The notes under the pieces are model-generated. The model was not told the origin of the DNA, did no database searches, and saw only the letters and a program-made list of their open reading frames with translations. From a virus: a stretch of DNA of 46,247 nucleotides. Position numbers and translations under genes: made by a program. The stretch covers positions 1-46,247 of IMG/VR virus record IMGVR_UViG_3300025655_006938; one strand, 5' to 3'. The first letter of the stretch is position 1. Each line of letters starts with the position of its first letter. Below, piece by piece: positions 1-46,247 of this stretch.

Positions 1-1462
1 AATCGTTCTTGTAGTCATAATTATAGTAGACCATTTGCCCCCAACGACTAAAAATCATAAGTTCTCTGTATTGCCAATCCATTAGATTTTCGATTGTAAA
101 TAAATCATTTACATTATCACTATTAGGAGTAAATACATTAGGTATAATTACTGGTTTAGGATCTGGACTTGGTGGGACTGGTTCTAATTCTTGATCTATG
201 GGTCCTGGGTCTGGTAAAGGTGGTGGTGGGGGGCATTCACTAACTAATATTACAATAGTATCAAATTCAGCCATAGGTAAACCACATTTATTGATTAGTG
301 TGTTACCATCCATTCCTTTTTTAGAATATAAATAGTATCTACCCCCTGTTAATCCAGCAAAAAATGTAACTTGTAGTGAATCGGTTTCAGCATTTACATC
401 ACAATCAGCGATTATATTTGTAATAGCTCGAGGTTGATTATCAGGCCCAGTAATTCTAAAATCTTGTTGATTAACTGAATAGCAATCTAAAGCAATATGG
501 AACTTTAATGTTACCATTGTATCACCACATTCAGCATAAATTGCTGGGTAGGCTGTTAGGGTGTCTTGAGCATATAATGTTGTATCATATTGGACACCTT
601 GACTGGCAATAGCATTACAGTTAGGAGAGATACTAATCATCATATCACGCGATGCCGTTCCTACTTTATACCAATAACCCCAAATTGTATCAAAACGATA
701 TTCTTCAACTAATACAGATAATACATCAATTTCTGTTGCTGTAGGTAAAAATGTAATTAAACCACTAACAGGATCAATATTAAAGTAAGCTGATGTTACA
801 GGTTGTTGGGTAGTCCATCCTGCTAAATAGGGAATATCTGTTTGGTTAGGGTAAGCATTTTGTCTACAATTGATAAGTGAATAAACTATTGAATCACCAT
901 CTTCTTCAATTGCTGTTTGTTTCCAATTAAATGGGTTACCAACACAAAATGCTCTAACTGGCTCACTAACAAATACAGGGGATGAATTTTGCCCCTGTGA
1001 AGCATTATCTAATTCAGCATCAAAATAAAAACCAGCTCCACTTGAACCTGCTATGTTTGTAATACCACCTGGTCTGCAACAATTTTGATACCAAAAACGA
1101 TAAGTACTACAATTACCTGGTAATGTTACATAACCAACATACATGTAAACTTCTAATGTTTTAGTATAGGTTGGGGTTGATACAACACAATCAAACAAAG
1201 TTGGTGACACAATCCCTGAGCCTGGGGCTAATGTCATCGGAATATTTATATTACCATAGCAATTAGAACTTACTGTAACTGTTTCTGTTGTTGGCAAACC
1301 AATACCAGTTACATCCCTATAAACACGTAAGATTACCTTATAATGGCGTGGAATTCCGGTTGAATCACCAATATAACGATATTGGATATCACCACCCGCT
1401 AAGTGCGATGCTGTTGAAACGAGGCTTATTAACAGCGCTAAAAGAACATATATTTTTTTCAT
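1..1462 (-). CDS. T9SS-type secreted protein with gliding-motility-associated (type B) C-terminal domain, partial
   Basis: This open frame of about 487 codons runs off the left edge and lacks its C-terminus. It starts with a signal peptide (MKKIYVLLALLISLVSTA) followed by SHLAGG, resembling the SHIVGG start of mature Bacteroidetes gliding-motility-associated proteins. A long Cys-containing, beta-rich region follows, including VYRD near residue 50. Next come a Pro-rich linker (ECPPPPPLPDPGP, about residues 405-435) and, from about residue 440, NVFTPNSDNVNDLF with IFSRWGQMVY downstream. That is the CHU_C / TIGR04131 type B sorting domain recognised by the type IX secretion system. About 35-40 residues of the domain should lie outside the window. 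The frame was checked by hand in several places and is uninterrupted. Expected role: export through the host T9SS to the cell surface or medium. Its function on a phage is unknown. Confidence 0.9.
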   Translation of the reverse strand, partial: MKKIYVLLALLISLVSTASHLAGGDIQYRYIGDSTGIPRHYKVILRVYRDVTGIGLPTTETVTVSSNCYGNINIPMTLAPGSGIVSPTLFDCVVSTPTYTKTLEVYMYVGYVTLPGNCSTYRFWYQNCCRPGGITNIAGSSGAGFYFDAELDNASQGQNSSPVFVSEPVRAFCVGNPFNWKQTAIEEDGDSIVYSLINCRQNAYPNQTDIPYLAGWTTQQPVTSAYFNIDPVSGLITFLPTATEIDVLSVLVEEYRFDTIWGYWYKVGTASRDMMISISPNCNAIASQGVQYDTTLYAQDTLTAYPAIYAECGDTMVTLKFHIALDCYSVNQQDFRITGPDNQPRAITNIIADCDVNAETDSLQVTFFAGLTGGRYYLYSKKGMDGNTLINKCGLPMAEFDTIVILVSECPPPPPLPDPGPIDQELEPVPPSPDPKPVIIPNVFTPNSDNVNDLFTIENLMDWQYRELMIFSRWGQMVYYNYDYKND

Positions 1463-1467
1463 GTTGA

Positions 1468-1499
1468 TAAATATAAGGAGGGGCTTTCACCCCTTCAAA
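1468..1499 (-). promoter_or_regulatory. Candidate Bacteroidetes-type promoter with hairpin in the spacer
   Basis: On the minus strand, TTTG (1496-1499) is followed after 20 nt by TATATTTA (1468-1475), close to the Bacteroidetes TTTG-N19-TAnnTTTG pattern. The spacer holds an inverted repeat whose RNA would be GGGG-U-GAAA-G-CCCC. The box ends only 5 nt before the ATG of the T9SS-type gene, so a transcript from here would be nearly leaderless, which weakens the call. Confidence 0.45.
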
Positions 1500-1501
1500 T
1501 G

Positions 1502-1594
1502 TTATTGGTGATTAATTATCCAAATAAACATCATAATTAAAGGGATAGATACTCCTAACCAAATAAAAAATGCTATATAGTTTTTTATATTCAT
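1502..1594 (-). CDS. 30-aa small membrane protein
   Basis: ATG to TAA gives 30 residues: MNIKNY, then one long hydrophobic stretch (about residues 7-27, IAFFIWLGVSIPLIMMFIWI), ending NHQ. It lies between the T9SS-type gene and the divergent control region, on the same strand as the former. An A/T-rich leader precedes the ATG and there is no Shine-Dalgarno, as usual in Bacteroidetes. No homolog is recognised. A chance ORF is possible because it is so short. Confidence 0.45.
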   Translation of the reverse strand: MNIKNYIAFFIWLGVSIPLIMMFIWIINHQ

Positions 1595-1628
1595 AATTTT
1601 TTACTATAGATATGTAAAATAACGTGAG

Positions 1629-1671
1629 ACGTCATATGACGTTTTGTACATTTATATGACTTAAATATGAC
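1629..1671. promoter_or_regulatory. Divergent control region: 14-bp palindrome and ATATGAC repeats
   Basis: ACGTCATATGACGT (1629-1642) is a perfect 14-bp palindrome. ATATGAC occurs at 1634-1640, 1654-1660 and 1665-1671, with start-to-start spacings of 20 and 11 bp, near one or two helical turns, so the copies face the same side. The element lies between the only plus-strand gene (1719) and the minus-strand 30-aa ORF (1594), where an operator for divergent transcription would sit. No regulator is identified. Confidence 0.5.
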
Positions 1672-1718
1672 TAACTAATATTTATAGTCACAATAAATTA
1701 ACCCTAAAACAAAAACAC

Positions 1719-1937
1719 ATGAAAAAACTTTTATTCACAATTGGGGTTGCAATGGTTTTAACAGGTTGTTCAACATCCAATTTTGCCACACACCCAGTAA
1801 GCGAAACACCCACCACTAAACGCCAAGTTTACATCTTTGACGATCACGTTGAAATTCACACGCGAACTAAAATGTCAATAGAACAATACAATCGAATAGT
1901 AGCCACAACAGTCAACAATAGAGATGAGCGCAATTAA
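1719..1937 (+). CDS. Small lipoprotein, 72 aa
   Basis: The only plus-strand gene I support in the window. MKKLLFTIGVAMVLTGC is a lipoprotein signal peptide with lipobox LTGC (Cys17), followed by a short, mostly polar domain (VYIFDDHVEIHTRTK). The mature part is about 55 residues. The gene has its own intrinsic terminator, whose loop contains the stop codon, so it is an independent unit transcribed towards the rest of the window. An A-rich leader (CCTAAAACAAAAACAC) precedes the ATG. The function is unknown; a phage-encoded envelope lipoprotein could act in superinfection immunity or lysis, but nothing shows this directly. Confidence 0.8.
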   Translation: MKKLLFTIGVAMVLTGCSTSNFATHPVSETPTTKRQVYIFDDHVEIHTRTKMSIEQYNRIVATTVNNRDERN

Positions 1938-1953
1938 GCGCTCATTTTTATTT
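1924..1953 (+). terminator. Intrinsic terminator of the plus-strand lipoprotein gene
   Basis: ATGAGCGC (1924-1931), loop AATTAA (1932-1937), GCGCTCAT (1938-1945), then TTTTATTT. The 8-bp perfect stem is followed by a T-rich tail on the plus strand only. The loop carries the stop codon of the lipoprotein gene. The tail touches the 3' end of the convergent gene at 1952. Confidence 0.85.
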
Positions 1954-2143
1954 AACCTTTAATCAACTGCTTGCCTTGAGGTTTCGGCTTATTATAATAC
2001 CTCTTACGATTATTATACTTTAACCTACCAATCTGCTCATTCAAATCCTTAATTTGAGTTTGCAACTTATTTACCTCAAGCCACCCTAAAGCTAATCCTA
2101 GTAAAGATAGGATAAGGGCTAGAGACGATAAAAACACTACCAT
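1952..2143 (-). CDS. Small membrane protein with coiled coil, 63 aa
   Basis: An N-terminal transmembrane helix (about residues 3-22, VFLSSLALILSLLGLALGW) is followed by a heptad-like helix (VNKLQTQIKDLNEQIGRLK, about 24-42) and a basic tail rich in Lys, Arg and Tyr. The layout resembles small phage inner-membrane or spanin-like proteins, but there is no specific motif. It is convergent with the lipoprotein gene and last in its own minus-strand run. A TATATATA stretch lies 18 nt upstream without a clear -33 box. Confidence 0.65.
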   Translation of the reverse strand: MVVFLSSLALILSLLGLALGWLEVNKLQTQIKDLNEQIGRLKYNNRKRYYNKPKPQGKQLIKG

Positions 2144-2181
2144 AATTCTTTAATTTAATTTTATATATACGTATTTAGAGA

Positions 2182-2355
2182 TTAAATATCGTTGGAAGAA
2201 GCCTTAAGCTGTTTTGCTTTTTTATAAGCTATTTCATAACGTTCATTTACTTCCATTTTTGGATTTTCTATTTTTAATTCTTGGGCTATAGACATGGTTT
2301 CATGTTGAATACCTTTTGCCCAAGCTTTATGCATTATTTCTTCTATCCTACTCAT
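2182..2355 (-). CDS. 57-aa hypothetical protein
   Basis: ATG to TAA, starting MSRIEEIMHKAWAKGI and ending KAKQLKASSNDI. It is charged and probably all-helical, with no membrane segment. The start overlaps the end of the upstream membrane-protein gene (2348) by 8 nt, a coupling seen throughout the window, which supports a real gene despite its size. No family is recognised. Confidence 0.6.
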   Translation of the reverse strand: MSRIEEIMHKAWAKGIQHETMSIAQELKIENPKMEVNERYEIAYKKAKQLKASSNDI

Positions 2356-2539
2356 TGCGTTTATTAAAACTTACAATAAAACTATAAATAAATCCCAATA
2401 CACCAATTGGCCAACCTATTATCAACATTATTCTTTCCTTATGGTTAAACATATTTTCGGTGCTAATTTTAGAAGCACTCCACTGCATTAACCCTTGAAA
2501 AGCGATACCTATTAAGGTATAATTGATAAGCCAACTCAT
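2348..2539 (-). CDS. Two-helix membrane protein, 63 aa
   Basis: Two hydrophobic segments (about residues 4-20, LINYTLIGIAFQGLMQW; and 38-58, IMLIIGWPIGVLGFIYSFIV) are joined by a polar loop. The protein ends in basic residues (FNKRNE), suggesting a small hairpin membrane protein. It is the first gene after a hairpin plus TATATTTA element and overlaps the following 57-aa gene. The function is unknown. Confidence 0.6.
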   Translation of the reverse strand: MSWLINYTLIGIAFQGLMQWSASKISTENMFNHKERIMLIIGWPIGVLGFIYSFIVSFNKRNE

Positions 2540-2549
2540 GTACGTTCAA

Positions 2550-2587
2550 TAAATATAGTGAGGACTTTTTCGGTCCTCACGTTTCAA
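2550..2587 (-). promoter_or_regulatory. Hairpin followed by TATATTTA box
   Basis: GTGAGGAC (2558-2565) and GTCCTCAC (2573-2580) form a perfect 8-bp stem with a 7-nt loop. On the minus strand TATATTTA (2550-2557) follows immediately, 10 nt before the next ATG. The nearest TTG (2585-2587) is 27 nt upstream of the box, too far for the standard spacer. The element may be a promoter with operator, or a terminator with a UAUAUUUAUU tail. Confidence 0.45.
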
Positions 2588-2612
2588 TTCGTTTCTATCA
2601 AACTTTATTTTA

Positions 2613-2735
2613 CTATGACTTTTTTGAGTCATCTTCCTTCGAATCAGTTGAGCCAGATGCCCCTCCGTTCGTGTTCGTCTTTTGTTCGGTATGTTCTTGC
2701 CATTGCTCATCCCAAAATACATATTCATTCTTCAT
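2613..2735 (-). CDS. 40-aa acidic hypothetical protein
   Basis: ATG to TAG, MKNEYVFWDEQWQEHT at the start and a low-complexity Ser/Asp/Lys tail (STDSKEDDSKKS). It overlaps the preceding 38-aa ORF by 11 nt. I prefer this frame over an alternative 60-codon frame on the same strand, which is very rich in Arg and Lys, because this one matches the acidic composition of its neighbours. No homolog is recognised. Confidence 0.45.
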   Translation of the reverse strand: MKNEYVFWDEQWQEHTEQKTNTNGGASGSTDSKEDDSKKS

Positions 2736-2841
2736 CTGTGAAGTCTTCGTAATCAGATTCGTGCGTAATTATAGTTTTGATGCCCACTTGTTGAAGTAAT
2801 TTGTCTTCTGTTTTTGAGTCATCTTTTGGCGTTGTTCCCAT
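2725..2841 (-). CDS. 38-aa acidic hypothetical protein
   Basis: Starts MGTTPKDDSKTEDKLLQQ and ends SDYEDFTDEE. It begins 18 nt after the stop of the 94-aa gene and runs into the next small ORF by overlap. Its GATGACTCAAAAA stretch recurs near the end of the following ORF, hinting at local duplication. The function is unknown, and the short length limits confidence. Confidence 0.45.
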   Translation of the reverse strand: MGTTPKDDSKTEDKLLQQVGIKTIITHESDYEDFTDEE

Positions 2842-2859
2842 TTTGGTGGATAGGTTACT

Positions 2860-3144
2860 TTAAAATTGGAAGGAACCTCGAGGTCGTGGTTGTTTTGCTT
2901 GTCTGGGGTCAACGTCGTGTTTGAACAACATACCCAATTTATGAGGTTTTTTAACAATTTCATTGGTAGCATAATAATAGATAGGACCTTTATATACATT
3001 TCCTTGTAAATAACGTTCACCATTCCAACTCCTAAATTCACGTGCAGTGATTCGTACCCGATTGTCACCGCTTTGAATTTCACAAGATAATGATTCGTTG
3101 AAATCATATTTTAATTTAATTAAGTCTCCTTTTTTCTCAGCCAT
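2860..3144 (-). CDS. 94-aa hypothetical protein
   Basis: I choose the start at MAEKKGDLIKLKYDF (3144), because the longer frame would run into the upstream gene, whose stop lies just 1 nt before this ATG. The protein looks beta-rich (CEIQSGDNRVRITAREF, YLQGNVYKGPIYYYA) with a basic, Pro-rich C-terminus (RQAKQPRPRGSFQF). It is encoded directly after the protein with the SSB-like tail, so the pair may work together. No family is recognised. Confidence 0.7.
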   Translation of the reverse strand: MAEKKGDLIKLKYDFNESLSCEIQSGDNRVRITAREFRSWNGERYLQGNVYKGPIYYYATNEIVKKPHKLGMLFKHDVDPRQAKQPRPRGSFQF

Positions 3145-3145
3145 A

Positions 3146-3421
3146 TTAGAAGGGTAAGTCATCATCAGGACCATAAGGTGTTACATCCCAAGCATCCTCA
3201 CCACCAGTTTTATCTATAATATCTAATTCATCATAAAACTTAGCACCAGCCAAGTCAAGTAGTTCTTCAACTGTACCAATGTTTTCAATTACATTGATTG
3301 TATTATCACTTACTAAGCGAACTGAGGTGTATTTACCTTCGTCTGTAAAGCAGGTGATTTTGTTTACTGGGATAAGGTGTGTTTTGTTATTACCCCAGCC
3401 TGTAAGCTTAATATATTTCAT
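3146..3421 (-). CDS. FlbD-like small protein with SSB-type acidic C-terminal tip, 91 aa
   Basis: The N-terminal half (MKYIKLTGWGNNKTHLIPVN, then VRLVSDNTINVIENIGTVEELL) resembles the small beta-rich FlbD-type fold. The C-terminus is acidic and ends GPDDDLPF, very close to the DDDIPF tip by which bacterial single-stranded-DNA-binding proteins recruit repair and replication enzymes. No OB fold is visible in only 91 residues. Possible role: mimic of, or competitor for, host SSB partners. The tail is observed; its meaning is inferred. Confidence 0.7.
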   Translation of the reverse strand: MKYIKLTGWGNNKTHLIPVNKITCFTDEGKYTSVRLVSDNTINVIENIGTVEELLDLAGAKFYDELDIIDKTGGEDAWDVTPYGPDDDLPF

Positions 3422-3651
3422 AGCAACAAATTATTATTTTCCAAACCATACCAAAAACGCTCAAGCCATACTCCAACTTTAACGCCTTCAATTTTTTCGT
3501 CTACTGATAGATTATCATTAAATCGTTTATCGGCTACTTTAAGAATGCCAAAATCGAATAGATCACGAGCGTGATCTAGATTACCTTGCTCAACTGCTTC
3601 TTTTGCTTGAGCATACACTTTTGTTAGAATTCCTTTTTCCTTCTTTGCCAT
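3418..3651 (-). CDS. 77-aa helical hypothetical protein
   Basis: Mostly helical and charged: MAKKEKGILTKVYAQAKEAV, then GNLDHARDLFDFGILKVADK and a C-terminal WLERFWYGLENNNLLL. The 4-nt ATGA overlap with the next gene places it firmly in the operon. A TATATTCA box lies 17 nt upstream of the ATG, so it may head a short unit. No family is recognised. Confidence 0.7.
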   Translation of the reverse strand: MAKKEKGILTKVYAQAKEAVEQGNLDHARDLFDFGILKVADKRFNDNLSVDEKIEGVKVGVWLERFWYGLENNNLLL

Positions 3652-3668
3652 AACTTTTATTTATTGAT

Positions 3669-3676
3669 TGAATATA
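3669..3676 (-). promoter_or_regulatory. TATATTCA box, weak promoter candidate
   Basis: On the minus strand this reads CGTATATTCA, the same core as the stronger candidates, 17 nt before the ATG at 3651. No TTTG is found at the expected distance upstream, so only the -7-like half is supported. Confidence 0.3.
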
Positions 3677-3680
3677 CGAC

Positions 3681-4400
3681 TTATTTCTTGAGTCTCCACG
3701 TACCGTTTTCTTTTTTTTCAAGAAATGGAAGTAATTCTACTTCTAATACCCACCCTTTATGCTGTTTAGCCCTAAATGTAGATAACATGTATAGTGTGCC
3801 CTCATCTGTATCATTAGGATATTTACGATGCAAATCAGATGTTTTACCAAAATACCTCCCAAATTCAGGATGGTAAAACCATTTAGGTTGCTCATTATAT
3901 TTACTAGTTCGTTTTTTAGTAATATGAGTTAGACAAGTATCCAAATCACCCCCATCCTTAAACATTTGCTCAGCTTCATTATACACAGTTTGTGTCAAAC
4001 CAAATGCTTTAGGTTGTTTAATATGATTTATTTTAGTTTTAATCTCTTTAGATAGAGGCTGATAATAATCATTTGAGGTATGAAAATCAATTTCACATCC
4101 TAAACTAATAAGTTTATTTAATTTAGCTTCAATATGATTCCAAAATGTAGTAGTGTCTTCTACTAATTCTGTATTATCAAAATTAATTGTAGGATTTTTA
4201 TAAATTGACTTATCATATGGTTCAATCATTTTATCGGGTTTGATTAAACCATATTTTGATGATAAAATTAAATATTGGTCATAAGCAGGTTTGATAAAAT
4301 TACGTTGTGCTCTATAAACAAATGATTTAGAGTACATCTCATCAGCTTTACAAGGATACTCTTGTTTTTGTTTTTTACAACTTATAACTGCTACCCTCAT
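3681..4400 (-). CDS. DUF6884-like protein, 239 aa
   Basis: The start is MRVAVISCKKQK (4400), giving an ATGA overlap with the upstream stop; the longer frame adds four unlikely residues. The N-terminal about 75 residues match the DUF6884 pattern: VISCKKQK, then a YSKSFVYRAQ segment, LILSSKYGLI and IEPYDKS. The remainder, including a C-terminal PEFGRYFGKTSDLHRKYP region, is not assigned. DUF6884 proteins are common on phages and mobile elements and have no firmly known activity. Its neighbour is a possible GIY-YIG-like protein. Confidence 0.6.
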   Translation of the reverse strand: MRVAVISCKKQKQEYPCKADEMYSKSFVYRAQRNFIKPAYDQYLILSSKYGLIKPDKMIEPYDKSIYKNPTINFDNTELVEDTTTFWNHIEAKLNKLISLGCEIDFHTSNDYYQPLSKEIKTKINHIKQPKAFGLTQTVYNEAEQMFKDGGDLDTCLTHITKKRTSKYNEQPKWFYHPEFGRYFGKTSDLHRKYPNDTDEGTLYMLSTFRAKQHKGWVLEVELLPFLEKKENGTWRLKK

Positions 4401-4999
4401 ACTAAAACCCATTTTTTACCCTGTTGAATGTACTTTTTACCCTCAGGAATACGTTTATTATCTCTAATATGAACTTCTTTAAGTCCCATATTACTCAAAG
4501 TAATTTGAAGTGATTTACCATCCAAATTTAAATCTTCATCTACGCGATTATTTTCTAAATTAAATTTTTCAATGTCTTCTCTCCATAACTTTTCAAATGG
4601 ACGGAAATCAACATTAACATTCAAAGTTCTTTCAGAACCATTGATTATAGCTTTAACAGAGATAGGTTTAATATGTTCAGGGACTGAGTATAGGGTGACT
4701 TGTTTGTTGTCTTGTAAGTATTTGAATATGATAGGATTTGTAGCAGCATTGCAATACCCAGGTTTATCAGTCCAGTAATTAGCACTTTGATAGAAACGAG
4801 CTCTATCTACTACGGCCATACCTGTTCCTCCTACCTTACGAATAATACCATCAACTACTATAAAATATATCCAAGCACTTTTTTTGGAATATTTAAGTTT
4901 AATCTCATCATTAATATAATTCCAACTCCAATTTACCAAATCAGAATCAACAGTTGCATAAGCAATTTTAACTATACCTTTAACTTCAGTTATTTTCAT
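4397..4999 (-). CDS. Possible GIY-YIG-like protein, 200 aa
   Basis: The start MKITEVKGIVKI (4999) is chosen because it lies 2 nt after the stop of the upstream 56-aa gene; the longer frame's extra N-terminus is that gene read in another frame. The core WIYFIVVDGIIRKVGGTG, then RARFYQSANYW, then IFKYLQDNKQVTLYSVPE recalls the beta-strand plus (K)xGxT...R layout of GIY-YIG/T5orf172 domains. A catalytic Glu cannot be placed with confidence. The function could be DNA cleavage or only nucleic-acid binding. Confidence 0.55.
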   Translation of the reverse strand: MKITEVKGIVKIAYATVDSDLVNWSWNYINDEIKLKYSKKSAWIYFIVVDGIIRKVGGTGMAVVDRARFYQSANYWTDKPGYCNAATNPIIFKYLQDNKQVTLYSVPEHIKPISVKAIINGSERTLNVNVDFRPFEKLWREDIEKFNLENNRVDEDLNLDGKSLQITLSNMGLKEVHIRDNKRIPEGKKYIQQGKKWVLV

Positions 5000-5001
5000 A
5001 C

Positions 5002-5172
5002 TTAAATATAAAACCTTTCCACTGCTCCTCCAACCACTCCAGGCCTTAATTCGCAAACAGCATAAACAACATTGTCTAATTTATGAACAACGTGCCACGT
5101 TTTCTTTTCATGGATAAATTTTTCATTCCACTTTTTGCCTGGGATTTCAATTCGTTTTGGTCCTCGTCTCAT
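5002..5172 (-). CDS. 56-aa basic hypothetical protein
   Basis: MRRGPKRIEIPGKKWNEKFI at the start and GVVGGAVERFYI at the end, with KTWHVVHKL in between; compact and basic. The ATG overlaps the upstream TGA (ATGA) and the stop lies 2 nt before the next ATG, so operon spacing supports it strongly. It could bind nucleic acid. No family is recognised. Confidence 0.6.
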   Translation of the reverse strand: MRRGPKRIEIPGKKWNEKFIHEKKTWHVVHKLDNVVYAVCELRPGVVGGAVERFYI

Positions 5173-5531
5173 TTCAATGAGAAGATTTTATATAAACGAG
5201 CTGAACCTACAAAGCCATAGGTTTTAAGTTTCTCGTGTAAATCAAAATCGAGGTGTTCATTCCATTTATCAACCAATTCCTTAGTCAACTTAGAATTTTT
5301 AGCTACATCAATTACTTCCTCACGAATCGCTTCTGGGAGTGGGTTATATTCATGTAGATATTCGTTGTTGGAGACCCAACGTTGGTATTCATCATAGCTC
5401 AAACCACTATTATAAATTTTAGCTAAGATATCAATTTCATCAATAAGGTAATCACCCAATTCAGGGTCACCATTATCGTATGCCTCGTTCATTTCAACTC
5501 GCAATCGTTTAATTTCTTGTAAAATATTCAT
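5169..5531 (-). CDS. 120-aa acidic helical hypothetical protein
   Basis: Predominantly helical with high Glu/Asp: MNILQEIKRLRVEMNEAYDN, LGDYLIDEIDILAKIYN, PEAIREEVIDVAKNSK. No membrane segment, cysteine cluster or nucleotide motif is seen. It sits 3 nt after the preceding 75-aa gene. The function is unknown. Confidence 0.7.
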   Translation of the reverse strand: MNILQEIKRLRVEMNEAYDNGDPELGDYLIDEIDILAKIYNSGLSYDEYQRWVSNNEYLHEYNPLPEAIREEVIDVAKNSKLTKELVDKWNEHLDFDLHEKLKTYGFVGSARLYKIFSLK

Positions 5532-5533
5532 AA

Positions 5534-5761
5534 TTAATCTAATTTATATTTTTTCTTCCACAACTCGTAAAATTTTCTACCAATACCAAGTTCAAGTATA
5601 ATAGCATCCTCAGGTACTCCTGGGAGTTTGCTATGGGTACTTAAAACGTAATCAATGTGGTAACCATTGAATTTTTTAATTTTAGTCACTGCATTAGAAC
5701 GATTTGAGGTTTTCCAAACCATTACTATAGGTGCATTTATAACATCTTTACCTCGCGCCAT
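5534..5761 (-). CDS. 75-aa hypothetical protein
   Basis: A small alpha/beta protein (MARGKDVINAPIVMVWKTS, YHIDYVLSTHSKLPG, FYELWKKKYKLD). Its start overlaps the 3' end of the upstream gene by 14 nt. No recognisable motif or family. Confidence 0.65.
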   Translation of the reverse strand: MARGKDVINAPIVMVWKTSNRSNAVTKIKKFNGYHIDYVLSTHSKLPGVPEDAIILELGIGRKFYELWKKKYKLD

Positions 5762-6125
5762 TTATAACACTTTTAGCAATTGCATAACGTTGTGAAGTGT
5801 ATTTTCGTACTTCAGTAATACCACTTAATTTACTTTCAACCCAAAAATCCTTATCACCCCACCTACTTAAAATTATAGCTTCAAGTTCTTCAGCTCGTTC
5901 TTTACTTCCAACTATTACTGAGTCGCATATTGTAATATTAGGGAAAATATTAATATAGGAATCTTGTTCAATACCCTCAGTGAATGCTTGGTGATTGTAA
6001 ACAAATCTATTCTTAGCATCAACAAATTTAGTAACTCCTACTTTAAGTAAATTTAATTTATCGTTTTGGAGTGCTGCTAAATATAATTTATATTTGCCTC
6101 CTTTAAGTGATATGTAATTAGCCAT
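5748..6125 (-). CDS. GIY-YIG/T5orf172-like protein, 125 aa
   Basis: The layout LYLAAL ... LLKVGVTKFVDAKNRF, then RAEELEAIILSRWGDKDFWVESKLSG, follows the pattern of T5orf172/GIY-YIG domains: strand, KxGxT, basic residue, helix containing AxxLE. Glu in the ELEAII helix could be the metal-binding residue. It overlaps the SWIM protein gene upstream by 8 nt. A second, weaker protein of this type lies at 4397-4999. The family call is tentative. Confidence 0.5.
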   Translation of the reverse strand: MANYISLKGGKYKLYLAALQNDKLNLLKVGVTKFVDAKNRFVYNHQAFTEGIEQDSYINIFPNITICDSVIVGSKERAEELEAIILSRWGDKDFWVESKLSGITEVRKYTSQRYAIAKSVINGAR

Positions 6126-6531
6126 TTTTTACTTGTTTAATATGTTTGCACTCACGATCCTTAGCTCTCCAGCTACCAGGGCAAGAACAGCTGTAACGAA
6201 CACCATTGAAACGAACCTTGTAAACAGCATCGCTTGATTCCGATTTGAAATCCCATTGTGTTGGTTTTTCTTTTTCGGGCTCAGGAGCATTGTAAACAAT
6301 ATCTATAAGTGTAGTTTCGGGGTGAACCTCAATCCAATCTGGTGTGAGGTATTTTTTACCATCAATTGGTGAAGTCATAATACCATGGTATGGTGTTCTT
6401 GATTCATAGCGAAAGCGCCTTGCCCCTACAAAGGGGCCGAATCCACGACCAATTGTTAAAGCGCCTTCTGAATGTACAATACGGCTTCTAAAGTTTCCGT
6501 ATTTGTTTACAGTCGTCAATTTCCAAAGCAT
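6118..6531 (-). CDS. SWIM zinc-finger protein, 137 aa
   Basis: The C-terminal motif YSCSCPGSW followed by ECKHIKQ gives the CxC-xn-CxH ligands of the SWIM zinc finger (residues about 113-131). The N-terminal part carries a GRGFGPFVGARRFRYES stretch and the middle is acidic and Pro-rich. SWIM domains mediate DNA or protein binding, and stand-alone small SWIM proteins occur on large phages. The gene follows the best hairpin-spacer promoter candidate, 22 nt upstream of the ATG. Confidence 0.8.
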   Translation of the reverse strand: MLWKLTTVNKYGNFRSRIVHSEGALTIGRGFGPFVGARRFRYESRTPYHGIMTSPIDGKKYLTPDWIEVHPETTLIDIVYNAPEPEKEKPTQWDFKSESSDAVYKVRFNGVRYSCSCPGSWRAKDRECKHIKQVKNG

Positions 6532-6553
6532 AACCTCTATTTCCTTATTTGGG

Positions 6554-6585
6554 TGAATATATGAAGGGGCTTTCGCCCCTCCAAA
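6554..6585 (-). promoter_or_regulatory. Candidate promoter with perfect hairpin in the spacer
   Basis: Minus strand: TTTG (6582-6585), 20-nt spacer, TATATTCA (6554-6561), then 22 nt to the ATG at 6531. The spacer is almost wholly a perfect 6-bp inverted repeat, AGGGGC (6565-6570) and GCCCCT (6575-6580), with a GAAA loop in the RNA sense. Spacing and hairpin repeat the arrangement at 1468-1499. Confidence 0.55.
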
Positions 6586-6586
6586 T

Positions 6587-6742
6587 CTATGCTAAAAATA
6601 CCTCAGGTCCTTTTACTCTTTCTCGCTCTAATTGTAAATCGAGAGTAATAGCGGTACATAAACGATGAAGATCAATTTGCCTCATTTGGGCTATATCTTC
6701 ATCATCTAACATATGAAGAATATCTATAGGTTTAATAGTCAT
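6587..6742 (-). CDS. 51-aa hypothetical protein
   Basis: MTIKPIDILHMLDDEDIAQM at the start, ending KGPEVFLA; helical and slightly acidic. It overlaps the preceding 46-aa ORF by 11 nt. The gene ends just before the TTTG of the downstream promoter candidate. No family is recognised. Confidence 0.6.
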   Translation of the reverse strand: MTIKPIDILHMLDDEDIAQMRQIDLHRLCTAITLDLQLERERVKGPEVFLA

Positions 6743-6872
6743 TCTGCGCTCCATACGTCATATAATCAGGGCGTGCTTTTTTCTTTTTCTTCATAATTGG
6801 GTACTTGTGTTGTGCCCATTTATGCCACTCACTGAATGCTTCATAACGCGTCTTAGCTGACATTTTACTCAT
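6732..6872 (-). CDS. 46-aa basic hypothetical protein
   Basis: Starts MSKMSAKTRYEAFSEWHKWA, with a Lys run (MKKKKKARPDY) and ends TYGAQNDY. It overlaps both neighbours (8 nt upstream, 11 nt downstream). The basic stretch suggests nucleic-acid contact. Unknown function. Confidence 0.55.
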   Translation of the reverse strand: MSKMSAKTRYEAFSEWHKWAQHKYPIMKKKKKARPDYMTYGAQNDY

Positions 6873-6993
6873 AACATTTACAATTTTTATTACATTTATT
6901 TGGATTAGAACATGAATGTACGGAGAAGAGCAGTGTATAGCACGCCCAAATTAGGACTGCTATACTTGCTGCTGCTTCTAGTACTTGCATCAT
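6865..6993 (-). CDS. 42-aa membrane peptide with Cys-rich tail
   Basis: One hydrophobic helix (about residues 9-25, ASIAVLIWACYTLLFSV) is followed by HSCSNPNKCNKNCKCYE, four Cys in 13 residues. It starts 1 nt after the lipoprotein gene and overlaps the next ORF by 8 nt. The compact Cys cluster could bind metal or be disulfide-linked outside the inner membrane. No homolog is recognised, and its size makes it uncertain. Confidence 0.5.
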   Translation of the reverse strand: MMQVLEAAASIAVLIWACYTLLFSVHSCSNPNKCNKNCKCYE

Positions 6994-6994
6994 T

Positions 6995-7657
6995 TTATTT
7001 GTTTTCGATATCGCTGCTTAATTTCATAGTAGGAATTGGTGTTCCAACTGGGTATGGAGCGCCTTCTTTAGCCGCAGTAATTGATTTCATACCTGATTTT
7101 ACATGGATAGCTTTACGCAATGGTACAGCTGCTTCATTGAGCGGACCAAAACATTCAGCTAAAATAATACCATTGTCTAATGTGTCAATGATACGACCAG
7201 GCATAGCAAACATGTTACTCATACTAGTGTGTGCTGAGTCTGTGTTTACGATAAATGCTCTGTTGTTTGGAGCCATCCATTCCCAACTTTGTGTTGCTGG
7301 ATTGAATTGTGGAACAACATCTGTTGTATCAAAATACCAATAGAAAGACCATACTGTTTGGTTAGTTCCGTCTGGTGTTTGTGGGTTGTCTTTTACATAG
7401 AATTTACCCCAAGTTCCACCATCACCCCACATATCGAGGTTAGCGATTGAAGGACCTACTAATACAGGACAAATAGCACAACCCTCATCGAATTCTACTC
7501 CTTGAACAATAATTTTTTTACCTGTTGGAACTGCACCTGATGCACCACAGAATGCGTAAGCGCCTTCGTGGATTTGTAGAATATTCTTTTCAGGGTGTGG
7601 TTTAGAACAGCTGAATAGCATTGCAGCTGCAACCATTGCGAATAACATTTTTTTCAT
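6995..7657 (-). CDS. Lipoprotein, 220 aa
   Basis: MKKMLFAMVAAAMLFSC is a signal peptide with lipobox LFSC (Cys17). The mature protein has paired Cys motifs (AFCGASG; EGCAICP), an aromatic region (WSFYWYFDTTDVVP) and an Ala/Lys-rich C-terminus. It should be lipid-anchored in the host envelope, leaflet undetermined. The ATG overlaps the stop of the upstream 43-aa gene (TAATG). Lipoproteins on phages often act in superinfection exclusion or lysis; which applies here is unknown. Confidence 0.8.
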   Translation of the reverse strand: MKKMLFAMVAAAMLFSCSKPHPEKNILQIHEGAYAFCGASGAVPTGKKIIVQGVEFDEGCAICPVLVGPSIANLDMWGDGGTWGKFYVKDNPQTPDGTNQTVWSFYWYFDTTDVVPQFNPATQSWEWMAPNNRAFIVNTDSAHTSMSNMFAMPGRIIDTLDNGIILAECFGPLNEAAVPLRKAIHVKSGMKSITAAKEGAPYPVGTPIPTMKLSSDIENK

Positions 7658-7788
7658 TAGTTTTCTTGTTTAGTTAATTTTTTTAGTACATCATAGTTGT
7701 TAGCCATTCGTTTAGCGAATTTAAGCTGTGTTTTTTTACTTTTAGGTCTCGATTTAAAATCGATTCGTTTTTTAGCTGATTGTCCCAT
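7657..7788 (-). CDS. 43-aa very basic protein
   Basis: MGQSAKKRIDFKSRPKSKKT then a helix LKFAKRMANNYDVLKKL. Very high Lys/Arg and no membrane segment. It lies 1 nt after the 47-aa gene and is coupled by TAATG to the lipoprotein gene. It may be a small nucleic-acid-binding protein of the virion or host-takeover type; this is inferred from charge alone. Confidence 0.6.
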   Translation of the reverse strand: MGQSAKKRIDFKSRPKSKKTQLKFAKRMANNYDVLKKLTKQEN

Positions 7789-7789
7789 A

Positions 7790-7933
7790 TTATCTACCTT
7801 GTCCTCTATATTGTTTAGTATAATTTTTACTTGACTTAAGTTGGGACGTTTTTGTTTTAGCGTGGACGCCTGGTCTTGATACTTGAGCTTTTTCTTTAAA
7901 CGTGGACGTTGTTTGAGATTTAGTTTTAGCCAT
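7790..7933 (-). CDS. 47-aa basic Ser/Thr/Lys-rich protein
   Basis: MAKTKSQTTSTFKEKAQVSR, then GVHAKTKTSQLKSSKN and YRGQGR. The AKTKSQTTSTF and AKTKTSQLKSS stretches look like an internal repeat. Basic, low-complexity and probably disordered. It is paired with the 43-aa basic gene. No family is recognised. Confidence 0.6.
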   Translation of the reverse strand: MAKTKSQTTSTFKEKAQVSRPGVHAKTKTSQLKSSKNYTKQYRGQGR

Positions 7934-7977
7934 TTAAGAATAAATTAACATTAATAGTAACTTTGCAGTTATAAATA

Positions 7978-8532
7978 TTAAAATTTACTCTTTAATTGAT
8001 TAGCTAAATTTTTTACTTTTGAAACATACTCTGGGTCTTCAGCATAGCTACCTTCTAAATAGCGGTAATATTCTTCTTCCGTATTAAGAGCACTTAAATA
8101 TCGACATTGATAAAAAGCATAATCGTAAATTGAACTTTCCCAATTATCATAATAAGCATGATTTCGGTTAGTACCTTTAGCTGTATTAATTCTAATCCGT
8201 GCTTGTTTCATTCCAAACAAGTTATGATTTTCTTTAAATATCTTGGATTTAAAATTATTAGTTTCAATTTTAGATTGGGCTAATGCAATGTGAGGAAATT
8301 TCATATTTAATTCCTTCATTAACGCAATCATTTTTTCTTCACTGAATGGTTCTTGCTTCATATTGATTAGCAAGATGTTTTTCTCATATTCTGAGAGATT
8401 ATTTAGTTTAGTAAATCTACCTAAAGTGTAGGATGTGATTAATAATCCTAAAAGGGCTAAACTACCAATGAGGTAATTTTTAAATTTTAATTGTTTAAAA
8501 ATCAGCTCGTGTCGATTGTATTTATAAAGCAT
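7978..8532 (-). CDS. Membrane-anchored glucosaminidase-like peptidoglycan hydrolase (GH73 type), 184 aa
   Basis: An N-terminal hydrophobic helix (about residues 20-39, YLIGSLALLGLLITSYTLG) precedes a domain of the FlgJ/Bax-type glucosaminidase family: IALAQSKIETNNF with the likely catalytic Glu in KIETN, NHNLFGMK, and AYYDNWESSIYDYAFYQCRY. It should cleave host peptidoglycan from the periplasmic side and is the only cell-wall hydrolase in the window. The small-residue-rich helix recalls signal-anchor-release endolysins, but that mode is inferred. Confidence 0.75.
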   Translation of the reverse strand: MLYKYNRHELIFKQLKFKNYLIGSLALLGLLITSYTLGRFTKLNNLSEYEKNILLINMKQEPFSEEKMIALMKELNMKFPHIALAQSKIETNNFKSKIFKENHNLFGMKQARIRINTAKGTNRNHAYYDNWESSIYDYAFYQCRYLSALNTEEEYYRYLEGSYAEDPEYVSKVKNLANQLKSKF

Positions 8533-8534
8533 AA

Positions 8535-8690
8535 TTAAAATAAATCAAGAAATTTTCCTCCGCTTTTCTTATCCTTCAATTTACGAAGTTTTTCGTCGTT
8601 ATCCAACATCTTAGTTGCTAACTTATCTAAGTGCTTAGATTTTTCTTTTTGATAGTCTTTAACTATTCTTTCATGTTTTTTAGATTTCAT
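8535..8690 (-). CDS. 51-aa Lys-rich helical protein
   Basis: MKSKKHERIVKDYQKEKSKH, then LDKLATKMLDNDEKLRKLKD and GGKFLDLF; one long charged helix or coiled coil. The ATG overlaps the HNH gene's TGA (ATGA), and its stop precedes the hydrolase gene by 2 nt. The function is unknown. Confidence 0.6.
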   Translation of the reverse strand: MKSKKHERIVKDYQKEKSKHLDKLATKMLDNDEKLRKLKDKKSGGKFLDLF

Positions 8691-9331
8691 AGTCTGGAGA
8701 TAAATTCTGAGCCATCTTCAGCGTCAGGGGGGTTATGTAATCCTAATTCTTTTAATCGCTCAAGTTGATATGAATCTAATTCCCACTCAATAGCATCTGA
8801 TGTGTTAAATTTAGGGACTGAATCTTCAATTGAAGCAATATCAGCAGCGTTAAATACGTCTGCAACTGTTAAAAAATAGTGATTATAACAAAGTACTTCC
8901 AAATTATCTAACCTATAATTTTTTGGATTTTTATCCTTAAAATTAAGTAGTAAAGGTATTTTATAATCAGATACTCTACGTTCACTAAAACCGCACATTG
9001 AGCATTCCTCATTTAAATAACCTTCTTCAAATAAACGTTTTTTAACCTTAGTAGGGCTAAAATTTGTCATTGGGATAATCCCATTGATTAAATCTTTTAG
9101 TGGGGGTGTTTTACCATGATTACCAATCCACTTAGGAATACCCTTACCAGCTTGATTTAAATGTTGTTCAAATAAATTAGCATAACCTTTTTCGGTTGCC
9201 TCATAAAATTTAGCCCACTTCTTATAATGAACATAGCTACAATTTAAGTAGCGTGCTGCTGAACGATTACTTTTAGTAACGCCCATAGCAGCAAGGATTT
9301 GTTCTTTAGTAAGTGGTTTTGGTAATGGCAT
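8687..9331 (-). CDS. HNH-like zinc protein with N-terminal HTH, catalytic His apparently lost, 214 aa
   Basis: N-terminal LTKEQILAAMGVTKSNRSAARYL is a helix-turn-helix-like segment, followed by YVHYKKWAKFY. Later, CSMCGFSERR and LEVLCYNHYFL supply the C..C / C..H zinc ligands of the HNH fold, with NYRLDNLEVLC typical of HNH endonucleases. The usual LDHxDG segment is replaced by LLLNFKDKN, so the general-base His is missing. It may be a regulator or nicking-deficient relative rather than an active endonuclease. It is coupled by TAATG to the zinc-finger gene upstream. Confidence 0.65.
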   Translation of the reverse strand: MPLPKPLTKEQILAAMGVTKSNRSAARYLNCSYVHYKKWAKFYEATEKGYANLFEQHLNQAGKGIPKWIGNHGKTPPLKDLINGIIPMTNFSPTKVKKRLFEEGYLNEECSMCGFSERRVSDYKIPLLLNFKDKNPKNYRLDNLEVLCYNHYFLTVADVFNAADIASIEDSVPKFNTSDAIEWELDSYQLERLKELGLHNPPDAEDGSEFISRL

Positions 9332-9651
9332 TATCCGATATCTGTAACATTTAACCCACTCGTATCAGGAGTAGATTCATCATCATCAAAGTTCTGGAGT
9401 TCGGATTTGCTTGCTCCTTTAGATATTTTACCCTCAGAACTCATATAATTACGATATTGTTTTTCTTCCATAATAACAACATCAGTATACGAATGATCTC
9501 CTTTACCACGTTGTATTGTTACACCACGCTTACGACTAACATCTGAGCAGTTTACACAGCATTTAGTATTTGGGAGGATTTCTAAACGTTTTGGGTGAAT
9601 TTCCTCACCACATCCTTGACATTCTACAGCCATAATTTCAATTTGAATCAT
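9331..9651 (-). CDS. DksA/TraR-like C4 zinc-finger protein, 106 aa
   Basis: CQGCGEEIHPKRLEILPNTKC followed by CVNC matches the C4 zinc finger of DksA/TraR (CxxCG...RL...P...CxxC). The long N-terminal coiled coil of DksA is absent, as in short phage TraR-type proteins; the C-terminus is acidic. I use MIQIEIMAVECQGC (9651) as start, since a promoter candidate covers the region further upstream; MAVECQ (9633) is also possible. TraR-like proteins act on host RNA polymerase, a plausible but unproven role here. Confidence 0.65.
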   Translation of the reverse strand: MIQIEIMAVECQGCGEEIHPKRLEILPNTKCCVNCSDVSRKRGVTIQRGKGDHSYTDVVIMEEKQYRNYMSSEGKISKGASKSELQNFDDDESTPDTSGLNVTDIG

Positions 9652-9671
9652 ACATATAACCTTTATTTTTG

Positions 9672-9703
9672 TAAATATACGAACTAACTTTCGATTAGAC
9701 AAA
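9672..9703 (-). promoter_or_regulatory. Candidate Bacteroidetes-type promoter
   Basis: Minus strand: TTTG (9700-9703), 20-nt spacer, CG, TATATTTA (9672-9679), then 20 nt to the ATG at 9651. It overlaps the 3' end of the upstream gene (stop at 9684), so it would be an internal operon promoter for the zinc-finger and HNH genes. No hairpin lies in the spacer. Confidence 0.5.
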
Positions 9704-10076
9704 TTAAATTGTAAAGATCTTCAGCAGTTTCTATTACGAATGCTTCGTCTCCAAAATTTACAATTTTATCATCTTCATCCTCAGCTAATGAATGTTCGTA
9801 AATATACCATAAAACTACCTCAGCTACTTCTTCTTCGAATGTATAATAAATAAGTCCTTCAAGTGATTTAGCAAATAAATCTTCCCAACCCCAAAGATCA
9901 AGACCATATTTTTCTTGAACTTCATTAGAGCGAGTAATAGCTTTTTTGTAGTTGTCTACAAATATAATAAAGTTTTTTTTAGTTAATTCTTCAGGTGATA
10001 AGATTTCCCCTTGTATGTCAATAGGGGTATCAAACATCTTTTGAAAGAATTTTTTAAAATCTTTCTTGGGTTCCAT
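9684..10076 (-). CDS. 130-aa acidic hypothetical protein
   Basis: MEPKKDFKKFFQKMFDTPID, then an all-helical acidic body (LWGWEDLFAKSLEGLIYYTFEEEVAEVV) ending AEDLYNLICLIES. Soluble, with no motif. It is coupled by TAATG to the 55-aa gene before it. No firm family assignment. Confidence 0.7.
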   Translation of the reverse strand: MEPKKDFKKFFQKMFDTPIDIQGEILSPEELTKKNFIIFVDNYKKAITRSNEVQEKYGLDLWGWEDLFAKSLEGLIYYTFEEEVAEVVLWYIYEHSLAEDEDDKIVNFGDEAFVIETAEDLYNLICLIES

Positions 10077-10243
10077 TAAAATGTCCCTTTTTTACTGACA
10101 GCAAATATAGATAAAAATGGCTTTAATTTTAGTTGTTTACGCCCAGCAAAATACTTAGCAGCTTGTAAACGTGAAAACGCTCGTACTGAGTCAATTGGTT
10201 CTTGGCTTTGATCATTTCGAGAATAAAAATAGTACTTAGTCAT
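10076..10243 (-). CDS. 55-aa hypothetical protein
   Basis: MTKYYFYSRNDQSQEPIDS, then VRAFSRLQAAKYFAGRKQL and FLSIFAVSKKGTF. The RLQAAKYFAGRK helix followed by a short strand is reminiscent of small conserved T4-like phage proteins. Both ends are coupled: ATGA with the upstream stop and TAATG with the downstream start. The function is unknown. Confidence 0.65.
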   Translation of the reverse strand: MTKYYFYSRNDQSQEPIDSVRAFSRLQAAKYFAGRKQLKLKPFLSIFAVSKKGTF

Positions 10244-10554
10244 AATCTTGATTTTAAATTTACTAATTCACTGCACTTAGTATAATCTTCTAATTTTTCA
10301 TAATGTTTAATAGCTTTATTTAAAAACGTTCTATAATGTTCTTTTTTAATAGCTACTTTTACATTATAATTGTTTATAGTAAAAATTACACATTCACTTT
10401 TATTTTTACGAATTGCTTGCTTGACAGCAGCTATCGCGTTCTTGAACATGAATGTAACAAATTCTTGTTGCTCAGCCAACTCTAATAGTTCTTCTGGGTC
10501 ATCGTACTTGATCTCCACGTCAAGTGGGAATTCAAGTTTATATTTTTGTTCCAT
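10240..10554 (-). CDS. 104-aa hypothetical protein
   Basis: Alpha/beta protein: YKLEFPLDVEIKYDDPEELL, then a helix (TFMFKNAIAAVKQAIRKN), strands (CVIFTINNYNVKVAIKKE), and a C-terminal helix. No cysteine cluster or nucleotide motif. It lies 12 nt downstream of the stop of the glycosyltransferase that ends the sugar operon, so it may be read through from it. Confidence 0.65.
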   Translation of the reverse strand: MEQKYKLEFPLDVEIKYDDPEELLELAEQQEFVTFMFKNAIAAVKQAIRKNKSECVIFTINNYNVKVAIKKEHYRTFLNKAIKHYEKLEDYTKCSELVNLKSRL

Positions 10555-10566
10555 GAAGATAAATAT

Positions 10567-11448
10567 TTAAATCTCTTCGTATTCTATTTCTATAGTACTA
10601 AAACCCCAAGTGTCTAAATTTTCAGTTTGATTTTGATTAACTATTGCTCTATGAATGTCATTTCCTACTTTATTAACACCATCAGCCATTCCACCACCAC
10701 CCCATCCTTTAGAACCATGGTTAATATGGAACATAGGAGGATTATAGATAGCTTTTAGACCAAATCCATGTTTTACTGCTTTTTTCTGGACATTAGTATC
10801 AGCGTATAAAGGGTAGATGAGTACTTCTTCGAACCCGCGAATTGATTCCCACACATGTTTAGGGGCTAGTTGAAAATCACCGCAACAATTAATTAAACTA
10901 TAATCATCTCCATTAACTGTTTTTTCTTCATGCTTACGTTCTTCAGAGTTAACATAAATATAATCTCTTAAAGCACTCCAATCTTCAAACTTCATTTCAC
11001 CTCCATGAAATTCTTTAATAATTTCCCAAGTAACTTCTCGTCTACTTAAGGTAATAAATGTGTTCCCATCACTATCATTAATTACTTTCTCAATATCTTC
11101 ACGTTTAGGATGAATAATATCAATATTAGTAGAAACAATATAATCACCTTTAGCTCTACGAATACCAATATTACGAGCTAGTACTTCACAACATTTTTGG
11201 GCATTAGGATCATAATCTGTAAGTTGAGAAGCAGCATCTGGGGGGATAACAAAATGTTTAAGGTTGCCTTTTAGATCAAGATTATCTTGAATATCCCAAA
11301 GTAAACTATGCCCATCAGGTGAATTCCAATCAACATAAATTACTTCATCATAAGTAGCAAGTGCTGAATTGATAGCGTATGTTGCTCTTTCGTTTAAATG
11401 TCCTCCATAATTGTCATTGCGAGAAACTATAACTGCTGAAATTTTCAT
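10567..11448 (-). CDS. GT-A family glycosyltransferase, 293 aa
   Basis: MKISAVIVSRNDN is the nucleotide-binding first strand of a GT2-like enzyme. NIGIRRAKGDYIVSTNIDII contains the expected DxD-like acidic cluster (NID), and the C-terminal half has GGFxE-like (RGFEEVL) and HINHG segments typical of GT-A acceptor loops. It should transfer a sugar from a nucleotide-sugar donor in the cytoplasm. Last gene of the sugar operon, 3 nt after the epimerase gene. Donor and acceptor unknown. Confidence 0.75.
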   Translation of the reverse strand: MKISAVIVSRNDNYGGHLNERATYAINSALATYDEVIYVDWNSPDGHSLLWDIQDNLDLKGNLKHFVIPPDAASQLTDYDPNAQKCCEVLARNIGIRRAKGDYIVSTNIDIIHPKREDIEKVINDSDGNTFITLSRREVTWEIIKEFHGGEMKFEDWSALRDYIYVNSEERKHEEKTVNGDDYSLINCCGDFQLAPKHVWESIRGFEEVLIYPLYADTNVQKKAVKHGFGLKAIYNPPMFHINHGSKGWGGGGMADGVNKVGNDIHRAIVNQNQTENLDTWGFSTIEIEYEEI

Positions 11449-11451
11449 TTA

Positions 11452-12324
11452 TTAATTATTAAGTGATCGTTTAATACCTTCTTCTAAACTAATTTTAGGA
11501 GTATAAAAACTTAACATTTTAGAACTATCTGAACATCTATACATTACTCCTACTGGCTTTTCAGTTTTGTGTTTAATTCCATTTTTTGGTCTCCATCCTG
11601 AAATTTTGAATGTTATTTCTGCTAAGTCATTAAATGATGTTGGGATACCACTTCCTAAATTAATTGGTTCTTGAATATCTAATTCTACAGCTTTCATTGT
11701 AGCTTCAACAATATCTTCTATATGGATAAAATCCCTAACTTGAGTTCCATCACCCCAAATTTCAAATTCTTCTACTTGATCAATTACTCTTTTAATAAAT
11801 GAAGGAAATGGGTAATCCAAATCTTGTGTTTCTCCATAACCACTAAATGGTCTAAAAACATATACTTTAAGACCATATTGACGAGCAAAATGAGCTAAGT
11901 ATTCCCCTGAAAGTTTGGCCCAACCATAAGTAAAATCAGGTGATCTCATATCCATCAAATCAATGTCTGATTCTTTAAGTTTATGAGTACTATCTTTAGT
12001 TTGCAAATGAATGGGGTAAGCAGCTGAAGAACTAAAATAAATAATTTTATTTTGTTTTGTTCTTACAGCCCAATTAAAAAACTCAGCATCAATAGATAAA
12101 TCAGTTGCTACAGCTAATGGATCATTTTCAATAGTATCTCTTCCACCAACAATAGCTGCTAAATGTACTATTAAGTCAAATTGTGTATCACATATTTTAA
12201 AAAAATCTCTACAATCGTTTCCTTCTTTAATATCAACTCCTGTAATGTCATGTCCTTGTTCGGTAAAATATTTTACATATTGTTGTCCTACGAATCCTTT
12301 ATGTCCTGTGATTAAAATTTTCAT
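11452..12324 (-). CDS. NAD-dependent sugar epimerase/dehydratase (extended SDR), 290 aa
   Basis: The start is MKILITGHKGFVGQQY (12324), which makes a 4-nt ATGA overlap with the upstream gene; a longer frame adds 14 residues inside that gene. GHKGFVG is the Rossmann dinucleotide motif. HLAAIVGG, the SSSAAYP segment and YGWAKLSGEY (YxxxK) are SDR catalytic features, and RPFSGYGETQ and DFIHIEDI are typical of nucleotide-sugar epimerases. The product could be a 4- or 5-epimer; the exact substrate cannot be read. Confidence 0.85.
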   Translation of the reverse strand: MKILITGHKGFVGQQYVKYFTEQGHDITGVDIKEGNDCRDFFKICDTQFDLIVHLAAIVGGRDTIENDPLAVATDLSIDAEFFNWAVRTKQNKIIYFSSSAAYPIHLQTKDSTHKLKESDIDLMDMRSPDFTYGWAKLSGEYLAHFARQYGLKVYVFRPFSGYGETQDLDYPFPSFIKRVIDQVEEFEIWGDGTQVRDFIHIEDIVEATMKAVELDIQEPINLGSGIPTSFNDLAEITFKISGWRPKNGIKHKTEKPVGVMYRCSDSSKMLSFYTPKISLEEGIKRSLNN

Positions 12325-13265
12325 ATTTTTTCGATTATATTTTTCCATTCTATAAATGCTTCCCAAGACTGTTTGGGTAAATATTTTTCAATAGAATCTG
12401 GAGTTTCTTTAAGATCATTAAGTAAATTTATATTATTTTCCATTCCAATATATTCACGTTTCATATCTTCAACCATAGAATATCTACCAGCTGTGCCTAA
12501 ACTTCTATCACTTAATACTCCTGGTTTGGAAAATACTAAATTGTTTCCTTTAGATTGAACATAATAGGCGGCCCAAATATCATCCATTCTACCAATATGG
12601 GGGAATAAAAAATAATCTTTTACAATAGTTCTACTAATAATTGTGTTTTGTGAATTAAAAGGAGATGGTTTTGTACTTGAAATAGGAAATTGGGATGGAT
12701 CAAACATACAATAAGGATTATAAATCATTCGACACACAGCATCTACATCAGGTTCACCATTCCAAAATATAGCTTGAATTTTAGGTACAATAGAACATTT
12801 CCATTTTTTGCTATAATCTCTATAAGGTACTCTTTCTAATGGAAACCCTCTATGCCAAAGTTCTTTATGTTCATTTAAGGCTCCAATAGGATCAAAAACA
12901 ATATCTTCAGTAGAATACATATTAACCTCAGTTAGTTGGTCTACCATTAAATCTTCTCCCCAACCATCATAAGGGATATTATCATCATCAATAATAGCAA
13001 TAACATCTGCTCCTTGTTTATAAGCTTCTAGTATTGCAAAATTTCTACGTTGGATACATCTCCAACCAATTAATTCACTTAAAACCGGATAATCTGTTTC
13101 TTGTTTTTCAGGAGAAAGATAAGTTACATTATCTAAATTAGTATAAAGTTCATGAGGAGTTTTTAAATCTCCTGCTACAATTATATGCCAATCAGACATT
13201 GAAGCATATTTTAATAAAGCTTCAGTTGGTGGATTAATTGTTGTTGTTGCTATAATTTTTTTCAT
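12321..13265 (-). CDS. STELLO/DUF288-like glycosyltransferase, 314 aa
   Basis: ATTTINPPTEALLKYA, IIVAGDLKTP, YLSPEKQ and AIIDDDNIPYDGW follow the STELLO/DUF288 pattern; IDDDN is the metal-binding DxD. A substrate region (WNGEPDVDAVCRMIYNP) and PHIGRMDDIWAAYYVQS with its acidic pair follow. It is related to GT-A enzymes acting on glycan precursors. It overlaps the epimerase gene by 4 nt, so they are probably translated together. No membrane segment, so it should act in the cytoplasm. Confidence 0.75.
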   Translation of the reverse strand: MKKIIATTTINPPTEALLKYASMSDWHIIVAGDLKTPHELYTNLDNVTYLSPEKQETDYPVLSELIGWRCIQRRNFAILEAYKQGADVIAIIDDDNIPYDGWGEDLMVDQLTEVNMYSTEDIVFDPIGALNEHKELWHRGFPLERVPYRDYSKKWKCSIVPKIQAIFWNGEPDVDAVCRMIYNPYCMFDPSQFPISSTKPSPFNSQNTIISRTIVKDYFLFPHIGRMDDIWAAYYVQSKGNNLVFSKPGVLSDRSLGTAGRYSMVEDMKREYIGMENNINLLNDLKETPDSIEKYLPKQSWEAFIEWKNIIEKI

Positions 13266-13280
13266 AATTTATTTTTTAAA

Positions 13281-14063
13281 TTAAATAGTTGACACCCCAG
13301 ACTTTTGAACTACTATAGTAGCACATTCTTGGGCAAATAAAATAGCTTGTTCAATATCTTTAGTTCTAATGTATTCAGCTACTAATCCTGAAAGGAAAGT
13401 ATCTCCTGCTCCTGATACGTCTTTAATTTGAACTTTTTGAACTGGGTATGTTTTGTTTTTGTGTTTACACCCATCGCTTGATAGAGTGATTACTAATTTA
13501 TCTTGTATGTTTAAATGTTTTAGAGTATACTCAGTACGATCATATTCAATGTGGTTTATTTTAATATAAGAAGCATATTTAGCCCACTTATCAATTATTT
13601 TTTTAGTATCAATAAACACATTTGAATTGTTTTTACAAATAAAATCAATATCGTCTTCCTCTAAAAATCCTTTATCATAATCACTAATGATAATAGCATC
13701 TAATTTAATACCATAAAGATTATTATTACTTATTTGTTGTAAAACTTTAGATTCAATCCTTTTTATTTTATCATTCTCATCTACACGAAGAAGAATTTGA
13801 CCAGAACGATCATCTACATAACGAGTCTTAATTACATTTTCTGAGTTGTGTAGTGTAATTGTAGAAATTCCTAATGCTTGAAGATTAGCTATTACATTAC
13901 CCGCCATTCCAGGGTTCGTTGTTGAATAAGTTGGGTTTAAAATAGGAACAGGAGCTTCAGGAGCTAACCTAAAAGCACCCCCATAGACAAATTTATCAGT
14001 ACAGTAGTCTCCTATAACTAAAACATTAAATGCTTTAAATTCTTCTTTTTTTACCTTACTCAT
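13281..14063 (-). CDS. PfkB sugar kinase, HldE/RfaE kinase-domain-like, 260 aa
   Basis: LVIGDYCTDKFVYGGAFRLA then PEAPVPIL is the start of heptose-7-phosphate kinase (HldE N-domain, HldA). NPGMAGNVIANLQALG, LLRVDENDK, IIISDYDKG and the catalytic VSGAGDTF near the C-terminus complete a PfkB kinase. The expected reaction is ATP-dependent 1-phosphorylation of a sugar 7-phosphate. At 260 aa it lacks the cytidylyl/adenylyltransferase half of HldE, and no separate one is in the window, so host HldE may finish the pathway. Confidence 0.8.
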   Translation of the reverse strand: MSKVKKEEFKAFNVLVIGDYCTDKFVYGGAFRLAPEAPVPILNPTYSTTNPGMAGNVIANLQALGISTITLHNSENVIKTRYVDDRSGQILLRVDENDKIKRIESKVLQQISNNNLYGIKLDAIIISDYDKGFLEEDDIDFICKNNSNVFIDTKKIIDKWAKYASYIKINHIEYDRTEYTLKHLNIQDKLVITLSSDGCKHKNKTYPVQKVQIKDVSGAGDTFLSGLVAEYIRTKDIEQAILFAQECATIVVQKSGVSTI

Positions 14064-14778
14064 ATATTTCTATCTTAATCTGCTTTTTATCAAATCCTAA
14101 TTCTTGAAGATTAGTTTTAGCTTGCTTAACCATTTCTTTCCAACCACAAATAAAAAACTCAATATCTAAACCATTATAAGAACCATCCTCAATTTGACTA
14201 AAGTAATTTTGAATTAATTCTTCATATACAGAATGTACATACCCTTGTCTATTATTCCAAGTTTCACGAGATAAAATTATATGATATTTAAATTGAGGAA
14301 TATCTTTTTCTAATTGAATCATTTCATCATAGTAGAGAATACTTTCCTTATCTCGAGTACCAAATACCAAATGGATATCTCCAGTTTGAATATTATTTTC
14401 CCTAATATGTTCTAACATACTTTTAAAAGGAGATATACCAGTACCAGTGCAGATAAAAATATAATTTTTATTAGTATTATCCCCCATTGTCATAATACCT
14501 GAAGGTCCTGTAAATTTAATTTCAGATCCTAGAGGTAAATTCCAAAGATAGTCAGTACCCTTCCCACCTGGTTTTTTAACTATGATTAATTCGTAAGTAT
14601 CTTGTGAGGGTGAATTAGCTATTGAATAGTGTCTGATTCTACGAGTAGCTTTTTCATCAATAGGTAAATCTAAAGATACAAATTGTCCTGGTTTAAAAGA
14701 GGGTTTGGATTCAGGCTTTAAATAAAAACGATTAGTTGTTGATGTTTCTTTTTCTACATTAACTAATTGAGCTGTCAT
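14056..14778 (-). CDS. Ferredoxin-NADP-reductase-like flavoprotein, 240 aa
   Basis: RRIRHYSIANSP is the RxYS FAD-binding motif (about residues 46-57). FICTGTGISPFKSML is the NAD(P)-binding GTGxxP motif, and EFFICGWKEMV the C-terminal CG-like nicotinamide site. This matches the reductase half of RfbI/AscD (E3), which reduces intermediates made by PMP-dependent 3-dehydrases such as RfbH. Two RfbH/ColD-like genes lie in the same operon, so it is a plausible partner. The plant-type 2Fe-2S domain of RfbI is missing, so another electron carrier would be needed. Confidence 0.8.
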   Translation of the reverse strand: MTAQLVNVEKETSTTNRFYLKPESKPSFKPGQFVSLDLPIDEKATRRIRHYSIANSPSQDTYELIIVKKPGGKGTDYLWNLPLGSEIKFTGPSGIMTMGDNTNKNYIFICTGTGISPFKSMLEHIRENNIQTGDIHLVFGTRDKESILYYDEMIQLEKDIPQFKYHIILSRETWNNRQGYVHSVYEELIQNYFSQIEDGSYNGLDIEFFICGWKEMVKQAKTNLQELGFDKKQIKIEIYE

Positions 14779-15325
14779 TTAATATTTCTTTTACTTTGTT
14801 AAAACCAATATGGCACATTTCTTTCCATGAAGACGCATCTCCATCATCACTTACCCATTTATAAGAACTAAAATTCATATTAAAACGTTTACATACTTTA
14901 GCAATAGCAAAACATTCCATATCAAAAATAGAACATTTTTCTATCATATCTAAATAAGATTTAGAATATTTACTTCTTTGTTGAGCATCATAAAAATAAT
15001 CCGTTGTAAAACAAGTAATAGAAGAAATAGCATCTATTACAATTTGATAGCTAGCAGCTTCAAAAGGAGTATAACCATATTCTTGAAGGGGGGTAGCATC
15101 TATATCTTGAAACACTTGTCCTACTTTTACTATTTCACCTGGGGTGTGTTTAAGAGAACCACAAGAGCCAATATTAATTACTTCTTTATAACCTTCACTA
15201 AATGCTCTATATGCAGCCATAGTAGCATTGATCTTACCAACACCACTAAAAATAACAGGAATACCTAAAATTTTATCTTGGGTTTCAATTTCATAGGGGA
15301 CTGCTACAATAAAAACTTTACTCAT
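14759..15325 (-). CDS. Nucleoside phosphorylase / MTA-SAH nucleosidase-like protein, 188 aa
   Basis: FSGVGKINATMAAY, INIGSCGSL and IFDMECFAIAKVCKRF are the signature blocks of the PNP_UDP_1 family, the last resembling the substrate-binding MExxA segment of MTA/SAH nucleosidase. WVSDDGD near the C-terminus supplies the catalytic Asp region. It is shorter than the usual 230 residues. Likely reaction: release of adenine from S-adenosylhomocysteine, methylthioadenosine or 5'-deoxyadenosine. The adjacent gene is an adenine phosphoribosyltransferase, which would use that adenine. Confidence 0.75.
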   Translation of the reverse strand: MSKVFIVAVPYEIETQDKILGIPVIFSGVGKINATMAAYRAFSEGYKEVINIGSCGSLKHTPGEIVKVGQVFQDIDATPLQEYGYTPFEAASYQIVIDAISSITCFTTDYFYDAQQRSKYSKSYLDMIEKCSIFDMECFAIAKVCKRFNMNFSSYKWVSDDGDASSWKEMCHIGFNKVKEILNDSSIS

Positions 15326-15803
15326 ATTTAATTAAACTTTTAACATCATTTGGTTCATGTAAAAATGCTAAATCAATGAGTACAACTTTACCTATTACTT
15401 CATACCCTGCTCCTTTGCAAAGATATTCAACAGCGTTCATTGTACCCCCAGTTGCATAAACGTCATCTACAATTACTACTTTACCTTTACCTTCTTGCAT
15501 TTCTAGGGCATCAACCCCATATTCTAAAGAATAATGATAAGTAACCTTTGGATGAGGTAATTTACCTTCTTTACGAACCAATTTAAGTCCATTTTTAGTT
15601 TTAGAAGCCATTGCCGAGGCAAATATAAATCCTCTAGAATCAACCCCTACAAAATAATCAGGTTTATTTACTAAATTAAGCATATCAGTAATAGCCCTAT
15701 CAAATATACCCCCATTAGAAAGTAAAGGTTGAATATCCTTAAATATAATTCCCTCTTTAGGAAAATTAGGGACATCTTTAATGTATTCTTTATAATCAAG
15801 CAT
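15318..15803 (-). CDS. apt: Adenine phosphoribosyltransferase-like protein, 161 aa
   Basis: Conserved APRT blocks are present in order: VPNFPKEGIIFKDIQPLL, VGVDSRGFIFASAMA, LVRKEGKLP, YSLEYGVDALEM and the PRPP loop VVIVDDVYATGGTM. The reaction is adenine plus PRPP to AMP. The ATG start at 15803 (MLDYKEY) overlaps the RmlC-like gene's stop; the stop overlaps the nucleosidase gene. Its place inside a sugar operon, next to a nucleosidase, suggests recycling of SAM by-products rather than general salvage. About 10 residues shorter than E. coli Apt, with no missing motif. Confidence 0.85.
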   Translation of the reverse strand: MLDYKEYIKDVPNFPKEGIIFKDIQPLLSNGGIFDRAITDMLNLVNKPDYFVGVDSRGFIFASAMASKTKNGLKLVRKEGKLPHPKVTYHYSLEYGVDALEMQEGKGKVVIVDDVYATGGTMNAVEYLCKGAGYEVIGKVVLIDLAFLHEPNDVKSLIKYE

Positions 15804-16272
15804 CACGTTGCGATAATATAGGGTTATTTATAGGCCAATAAATTCCAATTTTGGGATCATTCCATTTTAAACTAAATTGGTCTTGCACATCAGGATATTT
15901 CCCAATGTAAGACCATTTATAAAAAAATGTTGCTTCATCACTTAAAACTAAATGACCATTAGCAAACATAGGTGGAACTAAAACTGCTTTTCTATTTTTA
16001 GAAGATAAAACAATTGAATCCCATTTTAAATAATTTTCAGATTCAGGACGATTATCAACTACTACTAATAATACTTCACCTGCTAAACAAGAAATATGCT
16101 TCCATGATTTAGAATCACCATGTAATCCTCTTAATACATGTTTACGTGAAATAGATACTTTATCATGATTAAATACTAAACCTAAATCTTCTTGTTTAAA
16201 TAAAGTATAGAGTTCACCTCTAAAATCTTCAAATGAATCAGGTTGGTATATTCTTACTTCTGGGAATATCAT
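15796..16272 (-). CDS. dTDP-4-dehydrorhamnose 3,5-epimerase-like cupin (RmlC family), 158 aa
   Basis: DFRGELYTLF, SISRKHVLRGLHGD (His of the catalytic HLRGLH region), HISCLAGEVLLVVVDNR, VPPMFANGHLVLSDEA and FYKWSYIGKYPD with the Tyr acid follow RmlC closely. It would epimerise C3 and/or C5 of a 4-keto-6-deoxy nucleotide sugar, such as that made by the RmlB homolog at 24347-25294. Slightly shorter than RmlC (about 180 aa), so a mono-epimerase relative is possible. Overlaps the DegT-fold gene upstream by 4 nt. Confidence 0.85.
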   Translation of the reverse strand: MIFPEVRIYQPDSFEDFRGELYTLFKQEDLGLVFNHDKVSISRKHVLRGLHGDSKSWKHISCLAGEVLLVVVDNRPESENYLKWDSIVLSSKNRKAVLVPPMFANGHLVLSDEATFFYKWSYIGKYPDVQDQFSLKWNDPKIGIYWPINNPILSQRDA

Positions 16273-17441
16273 AAATTATTAAGTACTTCTAGTAAATAAT
16301 CAATTTTTTCTTGGGGTAATGTAGGATAATTACCAATGTACCAACTAAAGTTATGAACATGTTCAATGTTAGGATATTTATCTAAATTATAATTAAACTG
16401 AGTCATAAATGGTTGTCTCATTTGATTACCCCCACCTGAGAGGCCTCGTCTAAATTCAATGCCTTTTTCTTTTAAAGTAGCTTCAATTTTATCTCGTACC
16501 TCAAATGAATTATCTCTCATAATAACAATAAAAGCATAATTACACTGGCCTGCTGTTCTAAGTTCAGTTATATATTTTTCAGCATTTAAATTAGAAATAA
16601 AATAATTAAAATTAGCAACTCGTTTTTTATTATTATCATCTAATCTAGGCAGTTGATTAAGACCAATTACAGCATTAATTTCAGTACTACGGAAATTATG
16701 AGCTGGTCCTACAAAGATAAAGTCCGGGTTAAGATCTGGGTATTTTTCGATGATTTCTTGTTTCATGTTATCATCGGTCATTTCTCTCATCATACCATGT
16801 GAGCGAAGAGCTCTACACATTTGATAAAATTTATCATCATTAGTACAAATCATTCCACCTTCAATAGTAGACATATGATGGGCAAAATAGAAACTAAAAT
16901 TACTAGCAAACCCAAATGAACCTACTTTTTTACCTTTAAATGTAGTACCATGTGATTCACAAACGTCTTCAATAAGTAAGATATTATTTTCTTTACATAA
17001 GTTTAAAAGTTCGTCTGTTAAACCATTAATTCCTAAGACGTGAGTTAAGAAAATTGCTCTTGTTTTAGGAGTAATAGCCTCTTTAAGTTTATTTAAATCA
17101 AAAGATAAATTATCAAAATTAATATCTACAAACACAGGTTTAAACCCAGCAAATAAGACTGAAGAAACATCTGAGATCCATGTTAGAGGGGGTACAATTA
17201 CTTCCCCATCACCATACATGTATCTTAAAGCTAGCATAGTTAACTCGTTAGCTGAGGCTCCTGAGTTAACAAATAGGCTATGTTTTGTTCCAACCCATTC
17301 AGACCATTGTTTTTCGAATTCGACTACTTTAGGTCCGTTAGTAAGTTTGGGAATTTGGTCTTGATTTAAAAAATCAATTACGGAGTTAACATCTTCTCTA
17401 GTAATGTTATCATCCATTAGTGGTAAAGTAAATTGGCTCAT
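16269..17441 (-). CDS. DegT/DnrJ-fold PMP-dependent sugar 3-dehydrase-like enzyme (RfbH/ColD type), 390 aa
   Basis: The start MSQFTLPLMDD (17441) is 1 nt after the upstream stop; a longer frame adds 11 residues inside that gene. SGASANELTMLAL, VIVPPLTWISD, LLIEDVCESHG and SFYFAHHMSTIEGGM are the DegT-fold blocks. The lysine that normally binds PLP is His188 (first His of AHH), the hallmark of RfbH and ColD, which use PMP to remove the C3 hydroxyl of a 4-keto-6-deoxy sugar instead of transaminating. No obvious 2Fe-2S Cys set is seen, so it may be closer to ColD. Confidence 0.85.
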   Translation of the reverse strand: MSQFTLPLMDDNITREDVNSVIDFLNQDQIPKLTNGPKVVEFEKQWSEWVGTKHSLFVNSGASANELTMLALRYMYGDGEVIVPPLTWISDVSSVLFAGFKPVFVDINFDNLSFDLNKLKEAITPKTRAIFLTHVLGINGLTDELLNLCKENNILLIEDVCESHGTTFKGKKVGSFGFASNFSFYFAHHMSTIEGGMICTNDDKFYQMCRALRSHGMMREMTDDNMKQEIIEKYPDLNPDFIFVGPAHNFRSTEINAVIGLNQLPRLDDNNKKRVANFNYFISNLNAEKYITELRTAGQCNYAFIVIMRDNSFEVRDKIEATLKEKGIEFRRGLSGGGNQMRQPFMTQFNYNLDKYPNIEHVHNFSWYIGNYPTLPQEKIDYLLEVLNNL

Positions 17442-17442
17442 A

Positions 17443-17979
17443 TTATTTTTCTCCATAATAGTCCCCCCATTCAACTAAAATAGTAGGTCGGTTATCTGTA
17501 CGTTCATATGCATATTTATAGGCTTCAAAGATTTGATGAGGTTCGTCTAAACGAATGATATCAATATAATCACATAAAGCTCTAAACCCTGCTGTAAAAT
17601 CAGCAATGTGTTGGTGTTGTGGATGTAAAGGTCTTTGAGATCCTATACCAGTTCTAATGATTACTTTAGGAGTATACCCTCCATCAGACATAAGTCTTAC
17701 TTTGTCTAAATGGTTTACAATTTGATTAGCAGCTAGAATTAAAAAATTCCAACGTGGGTAAATTGAAATAGGTACAGTACCATTTAATGCCATACCTAAA
17801 GTCATACCCATTTGCATATCTTCATTAACAGGCATTTCTAATAATTTACCCCTATCAACTTCAGTAAGAGTATTAGTCATAGCGGTACCAGCATATTCTA
17901 CTGCTTGACCTAAAAACATAGTATTGGGTTGTTCACCCAACCATGTCATTGATCTTTTTAATTCATCAAAATATTTCAT
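17443..17979 (-). CDS. TPP enzyme, E1-beta/pyrimidine-domain subunit, 178 aa
   Basis: LLEMPVNEDMQMGMTLGMAL aligns with the E1-beta/transketolase Pyr-domain segment bearing the cofactor-activating Glu (Glu53). ISIYPRWNFLILAANQIVNH, VIIRTGIGSQRPLHPQH and DIIRLDEPHQ follow the same fold. Only the Pyr domain is present; the C-terminal transketolase domain of normal E1-beta (about 325 aa) is absent. It forms a pair with the upstream E1-alpha-like gene. Likely role: carbon-carbon bond formation on a keto sugar or its precursor; substrate unknown. Confidence 0.75.
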   Translation of the reverse strand: MKYFDELKRSMTWLGEQPNTMFLGQAVEYAGTAMTNTLTEVDRGKLLEMPVNEDMQMGMTLGMALNGTVPISIYPRWNFLILAANQIVNHLDKVRLMSDGGYTPKVIIRTGIGSQRPLHPQHQHIADFTAGFRALCDYIDIIRLDEPHQIFEAYKYAYERTDNRPTILVEWGDYYGEK

Positions 17980-17981
17980 AA

Positions 17982-18590
17982 TTAAAATTGAATTCGTTGA
18001 CCAGCACCTGCGTGAGGGTATTTGGTTTGGTATTCGTAGTAAATAATTTTTCTAGTTTCTTTAGCAAAGTAAAGTTCATTTGTATTCCAAACTTTACCTG
18101 TTTCAGTACAAACTGATTTTCCATTGTTTTCAATTACATAAGTAATGGGTAAATTATGATTAACAGCATATTTCCAATTTTCAAAGAAAGTACCAGTTTC
18201 TGAGGTCATATCACCTACAAAACACCAAACATGATTAGTGTCCCCTTTACGTTTGATATCTAAAGCAGTGCCGGTTGCAATTGGGATATTACCTGTTACA
18301 ATGGCTGAAGAGTAAATATTATACTCTGGGTAGCATAAAGTAATAGATTTGCCTGCTAGAATGTCTTGTTTGAGTTGTTCTTGAGGGACTCCTTTTAAAA
18401 GACATTGATAATGAGATCTCCAAGAACAAAATACCCAATCTTCAGGTTCTACACATTTAAAAATATCGATCATTTGCTCTTCATTTCCATCGTATAAATG
18501 AATAGGAGCTTTAATCATAGCATTATTAAAACAATTGGCTATATCTGTTTCAAAGTCTACTAATTGTTTTTTAGTTAGAAGATTTTTCAT
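17982..18590 (-). CDS. TPP enzyme, E1-alpha/PP-domain subunit, 202 aa
   Basis: VFCSWRSHYQCLLKGVP resembles the E1-alpha YRDHGHALA segment with its conserved His (His60). VGDMTSETGTFFEN followed by ITYVIENNG is the TPP/Mg motif, with GDM at 126-128 and NN at 155-156, spaced as in GDG-x25-30-NN although the last Gly is Met. It is much shorter than pyruvate dehydrogenase E1-alpha (about 360 aa). It lies 2 nt before the Pyr-domain gene, so the two should form one minimal TPP enzyme. Catabolic function is unlikely here; a role in branched or modified sugar synthesis is inferred. Confidence 0.75.
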   Translation of the reverse strand: MKNLLTKKQLVDFETDIANCFNNAMIKAPIHLYDGNEEQMIDIFKCVEPEDWVFCSWRSHYQCLLKGVPQEQLKQDILAGKSITLCYPEYNIYSSAIVTGNIPIATGTALDIKRKGDTNHVWCFVGDMTSETGTFFENWKYAVNHNLPITYVIENNGKSVCTETGKVWNTNELYFAKETRKIIYYEYQTKYPHAGAGQRIQF

Positions 18591-18596
18591 AATTTA

Positions 18597-19190
18597 TTAT
18601 AATTGTTTTACCCAACAACAACCTCCAGGTTGGTTTCTTGCTTGAATATCACTACCAAAATGATCATGAACAGCTTTAATCACTCCCCAATGCTTTCCCG
18701 CAACAAAGTCTTGTTCTAACCATCCAGAAGGGGGATTTGGGGTATCAAAAATATTTTCCCATTCAAAATCATGCCCACATAATATACCCCCAGGTTTTAC
18801 TTTACTTAAGCATAATTCAATATCTTTAAAAATATAAGAATATCTATGATCAGCATCTATAAAACATATGTCTAGACTATTATCTGGGATGTGAGAGATT
18901 AAGTCTTCTGATTTTCCATCTAATATAGTAATAATATCTAAATAAGGTTCTACATTAGAAATAAAGGAGTTTTTTGCAGTTTCTTTATTGTTAGGGTTAT
19001 AACCATGAATCCCCGTAGCAGTAGGGTTTCCTTCAAACCAATCTAAAGCATATAAATGTCCATTATTGTTTTTAATTGTTTCTATATAATGTTTAGTAGT
19101 AGCTCCATCATAAACACCAATTTCTGCTACTTGCATATTTTCTTTTTGATTTTCGTTGATAAGATCAACTAATACTGTTATGTGTGACAT
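18597..19190 (-). CDS. SAM-dependent methyltransferase (class I, Methyltransf_24-like), 197 aa
   Basis: VAEIGVYDGATTKHYI is the SAM-binding motif I (ExGxxxG). LYALDWFEG gives the acidic residue after strand 2, and LDICFIDADHRYSYIFKDIEL with GGILCGHDFEW the later motifs typical of Methyltransf_24 enzymes on sugar loci. The expected product is an O-methylated sugar or acceptor plus SAH, which the nucleosidase at 14759-15325 could cleave. Overlaps the radical SAM gene by 13 nt. The acceptor is unknown. Confidence 0.8.
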   Translation of the reverse strand: MSHITVLVDLINENQKENMQVAEIGVYDGATTKHYIETIKNNNGHLYALDWFEGNPTATGIHGYNPNNKETAKNSFISNVEPYLDIITILDGKSEDLISHIPDNSLDICFIDADHRYSYIFKDIELCLSKVKPGGILCGHDFEWENIFDTPNPPSGWLEQDFVAGKHWGVIKAVHDHFGSDIQARNQPGGCCWVKQL

Positions 19191-20710
19191 ATTTTTCTTT
19201 TTAATTTTACTTTTAACATTTTATTAATATTATCAATGGCTATCTGCCCAAATTTATTTTGAACTTTTTCTTGAAAAGGAGGGTATGAATGATATTCTTC
19301 AAATGCTTTATCTCTAAACTCTAATACTTCAGCAGCAGTTAATGTTTCAGTAGGTAAAGGTAAAGTTTCATACCCATGGAATGAAAATCCTTCATAATCA
19401 TTAGGTAAAGGAATACCATTAGTTACTGCCTCTTTATATAATTTACTTCCTGGTAGTGCCATTGCTGCGTAAGCATTCCAGCCGAATGTACATAACTCTT
19501 TAGATAGATCCAAGGTACGTTGCATGCTTTCTTTTGTATCTCCTGGGAGTCCAAAAATATAATTTGCCATTACCTCAATATCAGCATCATGTACTTGTTG
19601 AATTACTTTTTCAATATCAACATCTTCAAAACGTCCCTTGGATACTTCTAAACGAACTGTCTTATCCCCACTTTCAATTCCAAGTGCTAACCATTTAATA
19701 CCTGCTTCTCTAACTAATTTAAGTAGATCAGGGCGACGAACTGTATCTACTCTTGAGTAAGCCCACATTCTAAGTTTATCACCATATCCTCTTTCCTTAA
19801 GCATCTCACAAAGGGGTACATAATATTTTCTATTAAGCAAAAACATTTCGTCTGTAATCTTAATAGTATAAACACCTAAGTCGACTAATTTGTCAAATTC
19901 TTTAATAATAAATTCAGGTGACCAGAAACGCATCAAGCTATAATGACCAGCTACTCCAATTTCTTCTTCATCATTTCTGTTTAAGATATTAATCATACAA
20001 AAATCACACCCAAATTGGCAACCTAATGAAGTTTGAATAGCAGCATAAGGTGAACGTTTGTTTTGATCATACTCAGCATGCCACATAGGTGCTCTGTATA
20101 AATCAAGTGGAGTTTCTTTCATTGGAAGTAAGTCCCAAGCATACCCAGGGAGATCAATATCCATTCTATCATTTGGGACTACTTTTTCAGGTGGATTAAT
20201 TTTTGGAGTACCATTTTCTCTCCAAACTAAACCTTTAATATGTCCTAAATTATTAACATCAATTGTTTCTTGAGCTAATACATTATGAAGAGCGTATACA
20301 CCTTCATTTGTAAAACCAAAATCAATTGAGGACTCATCATTTAAAGCTTTAGTAGGTACAGCCTGAATGTAAGAACCAATATAAGCAATAGGTGTTTTTA
20401 CCCCATATTCTTTTAAGTATTCTGAAAGGTAAACAGCACCACTCATGCTTACTGTTCCTGCATTTACGTTTTGACCATAAACTACAAAACAAACCAAACG
20501 TGGATTTAGAGATTGAACTCTTTTTAATACTTGCTCCCCATTTAATTCTTCAGCATTAGCATCAATAAGGCTAACTGTATAACCTTTAGAACGACAAGAT
20601 TCTGCTAATAACAAAGCCCAGGTAGGGGGTTCAATTGCTGAATAGTCTTTAGCTAACCCTTGATAAACACCAGTGGCATTACCTGGGGTTATGAATAATA
20701 CATCTATCAT
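19178..20710 (-). CDS. B12-binding-domain radical SAM enzyme, 510 aa
   Basis: The N-terminal about 180 residues have a B12-binding-like Rossmann fold (VLFITPGNATG, WALLLAESCRSKGYTVSLIDA). The radical SAM cluster is C231QFGC235DFC238 (CxxxCxxC), followed by FIIKEFDKLVDLGVYTIKIT, WLALGIESGD and VMANYIFGLPGDT, all typical of the BchE/PhpK-like class. Possible reactions: methylation of an unactivated carbon or another radical change to a sugar. 5'-Deoxyadenosine would be released if it acts as a classic radical SAM enzyme. The largest gene in the sugar operon. Confidence 0.85.
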   Translation of the reverse strand: MIDVLFITPGNATGVYQGLAKDYSAIEPPTWALLLAESCRSKGYTVSLIDANAEELNGEQVLKRVQSLNPRLVCFVVYGQNVNAGTVSMSGAVYLSEYLKEYGVKTPIAYIGSYIQAVPTKALNDESSIDFGFTNEGVYALHNVLAQETIDVNNLGHIKGLVWRENGTPKINPPEKVVPNDRMDIDLPGYAWDLLPMKETPLDLYRAPMWHAEYDQNKRSPYAAIQTSLGCQFGCDFCMINILNRNDEEEIGVAGHYSLMRFWSPEFIIKEFDKLVDLGVYTIKITDEMFLLNRKYYVPLCEMLKERGYGDKLRMWAYSRVDTVRRPDLLKLVREAGIKWLALGIESGDKTVRLEVSKGRFEDVDIEKVIQQVHDADIEVMANYIFGLPGDTKESMQRTLDLSKELCTFGWNAYAAMALPGSKLYKEAVTNGIPLPNDYEGFSFHGYETLPLPTETLTAAEVLEFRDKAFEEYHSYPPFQEKVQNKFGQIAIDNINKMLKVKLKRKICHT

Positions 20711-21645
20711 AGGTTAGTAAAATCTTTATCTTTAAATTTTCTAATTAATTGGTATCCCATAATAAGTTCTTGGATACCATCTTCTAAACTAAATTCAGGT
20801 TTCCATCCTTTAGATTCTAATTTAGCATTTGAAACCATGTAGTTTCTTTGATCAAAATCTTGTTTAAAATTGTTTTCTACAATTACAAGATCAGGTACAT
20901 ACTTTTGAATAGTTTGAGCTAATTCTAATTTAGTACAATTTGCTTCAGTTAAGCCAACATTAAAAGCATTATTATTACACTTATCATAATTCTCAATCAT
21001 AAACAAGAATGTATTAGCAATGTCTCTTACGTGGATATAATTGCGAATAAAATGAGACTCGAATAATACCAAATAACCATCAGTAATCGCTTTATATACA
21101 AAATCTTGTACTAATAAATCCATTCTCATGCGGTATGACATACCAAATACTGTAGCTAATCTTAAAGCAATTCCATTGCCTGAGTCTAGTACTGCTTTTT
21201 CAGCATCGCATTTGGTTTCAGCATAAAGTGAAAGTGGTTTAAATGGAGAATCTTCTGTAATAATTTCTGTTGAAGATCCATATTGTGAATTAGTATTCGG
21301 GATAAGAATCATTTGATCCTTAGTAGCGATTTCTGTAATATTTTTTACTTGTTTATAATTAATATCAATAGTAGCTTGGGGTTGAGCTTTACAAGCAGGC
21401 ATACCTACAATAGCTGCTAATGGGATAATTACATCGTGCTGTTGGACTAAATCTTTTAAAAGAGCAGTATTACGGACATCCCCAAAAACAAATTTAAAAT
21501 TTTTATTAAAACTAAAAGGAGCAACGGATGTTTGTTTATAGATAAGATTATCTAAGATTGTAACTTGGTATCCCTTATTAAGAAGTACTTCAGTTAAAAC
21601 TGATCCTAGATAACCTGCTCCACCCGTGATGAGGACTTTTTTCAT
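20707..21645 (-). CDS. NAD-dependent sugar epimerase/dehydratase (extended SDR), 312 aa
   Basis: VLITGGAGYLGSVL is the GxxGxxG dinucleotide motif. DVIIPLAAIVG, PNTNSQYG, SLYAETKCDAEK (YxxxK) and RLATVFGMSYRMRMD are SDR active-site blocks, and FIRNYIHVRDIANTFLF the sugar-binding segment. Probably a 4-epimerase or 4-reductase acting on a nucleotide sugar of this operon. Overlaps the radical SAM gene by 4 nt. Confidence 0.85.
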   Translation of the reverse strand: MKKVLITGGAGYLGSVLTEVLLNKGYQVTILDNLIYKQTSVAPFSFNKNFKFVFGDVRNTALLKDLVQQHDVIIPLAAIVGMPACKAQPQATIDINYKQVKNITEIATKDQMILIPNTNSQYGSSTEIITEDSPFKPLSLYAETKCDAEKAVLDSGNGIALRLATVFGMSYRMRMDLLVQDFVYKAITDGYLVLFESHFIRNYIHVRDIANTFLFMIENYDKCNNNAFNVGLTEANCTKLELAQTIQKYVPDLVIVENNFKQDFDQRNYMVSNAKLESKGWKPEFSLEDGIQELIMGYQLIRKFKDKDFTNL

Positions 21646-22529
21646 AGATTATTTATTTCAACTAATTGGGTAAAAAATTCATTTAATTTATTTGAGAAAC
21701 TATCTTCTAAGGCTACTTTATAATTATAATCAATATAAGGTTTCATTTCTAAATATTTCTCTGGGGTAAGATTGTTAATAATATAAGGTAATTCTTCTGG
21801 GGAGTCAAATCTAATTATTCCTCTTTCATCGTAACCAAATTCACTTATATTAGAGCACCCCCAATATATAGGAATAGTTTTAGTACAAAAGGCTTCACTT
21901 ATCTTTTCAGTATACCAATTATCATGTTTTACATTTTCAATACAAATATGAAACATTGATTCTTCATAACAAATTCTTTTACCAAATACTTGAGGATTTT
22001 TCTTTAAATGTTCTGGGAGATTAGGAATGGGTTTAGAGTAATTGGAATACCCTGGCCTAACATTATTTTCTTTATCAAAATCATCTAAAACATCAAACCA
22101 TTTTTTAGGTATAGTAATTTGATCTCCTATTTTATATACTTCTTGTCTTAGTTTATGACCCTCAGATAAAGTTTTAATTCCACTTAAAAATGATATCTCA
22201 AATTTCTTTTCTTTAGATTCAAAAATTTTATAATATTCTTTAGAATCTTGATGATAGTTGCAAGTAAATGGATAAGAATTTGGACATTGGGTTAAAATTT
22301 TTTGACTCCATGTTAATATAACACTAAATAAATGAGAATTTCGAATGACCCAATCATGCATCCCAAAAAATTCATTAGGTTCATGGATCATTAAAATATT
22401 AATAGGATTAATAGATAGTTCACTAATGTCCTTAGGGAGATAATCGTAAAAAAAACTAATAGGCTTATCTTGATATTGGTCTAATACCTTAAAATCAGAT
22501 TCTGGTCTAAAATTAGCAAATAGTTTCAT
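21642..22529 (-). CDS. GT10 (alpha-1,3-fucosyltransferase-like) glycosyltransferase, 295 aa
   Basis: The start MKLFANFRPES (22529) shares its first base with the upstream TAA (TAATG). The C-terminal block FHICIENVKHDNWYTEKISE then AFCTKTIPIYWGCSNISEF is the diagnostic GT10 motif (FxxxxENxxxxxYxTEK...G..PxxxG). The N-terminal half (MIHEPNEFFG, VILTWSQKIL) is the acceptor domain. GT10 enzymes normally use GDP-fucose, but related ones use other deoxyhexoses, so the donor may be the operon's own sugar. No membrane helix; probably cytoplasmic. Confidence 0.85.
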   Translation of the reverse strand: MKLFANFRPESDFKVLDQYQDKPISFFYDYLPKDISELSINPINILMIHEPNEFFGMHDWVIRNSHLFSVILTWSQKILTQCPNSYPFTCNYHQDSKEYYKIFESKEKKFEISFLSGIKTLSEGHKLRQEVYKIGDQITIPKKWFDVLDDFDKENNVRPGYSNYSKPIPNLPEHLKKNPQVFGKRICYEESMFHICIENVKHDNWYTEKISEAFCTKTIPIYWGCSNISEFGYDERGIIRFDSPEELPYIINNLTPEKYLEMKPYIDYNYKVALEDSFSNKLNEFFTQLVEINNL

Positions 22530-22927
22530 TACCAACTAATTTTCCATTCTTTAAACTCGGCAGCTAAACAATCGATTTTATAATCTTTTCTACCACCTAC
22601 TACTTCTTGGATTCGGTTTTTAGCTGTGTTGCGGATGCCATTCAAACCATGTGTTAATTCGAGGTTATTTCCGTCTTTAATGCCCTTACGATAATTAGAT
22701 TCGTTATGCCATATATGAAGATTCATCTGCGATAATACAACGATAGCACGAATAGTTTCAGCTGTTACCTTACCATCTTGTTCATCTAATAACATTTGGA
22801 TGTCGTGTGTAATATCAGCAATTTCTTGGGCATATTCATCTTTATGTTCTGGGATGAATACTTCTTTAAGTTGAACAATTGATAAACGGTCAACTAGTTC
22901 ACTTAATGTTGGAAGATATTTTCTCAT
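22529..22927 (-). CDS. 132-aa helical hypothetical protein
   Basis: MRKYLPTLSELVDRLSIVQL, then long helices (DEYAQEIADITHDIQMLLDE, AIVVLSQMNLHIWHNESNYR) and a basic C-terminus (VVGGRKDYKIDCLAAEF). The SELVDRLSIVQLK start and the MNLHIW-NE segment look like conserved features of a helical family found near sugar genes. I cannot name it firmly. It is coupled to the GT10 gene, so a role beside that transferase is plausible. Confidence 0.6.
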   Translation of the reverse strand: MRKYLPTLSELVDRLSIVQLKEVFIPEHKDEYAQEIADITHDIQMLLDEQDGKVTAETIRAIVVLSQMNLHIWHNESNYRKGIKDGNNLELTHGLNGIRNTAKNRIQEVVGGRKDYKIDCLAAEFKEWKISW

Positions 22928-23838
22928 ATAATTTTTTTATCAATTAGGTTTTGTATTCCATTATTAACATATTCATTAAAACGAGCTTCAAATTCGGCTC
23001 TTTGATTAGGTATTTGTTTAGTGAATATAAGATCTTTATAGTAGGAAGCAAAGTTTCGTTGTTTAAGAGGACCAATAGGATATTCAAATATGGTTTGTCC
23101 TTCTAAAACATATTGTTGAAAATCTAAACCTTTATTTTTAGCATATTCCGTTATTACCATTCCGTAAGTATCACCTGGTCCATAACCGTGCCAATCTTCT
23201 GGGATTGGGATAATTTCTTCATAATATGATTTACTATATAAATCAAACCAATTAGCCCATTTACTTACATTAATTGCTTTTAAAGATAGGGGTTCAGAAT
23301 TATACTTTGTTTCAAAACGAATATCAAATAAATCTGCTTTATCCCATCCTGAGTATGGGACTTTTTGGTATTTAGGGTTTACTAACACATCCCAAGTCCA
23401 ATCCCACATTTTATGAACTTGGGGGGTAATTACAAAATATTTATTAGGAACTATTTTAGCAGCTTCAATTAATGATGCTAATAAATGTTCATTAAAGTAC
23501 ATATCAGGACAAAGTTCAATATAGTAATCTACATCAGTTTCATAACAACGTCTTTGTTTATCTAATATCCCAAATAATTCATCACCATCATAAATGTAAG
23601 GAGTATGAATATAATCTTCTAATAATATAGATAAGTCCTTATATTTTTGAATAAAATATTCTTTAGGTAATTTACTTTTATCCCAATCAATTATATAACT
23701 AGAAAGATTTAATGTAGTATCGATTTTAACAATATCATTAGGATCTAAATGATATTTAGATTTTTTAAATTGGGTAAATGAAAGTAGAGCATAATCTATC
23801 TCCCAGGGCATTAAGTGGTATGTTATTTTTGTAACCAT
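22924..23838 (-). CDS. Putative glycosyltransferase-like protein, 304 aa
   Basis: HLMPWEIDYALLSFTQFKKS at the start, a central VDYYIELCPDMYFNEHLLASL with a PDMYF segment where a DxD-like metal site would sit, and WHGYGPGDTYGMVITEYAKN near the C-terminus, resembling the acceptor-binding end of GT-A enzymes. No unambiguous DxD is present. Position between GT10 and SDR genes supports a glycan role. Family not certain. Confidence 0.55.
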   Translation of the reverse strand: MVTKITYHLMPWEIDYALLSFTQFKKSKYHLDPNDIVKIDTTLNLSSYIIDWDKSKLPKEYFIQKYKDLSILLEDYIHTPYIYDGDELFGILDKQRRCYETDVDYYIELCPDMYFNEHLLASLIEAAKIVPNKYFVITPQVHKMWDWTWDVLVNPKYQKVPYSGWDKADLFDIRFETKYNSEPLSLKAINVSKWANWFDLYSKSYYEEIIPIPEDWHGYGPGDTYGMVITEYAKNKGLDFQQYVLEGQTIFEYPIGPLKQRNFASYYKDLIFTKQIPNQRAEFEARFNEYVNNGIQNLIDKKII

Positions 23839-24353
23839 TATACTTTAAGTATTTCTATTATAGTTTTTGCTTCAATTTTTTCCCCAGGTACTATAAATAC
23901 CCTTTTTAACCCTTCGTAATCTAAATATTGTTCTATAGTATTAACTGCTTTATCTAAAGTTATTAACTCAGTAACACCATAAGGTTCAATTTCTTGGTTT
24001 TTTAATTTTTTAATAATTCCGTTTCCTACAAATACTGGGAATTTTAAAATAATACAATTTTTATGGTTGAGTAAAAGATAAGCTTCGGCTAATTCTTTAT
24101 AATAAGTATAAAAAGTTCCTCGAGATGAATTAGTAGATACAAAAATTATTTTAGTAGAAGGATTAGATTGGGAAAATTCAACTAGTTTTTGGTATTCTTG
24201 TTTTTGAATATCTTCTTCACTTTCCTCAGGATTGTATAAATAAGGAACTTTCCAAGTATGATAAATAGCTATATCTTGATCTATTTGATAATTAGAAAAT
24301 TTTTGAGTTAATTTTTTTCCGAGTTGACCTCGTCCATTAATTAAAATTACCAT
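23838..24353 (-). CDS. Short RmlD-like SDR protein, 171 aa
   Basis: VILINGRGQLGKKL is an RmlD-like dinucleotide motif (GxxGQLG). IIFVSTNSSRGTFYTYYKEL supplies Ser and YxxxK, the catalytic residues of SDR reductases, and FPVFVGNGIIKKL a following loop. At 171 aa it is far shorter than RmlD (about 290) and lacks most of the C-terminal substrate domain. It lies next to the RmlB gene, so a 4-keto-sugar reductase role is suggested. It could also be a degenerate or regulatory relative. Confidence 0.65.
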   Translation of the reverse strand: MVILINGRGQLGKKLTQKFSNYQIDQDIAIYHTWKVPYLYNPEESEEDIQKQEYQKLVEFSQSNPSTKIIFVSTNSSRGTFYTYYKELAEAYLLLNHKNCIILKFPVFVGNGIIKKLKNQEIEPYGVTELITLDKAVNTIEQYLDYEGLKRVFIVPGEKIEAKTIIEILKV

Positions 24354-25294
24354 ACAAAATTATTTTTATAATATTCTACAATTGTAGGAAGTTCACTATC
24401 AAAATCTTTTTTAGGAGACCATCCTAATGCTCTTAACTTAGAATCGTCTAAAGCATATCTAACATCTTGACCTTCTCTATTAAATGAAAGATTTATGTAA
24501 TCTGATACTTGGGTTTCACCATTATAGCAAGATAAAATTTTGCTTATAGTTTCAATATTTGATTGTTCATAACCTCCACAAACATTATAAATTTCATTTG
24601 TTTTATTTGAATCAATAATAGTCATTACAGCCTCCGCAGTGTCATCGGCATGTAGCCAATTACGGATAGGAGTACCTCCATTATGTAATGGTATATCCCT
24701 ACCTAAAGAAAGATATTTAACAGATTTAGGAATAAGTTTTTCAACGTATTGACCAATACCATAATTATTAGTAGGACGAATTATAATATAAGGTAAATTG
24801 TAAGTACGAGCCCAAGCTAAAATAAGCATATCAGCAGCTGCTTTAGTAGCTGAGTATGGGTTTGAAGGTTTTAAGATATCAGTTTCAGTATGGGTACCAT
24901 TTTTAATATCACCATATACTTCATCAGTGCTAAAGTGAATTAAAGTAGGGTAATGTATTCCTTCTTGTCTAAAATTTCTAATTAATTCTAATAAGTGATG
25001 AACCCCATTTACATTTGAATGAAGAAAATCATCAGATTTAACAATAGAATTACCGACATGGGTTTCGGCTGCTGTGTTAATTACATAATCACAATCATAT
25101 AAAAATTCTATATCATTGATATCTTTTTCTTCGAATTCAAAGTTATCATAATTATAAAATTCTGTTAATAATTCTTCATTAGAGGCGTACGTTATTTTGT
25201 CTATACCTCTTACATACCACCCACGTTTAAGACACTTACGTGTAACGTAAGAACCAATAAACCCGAGACAACCTGTTACATATACTATCTTCAT
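24347..25294 (-). CDS. dTDP-glucose 4,6-dehydratase-like enzyme (RmlB family), 315 aa
   Basis: VTGCLGFIGSYVTRKCL (Rossmann motif), NTAAETHVGNSI, FSTDEVYGDI, NPYSATKAAADML (YxxxK), RPTNNYGIGQYVEKLIP and RNWLHADDTAEAV are the RmlB signature series, with DE of STDEVYG the acid-base pair. It should convert dTDP-glucose, or a similar NDP-hexose, to the 4-keto-6-deoxy sugar. That intermediate is the expected substrate for the 3-dehydrases, the RmlC homolog and the RmlD-like protein. Overlaps both neighbours by a few nt. Confidence 0.9.
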   Translation of the reverse strand: MKIVYVTGCLGFIGSYVTRKCLKRGWYVRGIDKITYASNEELLTEFYNYDNFEFEEKDINDIEFLYDCDYVINTAAETHVGNSIVKSDDFLHSNVNGVHHLLELIRNFRQEGIHYPTLIHFSTDEVYGDIKNGTHTETDILKPSNPYSATKAAADMLILAWARTYNLPYIIIRPTNNYGIGQYVEKLIPKSVKYLSLGRDIPLHNGGTPIRNWLHADDTAEAVMTIIDSNKTNEIYNVCGGYEQSNIETISKILSCYNGETQVSDYINLSFNREGQDVRYALDDSKLRALGWSPKKDFDSELPTIVEYYKNNFVW

Positions 25295-26433
25295 TGAGCA
25301 AAAAATTCTTTGATTTTGTCACAAACATAATCTACGTCTTCGATAGTCATACCGTGATGGGCTCCTAATAAGAAACCATTTTTCATAATAATATCTGAAT
25401 TGGGGAATTCTTGTAAATATTCTCTATAAACAGGGTGGCGAGTTACGTTACCTGCAAATGTTACTCTGGTTTGAATATTATTATCTTCTAAGAAACTGAG
25501 TAATTCAAATCGTTTTTCAGATTGGAGTGGGATAGCTAACCAGTTAGGTTTAATACTATCATCGGGTAGAACCAAATCACCTACACCTACTAAATTTTTT
25601 AAATAACGCTCAACATTAGCTCTACGAATACCTTCAAATTTCTTAAAACGCTCTAATTGGACTAAACCAAAGGCGGCATTCATTTCTGATGATTTAAAGT
25701 TATAACCTAACACACTGTAGAGAAATTTATGATCATAAGGGATACCATCTACACTATGGTTAAAACGATCTGACATAATTTCTGAGTTGTCTCCCATTCG
25801 ACCCCAATCCCTAAATTGGAGACAAATATTACGTAGCTTTTCATCGTTGAACATTACCATACCACCTGAACCACCAGCTGTGATTACGTGTGAAGCATAA
25901 AAACTAGTAGTTGAAATATCTGTCTCGGGGGTATTAGTTACAGTATCAGCTGAATCTTCGATTAGGATAATATCTTCACGTCCCATAGCAATCAAACCTT
26001 CTTTAATTGCTTTCCAATTTGGTTTATTACCAATTAGGTTAGGAATCATAAGTACTTTTACTTTATCATCAATAGCATCTAGTGTTTCTTGTACTTGAGA
26101 AACATAATTATTCAGACCAACATCTGTAAACACAGGAATAAGTCCTAATTGAATAATAGGAGCTAGTGTAGTAGAAAATGTACAAGCAGGAGTAACTACT
26201 TTAGTACCTTTAGGTAGTTTTAAACTTGCTAAAGCTAGCAAACAAGCAGATGAACCTGAGTTAACAAATACACCATATTTTTTTCCAAAGTGTTTAGCTA
26301 CTTTTTTTTCAAACTCAATTGTACGAGGACCAAACCCAGCAATCCATCCATCTCGAAGACATTCTATCACAGCCTGGATTTCTTCTTCACCATATGCTTC
26401 AAATTTATTAGGGGCGTACCAAATTTTTTTCAT
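25291..26433 (-). CDS. DegT/DnrJ-fold PMP-dependent dehydrase-like enzyme with His in place of PLP lysine, 380 aa
   Basis: VNSGSSACLLALASL, VVTPACTFSTTLAPI, IILIEDSADTV (Asp160) and SFYASHVITAGGSGGMV are DegT-fold blocks. At the cofactor lysine position there is His182 (SHV), so it should not form an internal aldimine and is more like RfbH/ColD than an aminotransferase. A Gly is inserted after it compared with the usual TTGEGG. It differs clearly from the paralogue at 16269-17441. Overlaps the RmlB gene by 4 nt. Substrate unknown. Confidence 0.8.
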   Translation of the reverse strand: MKKIWYAPNKFEAYGEEEIQAVIECLRDGWIAGFGPRTIEFEKKVAKHFGKKYGVFVNSGSSACLLALASLKLPKGTKVVTPACTFSTTLAPIIQLGLIPVFTDVGLNNYVSQVQETLDAIDDKVKVLMIPNLIGNKPNWKAIKEGLIAMGREDIILIEDSADTVTNTPETDISTTSFYASHVITAGGSGGMVMFNDEKLRNICLQFRDWGRMGDNSEIMSDRFNHSVDGIPYDHKFLYSVLGYNFKSSEMNAAFGLVQLERFKKFEGIRRANVERYLKNLVGVGDLVLPDDSIKPNWLAIPLQSEKRFELLSFLEDNNIQTRVTFAGNVTRHPVYREYLQEFPNSDIIMKNGFLLGAHHGMTIEDVDYVCDKIKEFFAQ

Positions 26434-27053
26434 AACTTACTATATAATTCGTTTTGTTGTTCTTGTCGCTCAATATCTTTATGATGTTCTAAAGCAAATT
26501 GTTCTTCTAAAGGTAATATAGCATGTGTTTTATATCCTTCTAATACTTCATGTACTTTATTTTTCCAAACAATTTCAGGGGTACGTTTATAAATTCTCCA
26601 TTGTAAATCTGGCCAATTAACTCTACCATGATTATCAACAATCCATCCCCATTTTTGAATATGCTCTGTTGTTAAACCTTTTACTGTGTTAATACGAGGT
26701 ACTCTAAGTACTTCTACATTATTAGCATTTAATAGTATAGGTAAATATTGAATTAAATAACGACTGGGGGTTTCATCAGCATCAATCTGGAAGATATAAT
26801 CTCCTAAACATGCTTCTGTAAGAGCATTTTTCATGTTAGCGAAATGACCATCAAAATGATAACCAAACCATTTAAATTTAGTAGCATTTACACTTTGAGC
26901 CCTTAGATAATCTTCAACAGATTTAGAACCATTATTAGTATCATAGAATATTACAATTTCATCTACTTCTCTTTTATTTTCTATTAAGAAAGGAAGTAGA
27001 CGTTGTATTTCTACAAGCTCATTACAAACCGTTATTGCGTAACTAATTTTCAT
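26430..27053 (-). CDS. GT2-family glycosyltransferase, 207 aa
   Basis: MKISYAITVCNELVEIQRLL is the GT2 first strand. VDEIVIFYDTNN, HFANMKNALTEACLGDYIFQ and IDADETPS (the DAD metal motif) follow, then the LEHHKD tail found in GT2 enzymes related to WaaE/KdtX. Cytoplasmic and short but complete. It begins 2 nt after the zinc-ribbon gene. Donor and acceptor are not readable. Confidence 0.8.
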   Translation of the reverse strand: MKISYAITVCNELVEIQRLLPFLIENKREVDEIVIFYDTNNGSKSVEDYLRAQSVNATKFKWFGYHFDGHFANMKNALTEACLGDYIFQIDADETPSRYLIQYLPILLNANNVEVLRVPRINTVKGLTTEHIQKWGWIVDNHGRVNWPDLQWRIYKRTPEIVWKNKVHEVLEGYKTHAILPLEEQFALEHHKDIERQEQQNELYSKL

Positions 27054-27055
27054 TT

Positions 27056-27502
27056 TTATTCAGGTAATATACCAATATAAGAAAGAGCACCCATATAATC
27101 ACGTTCTGGGAAATGTTGTAGAGTAGTCATGTCCATTTTATAATCATACTCTTTTCCTTTGGCTTTAAATTTAGTTTTTTCTTCTTCAGACATAAGAGTT
27201 GCTTTAACAGCACCCCAAGCCCAATTTTGACCATTAGTACCATCGGCAAATACCATCCCTTTATCAGGAATATTAACGGCTGAGGGCATCCAAATAGTCC
27301 CATTTTCGTCTTCGCCCATTAGTTCTTTGTATAACTCAGGAAGTACTTCCATTTGTTGTTGTAAGAATTCTGAATCACGTTTCATGGCTGTATTTGCTTG
27401 AAAACCACAACCATAACAAAAATGAAGTTTTACATCTTGGTTTACTTCTTGAATATAACAAGCATCAGACCCACAACGATCACATGTAGTTAAATTATCC
27501 AT
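27056..27502 (-). CDS. Zinc-ribbon protein, 148 aa
   Basis: CDRCGSDACYI and CYGCGFQANT form a four-Cys zinc ribbon in the first 35 residues. The rest (WMPSAVNIPDKGMVFADG, NWAWGAVKATLMSEEEK) has no known motif. It is coupled to two glycosyltransferases. Possibly an accessory or regulatory protein of the glycan pathway; the family is not recognised. Confidence 0.65.
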   Translation of the reverse strand: MDNLTTCDRCGSDACYIQEVNQDVKLHFCYGCGFQANTAMKRDSEFLQQQMEVLPELYKELMGEDENGTIWMPSAVNIPDKGMVFADGTNGQNWAWGAVKATLMSEEEKTKFKAKGKEYDYKMDMTTLQHFPERDYMGALSYIGILPE

Positions 27503-28802
27503 TTAAAATTGGTTTTTTAGGTAGGTTGATTTTTTTCAAGTTAGGGAGTTTAAGCTCTACTTTTTTAGGTAAATCTGGGATATGTTGGGTAAAAATGGTA
27601 TCTACTTGTTCTTTCATTTTATCCCAACTAAACTCAGTTTTACTTTTGTAGGCTTGACGTTTAGCCCCATCAGTGTACTTTTTATAATTTTCAAATACAT
27701 CTTTCAGGTAGTGTCCTACTTCATTATGATTAGGAGTAAACCATTTACTTTCCTTAATTAACCAATCATTAGCAGCAGATGGGTGAACATTTGTAAGATT
27801 ACCTCCAATTAAAGGAACGAATTCTTTATTTAAGAAATCTATATGACCCGACCATGCTGAAGTTATAATTGGTTTTTTACTTAAGCTAAACTCAAGTAAT
27901 GGGCGACCAAAACCTTCACCTTTAGTTAAACTAACCATAGCTTTTACTTTTGGATGGTTGTAAAGCTCATTCATTTCAGTATCACTAAATTCACCATGTA
28001 AAAGATAAACATTAGGAAGACTATTAGCTTTAATTGTTTTTGTAATTGCTTGGATTTTTTTAAGTATCTCATCTCTATCCATGTAAGAAGAAACTGCTGA
28101 GCTTGTTTTTAAGATTAGTGCTGGGGCAGTTTTTTTATTTTTAAATACTTCTAAAAATGCTTTGATAAGCAAACCTACATTTTTTCTATCTTCACCAAAA
28201 TCCCCTTGAATCCAATGTCCTACAAATAGATAAGCAAATGATTCAGGAATATTATTAAGTGTAGAAACAAGATTACTTGATGGGATTTTATCTAAAACTT
28301 TATAAATATTAGTATCAGCTCCTTCAAATAATACTTTAATAGGTTTTTCTAATTTAATTTCTCCTAACTGATTACCTTTATTATCTTGTTTTTGAAATGT
28401 TGAAGCTTCAAATACTTGTTTAGAGTGATTAGAAGATACTAAATTAAGATCCATACGATTTAACCCTTCAACCCAACTACCTTGAGATAAATTAGATTCA
28501 ATACCAGCTGTAACCCCAATATTATACTTTCCTACAGGTTGAAATTCGTTTGGAATTGTAATTTGCATCCAAATATCAGGTTTTTCTGTTAGTTGGGGGT
28601 GGGGATATTTGTATTGGTGAAGAAAGCTCCATTCAGGGTTATTATCACAGAATCCCCAAGATGTATTACCCCAACGCTGTGGTAAGAGTTTAACATCGTA
28701 TTTATCCAATTCTATAATGGCTTTAACTAAATCTCGAGCTCGGGCTCCATAACCGCTGTACGTATCGTAAGGACAGCTTATAAAAAACGTATTTTTACTC
28801 AT
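27495..28802 (-). CDS. GT4-type (GT-B fold) glycosyltransferase, 435 aa
   Basis: N-terminal FISCPYDTYSGYGARARDLV and the C-terminal TKGEGFGRPLLEFSLSKKP then IITSAWSGH give the GT-B donor-site pattern with E-x7-E (GEGFGRPLLE). NVYLLHGEFSDTEMNELYN lies just before, as in GT4 enzymes. About 60 residues at the end are basic (KKVELKLPNLKKINLPKK) and may mediate membrane contact. It overlaps the zinc-ribbon gene by 8 nt. Retaining sugar transfer is expected. Confidence 0.85.
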   Translation of the reverse strand: MSKNTFFISCPYDTYSGYGARARDLVKAIIELDKYDVKLLPQRWGNTSWGFCDNNPEWSFLHQYKYPHPQLTEKPDIWMQITIPNEFQPVGKYNIGVTAGIESNLSQGSWVEGLNRMDLNLVSSNHSKQVFEASTFQKQDNKGNQLGEIKLEKPIKVLFEGADTNIYKVLDKIPSSNLVSTLNNIPESFAYLFVGHWIQGDFGEDRKNVGLLIKAFLEVFKNKKTAPALILKTSSAVSSYMDRDEILKKIQAITKTIKANSLPNVYLLHGEFSDTEMNELYNHPKVKAMVSLTKGEGFGRPLLEFSLSKKPIITSAWSGHIDFLNKEFVPLIGGNLTNVHPSAANDWLIKESKWFTPNHNEVGHYLKDVFENYKKYTDGAKRQAYKSKTEFSWDKMKEQVDTIFTQHIPDLPKKVELKLPNLKKINLPKKPILNG

Positions 28803-28803
28803 A

Positions 28804-30234
28804 TTAGTAAATTAATTTATGATTTAAAGTAGGGGATTGGTAAGTAGTAGCATTAATAAACTCAAAGGTTTCTCGTGGGGTCCATGTATTAAACATTTCT
28901 TCTAAACCATCAATAACTCTTTGACCTTGGTGATATTGAGTAAACCCAGCTTCATCACTTATAGCCCATTCACGTCCTGCTAAACCACGTTCTTGTCTTT
29001 CTTCTTTAGATAAGTTGTAAACTTCCATAAGTCTATCAGCTGCGTCTTCCCAACGACATCTGTCATCAAAAATGTAAGGTGTAGGAGGTGAACCTACCAT
29101 TGAGATACTTGTTGGGTATACTGGGAATGCCCATTTACCATGTTTTTTATAAGTACCTCTGTGATTTGAAGGGAAATCAGCATCAAAATCAATCCAAGTG
29201 CCATCTTCAAATTCAAAACGCATTTGATCTTGCATACCACCTGTTACGTTAGCAATAATAGGAGTACCTGTTAACAATGCTTCTGTAAGTGATAAACCCC
29301 AACCTTCATTTGAAGTAAGTAACATTTGAACATCTGCTATATTATAAAGATAATTCATTCCTTTAGGCCCAAGCTTTTCCTCACTAAAAATAACATTATA
29401 TCCTGGGAGTAAGGTATCAACTACTGCAAGTAAATCAGTTCCATGCTCTGAGACTAATTCAGTGTGTAATAATAAAGCTACTTTATCTTGTTTTTCTTTA
29501 GGAAGATTATCTACAAATACTTTAAATGCTAATAAAGTATCAGGTACTTGTTTACGACGAATATTTCTTGAATTAAAGAAAGCTACAAATTCATAATCTT
29601 TACCTTTAAGTGTTTTAGATTTAAACTCTTGGAATTCTTTATCTTGCTCTTTATTTTCAATGGGAAAGTAATTATCAGTATTTAATCCGTGGGGGACATA
29701 CTTAATAATTTTTTTCTTAGCTTTTTCACCTAAAACAAGCTTATTGATGTTAACTGTTTGTTTAGAAATCCCAAACAATACATCACATGATTCATAGAAT
29801 GCTTTATTATAATGAGGTGCTGGAAGATCATCCCAGATGTTCAAATATACAATAGGAATTTCTTTACGAATTTCGTTTTCAATCGCGAATAACCAAGTAA
29901 AGTAACGTGGATCAGTGATCAACATTATAGCATCTGGTTTTTCTATTTCTCTAATTTGTCGTAAAAAAGCGTGATCACCATAACCATTAGCAGGATAAAG
30001 AACTATACTTGAGTCATTAATGTGAGCATTTTGATTCGTATCTTCACTTAAATCAAATCGCTTTCCAAAATCTGGGTGTTGGATTGCACCTCCAATGTTT
30101 ACCCAATTATATTTGTGGGCTGTCCCTATTACTACTTCTCTTCCTACAGTAGCAATTCCTGAATGCATTCTAATATCGTCGCAAATCAAAAGGATTTTTT
30201 TCCTTTGATCCTTTGGTAAATAACCTTCTTTCAT
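28804..30234 (-). CDS. GT4-type (GT-B fold) glycosyltransferase, 476 aa
   Basis: ILLICDDIRMHSGIATVGRE is the N-terminal GT-B Rossmann start. SCDVLFGISKQTVN and KYVPHGLNTDNYFPI mark the inter-domain region, and NEGWGLSLTEALLTGTPIIA then NVTGGMQDQM the donor site with E-x7-E. It is the first enzyme gene of the sugar operon, 3 nt after the RHH gene. Larger than usual because of inserts around residues 385-410. Substrate unknown. Confidence 0.85.
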   Translation of the reverse strand: MKEGYLPKDQRKKILLICDDIRMHSGIATVGREVVIGTAHKYNWVNIGGAIQHPDFGKRFDLSEDTNQNAHINDSSIVLYPANGYGDHAFLRQIREIEKPDAIMLITDPRYFTWLFAIENEIRKEIPIVYLNIWDDLPAPHYNKAFYESCDVLFGISKQTVNINKLVLGEKAKKKIIKYVPHGLNTDNYFPIENKEQDKEFQEFKSKTLKGKDYEFVAFFNSRNIRRKQVPDTLLAFKVFVDNLPKEKQDKVALLLHTELVSEHGTDLLAVVDTLLPGYNVIFSEEKLGPKGMNYLYNIADVQMLLTSNEGWGLSLTEALLTGTPIIANVTGGMQDQMRFEFEDGTWIDFDADFPSNHRGTYKKHGKWAFPVYPTSISMVGSPPTPYIFDDRCRWEDAADRLMEVYNLSKEERQERGLAGREWAISDEAGFTQYHQGQRVIDGLEEMFNTWTPRETFEFINATTYQSPTLNHKLIY

Positions 30235-30237
30235 AAA

Positions 30238-30426
30238 TTATTGAATATCTAAATCGTTGTGACTATGGATTTGTTTTCTAAACGTATCATCTGTAAGATA
30301 CAAATGAATTGCGCGATCGGCAAGTTTTTGAAATGAAAACTTGTGACGAACACATGAAACTTTAAATTCGTCAAATAAGTCACTTTGGATTTTTACACTC
30401 GTAAGTGTCATGTCCTTTTTACTCAT
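30238..30426 (-). CDS. Ribbon-helix-helix-like protein, 62 aa
   Basis: LTSVKIQSDLFDEFKVSCVR is a beta-strand followed by a helix, then SFQKLADRAIHLYL, a pattern typical of Arc/MetJ-type RHH repressors. It is the first gene upstream of the 24-gene sugar operon, 3 nt before the first glycosyltransferase, so it is a candidate regulator of it. RHH proteins bind DNA as dimers through the strand. No ligand or operator is known. Confidence 0.65.
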   Translation of the reverse strand: MSKKDMTLTSVKIQSDLFDEFKVSCVRHKFSFQKLADRAIHLYLTDDTFRKQIHSHNDLDIQ

Positions 30427-30448
30427 AACATTGTTTTTAATTAATTAT

Positions 30449-30481
30449 TTGATATACATATATTGGGAGTCTTTAAGACAA
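30449..30481 (-). promoter_or_regulatory. Weak promoter candidate ahead of the RHH gene and sugar operon
   Basis: Minus strand: TTG (30479-30481) and TATATCAA (30449-30456) with 22 nt between. It fits the window's other promoter candidates less well (box 4 of 6 matches, spacer longer), but it lies in the only intergenic gap ahead of the operon, 22 nt before the ATG at 30426. Confidence 0.3.
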
Positions 30482-31423
30482 CCCCCTATCACATAAATTT
30501 TTATCTCCTTTAAATGGACAATATGTGCAATTCCATTTTGAGGGATTCTTTAACTGAGGACCAGTATTATAAGAACCATCTTTATTAAAAGCCATCTCAA
30601 TAAACTCATTAATCGCCTTAGTAGCTTTATTAAGTTTTATTTTTCCTGAAGATGGAACGTGGATTTGTACTCTAGGATCTGGGAAATCGGGATTACCATG
30701 TAGTTTTCTTTTAACAATGAAATATTCAATATCAATGTTATCTACTGGGAATCCAAATTGCTCAGCAAAGAATTTTTTATAAAGAATTAACTGCATGTTT
30801 TTTACTTCATCAGTTTTTTCTTTATCTTTCCAACCACGAGTTGAGGTTTTAATATCTATGATCTTGATTTTATTAGATGTTTCATCGTATAAAACAACAT
30901 CTAAAAATCCTTTATAGATAATATTTTTATATAAAGGGTTGGGGTTAAGTAGAATTGGAACTTCAATACCTACTAACCACCAACCTCGTTTACTAAAATA
31001 TTTACCTTTATTTTTTTTAAACCAAGATAAAATAGCAATTCCATCTTCAAAGAATTCACTTAACTCCTCTGAGGATGAAAAATGTTCTTTTTTATTACGT
31101 TCGTAATCTGCTCTGTATCCCTCTCTAAGTTTTTCCTCAAATTGGGTTTCTAAATTAATTTGGTCAGCGGCTGTTTTACTTACGTTATAAAACGCAGTTA
31201 AATAGTCTTGCATAACCGCGTGCATTGCCGTACCAAACGTCATATGAATCGATACTTCCGACGTATAATGCCCATCCCTGTACTGCAGCGCCCATTTGTG
31301 TGGGCACTGCTCGTACATGGAAAATTGACTAAACGAGATCTGTTTTTGAAATCGGTGGTCAACATCTGGGGGCGTGTGTTTTTGTACCTCTTTGATTATA
31401 GAGGGTATTTTCTTTTTAGCCAA
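30473..31423 (-). CDS. Cas4/AddB-like PD-(D/E)XK nuclease with four-Cys Fe-S site, 316 aa
   Basis: FGTAMHAVMQDYL (His68) and KGFLDVVLYDETS then KIKIIDIKTSTRGW give the GxxxH, Asp and D-x-K motifs of the RecB/Cas4 nuclease fold; QLILY is the following QxxxY-like motif. Cys40 and Cys299, Cys302, Cys311 match the split four-Cys 4Fe-4S site of Cas4 and AddB. The protein should be a DNA exonuclease. Its position after the replication genes suggests a recombination or end-processing role; no cas genes are nearby. Confidence 0.85.
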   Translation of the reverse strand: MAKKKIPSIIKEVQKHTPPDVDHRFQKQISFSQFSMYEQCPHKWALQYRDGHYTSEVSIHMTFGTAMHAVMQDYLTAFYNVSKTAADQINLETQFEEKLREGYRADYERNKKEHFSSSEELSEFFEDGIAILSWFKKNKGKYFSKRGWWLVGIEVPILLNPNPLYKNIIYKGFLDVVLYDETSNKIKIIDIKTSTRGWKDKEKTDEVKNMQLILYKKFFAEQFGFPVDNIDIEYFIVKRKLHGNPDFPDPRVQIHVPSSGKIKLNKATKAINEFIEMAFNKDGSYNTGPQLKNPSKWNCTYCPFKGDKNLCDRGLS

Positions 31424-31426
31424 AAC

Positions 31427-31807
31427 TTATTTCCATTTGCCTCTAATTACTAACATAGCAATAATTCCATAGTTAGCAATATCTACAAAACTATCAATCA
31501 TAGTTTCTCCTGCTACGTAATTTTGACCATTACGCTTTAGAAGATTTTTAAGGCGATTAATTTTATCATTACAACGAAGCCAAATACCTGTAATAGAAAG
31601 GTCTCGGTCTTCTTTAGTTGCTAGGTCTGAGCCTAAAGCAATATTTTGAAGTCCATAATCCATCATTTTACGAGAAAACAAAGCATATTGTTCAGCTTGA
31701 ACTGCTTTAAATTCTTCAGCTAATTCAGGGTATAGTCTTTCAAAATCCCTAATTGCTTTTTCTTCACCAGTATGTGAGTTGGGTTCATAACTAATTGGAT
31801 CTTCCAT
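31427..31807 (-). CDS. DUF1599/Nmad1-like protein, 126 aa
   Basis: LFSRKMMDYGLQNIA, GIWLRCNDKINRLKNLLKR and METM-like ETMIDSFVDIANYGIIAMLV follow DUF1599 (nucleotide modification associated domain 1): YGxxN, then R...DK..R...L, then E....D...D..NY. The family is proposed to act on modified nucleotides, related to MazG-type pyrophosphohydrolases. It fits the preQ0 genes at the right of this window. Lies 1 nt before the gp62-like gene's stop. Confidence 0.7.
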   Translation of the reverse strand: MEDPISYEPNSHTGEEKAIRDFERLYPELAEEFKAVQAEQYALFSRKMMDYGLQNIALGSDLATKEDRDLSITGIWLRCNDKINRLKNLLKRNGQNYVAGETMIDSFVDIANYGIIAMLVIRGKWK

Positions 31808-32224
31808 TTATAGAGTTTTTACTAATTTATCTTGTTCTTTTTGATCAATTCCCATCTGCCACAAAATACTTCGGACACCAGGTTCTCGAATTATATCAAT
31901 ATAATGATCAGCTTCACCTAAACTGCATTCATAATATTTCGCTACGTATTCTGCTACGCTTTGTGGTCTTTGCTTTTTACTCGGTTTAATATACTTTAAC
32001 CAAACCTTTTTCTTTGGGATCATTTCTCTGTAAATGGTATAGATTTGTTTTTTATTCTGTGGATTTATCTTTTGAACATAATTTACGAGTTCTATGTAAT
32101 CTATATTCATAGATAAATATCTATGTACCATGTAAGAATTGAATGAATCCCATGACTCTTCGCTGAAGTCTTCAGCTAAAGTCTTTTTGATTGTTATTTC
32201 ATTTAACCAATCAAATAGTGTCAT
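31808..32224 (-). CDS. Clamp-loader small subunit, T4 gp62-like, 138 aa
   Basis: LFDWLNEITIKKTLAEDF, FNSYMVHRYLSMNIDYIELV and then YTIYREMIPKKKVWLKYIK agree with the pattern of gp62-like subunits in marine T4-like phages (FxxYMxxRxLSM, YR..IPKK...KYIK). In T4, one gp62 plus four gp44 load the gp45 clamp. The gene lies close to the gp44-like ATPase gene, though with three small genes between. T4 gp62 itself is longer (187 aa), so the assignment relies on motif resemblance and context. Confidence 0.7.
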   Translation of the reverse strand: MTLFDWLNEITIKKTLAEDFSEESWDSFNSYMVHRYLSMNIDYIELVNYVQKINPQNKKQIYTIYREMIPKKKVWLKYIKPSKKQRPQSVAEYVAKYYECSLGEADHYIDIIREPGVRSILWQMGIDQKEQDKLVKTL

Positions 32225-32447
32225 ATTCGTCTTGAAGTTCCTGAGGAAGTGTTTCCTTCAAAATGGCACCTGTTCTAACATCATAAAAAATAGGAATAGG
32301 AATAAGTGCATCCTTAGCAGTACCTACAGCAAAGCGTGATGCTTTACGCAAAATAATACCTTCAGCAACTACGTAGTTTCCGTCTGGAGTTTCTACTTTC
32401 TCTGTGTTTTTGAGGTCGATATTTAATCGTGGTTGTTCTTGATTCAT
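32211..32447 (-). CDS. 78-aa hypothetical protein
   Basis: RLNIDLKNTEKVETPDGNYV, then AEGIILRKASRFAVGTAKDA and VRTGAILKETLPQELQDE; a small beta-rich protein with an acidic C-terminus. Overlaps the gp62-like gene by 14 nt. It could be a phage accessory replication protein by position only. No family. Confidence 0.6.
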   Translation of the reverse strand: MNQEQPRLNIDLKNTEKVETPDGNYVVAEGIILRKASRFAVGTAKDALIPIPIFYDVRTGAILKETLPQELQDEYDTI

Positions 32448-32647
32448 GATTTTTGTTGTTTATAATCTAAATAAAATCCTATTGCTACTATAATATTCAT
32501 ACCTAAAGACATAAGGATTTCATGTATGTCTTCATATATAGTTGTCATTAAATGAACGTGACCAACCATCCAGAAAGGTATGGAGAGGTTTTGACTAATC
32601 CAAATAATAGTAAATCTAAGAAAGTTCTTCATATTCAACATCTTCAA
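32444..32647 (-). CDS. Small membrane protein, 67 aa
   Basis: Two hydrophobic segments (about residues 10-32 and 44-60, SLGMNIIVAIGFYLDY). Its start overlaps the previous gene by 32 nt; MKNFLRF (32632) would reduce this to 17 nt. Its own stop overlaps the next start. The function is unknown and the exact start uncertain. Confidence 0.5.
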   Translation of the reverse strand: MKMLNMKNFLRFTIIWISQNLSIPFWMVGHVHLMTTIYEDIHEILMSLGMNIIVAIGFYLDYKQQKS

Positions 32648-32801
32648 TTTCTCTTACAAAATAAATCATACCTTCTTTTTTAAATGTGTTAGTACAATGC
32701 CATAGTTGTCTTAGTAAATCTAAATCCCATTTAGGTTCATCTCTGATGACTCTAATTATTTTGTATAATTTATTCCCAATGTTTATAATTTGGTAATTCA
32801 C
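32616..32801 (-). CDS. 61-aa hypothetical protein
   Basis: MNYQIINIGNKLYKIIRVIR, WDLDLLRQLWHCTNT, then VREIEDVEYEELS. Mixed alpha/beta with acidic tail. Overlaps the clamp-loader gene by 4 nt. No family is recognised. Confidence 0.55.
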   Translation of the reverse strand: MNYQIINIGNKLYKIIRVIRDEPKWDLDLLRQLWHCTNTFKKEGMIYFVREIEDVEYEELS

Positions 32802-33739
32802 AAATTAATTAATTTTGAAATAAGAGCCATTGCATTTATTTCTTTGTCAATACGGAAATTAGCTTGGTACGAATATTCGTTAACATGTATCGCCACCATT
32901 CCTTCGGACCCAGGAGCATAGACAGAAGCGTTATCATAAAGGTAACGATATAATTCTTCAAAGTCTTGAACATTTGCATCTGCAATAATTTGTCTAATAT
33001 TGTTAAAATTAGGTTTCTTTTGGGTAAGTTCTTTTAGAACTTGTGCCATGTAATTAGATGAAACTAATACTGACTTATCGATTTTAAGCCACTTATCGTC
33101 TTCACCTTTTACTTTATCATGGACAATTGATAATTGAATTGTGTTAAGACACTTACGTAAATCAGGGTAAAATTGATTTACAATTGTTTTAAGGTCATCA
33201 CGTTGAAATGAAACACCTTCTTGTTCCATAATACTAGCAATGTGTGCTGCTACTTCGGCTTTTGAAGGGGGTATAATCTTCAGGACTTGACATCTGGATT
33301 GAAGTGGGTCAATGATACGTTCCACATAGTTACAGGTCAAAATAAACCTAGTACTACGTGAGAACGTTTCAATGACGTTTCGAAGAGATGCCTGCGCCTG
33401 GATAGTGAGAAAATCGGCTTCGTCTAAGATTACTACTTTAATCGATTTAAAAGAAGCTGCTGAAGCAAATCCCGAAACCTTATCCCTAATCGTTTCAATT
33501 CCCCTTTCGTCTGAGGCATTGATGTAAAGATGGTCACAATCAAGGTTACGAACAATGAGCTTAGCAAGAGTAGTTTTGCCTGTACCAGCTGGTCCATAGA
33601 ATATTAGATTTTGAATATCATTTTGTTCTAAATATTGAGCTATAGTTCGCTTAATATTTTCATTACCTACATACTCATCTAATACTTGAGAACGATATTT
33701 TTCAACTAATAGAGTATGTTCTTTATTCGAAGTCACCAT
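32798..33739 (-). CDS. Clamp-loader AAA+ ATPase, T4 gp44/RFC small-subunit type, 313 aa
   Basis: GPAGTGKT (residues 49-56) is Walker A, VVILDEAD (103-109) Walker B, TCNYVER sensor 1, and SRC (148-150) the arginine-finger motif characteristic of RFC and gp44. LVEKYRSQVLDEYVGNENIK is the usual clamp-loader start. It should open and load the sliding clamp at 36801-37541 in an ATP-dependent way. Length matches T4 gp44 (319 aa). Confidence 0.9.
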   Translation of the reverse strand: MVTSNKEHTLLVEKYRSQVLDEYVGNENIKRTIAQYLEQNDIQNLIFYGPAGTGKTTLAKLIVRNLDCDHLYINASDERGIETIRDKVSGFASAASFKSIKVVILDEADFLTIQAQASLRNVIETFSRSTRFILTCNYVERIIDPLQSRCQVLKIIPPSKAEVAAHIASIMEQEGVSFQRDDLKTIVNQFYPDLRKCLNTIQLSIVHDKVKGEDDKWLKIDKSVLVSSNYMAQVLKELTQKKPNFNNIRQIIADANVQDFEELYRYLYDNASVYAPGSEGMVAIHVNEYSYQANFRIDKEINAMALISKLINL

Positions 33740-33982
33740 ATAGGTCGTATTTCTTAGGTTCCGCTTTTGGTATTTCTATTTCTTCTGTTGTAATAACATA
33801 CAACTTACTTTTTAATGGCTCAAGTCTAAATGCTTGAGGTTTAATAGATGATGCTTGATAATAAGCATTTAGAACCTCAGTAATGGATTCATAAACTTTC
33901 TCACCACCGAGGAGTTTCCACCTGTCACCAGGTGGAACTCTCTCAGCGATTTGAATGTTTTTTTCTACTTGTTGGGTATTCA

Positions 33983-33983
<1 letters not shown>
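33723..33983 (-). CDS. 86-aa hypothetical protein
   Basis: MNTQQVEKNIQIAERVPPGD, KVYESITEVLNAYYQ, then strands (KSKLYVITTEEIEIPK) and YDLYGDFE. The start shares a base with the GroEL stop (TAATG) and its end overlaps the clamp-loader gene by 17 nt. It may be a small partner of either. Not recognised. Confidence 0.6.
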
Positions 33984-35947
<1,964 letters not shown>

Positions 35948-35951
<4 letters not shown>

Positions 35952-36235
35952 ATTTTAATAACTTGAGTTAAACGTCCTACAATTTTGTTGTATTGATCAA
36001 TAAATTCTTGTATAGTGTCATAGCTAATACTCATAGCTTCATCTTTAGCCATTGCTTCAAGTGCTGCACCTAAGGTTTTATAGTAACCAAGAGTTTGTTG
36101 GTATTCTTTTCCACTTTCTTCTGCGGTAATACCTTTTTGAACAGCATAGCAATAGTCATCTAATTGAATATAGTATGGTTCAATTAGAGGATCCTTGATG
36201 TAGCGTGTGTATTGCTTTGATTCTTTCTTTTTCAT
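35948..36235 (-). CDS. 95-aa hypothetical protein, first gene of the GroES-GroEL unit
   Basis: YTRYIKDPLIEPYYIQLDDY, CYAVQKGITAEESGKEYQQT, then helical MAKDEAMSISYDTIQEFI. No motif. It is first after the promoter at 36269-36299 and overlaps groES by 4 nt, so it is co-expressed with the chaperonins. The function is unknown. Confidence 0.7.
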
Positions 36236-36259
36236 AATAACTAATTAATTATAACCTAA

Positions 36260-36270
36260 ACGGGCACCCC
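36260..36270. repeat. 11-bp inverted-repeat copy 1 at the groES-unit transcription start
   Basis: ACGGGCACCCC (plus strand). Its exact inverse complement, GGGGTGCCCGT, is at 36773-36783. This copy adjoins and slightly overlaps the -7 box and covers the expected start of the transcript running left to groES-groEL. GC-rich in an AT-rich sequence, it is unlikely to recur by chance. Confidence 0.55.
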
Positions 36271-36299
36271 AATATACGAAACGTTATTTAATCTTCAAA
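36269..36299 (-). promoter_or_regulatory. Candidate promoter of the groES-groEL unit
   Basis: Minus strand: TTTG (36296-36299, within the end of the Hsp20 gene), 19-nt spacer, CG, TATATTGG (36269-36276). The ATG of the first gene is 33 nt further. One half of the 11-bp inverted repeat follows at once. Confidence 0.5.
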
Positions 36300-36715
36300 G
36301 CTTTAGGCTTAGCTTCTTCAGCAAATGGTATATAGATTTTAAGTAATCCATTTTCCATTTGTGCTTCAGCTTGAGAAAGACTAAATTTAGAAGCTACTTT
36401 ATAACCTAAATTAAAGGAACGCTTAGCAATTCCTTTGTGAAGATAAGTGCAATCATTTATATCGCAACATTTATCATCATCATTTTTATTATATGAAATA
36501 CGGAGAATATCTCCTTCGATATTTAATTCAACATCCGATTTTGAAAGACCAGTACAAGCCACTTCGAAGTGGAGTCCGTCTTTGTTTTCATAGATGTCTA
36601 CTGGGTGGGGGATTTTAGCCTCAATGGCTGGTTGGAAATTTAGTTCTGACCTAAAAAAATCTTTAAATAATAGGTCGAAGGGTGAGAGGTGTCTCTCTGA
36701 AATGAATGTAGTCAT
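36284..36715 (-). CDS. Hsp20 small heat-shock protein, 143 aa
   Basis: The alpha-crystallin domain runs from about residue 37 (PVDIYENKDGLHFEVACTGL) through VELNIEGDILRISYNK, KRSFNLGYKV and the final AQMENGLLKIYIPF. The N-terminal arm contains FDLLFKDFFRSE, as in bacterial Hsp20. Holdase for unfolding proteins; Hsp20 genes are known from marine T4-like phages, here joined by GroES-GroEL. It stands alone between two intergenic gaps of 48 and 85 nt. Confidence 0.9.
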   Translation of the reverse strand: MTTFISERHLSPFDLLFKDFFRSELNFQPAIEAKIPHPVDIYENKDGLHFEVACTGLSKSDVELNIEGDILRISYNKNDDDKCCDINDCTYLHKGIAKRSFNLGYKVASKFSLSQAEAQMENGLLKIYIPFAEEAKPKALKIK

Positions 36716-36772
36716 AATCCTTAGATTTATGGTTAAACAATAAAATTAATTTTGGTTTCCGAAGATAACCGA

Positions 36773-36783
36773 GGGGTGCCCGT
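36773..36783. repeat. 11-bp inverted-repeat copy 2 upstream of hsp20
   Basis: GGGGTGCCCGT, exact inverse complement of 36260-36270. It lies 57 nt upstream of the hsp20 ATG, in the 85-nt gap between hsp20 and the sliding-clamp gene. No good TTTG/TAnnTTTG pair was found for hsp20, so this may mark its control region. Confidence 0.5.
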
Positions 36784-36800
36784 AGGTCATGTTATACATA

Positions 36801-37541
36801 TTATTGATTTGCTTTTCTTACAATATGGTAAGTACTTTTCCAATTATCACCTTCAAATACAAGTTTAAGTAATCCTTGGATATTTAAACTCATATAGGCT
36901 TTATTTGCATCTTTATTATTTGCGAATATAACGCGTACCATTTCCGAGTTGAATGGGATATTGAAATTGTATTGTTCGCCCGTAATAACCGTGTTAGGCA
37001 CGATATACTCAATTTTATGTGAGTGGGATGCATTATCACCAAATACCATTGTTAGCACTTGTTCTCCATCGAAGTTTTTAGTGATAGTAAAACTTACATT
37101 ATCACTTTGCAATGCGTTTTTAGCTCTAATAATAGCAGAGATAGCATCTGATTCAAGAGTACTTTCAATGATATAATCGTTAGGGTCGTTTACTTTACCT
37201 GGTTCTTGGATAAGCAATAAGTTGGCTAATGAATAGTTAAGTTTATAACTAACGTCTTCAATTACTAATTTACCATATACCTTACCAATCGTTTCTAATT
37301 GAAGATTTAAATCACCTGAAGTAATAGATAGTAGTTTGTCTAATTGGGAAGTATTATAAATTGCGAATTCACTATCTTCTAAATCAAATTTAGTGTGAAT
37401 TATTTCCCCAATCATATCTTTAGTAGGGGAGTTAAATTTAATTTTAAGTTGTTTATCTTTAATAGTCCATTTGACGGAATCAATCATTCCACTCAAATTA
37501 TATTTTGAGATAACTGCTTGTAGTTCTGATTTACTTATCAT
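36801..37541 (-). CDS. DNA polymerase sliding clamp, T4 gp45-like, 246 aa
   Basis: IHTKFDLEDSEFAIYNTSQL then DKLLSITSGDLNLQLET agrees with the gp45 region FDVAIYDLNGFLGIL. The predicted fold is repeated beta-alpha-beta units throughout, and the length is near T4 gp45 (228 aa). It should form a trimeric ring tethering polymerase. It begins 1 nt after the stop of the polymerase C-part gene, whose last residues look like a clamp-binding tail. Confidence 0.85.
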   Translation of the reverse strand: MISKSELQAVISKYNLSGMIDSVKWTIKDKQLKIKFNSPTKDMIGEIIHTKFDLEDSEFAIYNTSQLDKLLSITSGDLNLQLETIGKVYGKLVIEDVSYKLNYSLANLLLIQEPGKVNDPNDYIIESTLESDAISAIIRAKNALQSDNVSFTITKNFDGEQVLTMVFGDNASHSHKIEYIVPNTVITGEQYNFNIPFNSEMVRVIFANNKDANKAYMSLNIQGLLKLVFEGDNWKSTYHIVRKANQ

Positions 37542-37542
37542 A

Positions 37543-38472
37543 TTAAAAACTAAAAAATAGATTTCGGTATGGGTTAAGGTTTAATTGCCATCCTAAATCG
37601 TGATAAAACCCTTCTAATTTGCTTTCTAAAATACTTTCAAATGATTTATGTTTGTCAGCATAATCGTCTAATAATATACGAATTTTCTCTGGCATATCAA
37701 AATCAAGGAATGCAAGTGCTTCAATTTTGTATGGATTGTCTTTTAGATAAATCCATTTAACTTTGTCACCTTGAACAATTCGAGAATGTTGTTTGTCTAA
37801 ACCCCAAAATGAAAGCAAATCATTGTACTTGATAGCTGCTTTTACTGGTGCAGGTGCTTTGGGTTTAATGATAGAGAACATTTCTCCAGCTTTAGGACCG
37901 CGCTCAACATAATCGTTTAATGTTTTTACTGAGGTAGGGTTACCTAAAATTTTAATGTCAAGATCTTTTGACATAATGTGCTCTCTAAATTCAAGGAGCA
38001 ACTTATCGATTTCAGATTGTTTAGTTCCTTTAAGAGCCATCTCTAAAATCTTGTTAAAGAACTTCCCAAAAATAGGAGGGAAATTAGCTTTCATAAACTC
38101 TAATCCCTTAATATCTAATTCATCTTTAGATACACCCTCTTTTTTAGTAATCCATTGTGCGTAACGGCGAGTTGCTCTAAAGTAAGCTGAGCGAATGATA
38201 CATTCGGTTTTCATCTCAAAGCGGTGAATAGGAACGTTAAATACGTTTGTAGACATCTCTGAATAGTAGTCTGTGATTAAGTCTTGGTATTTGAGGGCGA
38301 TTTCTTCGAGTTTATTGTCTCGCTCTTCTTCACCCATCTCATCAAAATTAGGGTAGAGATGCCTAAGCAGAGGTTCAGCATTATAATAGTTAGAGTCTGT
38401 ATCAACATAAGCACAATAGTTAGTATCGTCTTCGTTACAAATAAACCAAGGTGTAGTTTCTAAATTAATCAT
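37543..38472 (-). CDS. Family B DNA polymerase, C-terminal part (palm motif C and thumb), 309 aa
   Basis: AYVDTDSNYY carries motif C, with the catalytic Asp pair in DTDS (24-27). SAYFRATRRYAQWITKKEG is the KKRY-like thumb/palm segment and the protein ends NLFFSF, similar to the clamp-binding tail of T4 gp43 (SLDFLFG). It lacks exonuclease and motifs A and B, which are in the gene at 39649-41370. Together they give 882 residues, close to T4 gp43 (898). Both parts must associate to polymerise DNA. Confidence 0.9.
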   Translation of the reverse strand: MINLETTPWFICNEDDTNYCAYVDTDSNYYNAEPLLRHLYPNFDEMGEEERDNKLEEIALKYQDLITDYYSEMSTNVFNVPIHRFEMKTECIIRSAYFRATRRYAQWITKKEGVSKDELDIKGLEFMKANFPPIFGKFFNKILEMALKGTKQSEIDKLLLEFREHIMSKDLDIKILGNPTSVKTLNDYVERGPKAGEMFSIIKPKAPAPVKAAIKYNDLLSFWGLDKQHSRIVQGDKVKWIYLKDNPYKIEALAFLDFDMPEKIRILLDDYADKHKSFESILESKLEGFYHDLGWQLNLNPYRNLFFSF

Positions 38473-38840
38473 AACTTAATCCATTTTTGTTCGCTATTTA
38501 ACCTAAACGAACCAAGGCTTTCTTTACCCCATTCATTTGGGGCAATTAAAGATAAAAAAATATCTCCATTATTCCTAGGGTAAAGATGGTAAATTTGCCC
38601 TATTACAGGTTCAAAACTAAATTTAGCGTTGTATACTAAATCGTTCCATTTATATTCTTCAACTAGTTTTTGATATTCTTCTTTTAATTCTAAAAACTTA
38701 GTTTCAAGTTGTCTGTTTACTTTGTTAACCCCTCTTTGTTTCCATAAATCAATATTTTCAGTGTAAATAACAGGTGCTCCTACATTACTAGCGTAAGGTA
38801 AGAGTCCGGGGTTATCGGAAACATTGTCTGGTTTTTTCAT
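38469..38840 (-). CDS. DUF2452 protein, 123 aa
   Basis: The ATG at 38840 makes an ATGA overlap with the upstream stop; the upstream alternative would be a TTG. KPDNVSDNPGLLPYASNVGA and FSFEPVIGQIYHLY, then FLSLIAPNEWG and SFRLNSEQKWI, match DUF2452, a family I know chiefly from Bacteroidetes and other bacteria. The function is unknown. Together with three other genes it separates the two polymerase halves. Likely of host origin. Confidence 0.8.
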   Translation of the reverse strand: MKKPDNVSDNPGLLPYASNVGAPVIYTENIDLWKQRGVNKVNRQLETKFLELKEEYQKLVEEYKWNDLVYNAKFSFEPVIGQIYHLYPRNNGDIFLSLIAPNEWGKESLGSFRLNSEQKWIKL

Positions 38841-39184
38841 TTCCAAAAAACTTGTATTAGTAAAATTAAAGTAGCTAAAAATAAAATTATACCTGTCTTT
38901 AAAGTTATCCCTTCATTTAAATGATAATATGTTAAAAAACTAAAAGATAAAATCCCCATAGCAAATCCTAATAATCTAGCTGGCCATATTTGGTGATCAA
39001 ATGATAATGTAATATATTCTGTAGCTTTAATATAAAGTAAAGACACAGGGATTCCTAACAAGGATACAACTAGTGGGTTGGATTTAACCCAATTAGAAAT
39101 AAATTGTCCATTAGTTTGGTACCAAGCACCAATTTGTCCTAATAAGAACAATAACAATCCTAAAAATAATACTCTATAATTCAT
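38837..39184 (-). CDS. Multi-pass membrane protein, 115 aa
   Basis: Four hydrophobic segments: about residues 5-21 (VLFLGLLLFLLGQIGAW), 38-54 (VVSLLGIPVSLLYIKAT), 68-87 (ARLLGFAMGILSFSFLTYY) and 95-113 (LKTGIILFLATLILLIQVF). No charged catalytic cluster. Lies between Smr and DUF2452 genes, with 4-nt overlaps on both sides. Unknown function. Confidence 0.7.
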   Translation of the reverse strand: MNYRVLFLGLLLFLLGQIGAWYQTNGQFISNWVKSNPLVVSLLGIPVSLLYIKATEYITLSFDHQIWPARLLGFAMGILSFSFLTYYHLNEGITLKTGIILFLATLILLIQVFWK

Positions 39185-39405
39185 TCTACTACAACTATTT
39201 CTCCTAGATTGTGAGACGAAATATAATACTTAAAATCGTACTGGTCAAGGAAATTCATAACTAATTCTTGCATTTTTTGAGAGTTGCCTGTTATAATATG
39301 GGCCCCTTTATAATCAAAACCTTGCCAAAAGAAAAAATCAATTAGCTTATTTTCAACATCAGCGTGTTTAACTCCGTGTAGATCAATTGTTGTCTTCTTC
39401 TTCAT
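39181..39405 (-). CDS. Mini-Smr domain protein, 74 aa
   Basis: IDLHGVKHADVENKLIDFFF and GAHIITGNSQKMQELVMNFL, then NLGEIVVVE, follow the Smr domain of MutS2: DLHG, a central (I)ITGxS loop and a C-terminal G-E-I-V strand. At 74 residues it is a bare Smr domain. Such domains nick or bind branched DNA, or cleave RNA in some families. The DLHG motif is intact. It lies between the two polymerase parts. Confidence 0.7.
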   Translation of the reverse strand: MKKKTTIDLHGVKHADVENKLIDFFFWQGFDYKGAHIITGNSQKMQELVMNFLDQYDFKYYISSHNLGEIVVVE

Positions 39406-39649
39406 TGTGGATTACACCCTCAACTTCACCTTTGCTATTATAAATCTGATCAGGGACAGTAATATAGAATTTTTCTCCTTTAATGCTAAAGCGTCCTCCT
39501 TGTTTAAGCATTTTTCTAAAAAAGTTAATTTCTTTTTCAGTCCACTTTTCAGATTTACTGATAATAGTATCTTTGTCAAGTTTTTCACCTGCACTAAAAA
39601 TTGATACTCCTGTTCTAATTGATTGTTTTGTAAGTCTAATTTCTTCCAT
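39383..39649 (-). CDS. 88-aa hypothetical protein
   Basis: RLTKQSIRTGVSIFSAGEKL, then SEKWTEKEINFFRKMLKQGG and a strand-rich RFSIKGEKFYITVPDQIYNS with acidic end (VIHNEEEDNN). The start overlaps the stop of the polymerase N-part (TAATG). No homing endonuclease motif. It overlaps the Smr gene by 23 nt. Unknown. Confidence 0.6.
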   Translation of the reverse strand: MEEIRLTKQSIRTGVSIFSAGEKLDKDTIISKSEKWTEKEINFFRKMLKQGGRFSIKGEKFYITVPDQIYNSKGEVEGVIHNEEEDNN

Positions 39650-41370
39650 TATAATGTTACTTCGTTACGCATTACTTTATTCATATGAGTGTTTGCAAAG
39701 TAAGCTGATTCCTGAATGATTCGTTGTCCACTTAAAGTAATACTCTCACTTAAAATTACGTTGCCATATCTGAAACTGCCAAGAGCCGTTGCGCCATACA
39801 AGCTGTTTAGCAAGATTTTCATAGTATGTTGCATTAAGTGAAATTTTTCACCATCTGCTTTGTTGCCCGCTTTGTAAGCTTGCTTCATTTTATTTTTATA
39901 TATAACTCGCTCCTCAAACCATTTTGCCAGAATCGTTTTTAGTACCGAATCAAAATCAGTTCTATATAATACTCCGTTTGCCGAAATCGCTAACCCAGAT
40001 TTTTCAACTAATTCAATAATTTCTTTAACCTTCATTTGAGTAGTCCTACGTTTAGAGTTTTGAACAGTAAATTCATGATCCGGATTCATTTTTTTTAAAT
40101 CATTTAATCCGCATCGACAGTTAAAAATCTCTTTACCTTCGACTACTACTTTTTCATCAGGCATCATAATGCGTCCTATTAACGTCTCTTTACCAATGTT
40201 TAAAGACATAATGATTGAAGGATACAATGATGTCAAATCTTCATCAAACATGTAATTATATAAACCTGCGTTAGGGCAAAACAAATAACCACCTGCGTAG
40301 TTCTTTTTAGTGATAGGGTTTCTATCACGAGCTGGGGGTATAATACCTTGTTCTAACAAATAAGCCGAAATAGCACCATCGTGAATCATACTATTTTTAT
40401 AGACGTCACTATAGTTAATTTTGCCTTTATGTGCCAAGTTTTTAGTTAAAGGTAAATATTGGAATTTCTCATCCAATGCTTTTAGGATTTCAACGTCTCG
40501 AAAGTTATACGAAATAAACTTTTGTTTATCTTCTTGAAACAACCTATCTAAACTACCTTCATATTCAATTTTTTCTAAACCAACATACTTTTTACCTAAA
40601 GCATCTAATTTAAATGAAGGTTCATCTCTAAAGCTAAACTTTTTGTGTAGCTTCATGTAATCCAAAGACTCGGTACCTGCAATTTTAAGCCAACCATCTC
40701 GGTTCCAAGCACTTTCATCTTGAACTATACCGATTGGAGATAACATTCCTGCTACTTCTTTATCAAATACATTGCAAAGGCGGTAATAGAGATAAGGGAT
40801 ATCAAAGTAATCACTATTGTAACCAACAAGTATATCCGGATTAATTTCGCGGAGGTTAGTTATAAAAGCTCCAAGAAGTTCTTTTTCTGTTTTAACCGGA
40901 ACAATAGCTCTATTTCCTTCTTGTGCTTGTTGTAGCTCACCTTTTTTATCTAAAATAAGAATTTTCCACTCGTCTTTTTGGCGGTGCCACCAAGCTATAG
41001 AGGTAATAGGTTTAGGAGCACTACGAATATAATCTTCCGTAAGTGCACCTCCCATTTCACACTCTATATCAAAAAATACTTCTTGGTGAGTAACAGATGG
41101 CTCGTCATTATTTCCATACATGTCAATGAGGAACCTTTGATAAGGACGCATATCATGAAAATGCAACTTAGTATTTTCCTTATTCCATTTAGTTACTTTA
41201 CGAAGTGATTCTTGTTTTAGTCCTCTAATATTCTTGTTTGCATCGTGGTCACTACACTCTTCATAAGCAGCATAATTCCATGACATTACTTGATAACCAC
41301 CATCATCCCACAAGTGAACTCTATAATTATTTTCCTTAAGGGGTTGAACAAAACAAGATTTATAACTCAT
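39649..41370 (-). CDS. Family B DNA polymerase, N-terminal part (exonuclease, motifs A and B), 573 aa
   Basis: 3'-5' exonuclease motifs: FDIE (100-103, Exo I), VGYNSDYFDIPY (182-193, Exo II) and YNFRDVEILK (288-297, Exo III). Polymerase motif A is DLTSLYPSI (378-386) and motif B is K518-x3-NSLYG. The frame ends 47 residues after motif B (NKVMRNEVTL), before motif C, which is in the gene at 37543-38472. The break is clean: four complete genes lie in the 1.2-kb gap, so this is a split gene, not a frameshift. The residues on both sides look continuous. Confidence 0.95.
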   Translation of the reverse strand: MSYKSCFVQPLKENNYRVHLWDDGGYQVMSWNYAAYEECSDHDANKNIRGLKQESLRKVTKWNKENTKLHFHDMRPYQRFLIDMYGNNDEPSVTHQEVFFDIECEMGGALTEDYIRSAPKPITSIAWWHRQKDEWKILILDKKGELQQAQEGNRAIVPVKTEKELLGAFITNLREINPDILVGYNSDYFDIPYLYYRLCNVFDKEVAGMLSPIGIVQDESAWNRDGWLKIAGTESLDYMKLHKKFSFRDEPSFKLDALGKKYVGLEKIEYEGSLDRLFQEDKQKFISYNFRDVEILKALDEKFQYLPLTKNLAHKGKINYSDVYKNSMIHDGAISAYLLEQGIIPPARDRNPITKKNYAGGYLFCPNAGLYNYMFDEDLTSLYPSIIMSLNIGKETLIGRIMMPDEKVVVEGKEIFNCRCGLNDLKKMNPDHEFTVQNSKRRTTQMKVKEIIELVEKSGLAISANGVLYRTDFDSVLKTILAKWFEERVIYKNKMKQAYKAGNKADGEKFHLMQHTMKILLNSLYGATALGSFRYGNVILSESITLSGQRIIQESAYFANTHMNKVMRNEVTL

Positions 41371-41987
41371 TATTGGAAGAATTTCTTCAGATCTGGGCGG
41401 AAATAATTAATTGATTTCATTACTTTTCGATCCCTGCTACGATATACAACATACTTGTTACCAACCTGTTCATAGTGACAAGGTTCGCCTTGTTCCTTGG
41501 AGCGTATTTCAACAGTATTCTGTGCCTCTTCTTGTGTAGAGCAAGCCTTTGAAAGATTCGATGCCTGTACTTCCATGTAAGCGGGCCAAATTTTATCCTT
41601 AAGACCATGAAGCATAGCACCGTTCCCAATGGAAACATAAGCAATGTCACACAGAGCGTCCAGAACTTCAACGATGTCTCCACTTTCGCAAGCATGTTTA
41701 TACTCCTCAAGTTCTTCCAAAACGAATTTGTATACAAAATCCCATTCACTTTCGGCTGGTATTGTGGGCTCATAGTTGTTTGGTTTATTCATTAGCGCAT
41801 TGAACTCTTCAACCTCGCTTACGAATGGTACATATTTACCTTCAAAAGCTTTTACAATTTTTTCTGCAGTATATTCAGCCCATTCTACATCTGGGTAACG
41901 AGACATATCGTCTCTGTCACGAAGGGAGTGTAAAGTGCCTAAACTATTAAGCAACTCTATTGTAATAATATCTTTAAATTGAGACAT
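41370..41987 (-). CDS. MazG-like (all-alpha NTP pyrophosphohydrolase) protein, 205 aa
   Basis: I use MSQFKDIITIEL (41987) as start; a longer frame would run far into folE. Central motif VLEELEEYKHACESGD then EVLDALCDIAYVSIGNG (ExxE...ExxD) is typical of the MazG/PRA-PH all-alpha fold, and YMEVQASNLSKA is the EVxxSNxxK segment of phage-type members. Predicted to hydrolyse a nucleoside triphosphate, perhaps cleaning the pool or handling a modified base. It directly follows folE in the preQ0/nucleotide operon. The N-terminal part is unassigned. Confidence 0.7.
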   Translation of the reverse strand: MSQFKDIITIELLNSLGTLHSLRDRDDMSRYPDVEWAEYTAEKIVKAFEGKYVPFVSEVEEFNALMNKPNNYEPTIPAESEWDFVYKFVLEELEEYKHACESGDIVEVLDALCDIAYVSIGNGAMLHGLKDKIWPAYMEVQASNLSKACSTQEEAQNTVEIRSKEQGEPCHYEQVGNKYVVYRSRDRKVMKSINYFRPDLKKFFQ

Positions 41988-42678
41988 GACCATTATTAAT
42001 TTTAAGTGAATCAAAAAACTCTTTACGTGCTTGGTTGTCATTTTCCATAAACACACCTGAGGCTTTAGTAGTTACCATAGCAGCACCTTGGTGTTTGATT
42101 CCACGGCAAGAAACACAATTGTGAGTTGCTACTACTGAAACAATTACACCCATATTGTCTTCACAAACTTTATCTACTGCTTGGTGAATTGCTTGAGTCA
42201 ATTGCTCTTGGATAGCACCTCGACGACCAAAATGTTCTACAATACGATTAAGTTTAGATAATCCTATAACGCGTCCATCTTTTCCAGCAACGTATCCAAT
42301 GTGGACGACCCCACGAATGGCTTGGTGATGGTGAGAACACATACTAGTAAGAGAAATGTTGCGCTCAATAATAAGGCCATCGTAACCATCACTAGGGAAC
42401 GAAGTAATTTCTGTAAAATTGTCATAACGGCCTTTCCAAAGGTCGTAAACATAAGCTTTAGCCACACGACGGGGCGTTTCCATTGAATTTGGGTCATTTC
42501 TCCAATCACATTTTAAGGCATCGAGGAATTGACCGAACGCTTCAGCTGCCTCTTCTACCATTTTTTCTTTTTCTCGATCTGTAAAAGGAAAACCAGGAGC
42601 AATTCCGTTAGCAAATCCTACTTTTACACACTCGATGTTGTCGTACTTCTTACGACGCTTGTTTTCCATATCTTCCAT
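41974..42678 (-). CDS. folE: GTP cyclohydrolase I, 234 aa
   Basis: SMCSHHHQAIRGVVHIGY (Cys114, His116-118), VIGLSKLNRIVEHFGRR and HNCVSCRGIKH (Cys191) are the zinc and substrate motifs; QEQLTQAI is the QERLT region. Reaction: GTP to dihydroneopterin triphosphate, the first step toward preQ0. Together with QueD, QueE and QueC in this window it completes the pathway. A promoter candidate lies 15 nt upstream. Confidence 0.9.
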   Translation of the reverse strand: MEDMENKRRKKYDNIECVKVGFANGIAPGFPFTDREKEKMVEEAAEAFGQFLDALKCDWRNDPNSMETPRRVAKAYVYDLWKGRYDNFTEITSFPSDGYDGLIIERNISLTSMCSHHHQAIRGVVHIGYVAGKDGRVIGLSKLNRIVEHFGRRGAIQEQLTQAIHQAVDKVCEDNMGVIVSVVATHNCVSCRGIKHQGAAMVTTKASGVFMENDNQARKEFFDSLKINNGHVSI

Positions 42679-42693
42679 ATAACTTATTTTGCG

Positions 42694-42724
42694 TAAATAT
42701 AATAACTAATCTTTACAGAGCAAA
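42694..42724 (-). promoter_or_regulatory. Candidate promoter of folE
   Basis: Minus strand: TTTG (42721-42724, inside the last codons of the HPRT gene), 19-nt spacer, TATATTTA (42694-42701), 15 nt to the folE ATG. Good fit to TTTG-N19-TAnnTTTG. Confidence 0.5.
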
Positions 42725-43240
42725 GATACTTTTATAATTTCTACAATGACCTTTATCATTGTCCATTCCATAACCTACTACCCATTCATCGTCAATTTCG
42801 AATCCGTGTAATTGAACTCCTTGAACTAGTGGGTAGTTTTTAATGTTGAATGTGGTTTCTTTTCTTTTAAGGCAGGTTACAATGTTTAGTGTTTTAGGCC
42901 ACTTGATACCTAAATACTCAATTAGAGCTGCCATTGTATTACCTGAGTCTAAAATATCGTCTACAATATAGACGTGTTTGCCTTTAATTGGTGTTTCAAG
43001 GTCTTTTAGAATTTGGATATCACCTTGTCGATTTTTAGCTACATAAGATTTTACTCTCATAAAATCAATTTCAACATCAATATCCATATTACGAACTAAA
43101 TCACTATAGAACATAAAAGCACCTTTAAGCAACCCAATCATTACAATTGGTGTTTTGTCTCCTCGGTGTTCGTCTGCTATGTGTTTAGCTAGAATTTTTG
43201 TTTTGATTTCGATGTCGTGGGCTTTAATTAGTTCAGTCAT
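42713..43240 (-). CDS. hpt: Hypoxanthine/guanine phosphoribosyltransferase, 175 aa
   Basis: The start MTELIKAHDIEI (43240) fits the family and overlaps the zinc-ribbon stop by 8 nt. VMIGLLKGAFMFYSDLVR, IDFMRVKSY, HVYIVDDILDSGNTM (PRPP loop) and FEIDDEWVVGYGMDNDKGHC, then RNYKSIFAL, are the HPRT blocks in order. It converts hypoxanthine or guanine to IMP or GMP, feeding GTP to folE downstream. Purine salvage on the phage. Confidence 0.9.
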   Translation of the reverse strand: MTELIKAHDIEIKTKILAKHIADEHRGDKTPIVMIGLLKGAFMFYSDLVRNMDIDVEIDFMRVKSYVAKNRQGDIQILKDLETPIKGKHVYIVDDILDSGNTMAALIEYLGIKWPKTLNIVTCLKRKETTFNIKNYPLVQGVQLHGFEIDDEWVVGYGMDNDKGHCRNYKSIFAL

Positions 43241-43421
43241 ATTTCTTTTTACAATTTTTACATACATTTACTGTGTGTGGGATTCCAAAATTATTTCGAG
43301 TTACATCGAAAAGGAATTTAGGGTCAAAACTATTTAAGCAATCGTGGCAAACCTCTTTTTTTCGAAGTTTGCCACGTTTTTTTAGCTTAGGAACATCATT
43401 TTCAAATTCAAATTCCTCCAT
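43233..43421 (-). CDS. Zinc-ribbon protein, 62 aa
   Basis: CHDCLNSFDPKF and CKNCKKKYD at the C-terminus are two CxxC pairs 24 residues apart, a zinc ribbon. The N-terminus is acidic, then basic (PKLKKRGKLRKKEV). I favour MEEFEFEN (43421); MNFAMEE (43433) would overlap the upstream gene by 26 nt. A perfect 9-bp inverted repeat lies inside the coding region. Probably nucleic-acid binding. Confidence 0.6.
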   Translation of the reverse strand: MEEFEFENDVPKLKKRGKLRKKEVCHDCLNSFDPKFLFDVTRNNFGIPHTVNVCKNCKKKYD

Positions 43422-43584
43422 AGCGAAATTCAAATTTTTCAGTTTTGTTTTCTACTTTAATTCCTTGTTTATCAATGTAGCTTAACTCATATCCATAAAC
43501 TGATACAGCTGAGATAATACCATTTACTTCGATTACTCCTAGAGCCCAAAGTTGGTGTAGTGCGTGTAAAAATCCGTTTGGCAT
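43408..43584 (-). CDS. 58-aa hypothetical protein
   Basis: MPNGFLHALHQLWALGVIEV, then GIISAVSVYGYELSYIDKQG and KFEFRYGGI. Mixed alpha/beta. It starts on the last base of queE's stop (TAATG), which supports the call. No homolog is recognised. Confidence 0.6.
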   Translation of the reverse strand: MPNGFLHALHQLWALGVIEVNGIISAVSVYGYELSYIDKQGIKVENKTEKFEFRYGGI

Positions 43585-44360
43585 TATACTTCTCGTTTAG
43601 TGTCGTAAGCAATAATATGGTCTCGGCCTGTCATGTTATAACCATGTTCAGCACAAAGTTCAAATACTAGTGGATACATTTTGATTAATTCTTCTCTATT
43701 GTCTCCCGCAGGCATAATATATGTTTTATCCTTTGGGATATTCATTTCAACTCTAAATGCTTCGATTTCAGCTAAGTTTTCTTGTGTTCCATCCCAAACT
43801 GGCTTAAAGTGATAGTCAGTATGGTAATCCATAGACTTACGCATTGCATCAATATTTAAGCGTAAGCGGTTATGGGTTGCAATCATCTTTTCGTCCACGA
43901 CTCCACCAAGAGGTGTAGATACCCCCAATACAGGAACACTATTGCTAAACTTTGGACTAAAACTAATGAGCCCAATAGGGTAATCTGTTTCCATAAAGGC
44001 TGATCCTTCAGTTTCAATAGTAATAAGAATTCCTCTTTCATGAGCAAAGTGTGTTAGTTCGTTTACTAAAGCTGGATGCATAGTAGGACTACCACCTGTT
44101 AACATCATTTCTTTAATGTGAGGATTCTCATCATAGATTTTAATAATGTCATTAAAGGTAAACTTACCTTTTTCTGGGTGGATACTAGTATACCAGCTAT
44201 CACACCAGCCTCCTTCTCCAAAGTAACAACGGTGAGTACATCCTGTAGTTCTAACTGCAATCGTAGGACGTCCAAAACGAGATCCCTCACTTTGAACACA
44301 ACGATACAATTCTACAATTGGTAAAACTTTAGTGTAATCTTCAATTCTTTTAAGCGGCAT
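43584..44360 (-). CDS. queE: 7-carboxy-7-deazaguanine synthase (QueE family), 258 aa
   Basis: VELYRCVQSEGSRFGRPTIA is the QueE start. The radical SAM cysteines are Cys41, Cys45 and Cys53, a CX3CX7C spacing instead of CX3CX2C, with GEGGW inserted. EMMLTGGSPTMHP and ITIETEGSAF are the SAM-binding blocks. It converts 6-carboxytetrahydropterin to 7-carboxy-7-deazaguanine. It lies next to QueD, consuming its product. The unusual spacing may be a phage/marine subfamily trait. Confidence 0.85.
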   Translation of the reverse strand: MPLKRIEDYTKVLPIVELYRCVQSEGSRFGRPTIAVRTTGCTHRCYFGEGGWCDSWYTSIHPEKGKFTFNDIIKIYDENPHIKEMMLTGGSPTMHPALVNELTHFAHERGILITIETEGSAFMETDYPIGLISFSPKFSNSVPVLGVSTPLGGVVDEKMIATHNRLRLNIDAMRKSMDYHTDYHFKPVWDGTQENLAEIEAFRVEMNIPKDKTYIMPAGDNREELIKMYPLVFELCAEHGYNMTGRDHIIAYDTKREV

Positions 44361-44814
44361 AGATTGCTGAGTTTTTGTGGTTTTCCATGAATTTAACTTT
44401 AGCTATTCTTACTCGCCCTTCAGTTTCAAGTTGGACAAAATCATTTAGTTTATGGTAAAGATATTCAGCAAACTTTTCAGCGCCTACTGCTTCTACTACT
44501 CGTAACTGGATGACACCTCTATCGTGCATATCGCGGAAGTTATCTAATTCAGGATCATCTTCTGCTACAACTACAGTATGATCAAACATATATTCCATCC
44601 AAGCTTTAGGCATCATACCATCAATATTATTTTTGGCACGTTTCATACCTCCAAAGTCCCAAACCCAATTACGATAGTCTAAATTACCTTCAAACGTAAC
44701 TTCAAATTCTACGTCGTAACCGTGAAGGTATTGACAATGGGTAGTATTTGCTCTCCATTGACGAAAGCATGTACTAAACCCATCAAATTTCTTTCTTGAT
44801 TTAAATTTAGTCAT
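44350..44814 (-). CDS. queD: 6-carboxytetrahydropterin synthase-like protein (QueD family), 154 aa
   Basis: FSTCFRQWRANTTHCQYLHG then YDVEFEV is the QueD start with Cys27 and His31; NWVWDFGGMKR, FDHTVVVAEDD and VVEAVGAEKFAEYL (Glu) follow the family. The positions equivalent to zinc His16 and His33 of E. coli QueD are Cys16 and Tyr33. Context with queC, queE and folE makes the pathway role secure even if the metal site differs. Overlaps queE by 11 nt. Confidence 0.8.
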   Translation of the reverse strand: MTKFKSRKKFDGFSTCFRQWRANTTHCQYLHGYDVEFEVTFEGNLDYRNWVWDFGGMKRAKNNIDGMMPKAWMEYMFDHTVVVAEDDPELDNFRDMHDRGVIQLRVVEAVGAEKFAEYLYHKLNDFVQLETEGRVRIAKVKFMENHKNSAIYAA

Positions 44815-45055
44815 TATAAAAATTAACTACTTGTTGTAAAGTACGTGAACCTGTAAAACGTTTTACTTCTTGTTCGTTTTCTACTAAAATCACTGTAGGA
44901 ATACTTTTAATCCCATATCTAGTTGAAACCTCTGGGGTGTAATCTACGTTAAATTTTTTAATAGGTAAGCCCTTTTTAGATAGTTCATCCATTATAGGAC
45001 CAAATTGTTTGCAAGGACCACACCAGTCTGCTGAAAAATACCAAAGTTGTTTCAT
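44807..45055 (-). CDS. Thioredoxin, 82 aa
   Basis: FSADWCGPCKQFGPIMDEL has the redox CGPC (Cys12, Cys15), and IKSIPTVILVENE the cis-Pro loop. A minimal thioredoxin with shortened N-terminus. Possible roles: electron supply to a reductase, or redox upkeep of the radical SAM and preQ0 enzymes next to it. Overlaps queD by 8 nt. Confidence 0.9.
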   Translation of the reverse strand: MKQLWYFSADWCGPCKQFGPIMDELSKKGLPIKKFNVDYTPEVSTRYGIKSIPTVILVENEQEVKRFTGSRTLQQVVNFYND

Positions 45056-45056
45056 T

Positions 45057-45386
45057 TTATACTAATTCTTCAATTATACCAATTATTTCACTAAATATAA
45101 GAACACCAGCAGCAATTGGCAAGCTAAATGGTATTAATAAATATCCTAAAATACGAACACCCGATTTAATAAATGATACGATTTGGTGCCATTTTTGATT
45201 TGGCATGTGTCTTATATCTTTTCCTAAAATGTGTTCTACTTTTTTTTCTTTTGTGTATGTGCCATATTTGGCATTCATAATTTCTCTATCGCTCATATTT
45301 TTAATTAAATGTGAAAGTGGGTTGTGAGCAAAAACCATATGATTTTGCTCACTAACCTCTTTTCCATATATATCTTTAACCGGCAT
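45057..45386 (-). CDS. Membrane protein, 109 aa
   Basis: A polar N-terminal 70 residues (MPVKDIYGKEVSEQNHMVFA) are followed by one or two hydrophobic helices at the C-terminus (ILGYLLIPFSLPIAAGVLIF, then SEIIGIIEELV). It overlaps queC by 11 nt. No family is known. Confidence 0.65.
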   Translation of the reverse strand: MPVKDIYGKEVSEQNHMVFAHNPLSHLIKNMSDREIMNAKYGTYTKEKKVEHILGKDIRHMPNQKWHQIVSFIKSGVRILGYLLIPFSLPIAAGVLIFSEIIGIIEELV

Positions 45387-46227
45387 AACTTGCTAATACT
45401 TTTTCTACGTGGGCTTTAGCTACTTCCCAGCTAACAGGGCCTGTTTCATCAGCATACTTTACTGGATCGGGACGACCTAACTTAATAAACGCTTCAACTC
45501 GTTCTACCGAAGAAGCTGATTTATAGTCTGAATACCATTCGTAAGCATTAGTTTCAGGGCGGTAATACCATTTGATTGGCTTATAAGACGTGTTAGTACG
45601 TTTATAAACTTCATCAAATTCAAGATCTAAGTAATCACACAATTCTTGTCCGTCTTGTAGAATGCCGAATTTATCTGTTTCGAGGTAAGGTGTATAATAA
45701 CCTACCAATTCACTATCCCAGTTACCCATGCGAAATGCGTGATCATCTGCATCTCTCCATTCTTGACGGCAGTCTGGATAAATTGCATGATCGCCTGCGT
45801 GAATACCGAGAGCAATATCGGTTTGCTCTTTAGTTGATGTTGCTACTGAAAGTGCAACTGCTTGAGTAATTGAAGCAAAAATCTTGTTTCGGTTAGGAAC
45901 AACTGTTGCCTTCATATTATCTTGCTCATAGTGTCCTTCAGGCACATCATCTCCACCTTCTACAAGTGCAGAGTTAAGTAAATCAACCAAACCATCAAGT
46001 TTAATTTGGCGATATCTAATATCATAACCACTAGCATTTAAGTAGTTAATAAGTGCTCGAGCTCGTTCGAGTTCAACTACGTGTTTTTGTCCGTAGTTAA
46101 AACTAAGAGCTGTTACATTGCCATTGTAGTCTTTAATTGCTTTAAGCAATAACGTGCTACTATCCATACCACCTGAAAGTGATACTACTACGTGTTTTCC
46201 TTTGTTAAAATCCATTTCTAACTGCAT
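45376..46227 (-). CDS. queC: 7-cyano-7-deazaguanine synthase-like protein (QueC family), 283 aa
   Basis: VVSLSGGMDSSTLLLK (PP-loop 18-24), LSFNYGQKH, VVPNRNKIFASI and GDHAIYPDCRQEW are the QueC blocks; an in-frame stop precedes the ATG, fixing the start. The enzyme makes preQ0 from 7-carboxy-7-deazaguanine and ammonia with ATP. The C-terminal zinc Cys set is missing: the region aligning with SC...CGKCGSCxER reads TSYK...DYKSASSVER. An extended C-terminus replaces it. Confidence 0.85.
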   Translation of the reverse strand: MQLEMDFNKGKHVVVSLSGGMDSSTLLLKAIKDYNGNVTALSFNYGQKHVVELERARALINYLNASGYDIRYRQIKLDGLVDLLNSALVEGGDDVPEGHYEQDNMKATVVPNRNKIFASITQAVALSVATSTKEQTDIALGIHAGDHAIYPDCRQEWRDADDHAFRMGNWDSELVGYYTPYLETDKFGILQDGQELCDYLDLEFDEVYKRTNTSYKPIKWYYRPETNAYEWYSDYKSASSVERVEAFIKLGRPDPVKYADETGPVSWEVAKAHVEKVLASYAG

Positions 46228-46247
46228 TTATATTTGCCAGGTATTTT

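Follow-up and report, generated by a model that had tools for sequence, protein, structure and literature searches.

A conserved gene of uncultured marine Bacteroidota phages predicted to encode a type B cargo of the type IX secretion system

RESULTS

A gene with a type IX secretion tag at the end of a viral contig

The window, by which we mean the whole 46,247-nucleotide stretch of viral DNA analysed (IMG/VR record IMGVR_UViG_3300025655_006938), opens with a 487-aa frame that runs off the contig end (Table 1). Judged by its relatives, about 34-42 residues encoded by the 3' portion of the gene are absent from the window copy. The protein begins with MKKIYVLLALLISLVSTA and SHLAGGDIQY, continues through ~390 beta-rich residues to the CPPPPPLPDPGP linker, which includes CPPPPP, and then reads NVFTPNSDNVND and IFSRWG. 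By eye, we recognised a Sec signal peptide in the window copy and in every complete relative. The edge-truncated frame, signal peptide, SHxxGG start, Pro-rich linker and type B motifs of the type IX secretion system (T9SS) that a preliminary description of this DNA had reported were all present where it placed them.

Profile searches used the curated cut-offs of 27 bits for PF13585 (CHU_C) and 35 bits for TIGR04131. PF13585 matched the window protein at 46.3 bits (E 4.7e-12; residues 439-487; profile positions 2-50 of 86) and the whole window record at 51.4 bits in a six-frame search, which gave no PF13585 match in any of 14 control genomes. TIGR04131 reached 29.5 bits on the window protein, under its cut-off, with the domain incomplete at the contig end. 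Of the two profiles that the preliminary description had proposed to run, PF13585 scored above its cut-off in the window, and TIGR04131 stayed under its cut-off on the truncated domain. The same description would have dropped its reading had no significant CHU_C match been found; PF13585 was significant in both the window and complete relatives. Membership of the type B class is drawn from PF13585 and from the relatives, not from the TIGR04131 score of the window protein, which is below cut-off. The type A profile TIGR04183 matched weakly, below cut-off, and the significant match was to CHU_C/type B. A chance motif match was ruled out by the profile scores and E-values together with an omega of about 0.05-0.26 against relatives. 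Base composition gave no sign of recent transfer: the gene has 35.4% GC and the rest 32.7%, inside the spread of 1.4-kb windows.

Table 1. Positions of the predicted cargo gene, its parts and its neighbour in the window, and of stand-alone tag proteins in other viral loci
Feature	Position	Strand	Remark
Predicted phage T9SS type B cargo gene	2-1462	-	487 aa seen, 3' end cut
Signal peptide, residues 1-18 (MKKIYVLLALLISLVSTA)	1409-1462	-	Cleavage before SHLAGG, by eye
N-domain, residues about 19-409, modelled as all-beta Ig-like tandem	236-1408	-	Model of the L003 relative
Apparent exchangeable module, about residues 287-409 (L003 286-410)	236-604	-	Two allelic types
Pro-rich linker (CPPPPPLPDPGPIDQELEPVPPSPDPKPV)	149-235	-	Replaces a ~170-200-aa segment present in host orthologue and L061-L063
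CHU_C / type B T9SS sorting domain, incomplete at contig end	2-148	-	Profile match
Small lipoprotein gene, divergent	1719-1937	+	Collinear with G006 17245-17460
Stand-alone tag protein, 107 aa	L161 4352-4675; L168 431-754; L106 6237-6560; L154 inside 4844-5302		
Stand-alone tag protein, 122-123 aa	L118 3215-3583; L136 7380-7751; L174 inside 5579-6040		
Stand-alone tag protein, 93 aa	L166 4146-4427		

The cargo gene belongs to a lineage of contractile-tailed phages

A first scan found the cargo protein in 11 further IMG/VR contigs. With an alignment scan the family grew to at least 17 IMG/VR contigs, including ones of 61 and 113 kb, and L113 (58 kb) and L143 (171 kb) came from a later motif scan. 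All these phages are uncultured, and contigs of the family reach 171 kb. The nine full-length relatives are 521-532 aa long and, where compared, 66-83% identical to L003. CHU_C lies at the extreme C-terminus of the complete relatives, with PF13585 scores of 61-74 bits in all nine records; TIGR04131 was over cut-off in four of the nine (L002, L004, L007 and L008) and at 32-33 bits in the other five. Among three further relatives, it was over cut-off in L056 and L061 and just under in L062. A second phage group (L061-L063) has proteins of 684 aa, which retain a ~170-aa middle segment where the window group has the Pro-rich linker.

In five contigs (G001, G003, G005, G007 and G008), the gene order was nrdB, cargo, nrdA; this neighbourhood was not seen in the window, G002 or G006. 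The fit can be tight: the cargo gene of L005 begins 22 bases upstream of the nrdB end, and its last base is the first of nrdA. The 58.7-kb contig G003 carries the gene in its interior, at 23.8-25.4 kb. PHROGs matches on this contig comprise SSB, UvsX, an exonuclease, DnaB helicase and both ribonucleotide reductase (RNR) subunits, as well as tail sheath, tail tube, baseplate hub and tail fibre, a tail gene set that indicates a contractile-tailed phage. We used the tail sheath family phrog_23 as a phage marker, phrog_2 being unfit because it also matched 11 of the 14 control genomes. A T9SS sorting-domain gene is thus found in genuine phage genomes, at interior loci that come with tail sheath, baseplate hub, DnaB, UvsX and RNR. 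The window itself encodes a DNA polymerase in two pieces, GroEL, an exonuclease and a QueC-like protein, and its genes have relatives in G003, G005 and G006 with the order largely kept. Because window 1719-10554 is broadly collinear with G006 17245-23373, including the small lipoprotein gene, the window cargo gene lies at its normal phage site; the cargo gene of G006 is at 13966-15597, past one extra exported-protein gene. The carriers are, with the host assigned by gene kinship, predicted to be large viruses of marine Bacteroidota from a myovirus lineage.

Several other genes were recorded in the window and its sister phages. The window polymerase is split between 37543-38472 and 39649-41370 (phrog_262 positions 565-842 and 56-569), small ORFs separate the two halves, and G003, G005 and G006 show the same split. 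A GroEL-type chaperonin at 33983-35599 (phrog_5725, 505 bits) has relatives in G002, G003, G005 and G006. A long run of epimerases, a DegT-type aminotransferase, a PfkB-type kinase and glycosyltransferases at 10567-30234 is predicted to be a large island for surface glycans or glycosylation. Immediately upstream of its cargo gene, L003 encodes an 845-aa TonB-dependent receptor (7398-9935; PF00593 61.9 bits, PF07715 49.1 bits), weaker relatives of which occur in gut phage records and in huge uncultured phages. In the same position, L008 (8455-9963) and L056 (6951-7997) encode exported repeat-rich proteins with similar motifs, which have relatives in gut phage records and one huge phage. The L056 protein is lipoprotein-like; by eye, the C-terminus of the L008 protein resembles a degenerate type A CTD, and TIGR04183 gave no match. 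Two genes upstream of its cargo gene, L056 also encodes a DNA/RNA non-specific endonuclease with a signal peptide (6364-6954; PF01223, 93.5 bits).

The protein is under purifying selection and contains a module that appears to be exchanged

Between relatives, omega was about 0.05-0.26 for the whole gene, 0.04-0.24 for the N-domain in most pairs and 0.07-0.20 for the CTD in most measurable pairs, with dS close to saturation in some of the pairs compared. The cargo gene is under purifying selection. Identity was uneven along the protein. Between the window and L004, identity was 92% for residues 19-285, 62% for 286-365 and 73% for the CTD part at 439-487; over residues 366-410, L004 was 87-89% identical to L008-L010 and 69% to the window. 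Identity between L005 and L009 was 92% in the first segment, 45% in the second and 94% in the CTD. By these segment-wise identity tables, from which we judged recombination, a module of ~125 aa appears to be exchanged among related phages. Exchange of this kind would suit a part whose partner varies, and the module may carry specificity.

A structure model of the N-domain built from a 34-row alignment reached pLDDT 88.7 and pTM 0.83 and was nearly all beta strand; a model from a 10-row alignment (pLDDT 50) was discarded. Foldseek matched the retained model to tandem Ig and similar adhesion domains (NCAM, hemolin and the SraP binding region). These matches are generic Ig-like ones with low overall TM-scores, and none names a ligand. 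The N-domain models as an adhesin-type, Ig-like stalk. A sequence search found no solved structure for the cargo protein. In BFVD, at least one protein from an uncultured Caudovirales phage is labelled 'Secretion system C-terminal sorting domain', so such annotations already exist in databases.

Chromosomal orthologues point to a Flavobacteriales source

In a scan of 84,980 species genomes, 26 relatives came from Schleiferiaceae, Cryomorphaceae and other Flavobacteriales or Bacteroidetes MAGs; almost all of them are 42-54% identical. Among the full-length chromosomal proteins, most have 718-750 aa. The orthologue (for example, L041 6001-8211 and L027 5941-8148) has the N-domain, signal peptide and CHU_C tag in common with the phage protein; it differs in a ~190-200-aa middle segment, which the window group lacks, and in its conserved chromosomal locus. 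By eye, the neighbours at this locus are TolC-like, TetR-like, asparaginyl-tRNA synthetase, sigma-54-like and membrane protein genes, with a UvrC-like gene on the other side. In L027, a Schleiferiaceae MAG, tandem copies of the orthologue occupy the locus (5941-8148 and 8379-10541).

In an LG+C20 tree of the N-domain, the 14 phage proteins fell on one side of a branch with support of 100/99, recovered in 200 of 200 bootstrap trees, and L027 was the chromosomal sequence adjoining the phage clade. The simplest reading is one acquisition from a host group of the Schleiferiaceae/Cryomorphaceae type. The translocon gene SprA (PF14349) was present in all ten orthologue-carrying host genomes tested, and each of seven such genomes had three to four PorP/SprF genes (TIGR03519). 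None of ten phage records, these being fragments, had a TIGR03519 match.

Type B tags recur in other viral contigs

The strict DNA pattern for TPNGDGxND occurred in 95 IMG/VR stretches, 80 of which we took as loci (L097-L176). A model built from the CTDs of the window family found a CHU_C-like C-terminal domain in all 80, a count to be read as a guide because IMG/VR may include misassigned contigs. By a crude rule, 55 of the 80 had a signal-peptide-like start, and in 19 the start lay outside the locus. The N-terminal parts were diverse: single-linkage clustering gave one loose group and many singletons and merges most loci, so we give no count of independent families. A tail sheath gene was present in 12 of the 36 larger records tested, including ones of 171, 149, 130 and 385 kb. 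In the records behind L140, L118, L124 and L141, in-frame stops lay inside the tail sheath matches, through either alignment overrun or recoding.

Some loci encode stand-alone proteins of 93-124 aa with little beyond a signal (or lipoprotein) peptide and a CHU_C tag, in viral contigs of up to 149 kb (Table 1). In the 107-aa family, pN was below pS in every pair. These proteins are candidate compact competitors for T9SS shuttles.

INPHARED held no relative of the full cargo gene. CTD-only and host-protein queries against 50,697 phage records gave weak, unannotated matches to the tag, in two huge uncultured phages and in one 4-kb record. Among uncultured Bacteroidota phages, T9SS tagging thus seems to be a recurrent trait, one that seems absent from the phages deposited to date.

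DISCUSSION

The T9SS, an exporter of surface proteins that is specific to Bacteroidota, is required by several phages of these bacteria for infection. The gene described here is a real, conserved phage gene, and by sequence its product is very likely a T9SS substrate. In our reading, the cargo is a phage copy of a Flavobacteriales surface protein that has retained its Sec signal peptide and type B tag. It would be made during infection, probably early, since it lies between nrdB and nrdA in sister phages. Sec would deliver it to the periplasm, and the CHU_C domain would direct its passage through the host SprA translocon. In Flavobacterium johnsoniae, PorP/SprF-like shuttles accompany type B substrates out of the translocon; the majority of these substrates have an adjoining shuttle gene, and three orphans share one shuttle (PMC12618676). 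The phage protein has everything a substrate needs except a shuttle gene and so should, like the orphans, be picked up by a host shuttle of the PorP/SprF type. Five CTD motifs are each necessary, and CTDs target static or mobile surface sites (PMC12618676); PorP-like proteins appear to retain type B proteins at the surface (PMC9143113). On the outer membrane, the cargo would then be presented as a short Ig-like stalk with a Pro-rich link. We put the probability of T9SS export and display of the cargo protein at roughly 0.85.

Beyond display, the protein could change the host surface, block superinfection or serve as a decoy. In Flavobacteriia, changes in gliding and T9SS genes make cells resistant to phages, whose receptors may include the T9SS adhesins SprB and RemA (PMC13288928; PMC7345892); the resistance of such mutants makes these three readings reasonable. 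The displayed protein would most likely replace or shield the host orthologue or another T9SS adhesin that acts as a phage receptor. The outcome would be superinfection exclusion, with specificity perhaps held in the exchangeable module. Counting against this explanation, type B CTDs are selective for particular shuttles, and identity between the phage CTD and that of the host orthologue is just roughly 42-52% in the best alignments. The TIGR04131 scores under cut-off in the window copy and in five of nine complete relatives, the lack of an nrd neighbourhood in the window, G002 and G006, and a host assignment by gene kinship also weigh against it. The whole chain, exclusion included, we hold tentatively, at somewhat below even odds.

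Other readings differ in what they ask of the protein. The preliminary description had allowed for a chimeric join with host DNA at this contig end, and the position of the gene at the edge, like the existence of chromosomal orthologues, would suit such an artefact. However, copies lie in the interior of phage contigs, the collinearity with G006 spans the suspected join, the phage copies form one clade, and the window copy is 81-84% identical to phage copies as against at most 54% to chromosomal ones, leaving an artefact next to no chance. We regard a virion protein, with a tail or decoration role and a CHU_C domain that serves assembly or host binding instead of export, as highly improbable: phage tail proteins often have Ig-like domains and several viral fold matches are tail or Ig proteins, but every complete copy has a signal peptide, the G003 gene lies beside RNR and replication genes and away from tail genes, and chromosomal orthologues have the same layout and tag.

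Two further readings keep the export step. The protein might be an adhesin that benefits the infected cell or its attachment, changing how the cell sticks to particles, algae or other infected cells and excluding no phages. The Ig-like stalk fold agrees with this, as do the exported neighbours in sister phages (the TonB-dependent receptor and the secreted endonuclease), yet we recognised no ligand-binding domain, and the window group has lost the middle segment of the host protein; we judge it unlikely. Alternatively, the CTD might fill PorP/SprF shuttles so that host adhesins, possible receptors, go undisplayed, with the N-domain secondary. Type B shuttles become limiting under substrate overproduction (PMC12618676), and viral contigs encode proteins of 107, 122-123 and 93 aa that are nearly signal peptide plus CTD. 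A pure CTD competitor would need neither the strong conservation of the N-domain nor its swapped module, however, which makes this reading quite improbable for the cargo gene. A bolder reading takes in Bacteroidota phages as a group, which might use type B tags, stand-alone ones included, as a counter-receptor strategy that occupies or redirects PorP/SprF shuttles and swaps the adhesins that rivals use as receptors. We think this wider proposal unlikely.

Comparison with known systems

The closest class is that of type B CTD substrates (TIGR04131/PF13585), such as SprB and Fjoh_3952 of Flavobacterium johnsoniae and PG1035 of Porphyromonas gingivalis. The cargo has in common with them a signal peptide, a C-terminal CHU_C domain over the Pfam cut-off and an adhesin-like body, and it resembles orphan type B substrates in having no adjoining shuttle gene. 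Unlike SprB, Fjoh_3952 and PG1035, it is phage-encoded, scores under the TIGR04131 cut-off in several copies and is called a substrate by its sequence.

The statement in the preliminary description that no phage use of T9SS is well described needs correcting: Bellas et al. (2020) reported that Cryophage encodes three T9SS cargo genes of type A and proposed a hijack of the host T9SS (PMC7468147). In both cases, T9SS-tagged genes occur in a Bacteroidota phage and vary among phage variants, and the exchangeable cargo module parallels the varying T9SS cargo genes of Cryophage (PMC7468147). By contrast, Cryophage is a 76-kb phage with type A CTDs on enzymes and a PA14 protein (PMC7468147), whereas in the window family the tag is of type B and sits on an Ig-like surface protein of host origin, and the carriers are a myovirus lineage with contigs of up to 171 kb. 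We found no description of type B CTDs in phages in the literature searched. Phage T9SS cargo as such thus has one precedent, the type A genes of Cryophage from 2020, and the type B form is new.

Were a phage lineage to retain, trim and reshuffle a T9SS-tagged surface protein of its own, phages would thereby be shown to steer the T9SS. Phage-encoded envelope proteins for superinfection exclusion include T5 Llp and P22 SieA, and we know of none of this type that uses the T9SS. These proteins are unrelated to the cargo, which would nevertheless act as they do, shielding the infected cell from other phages.
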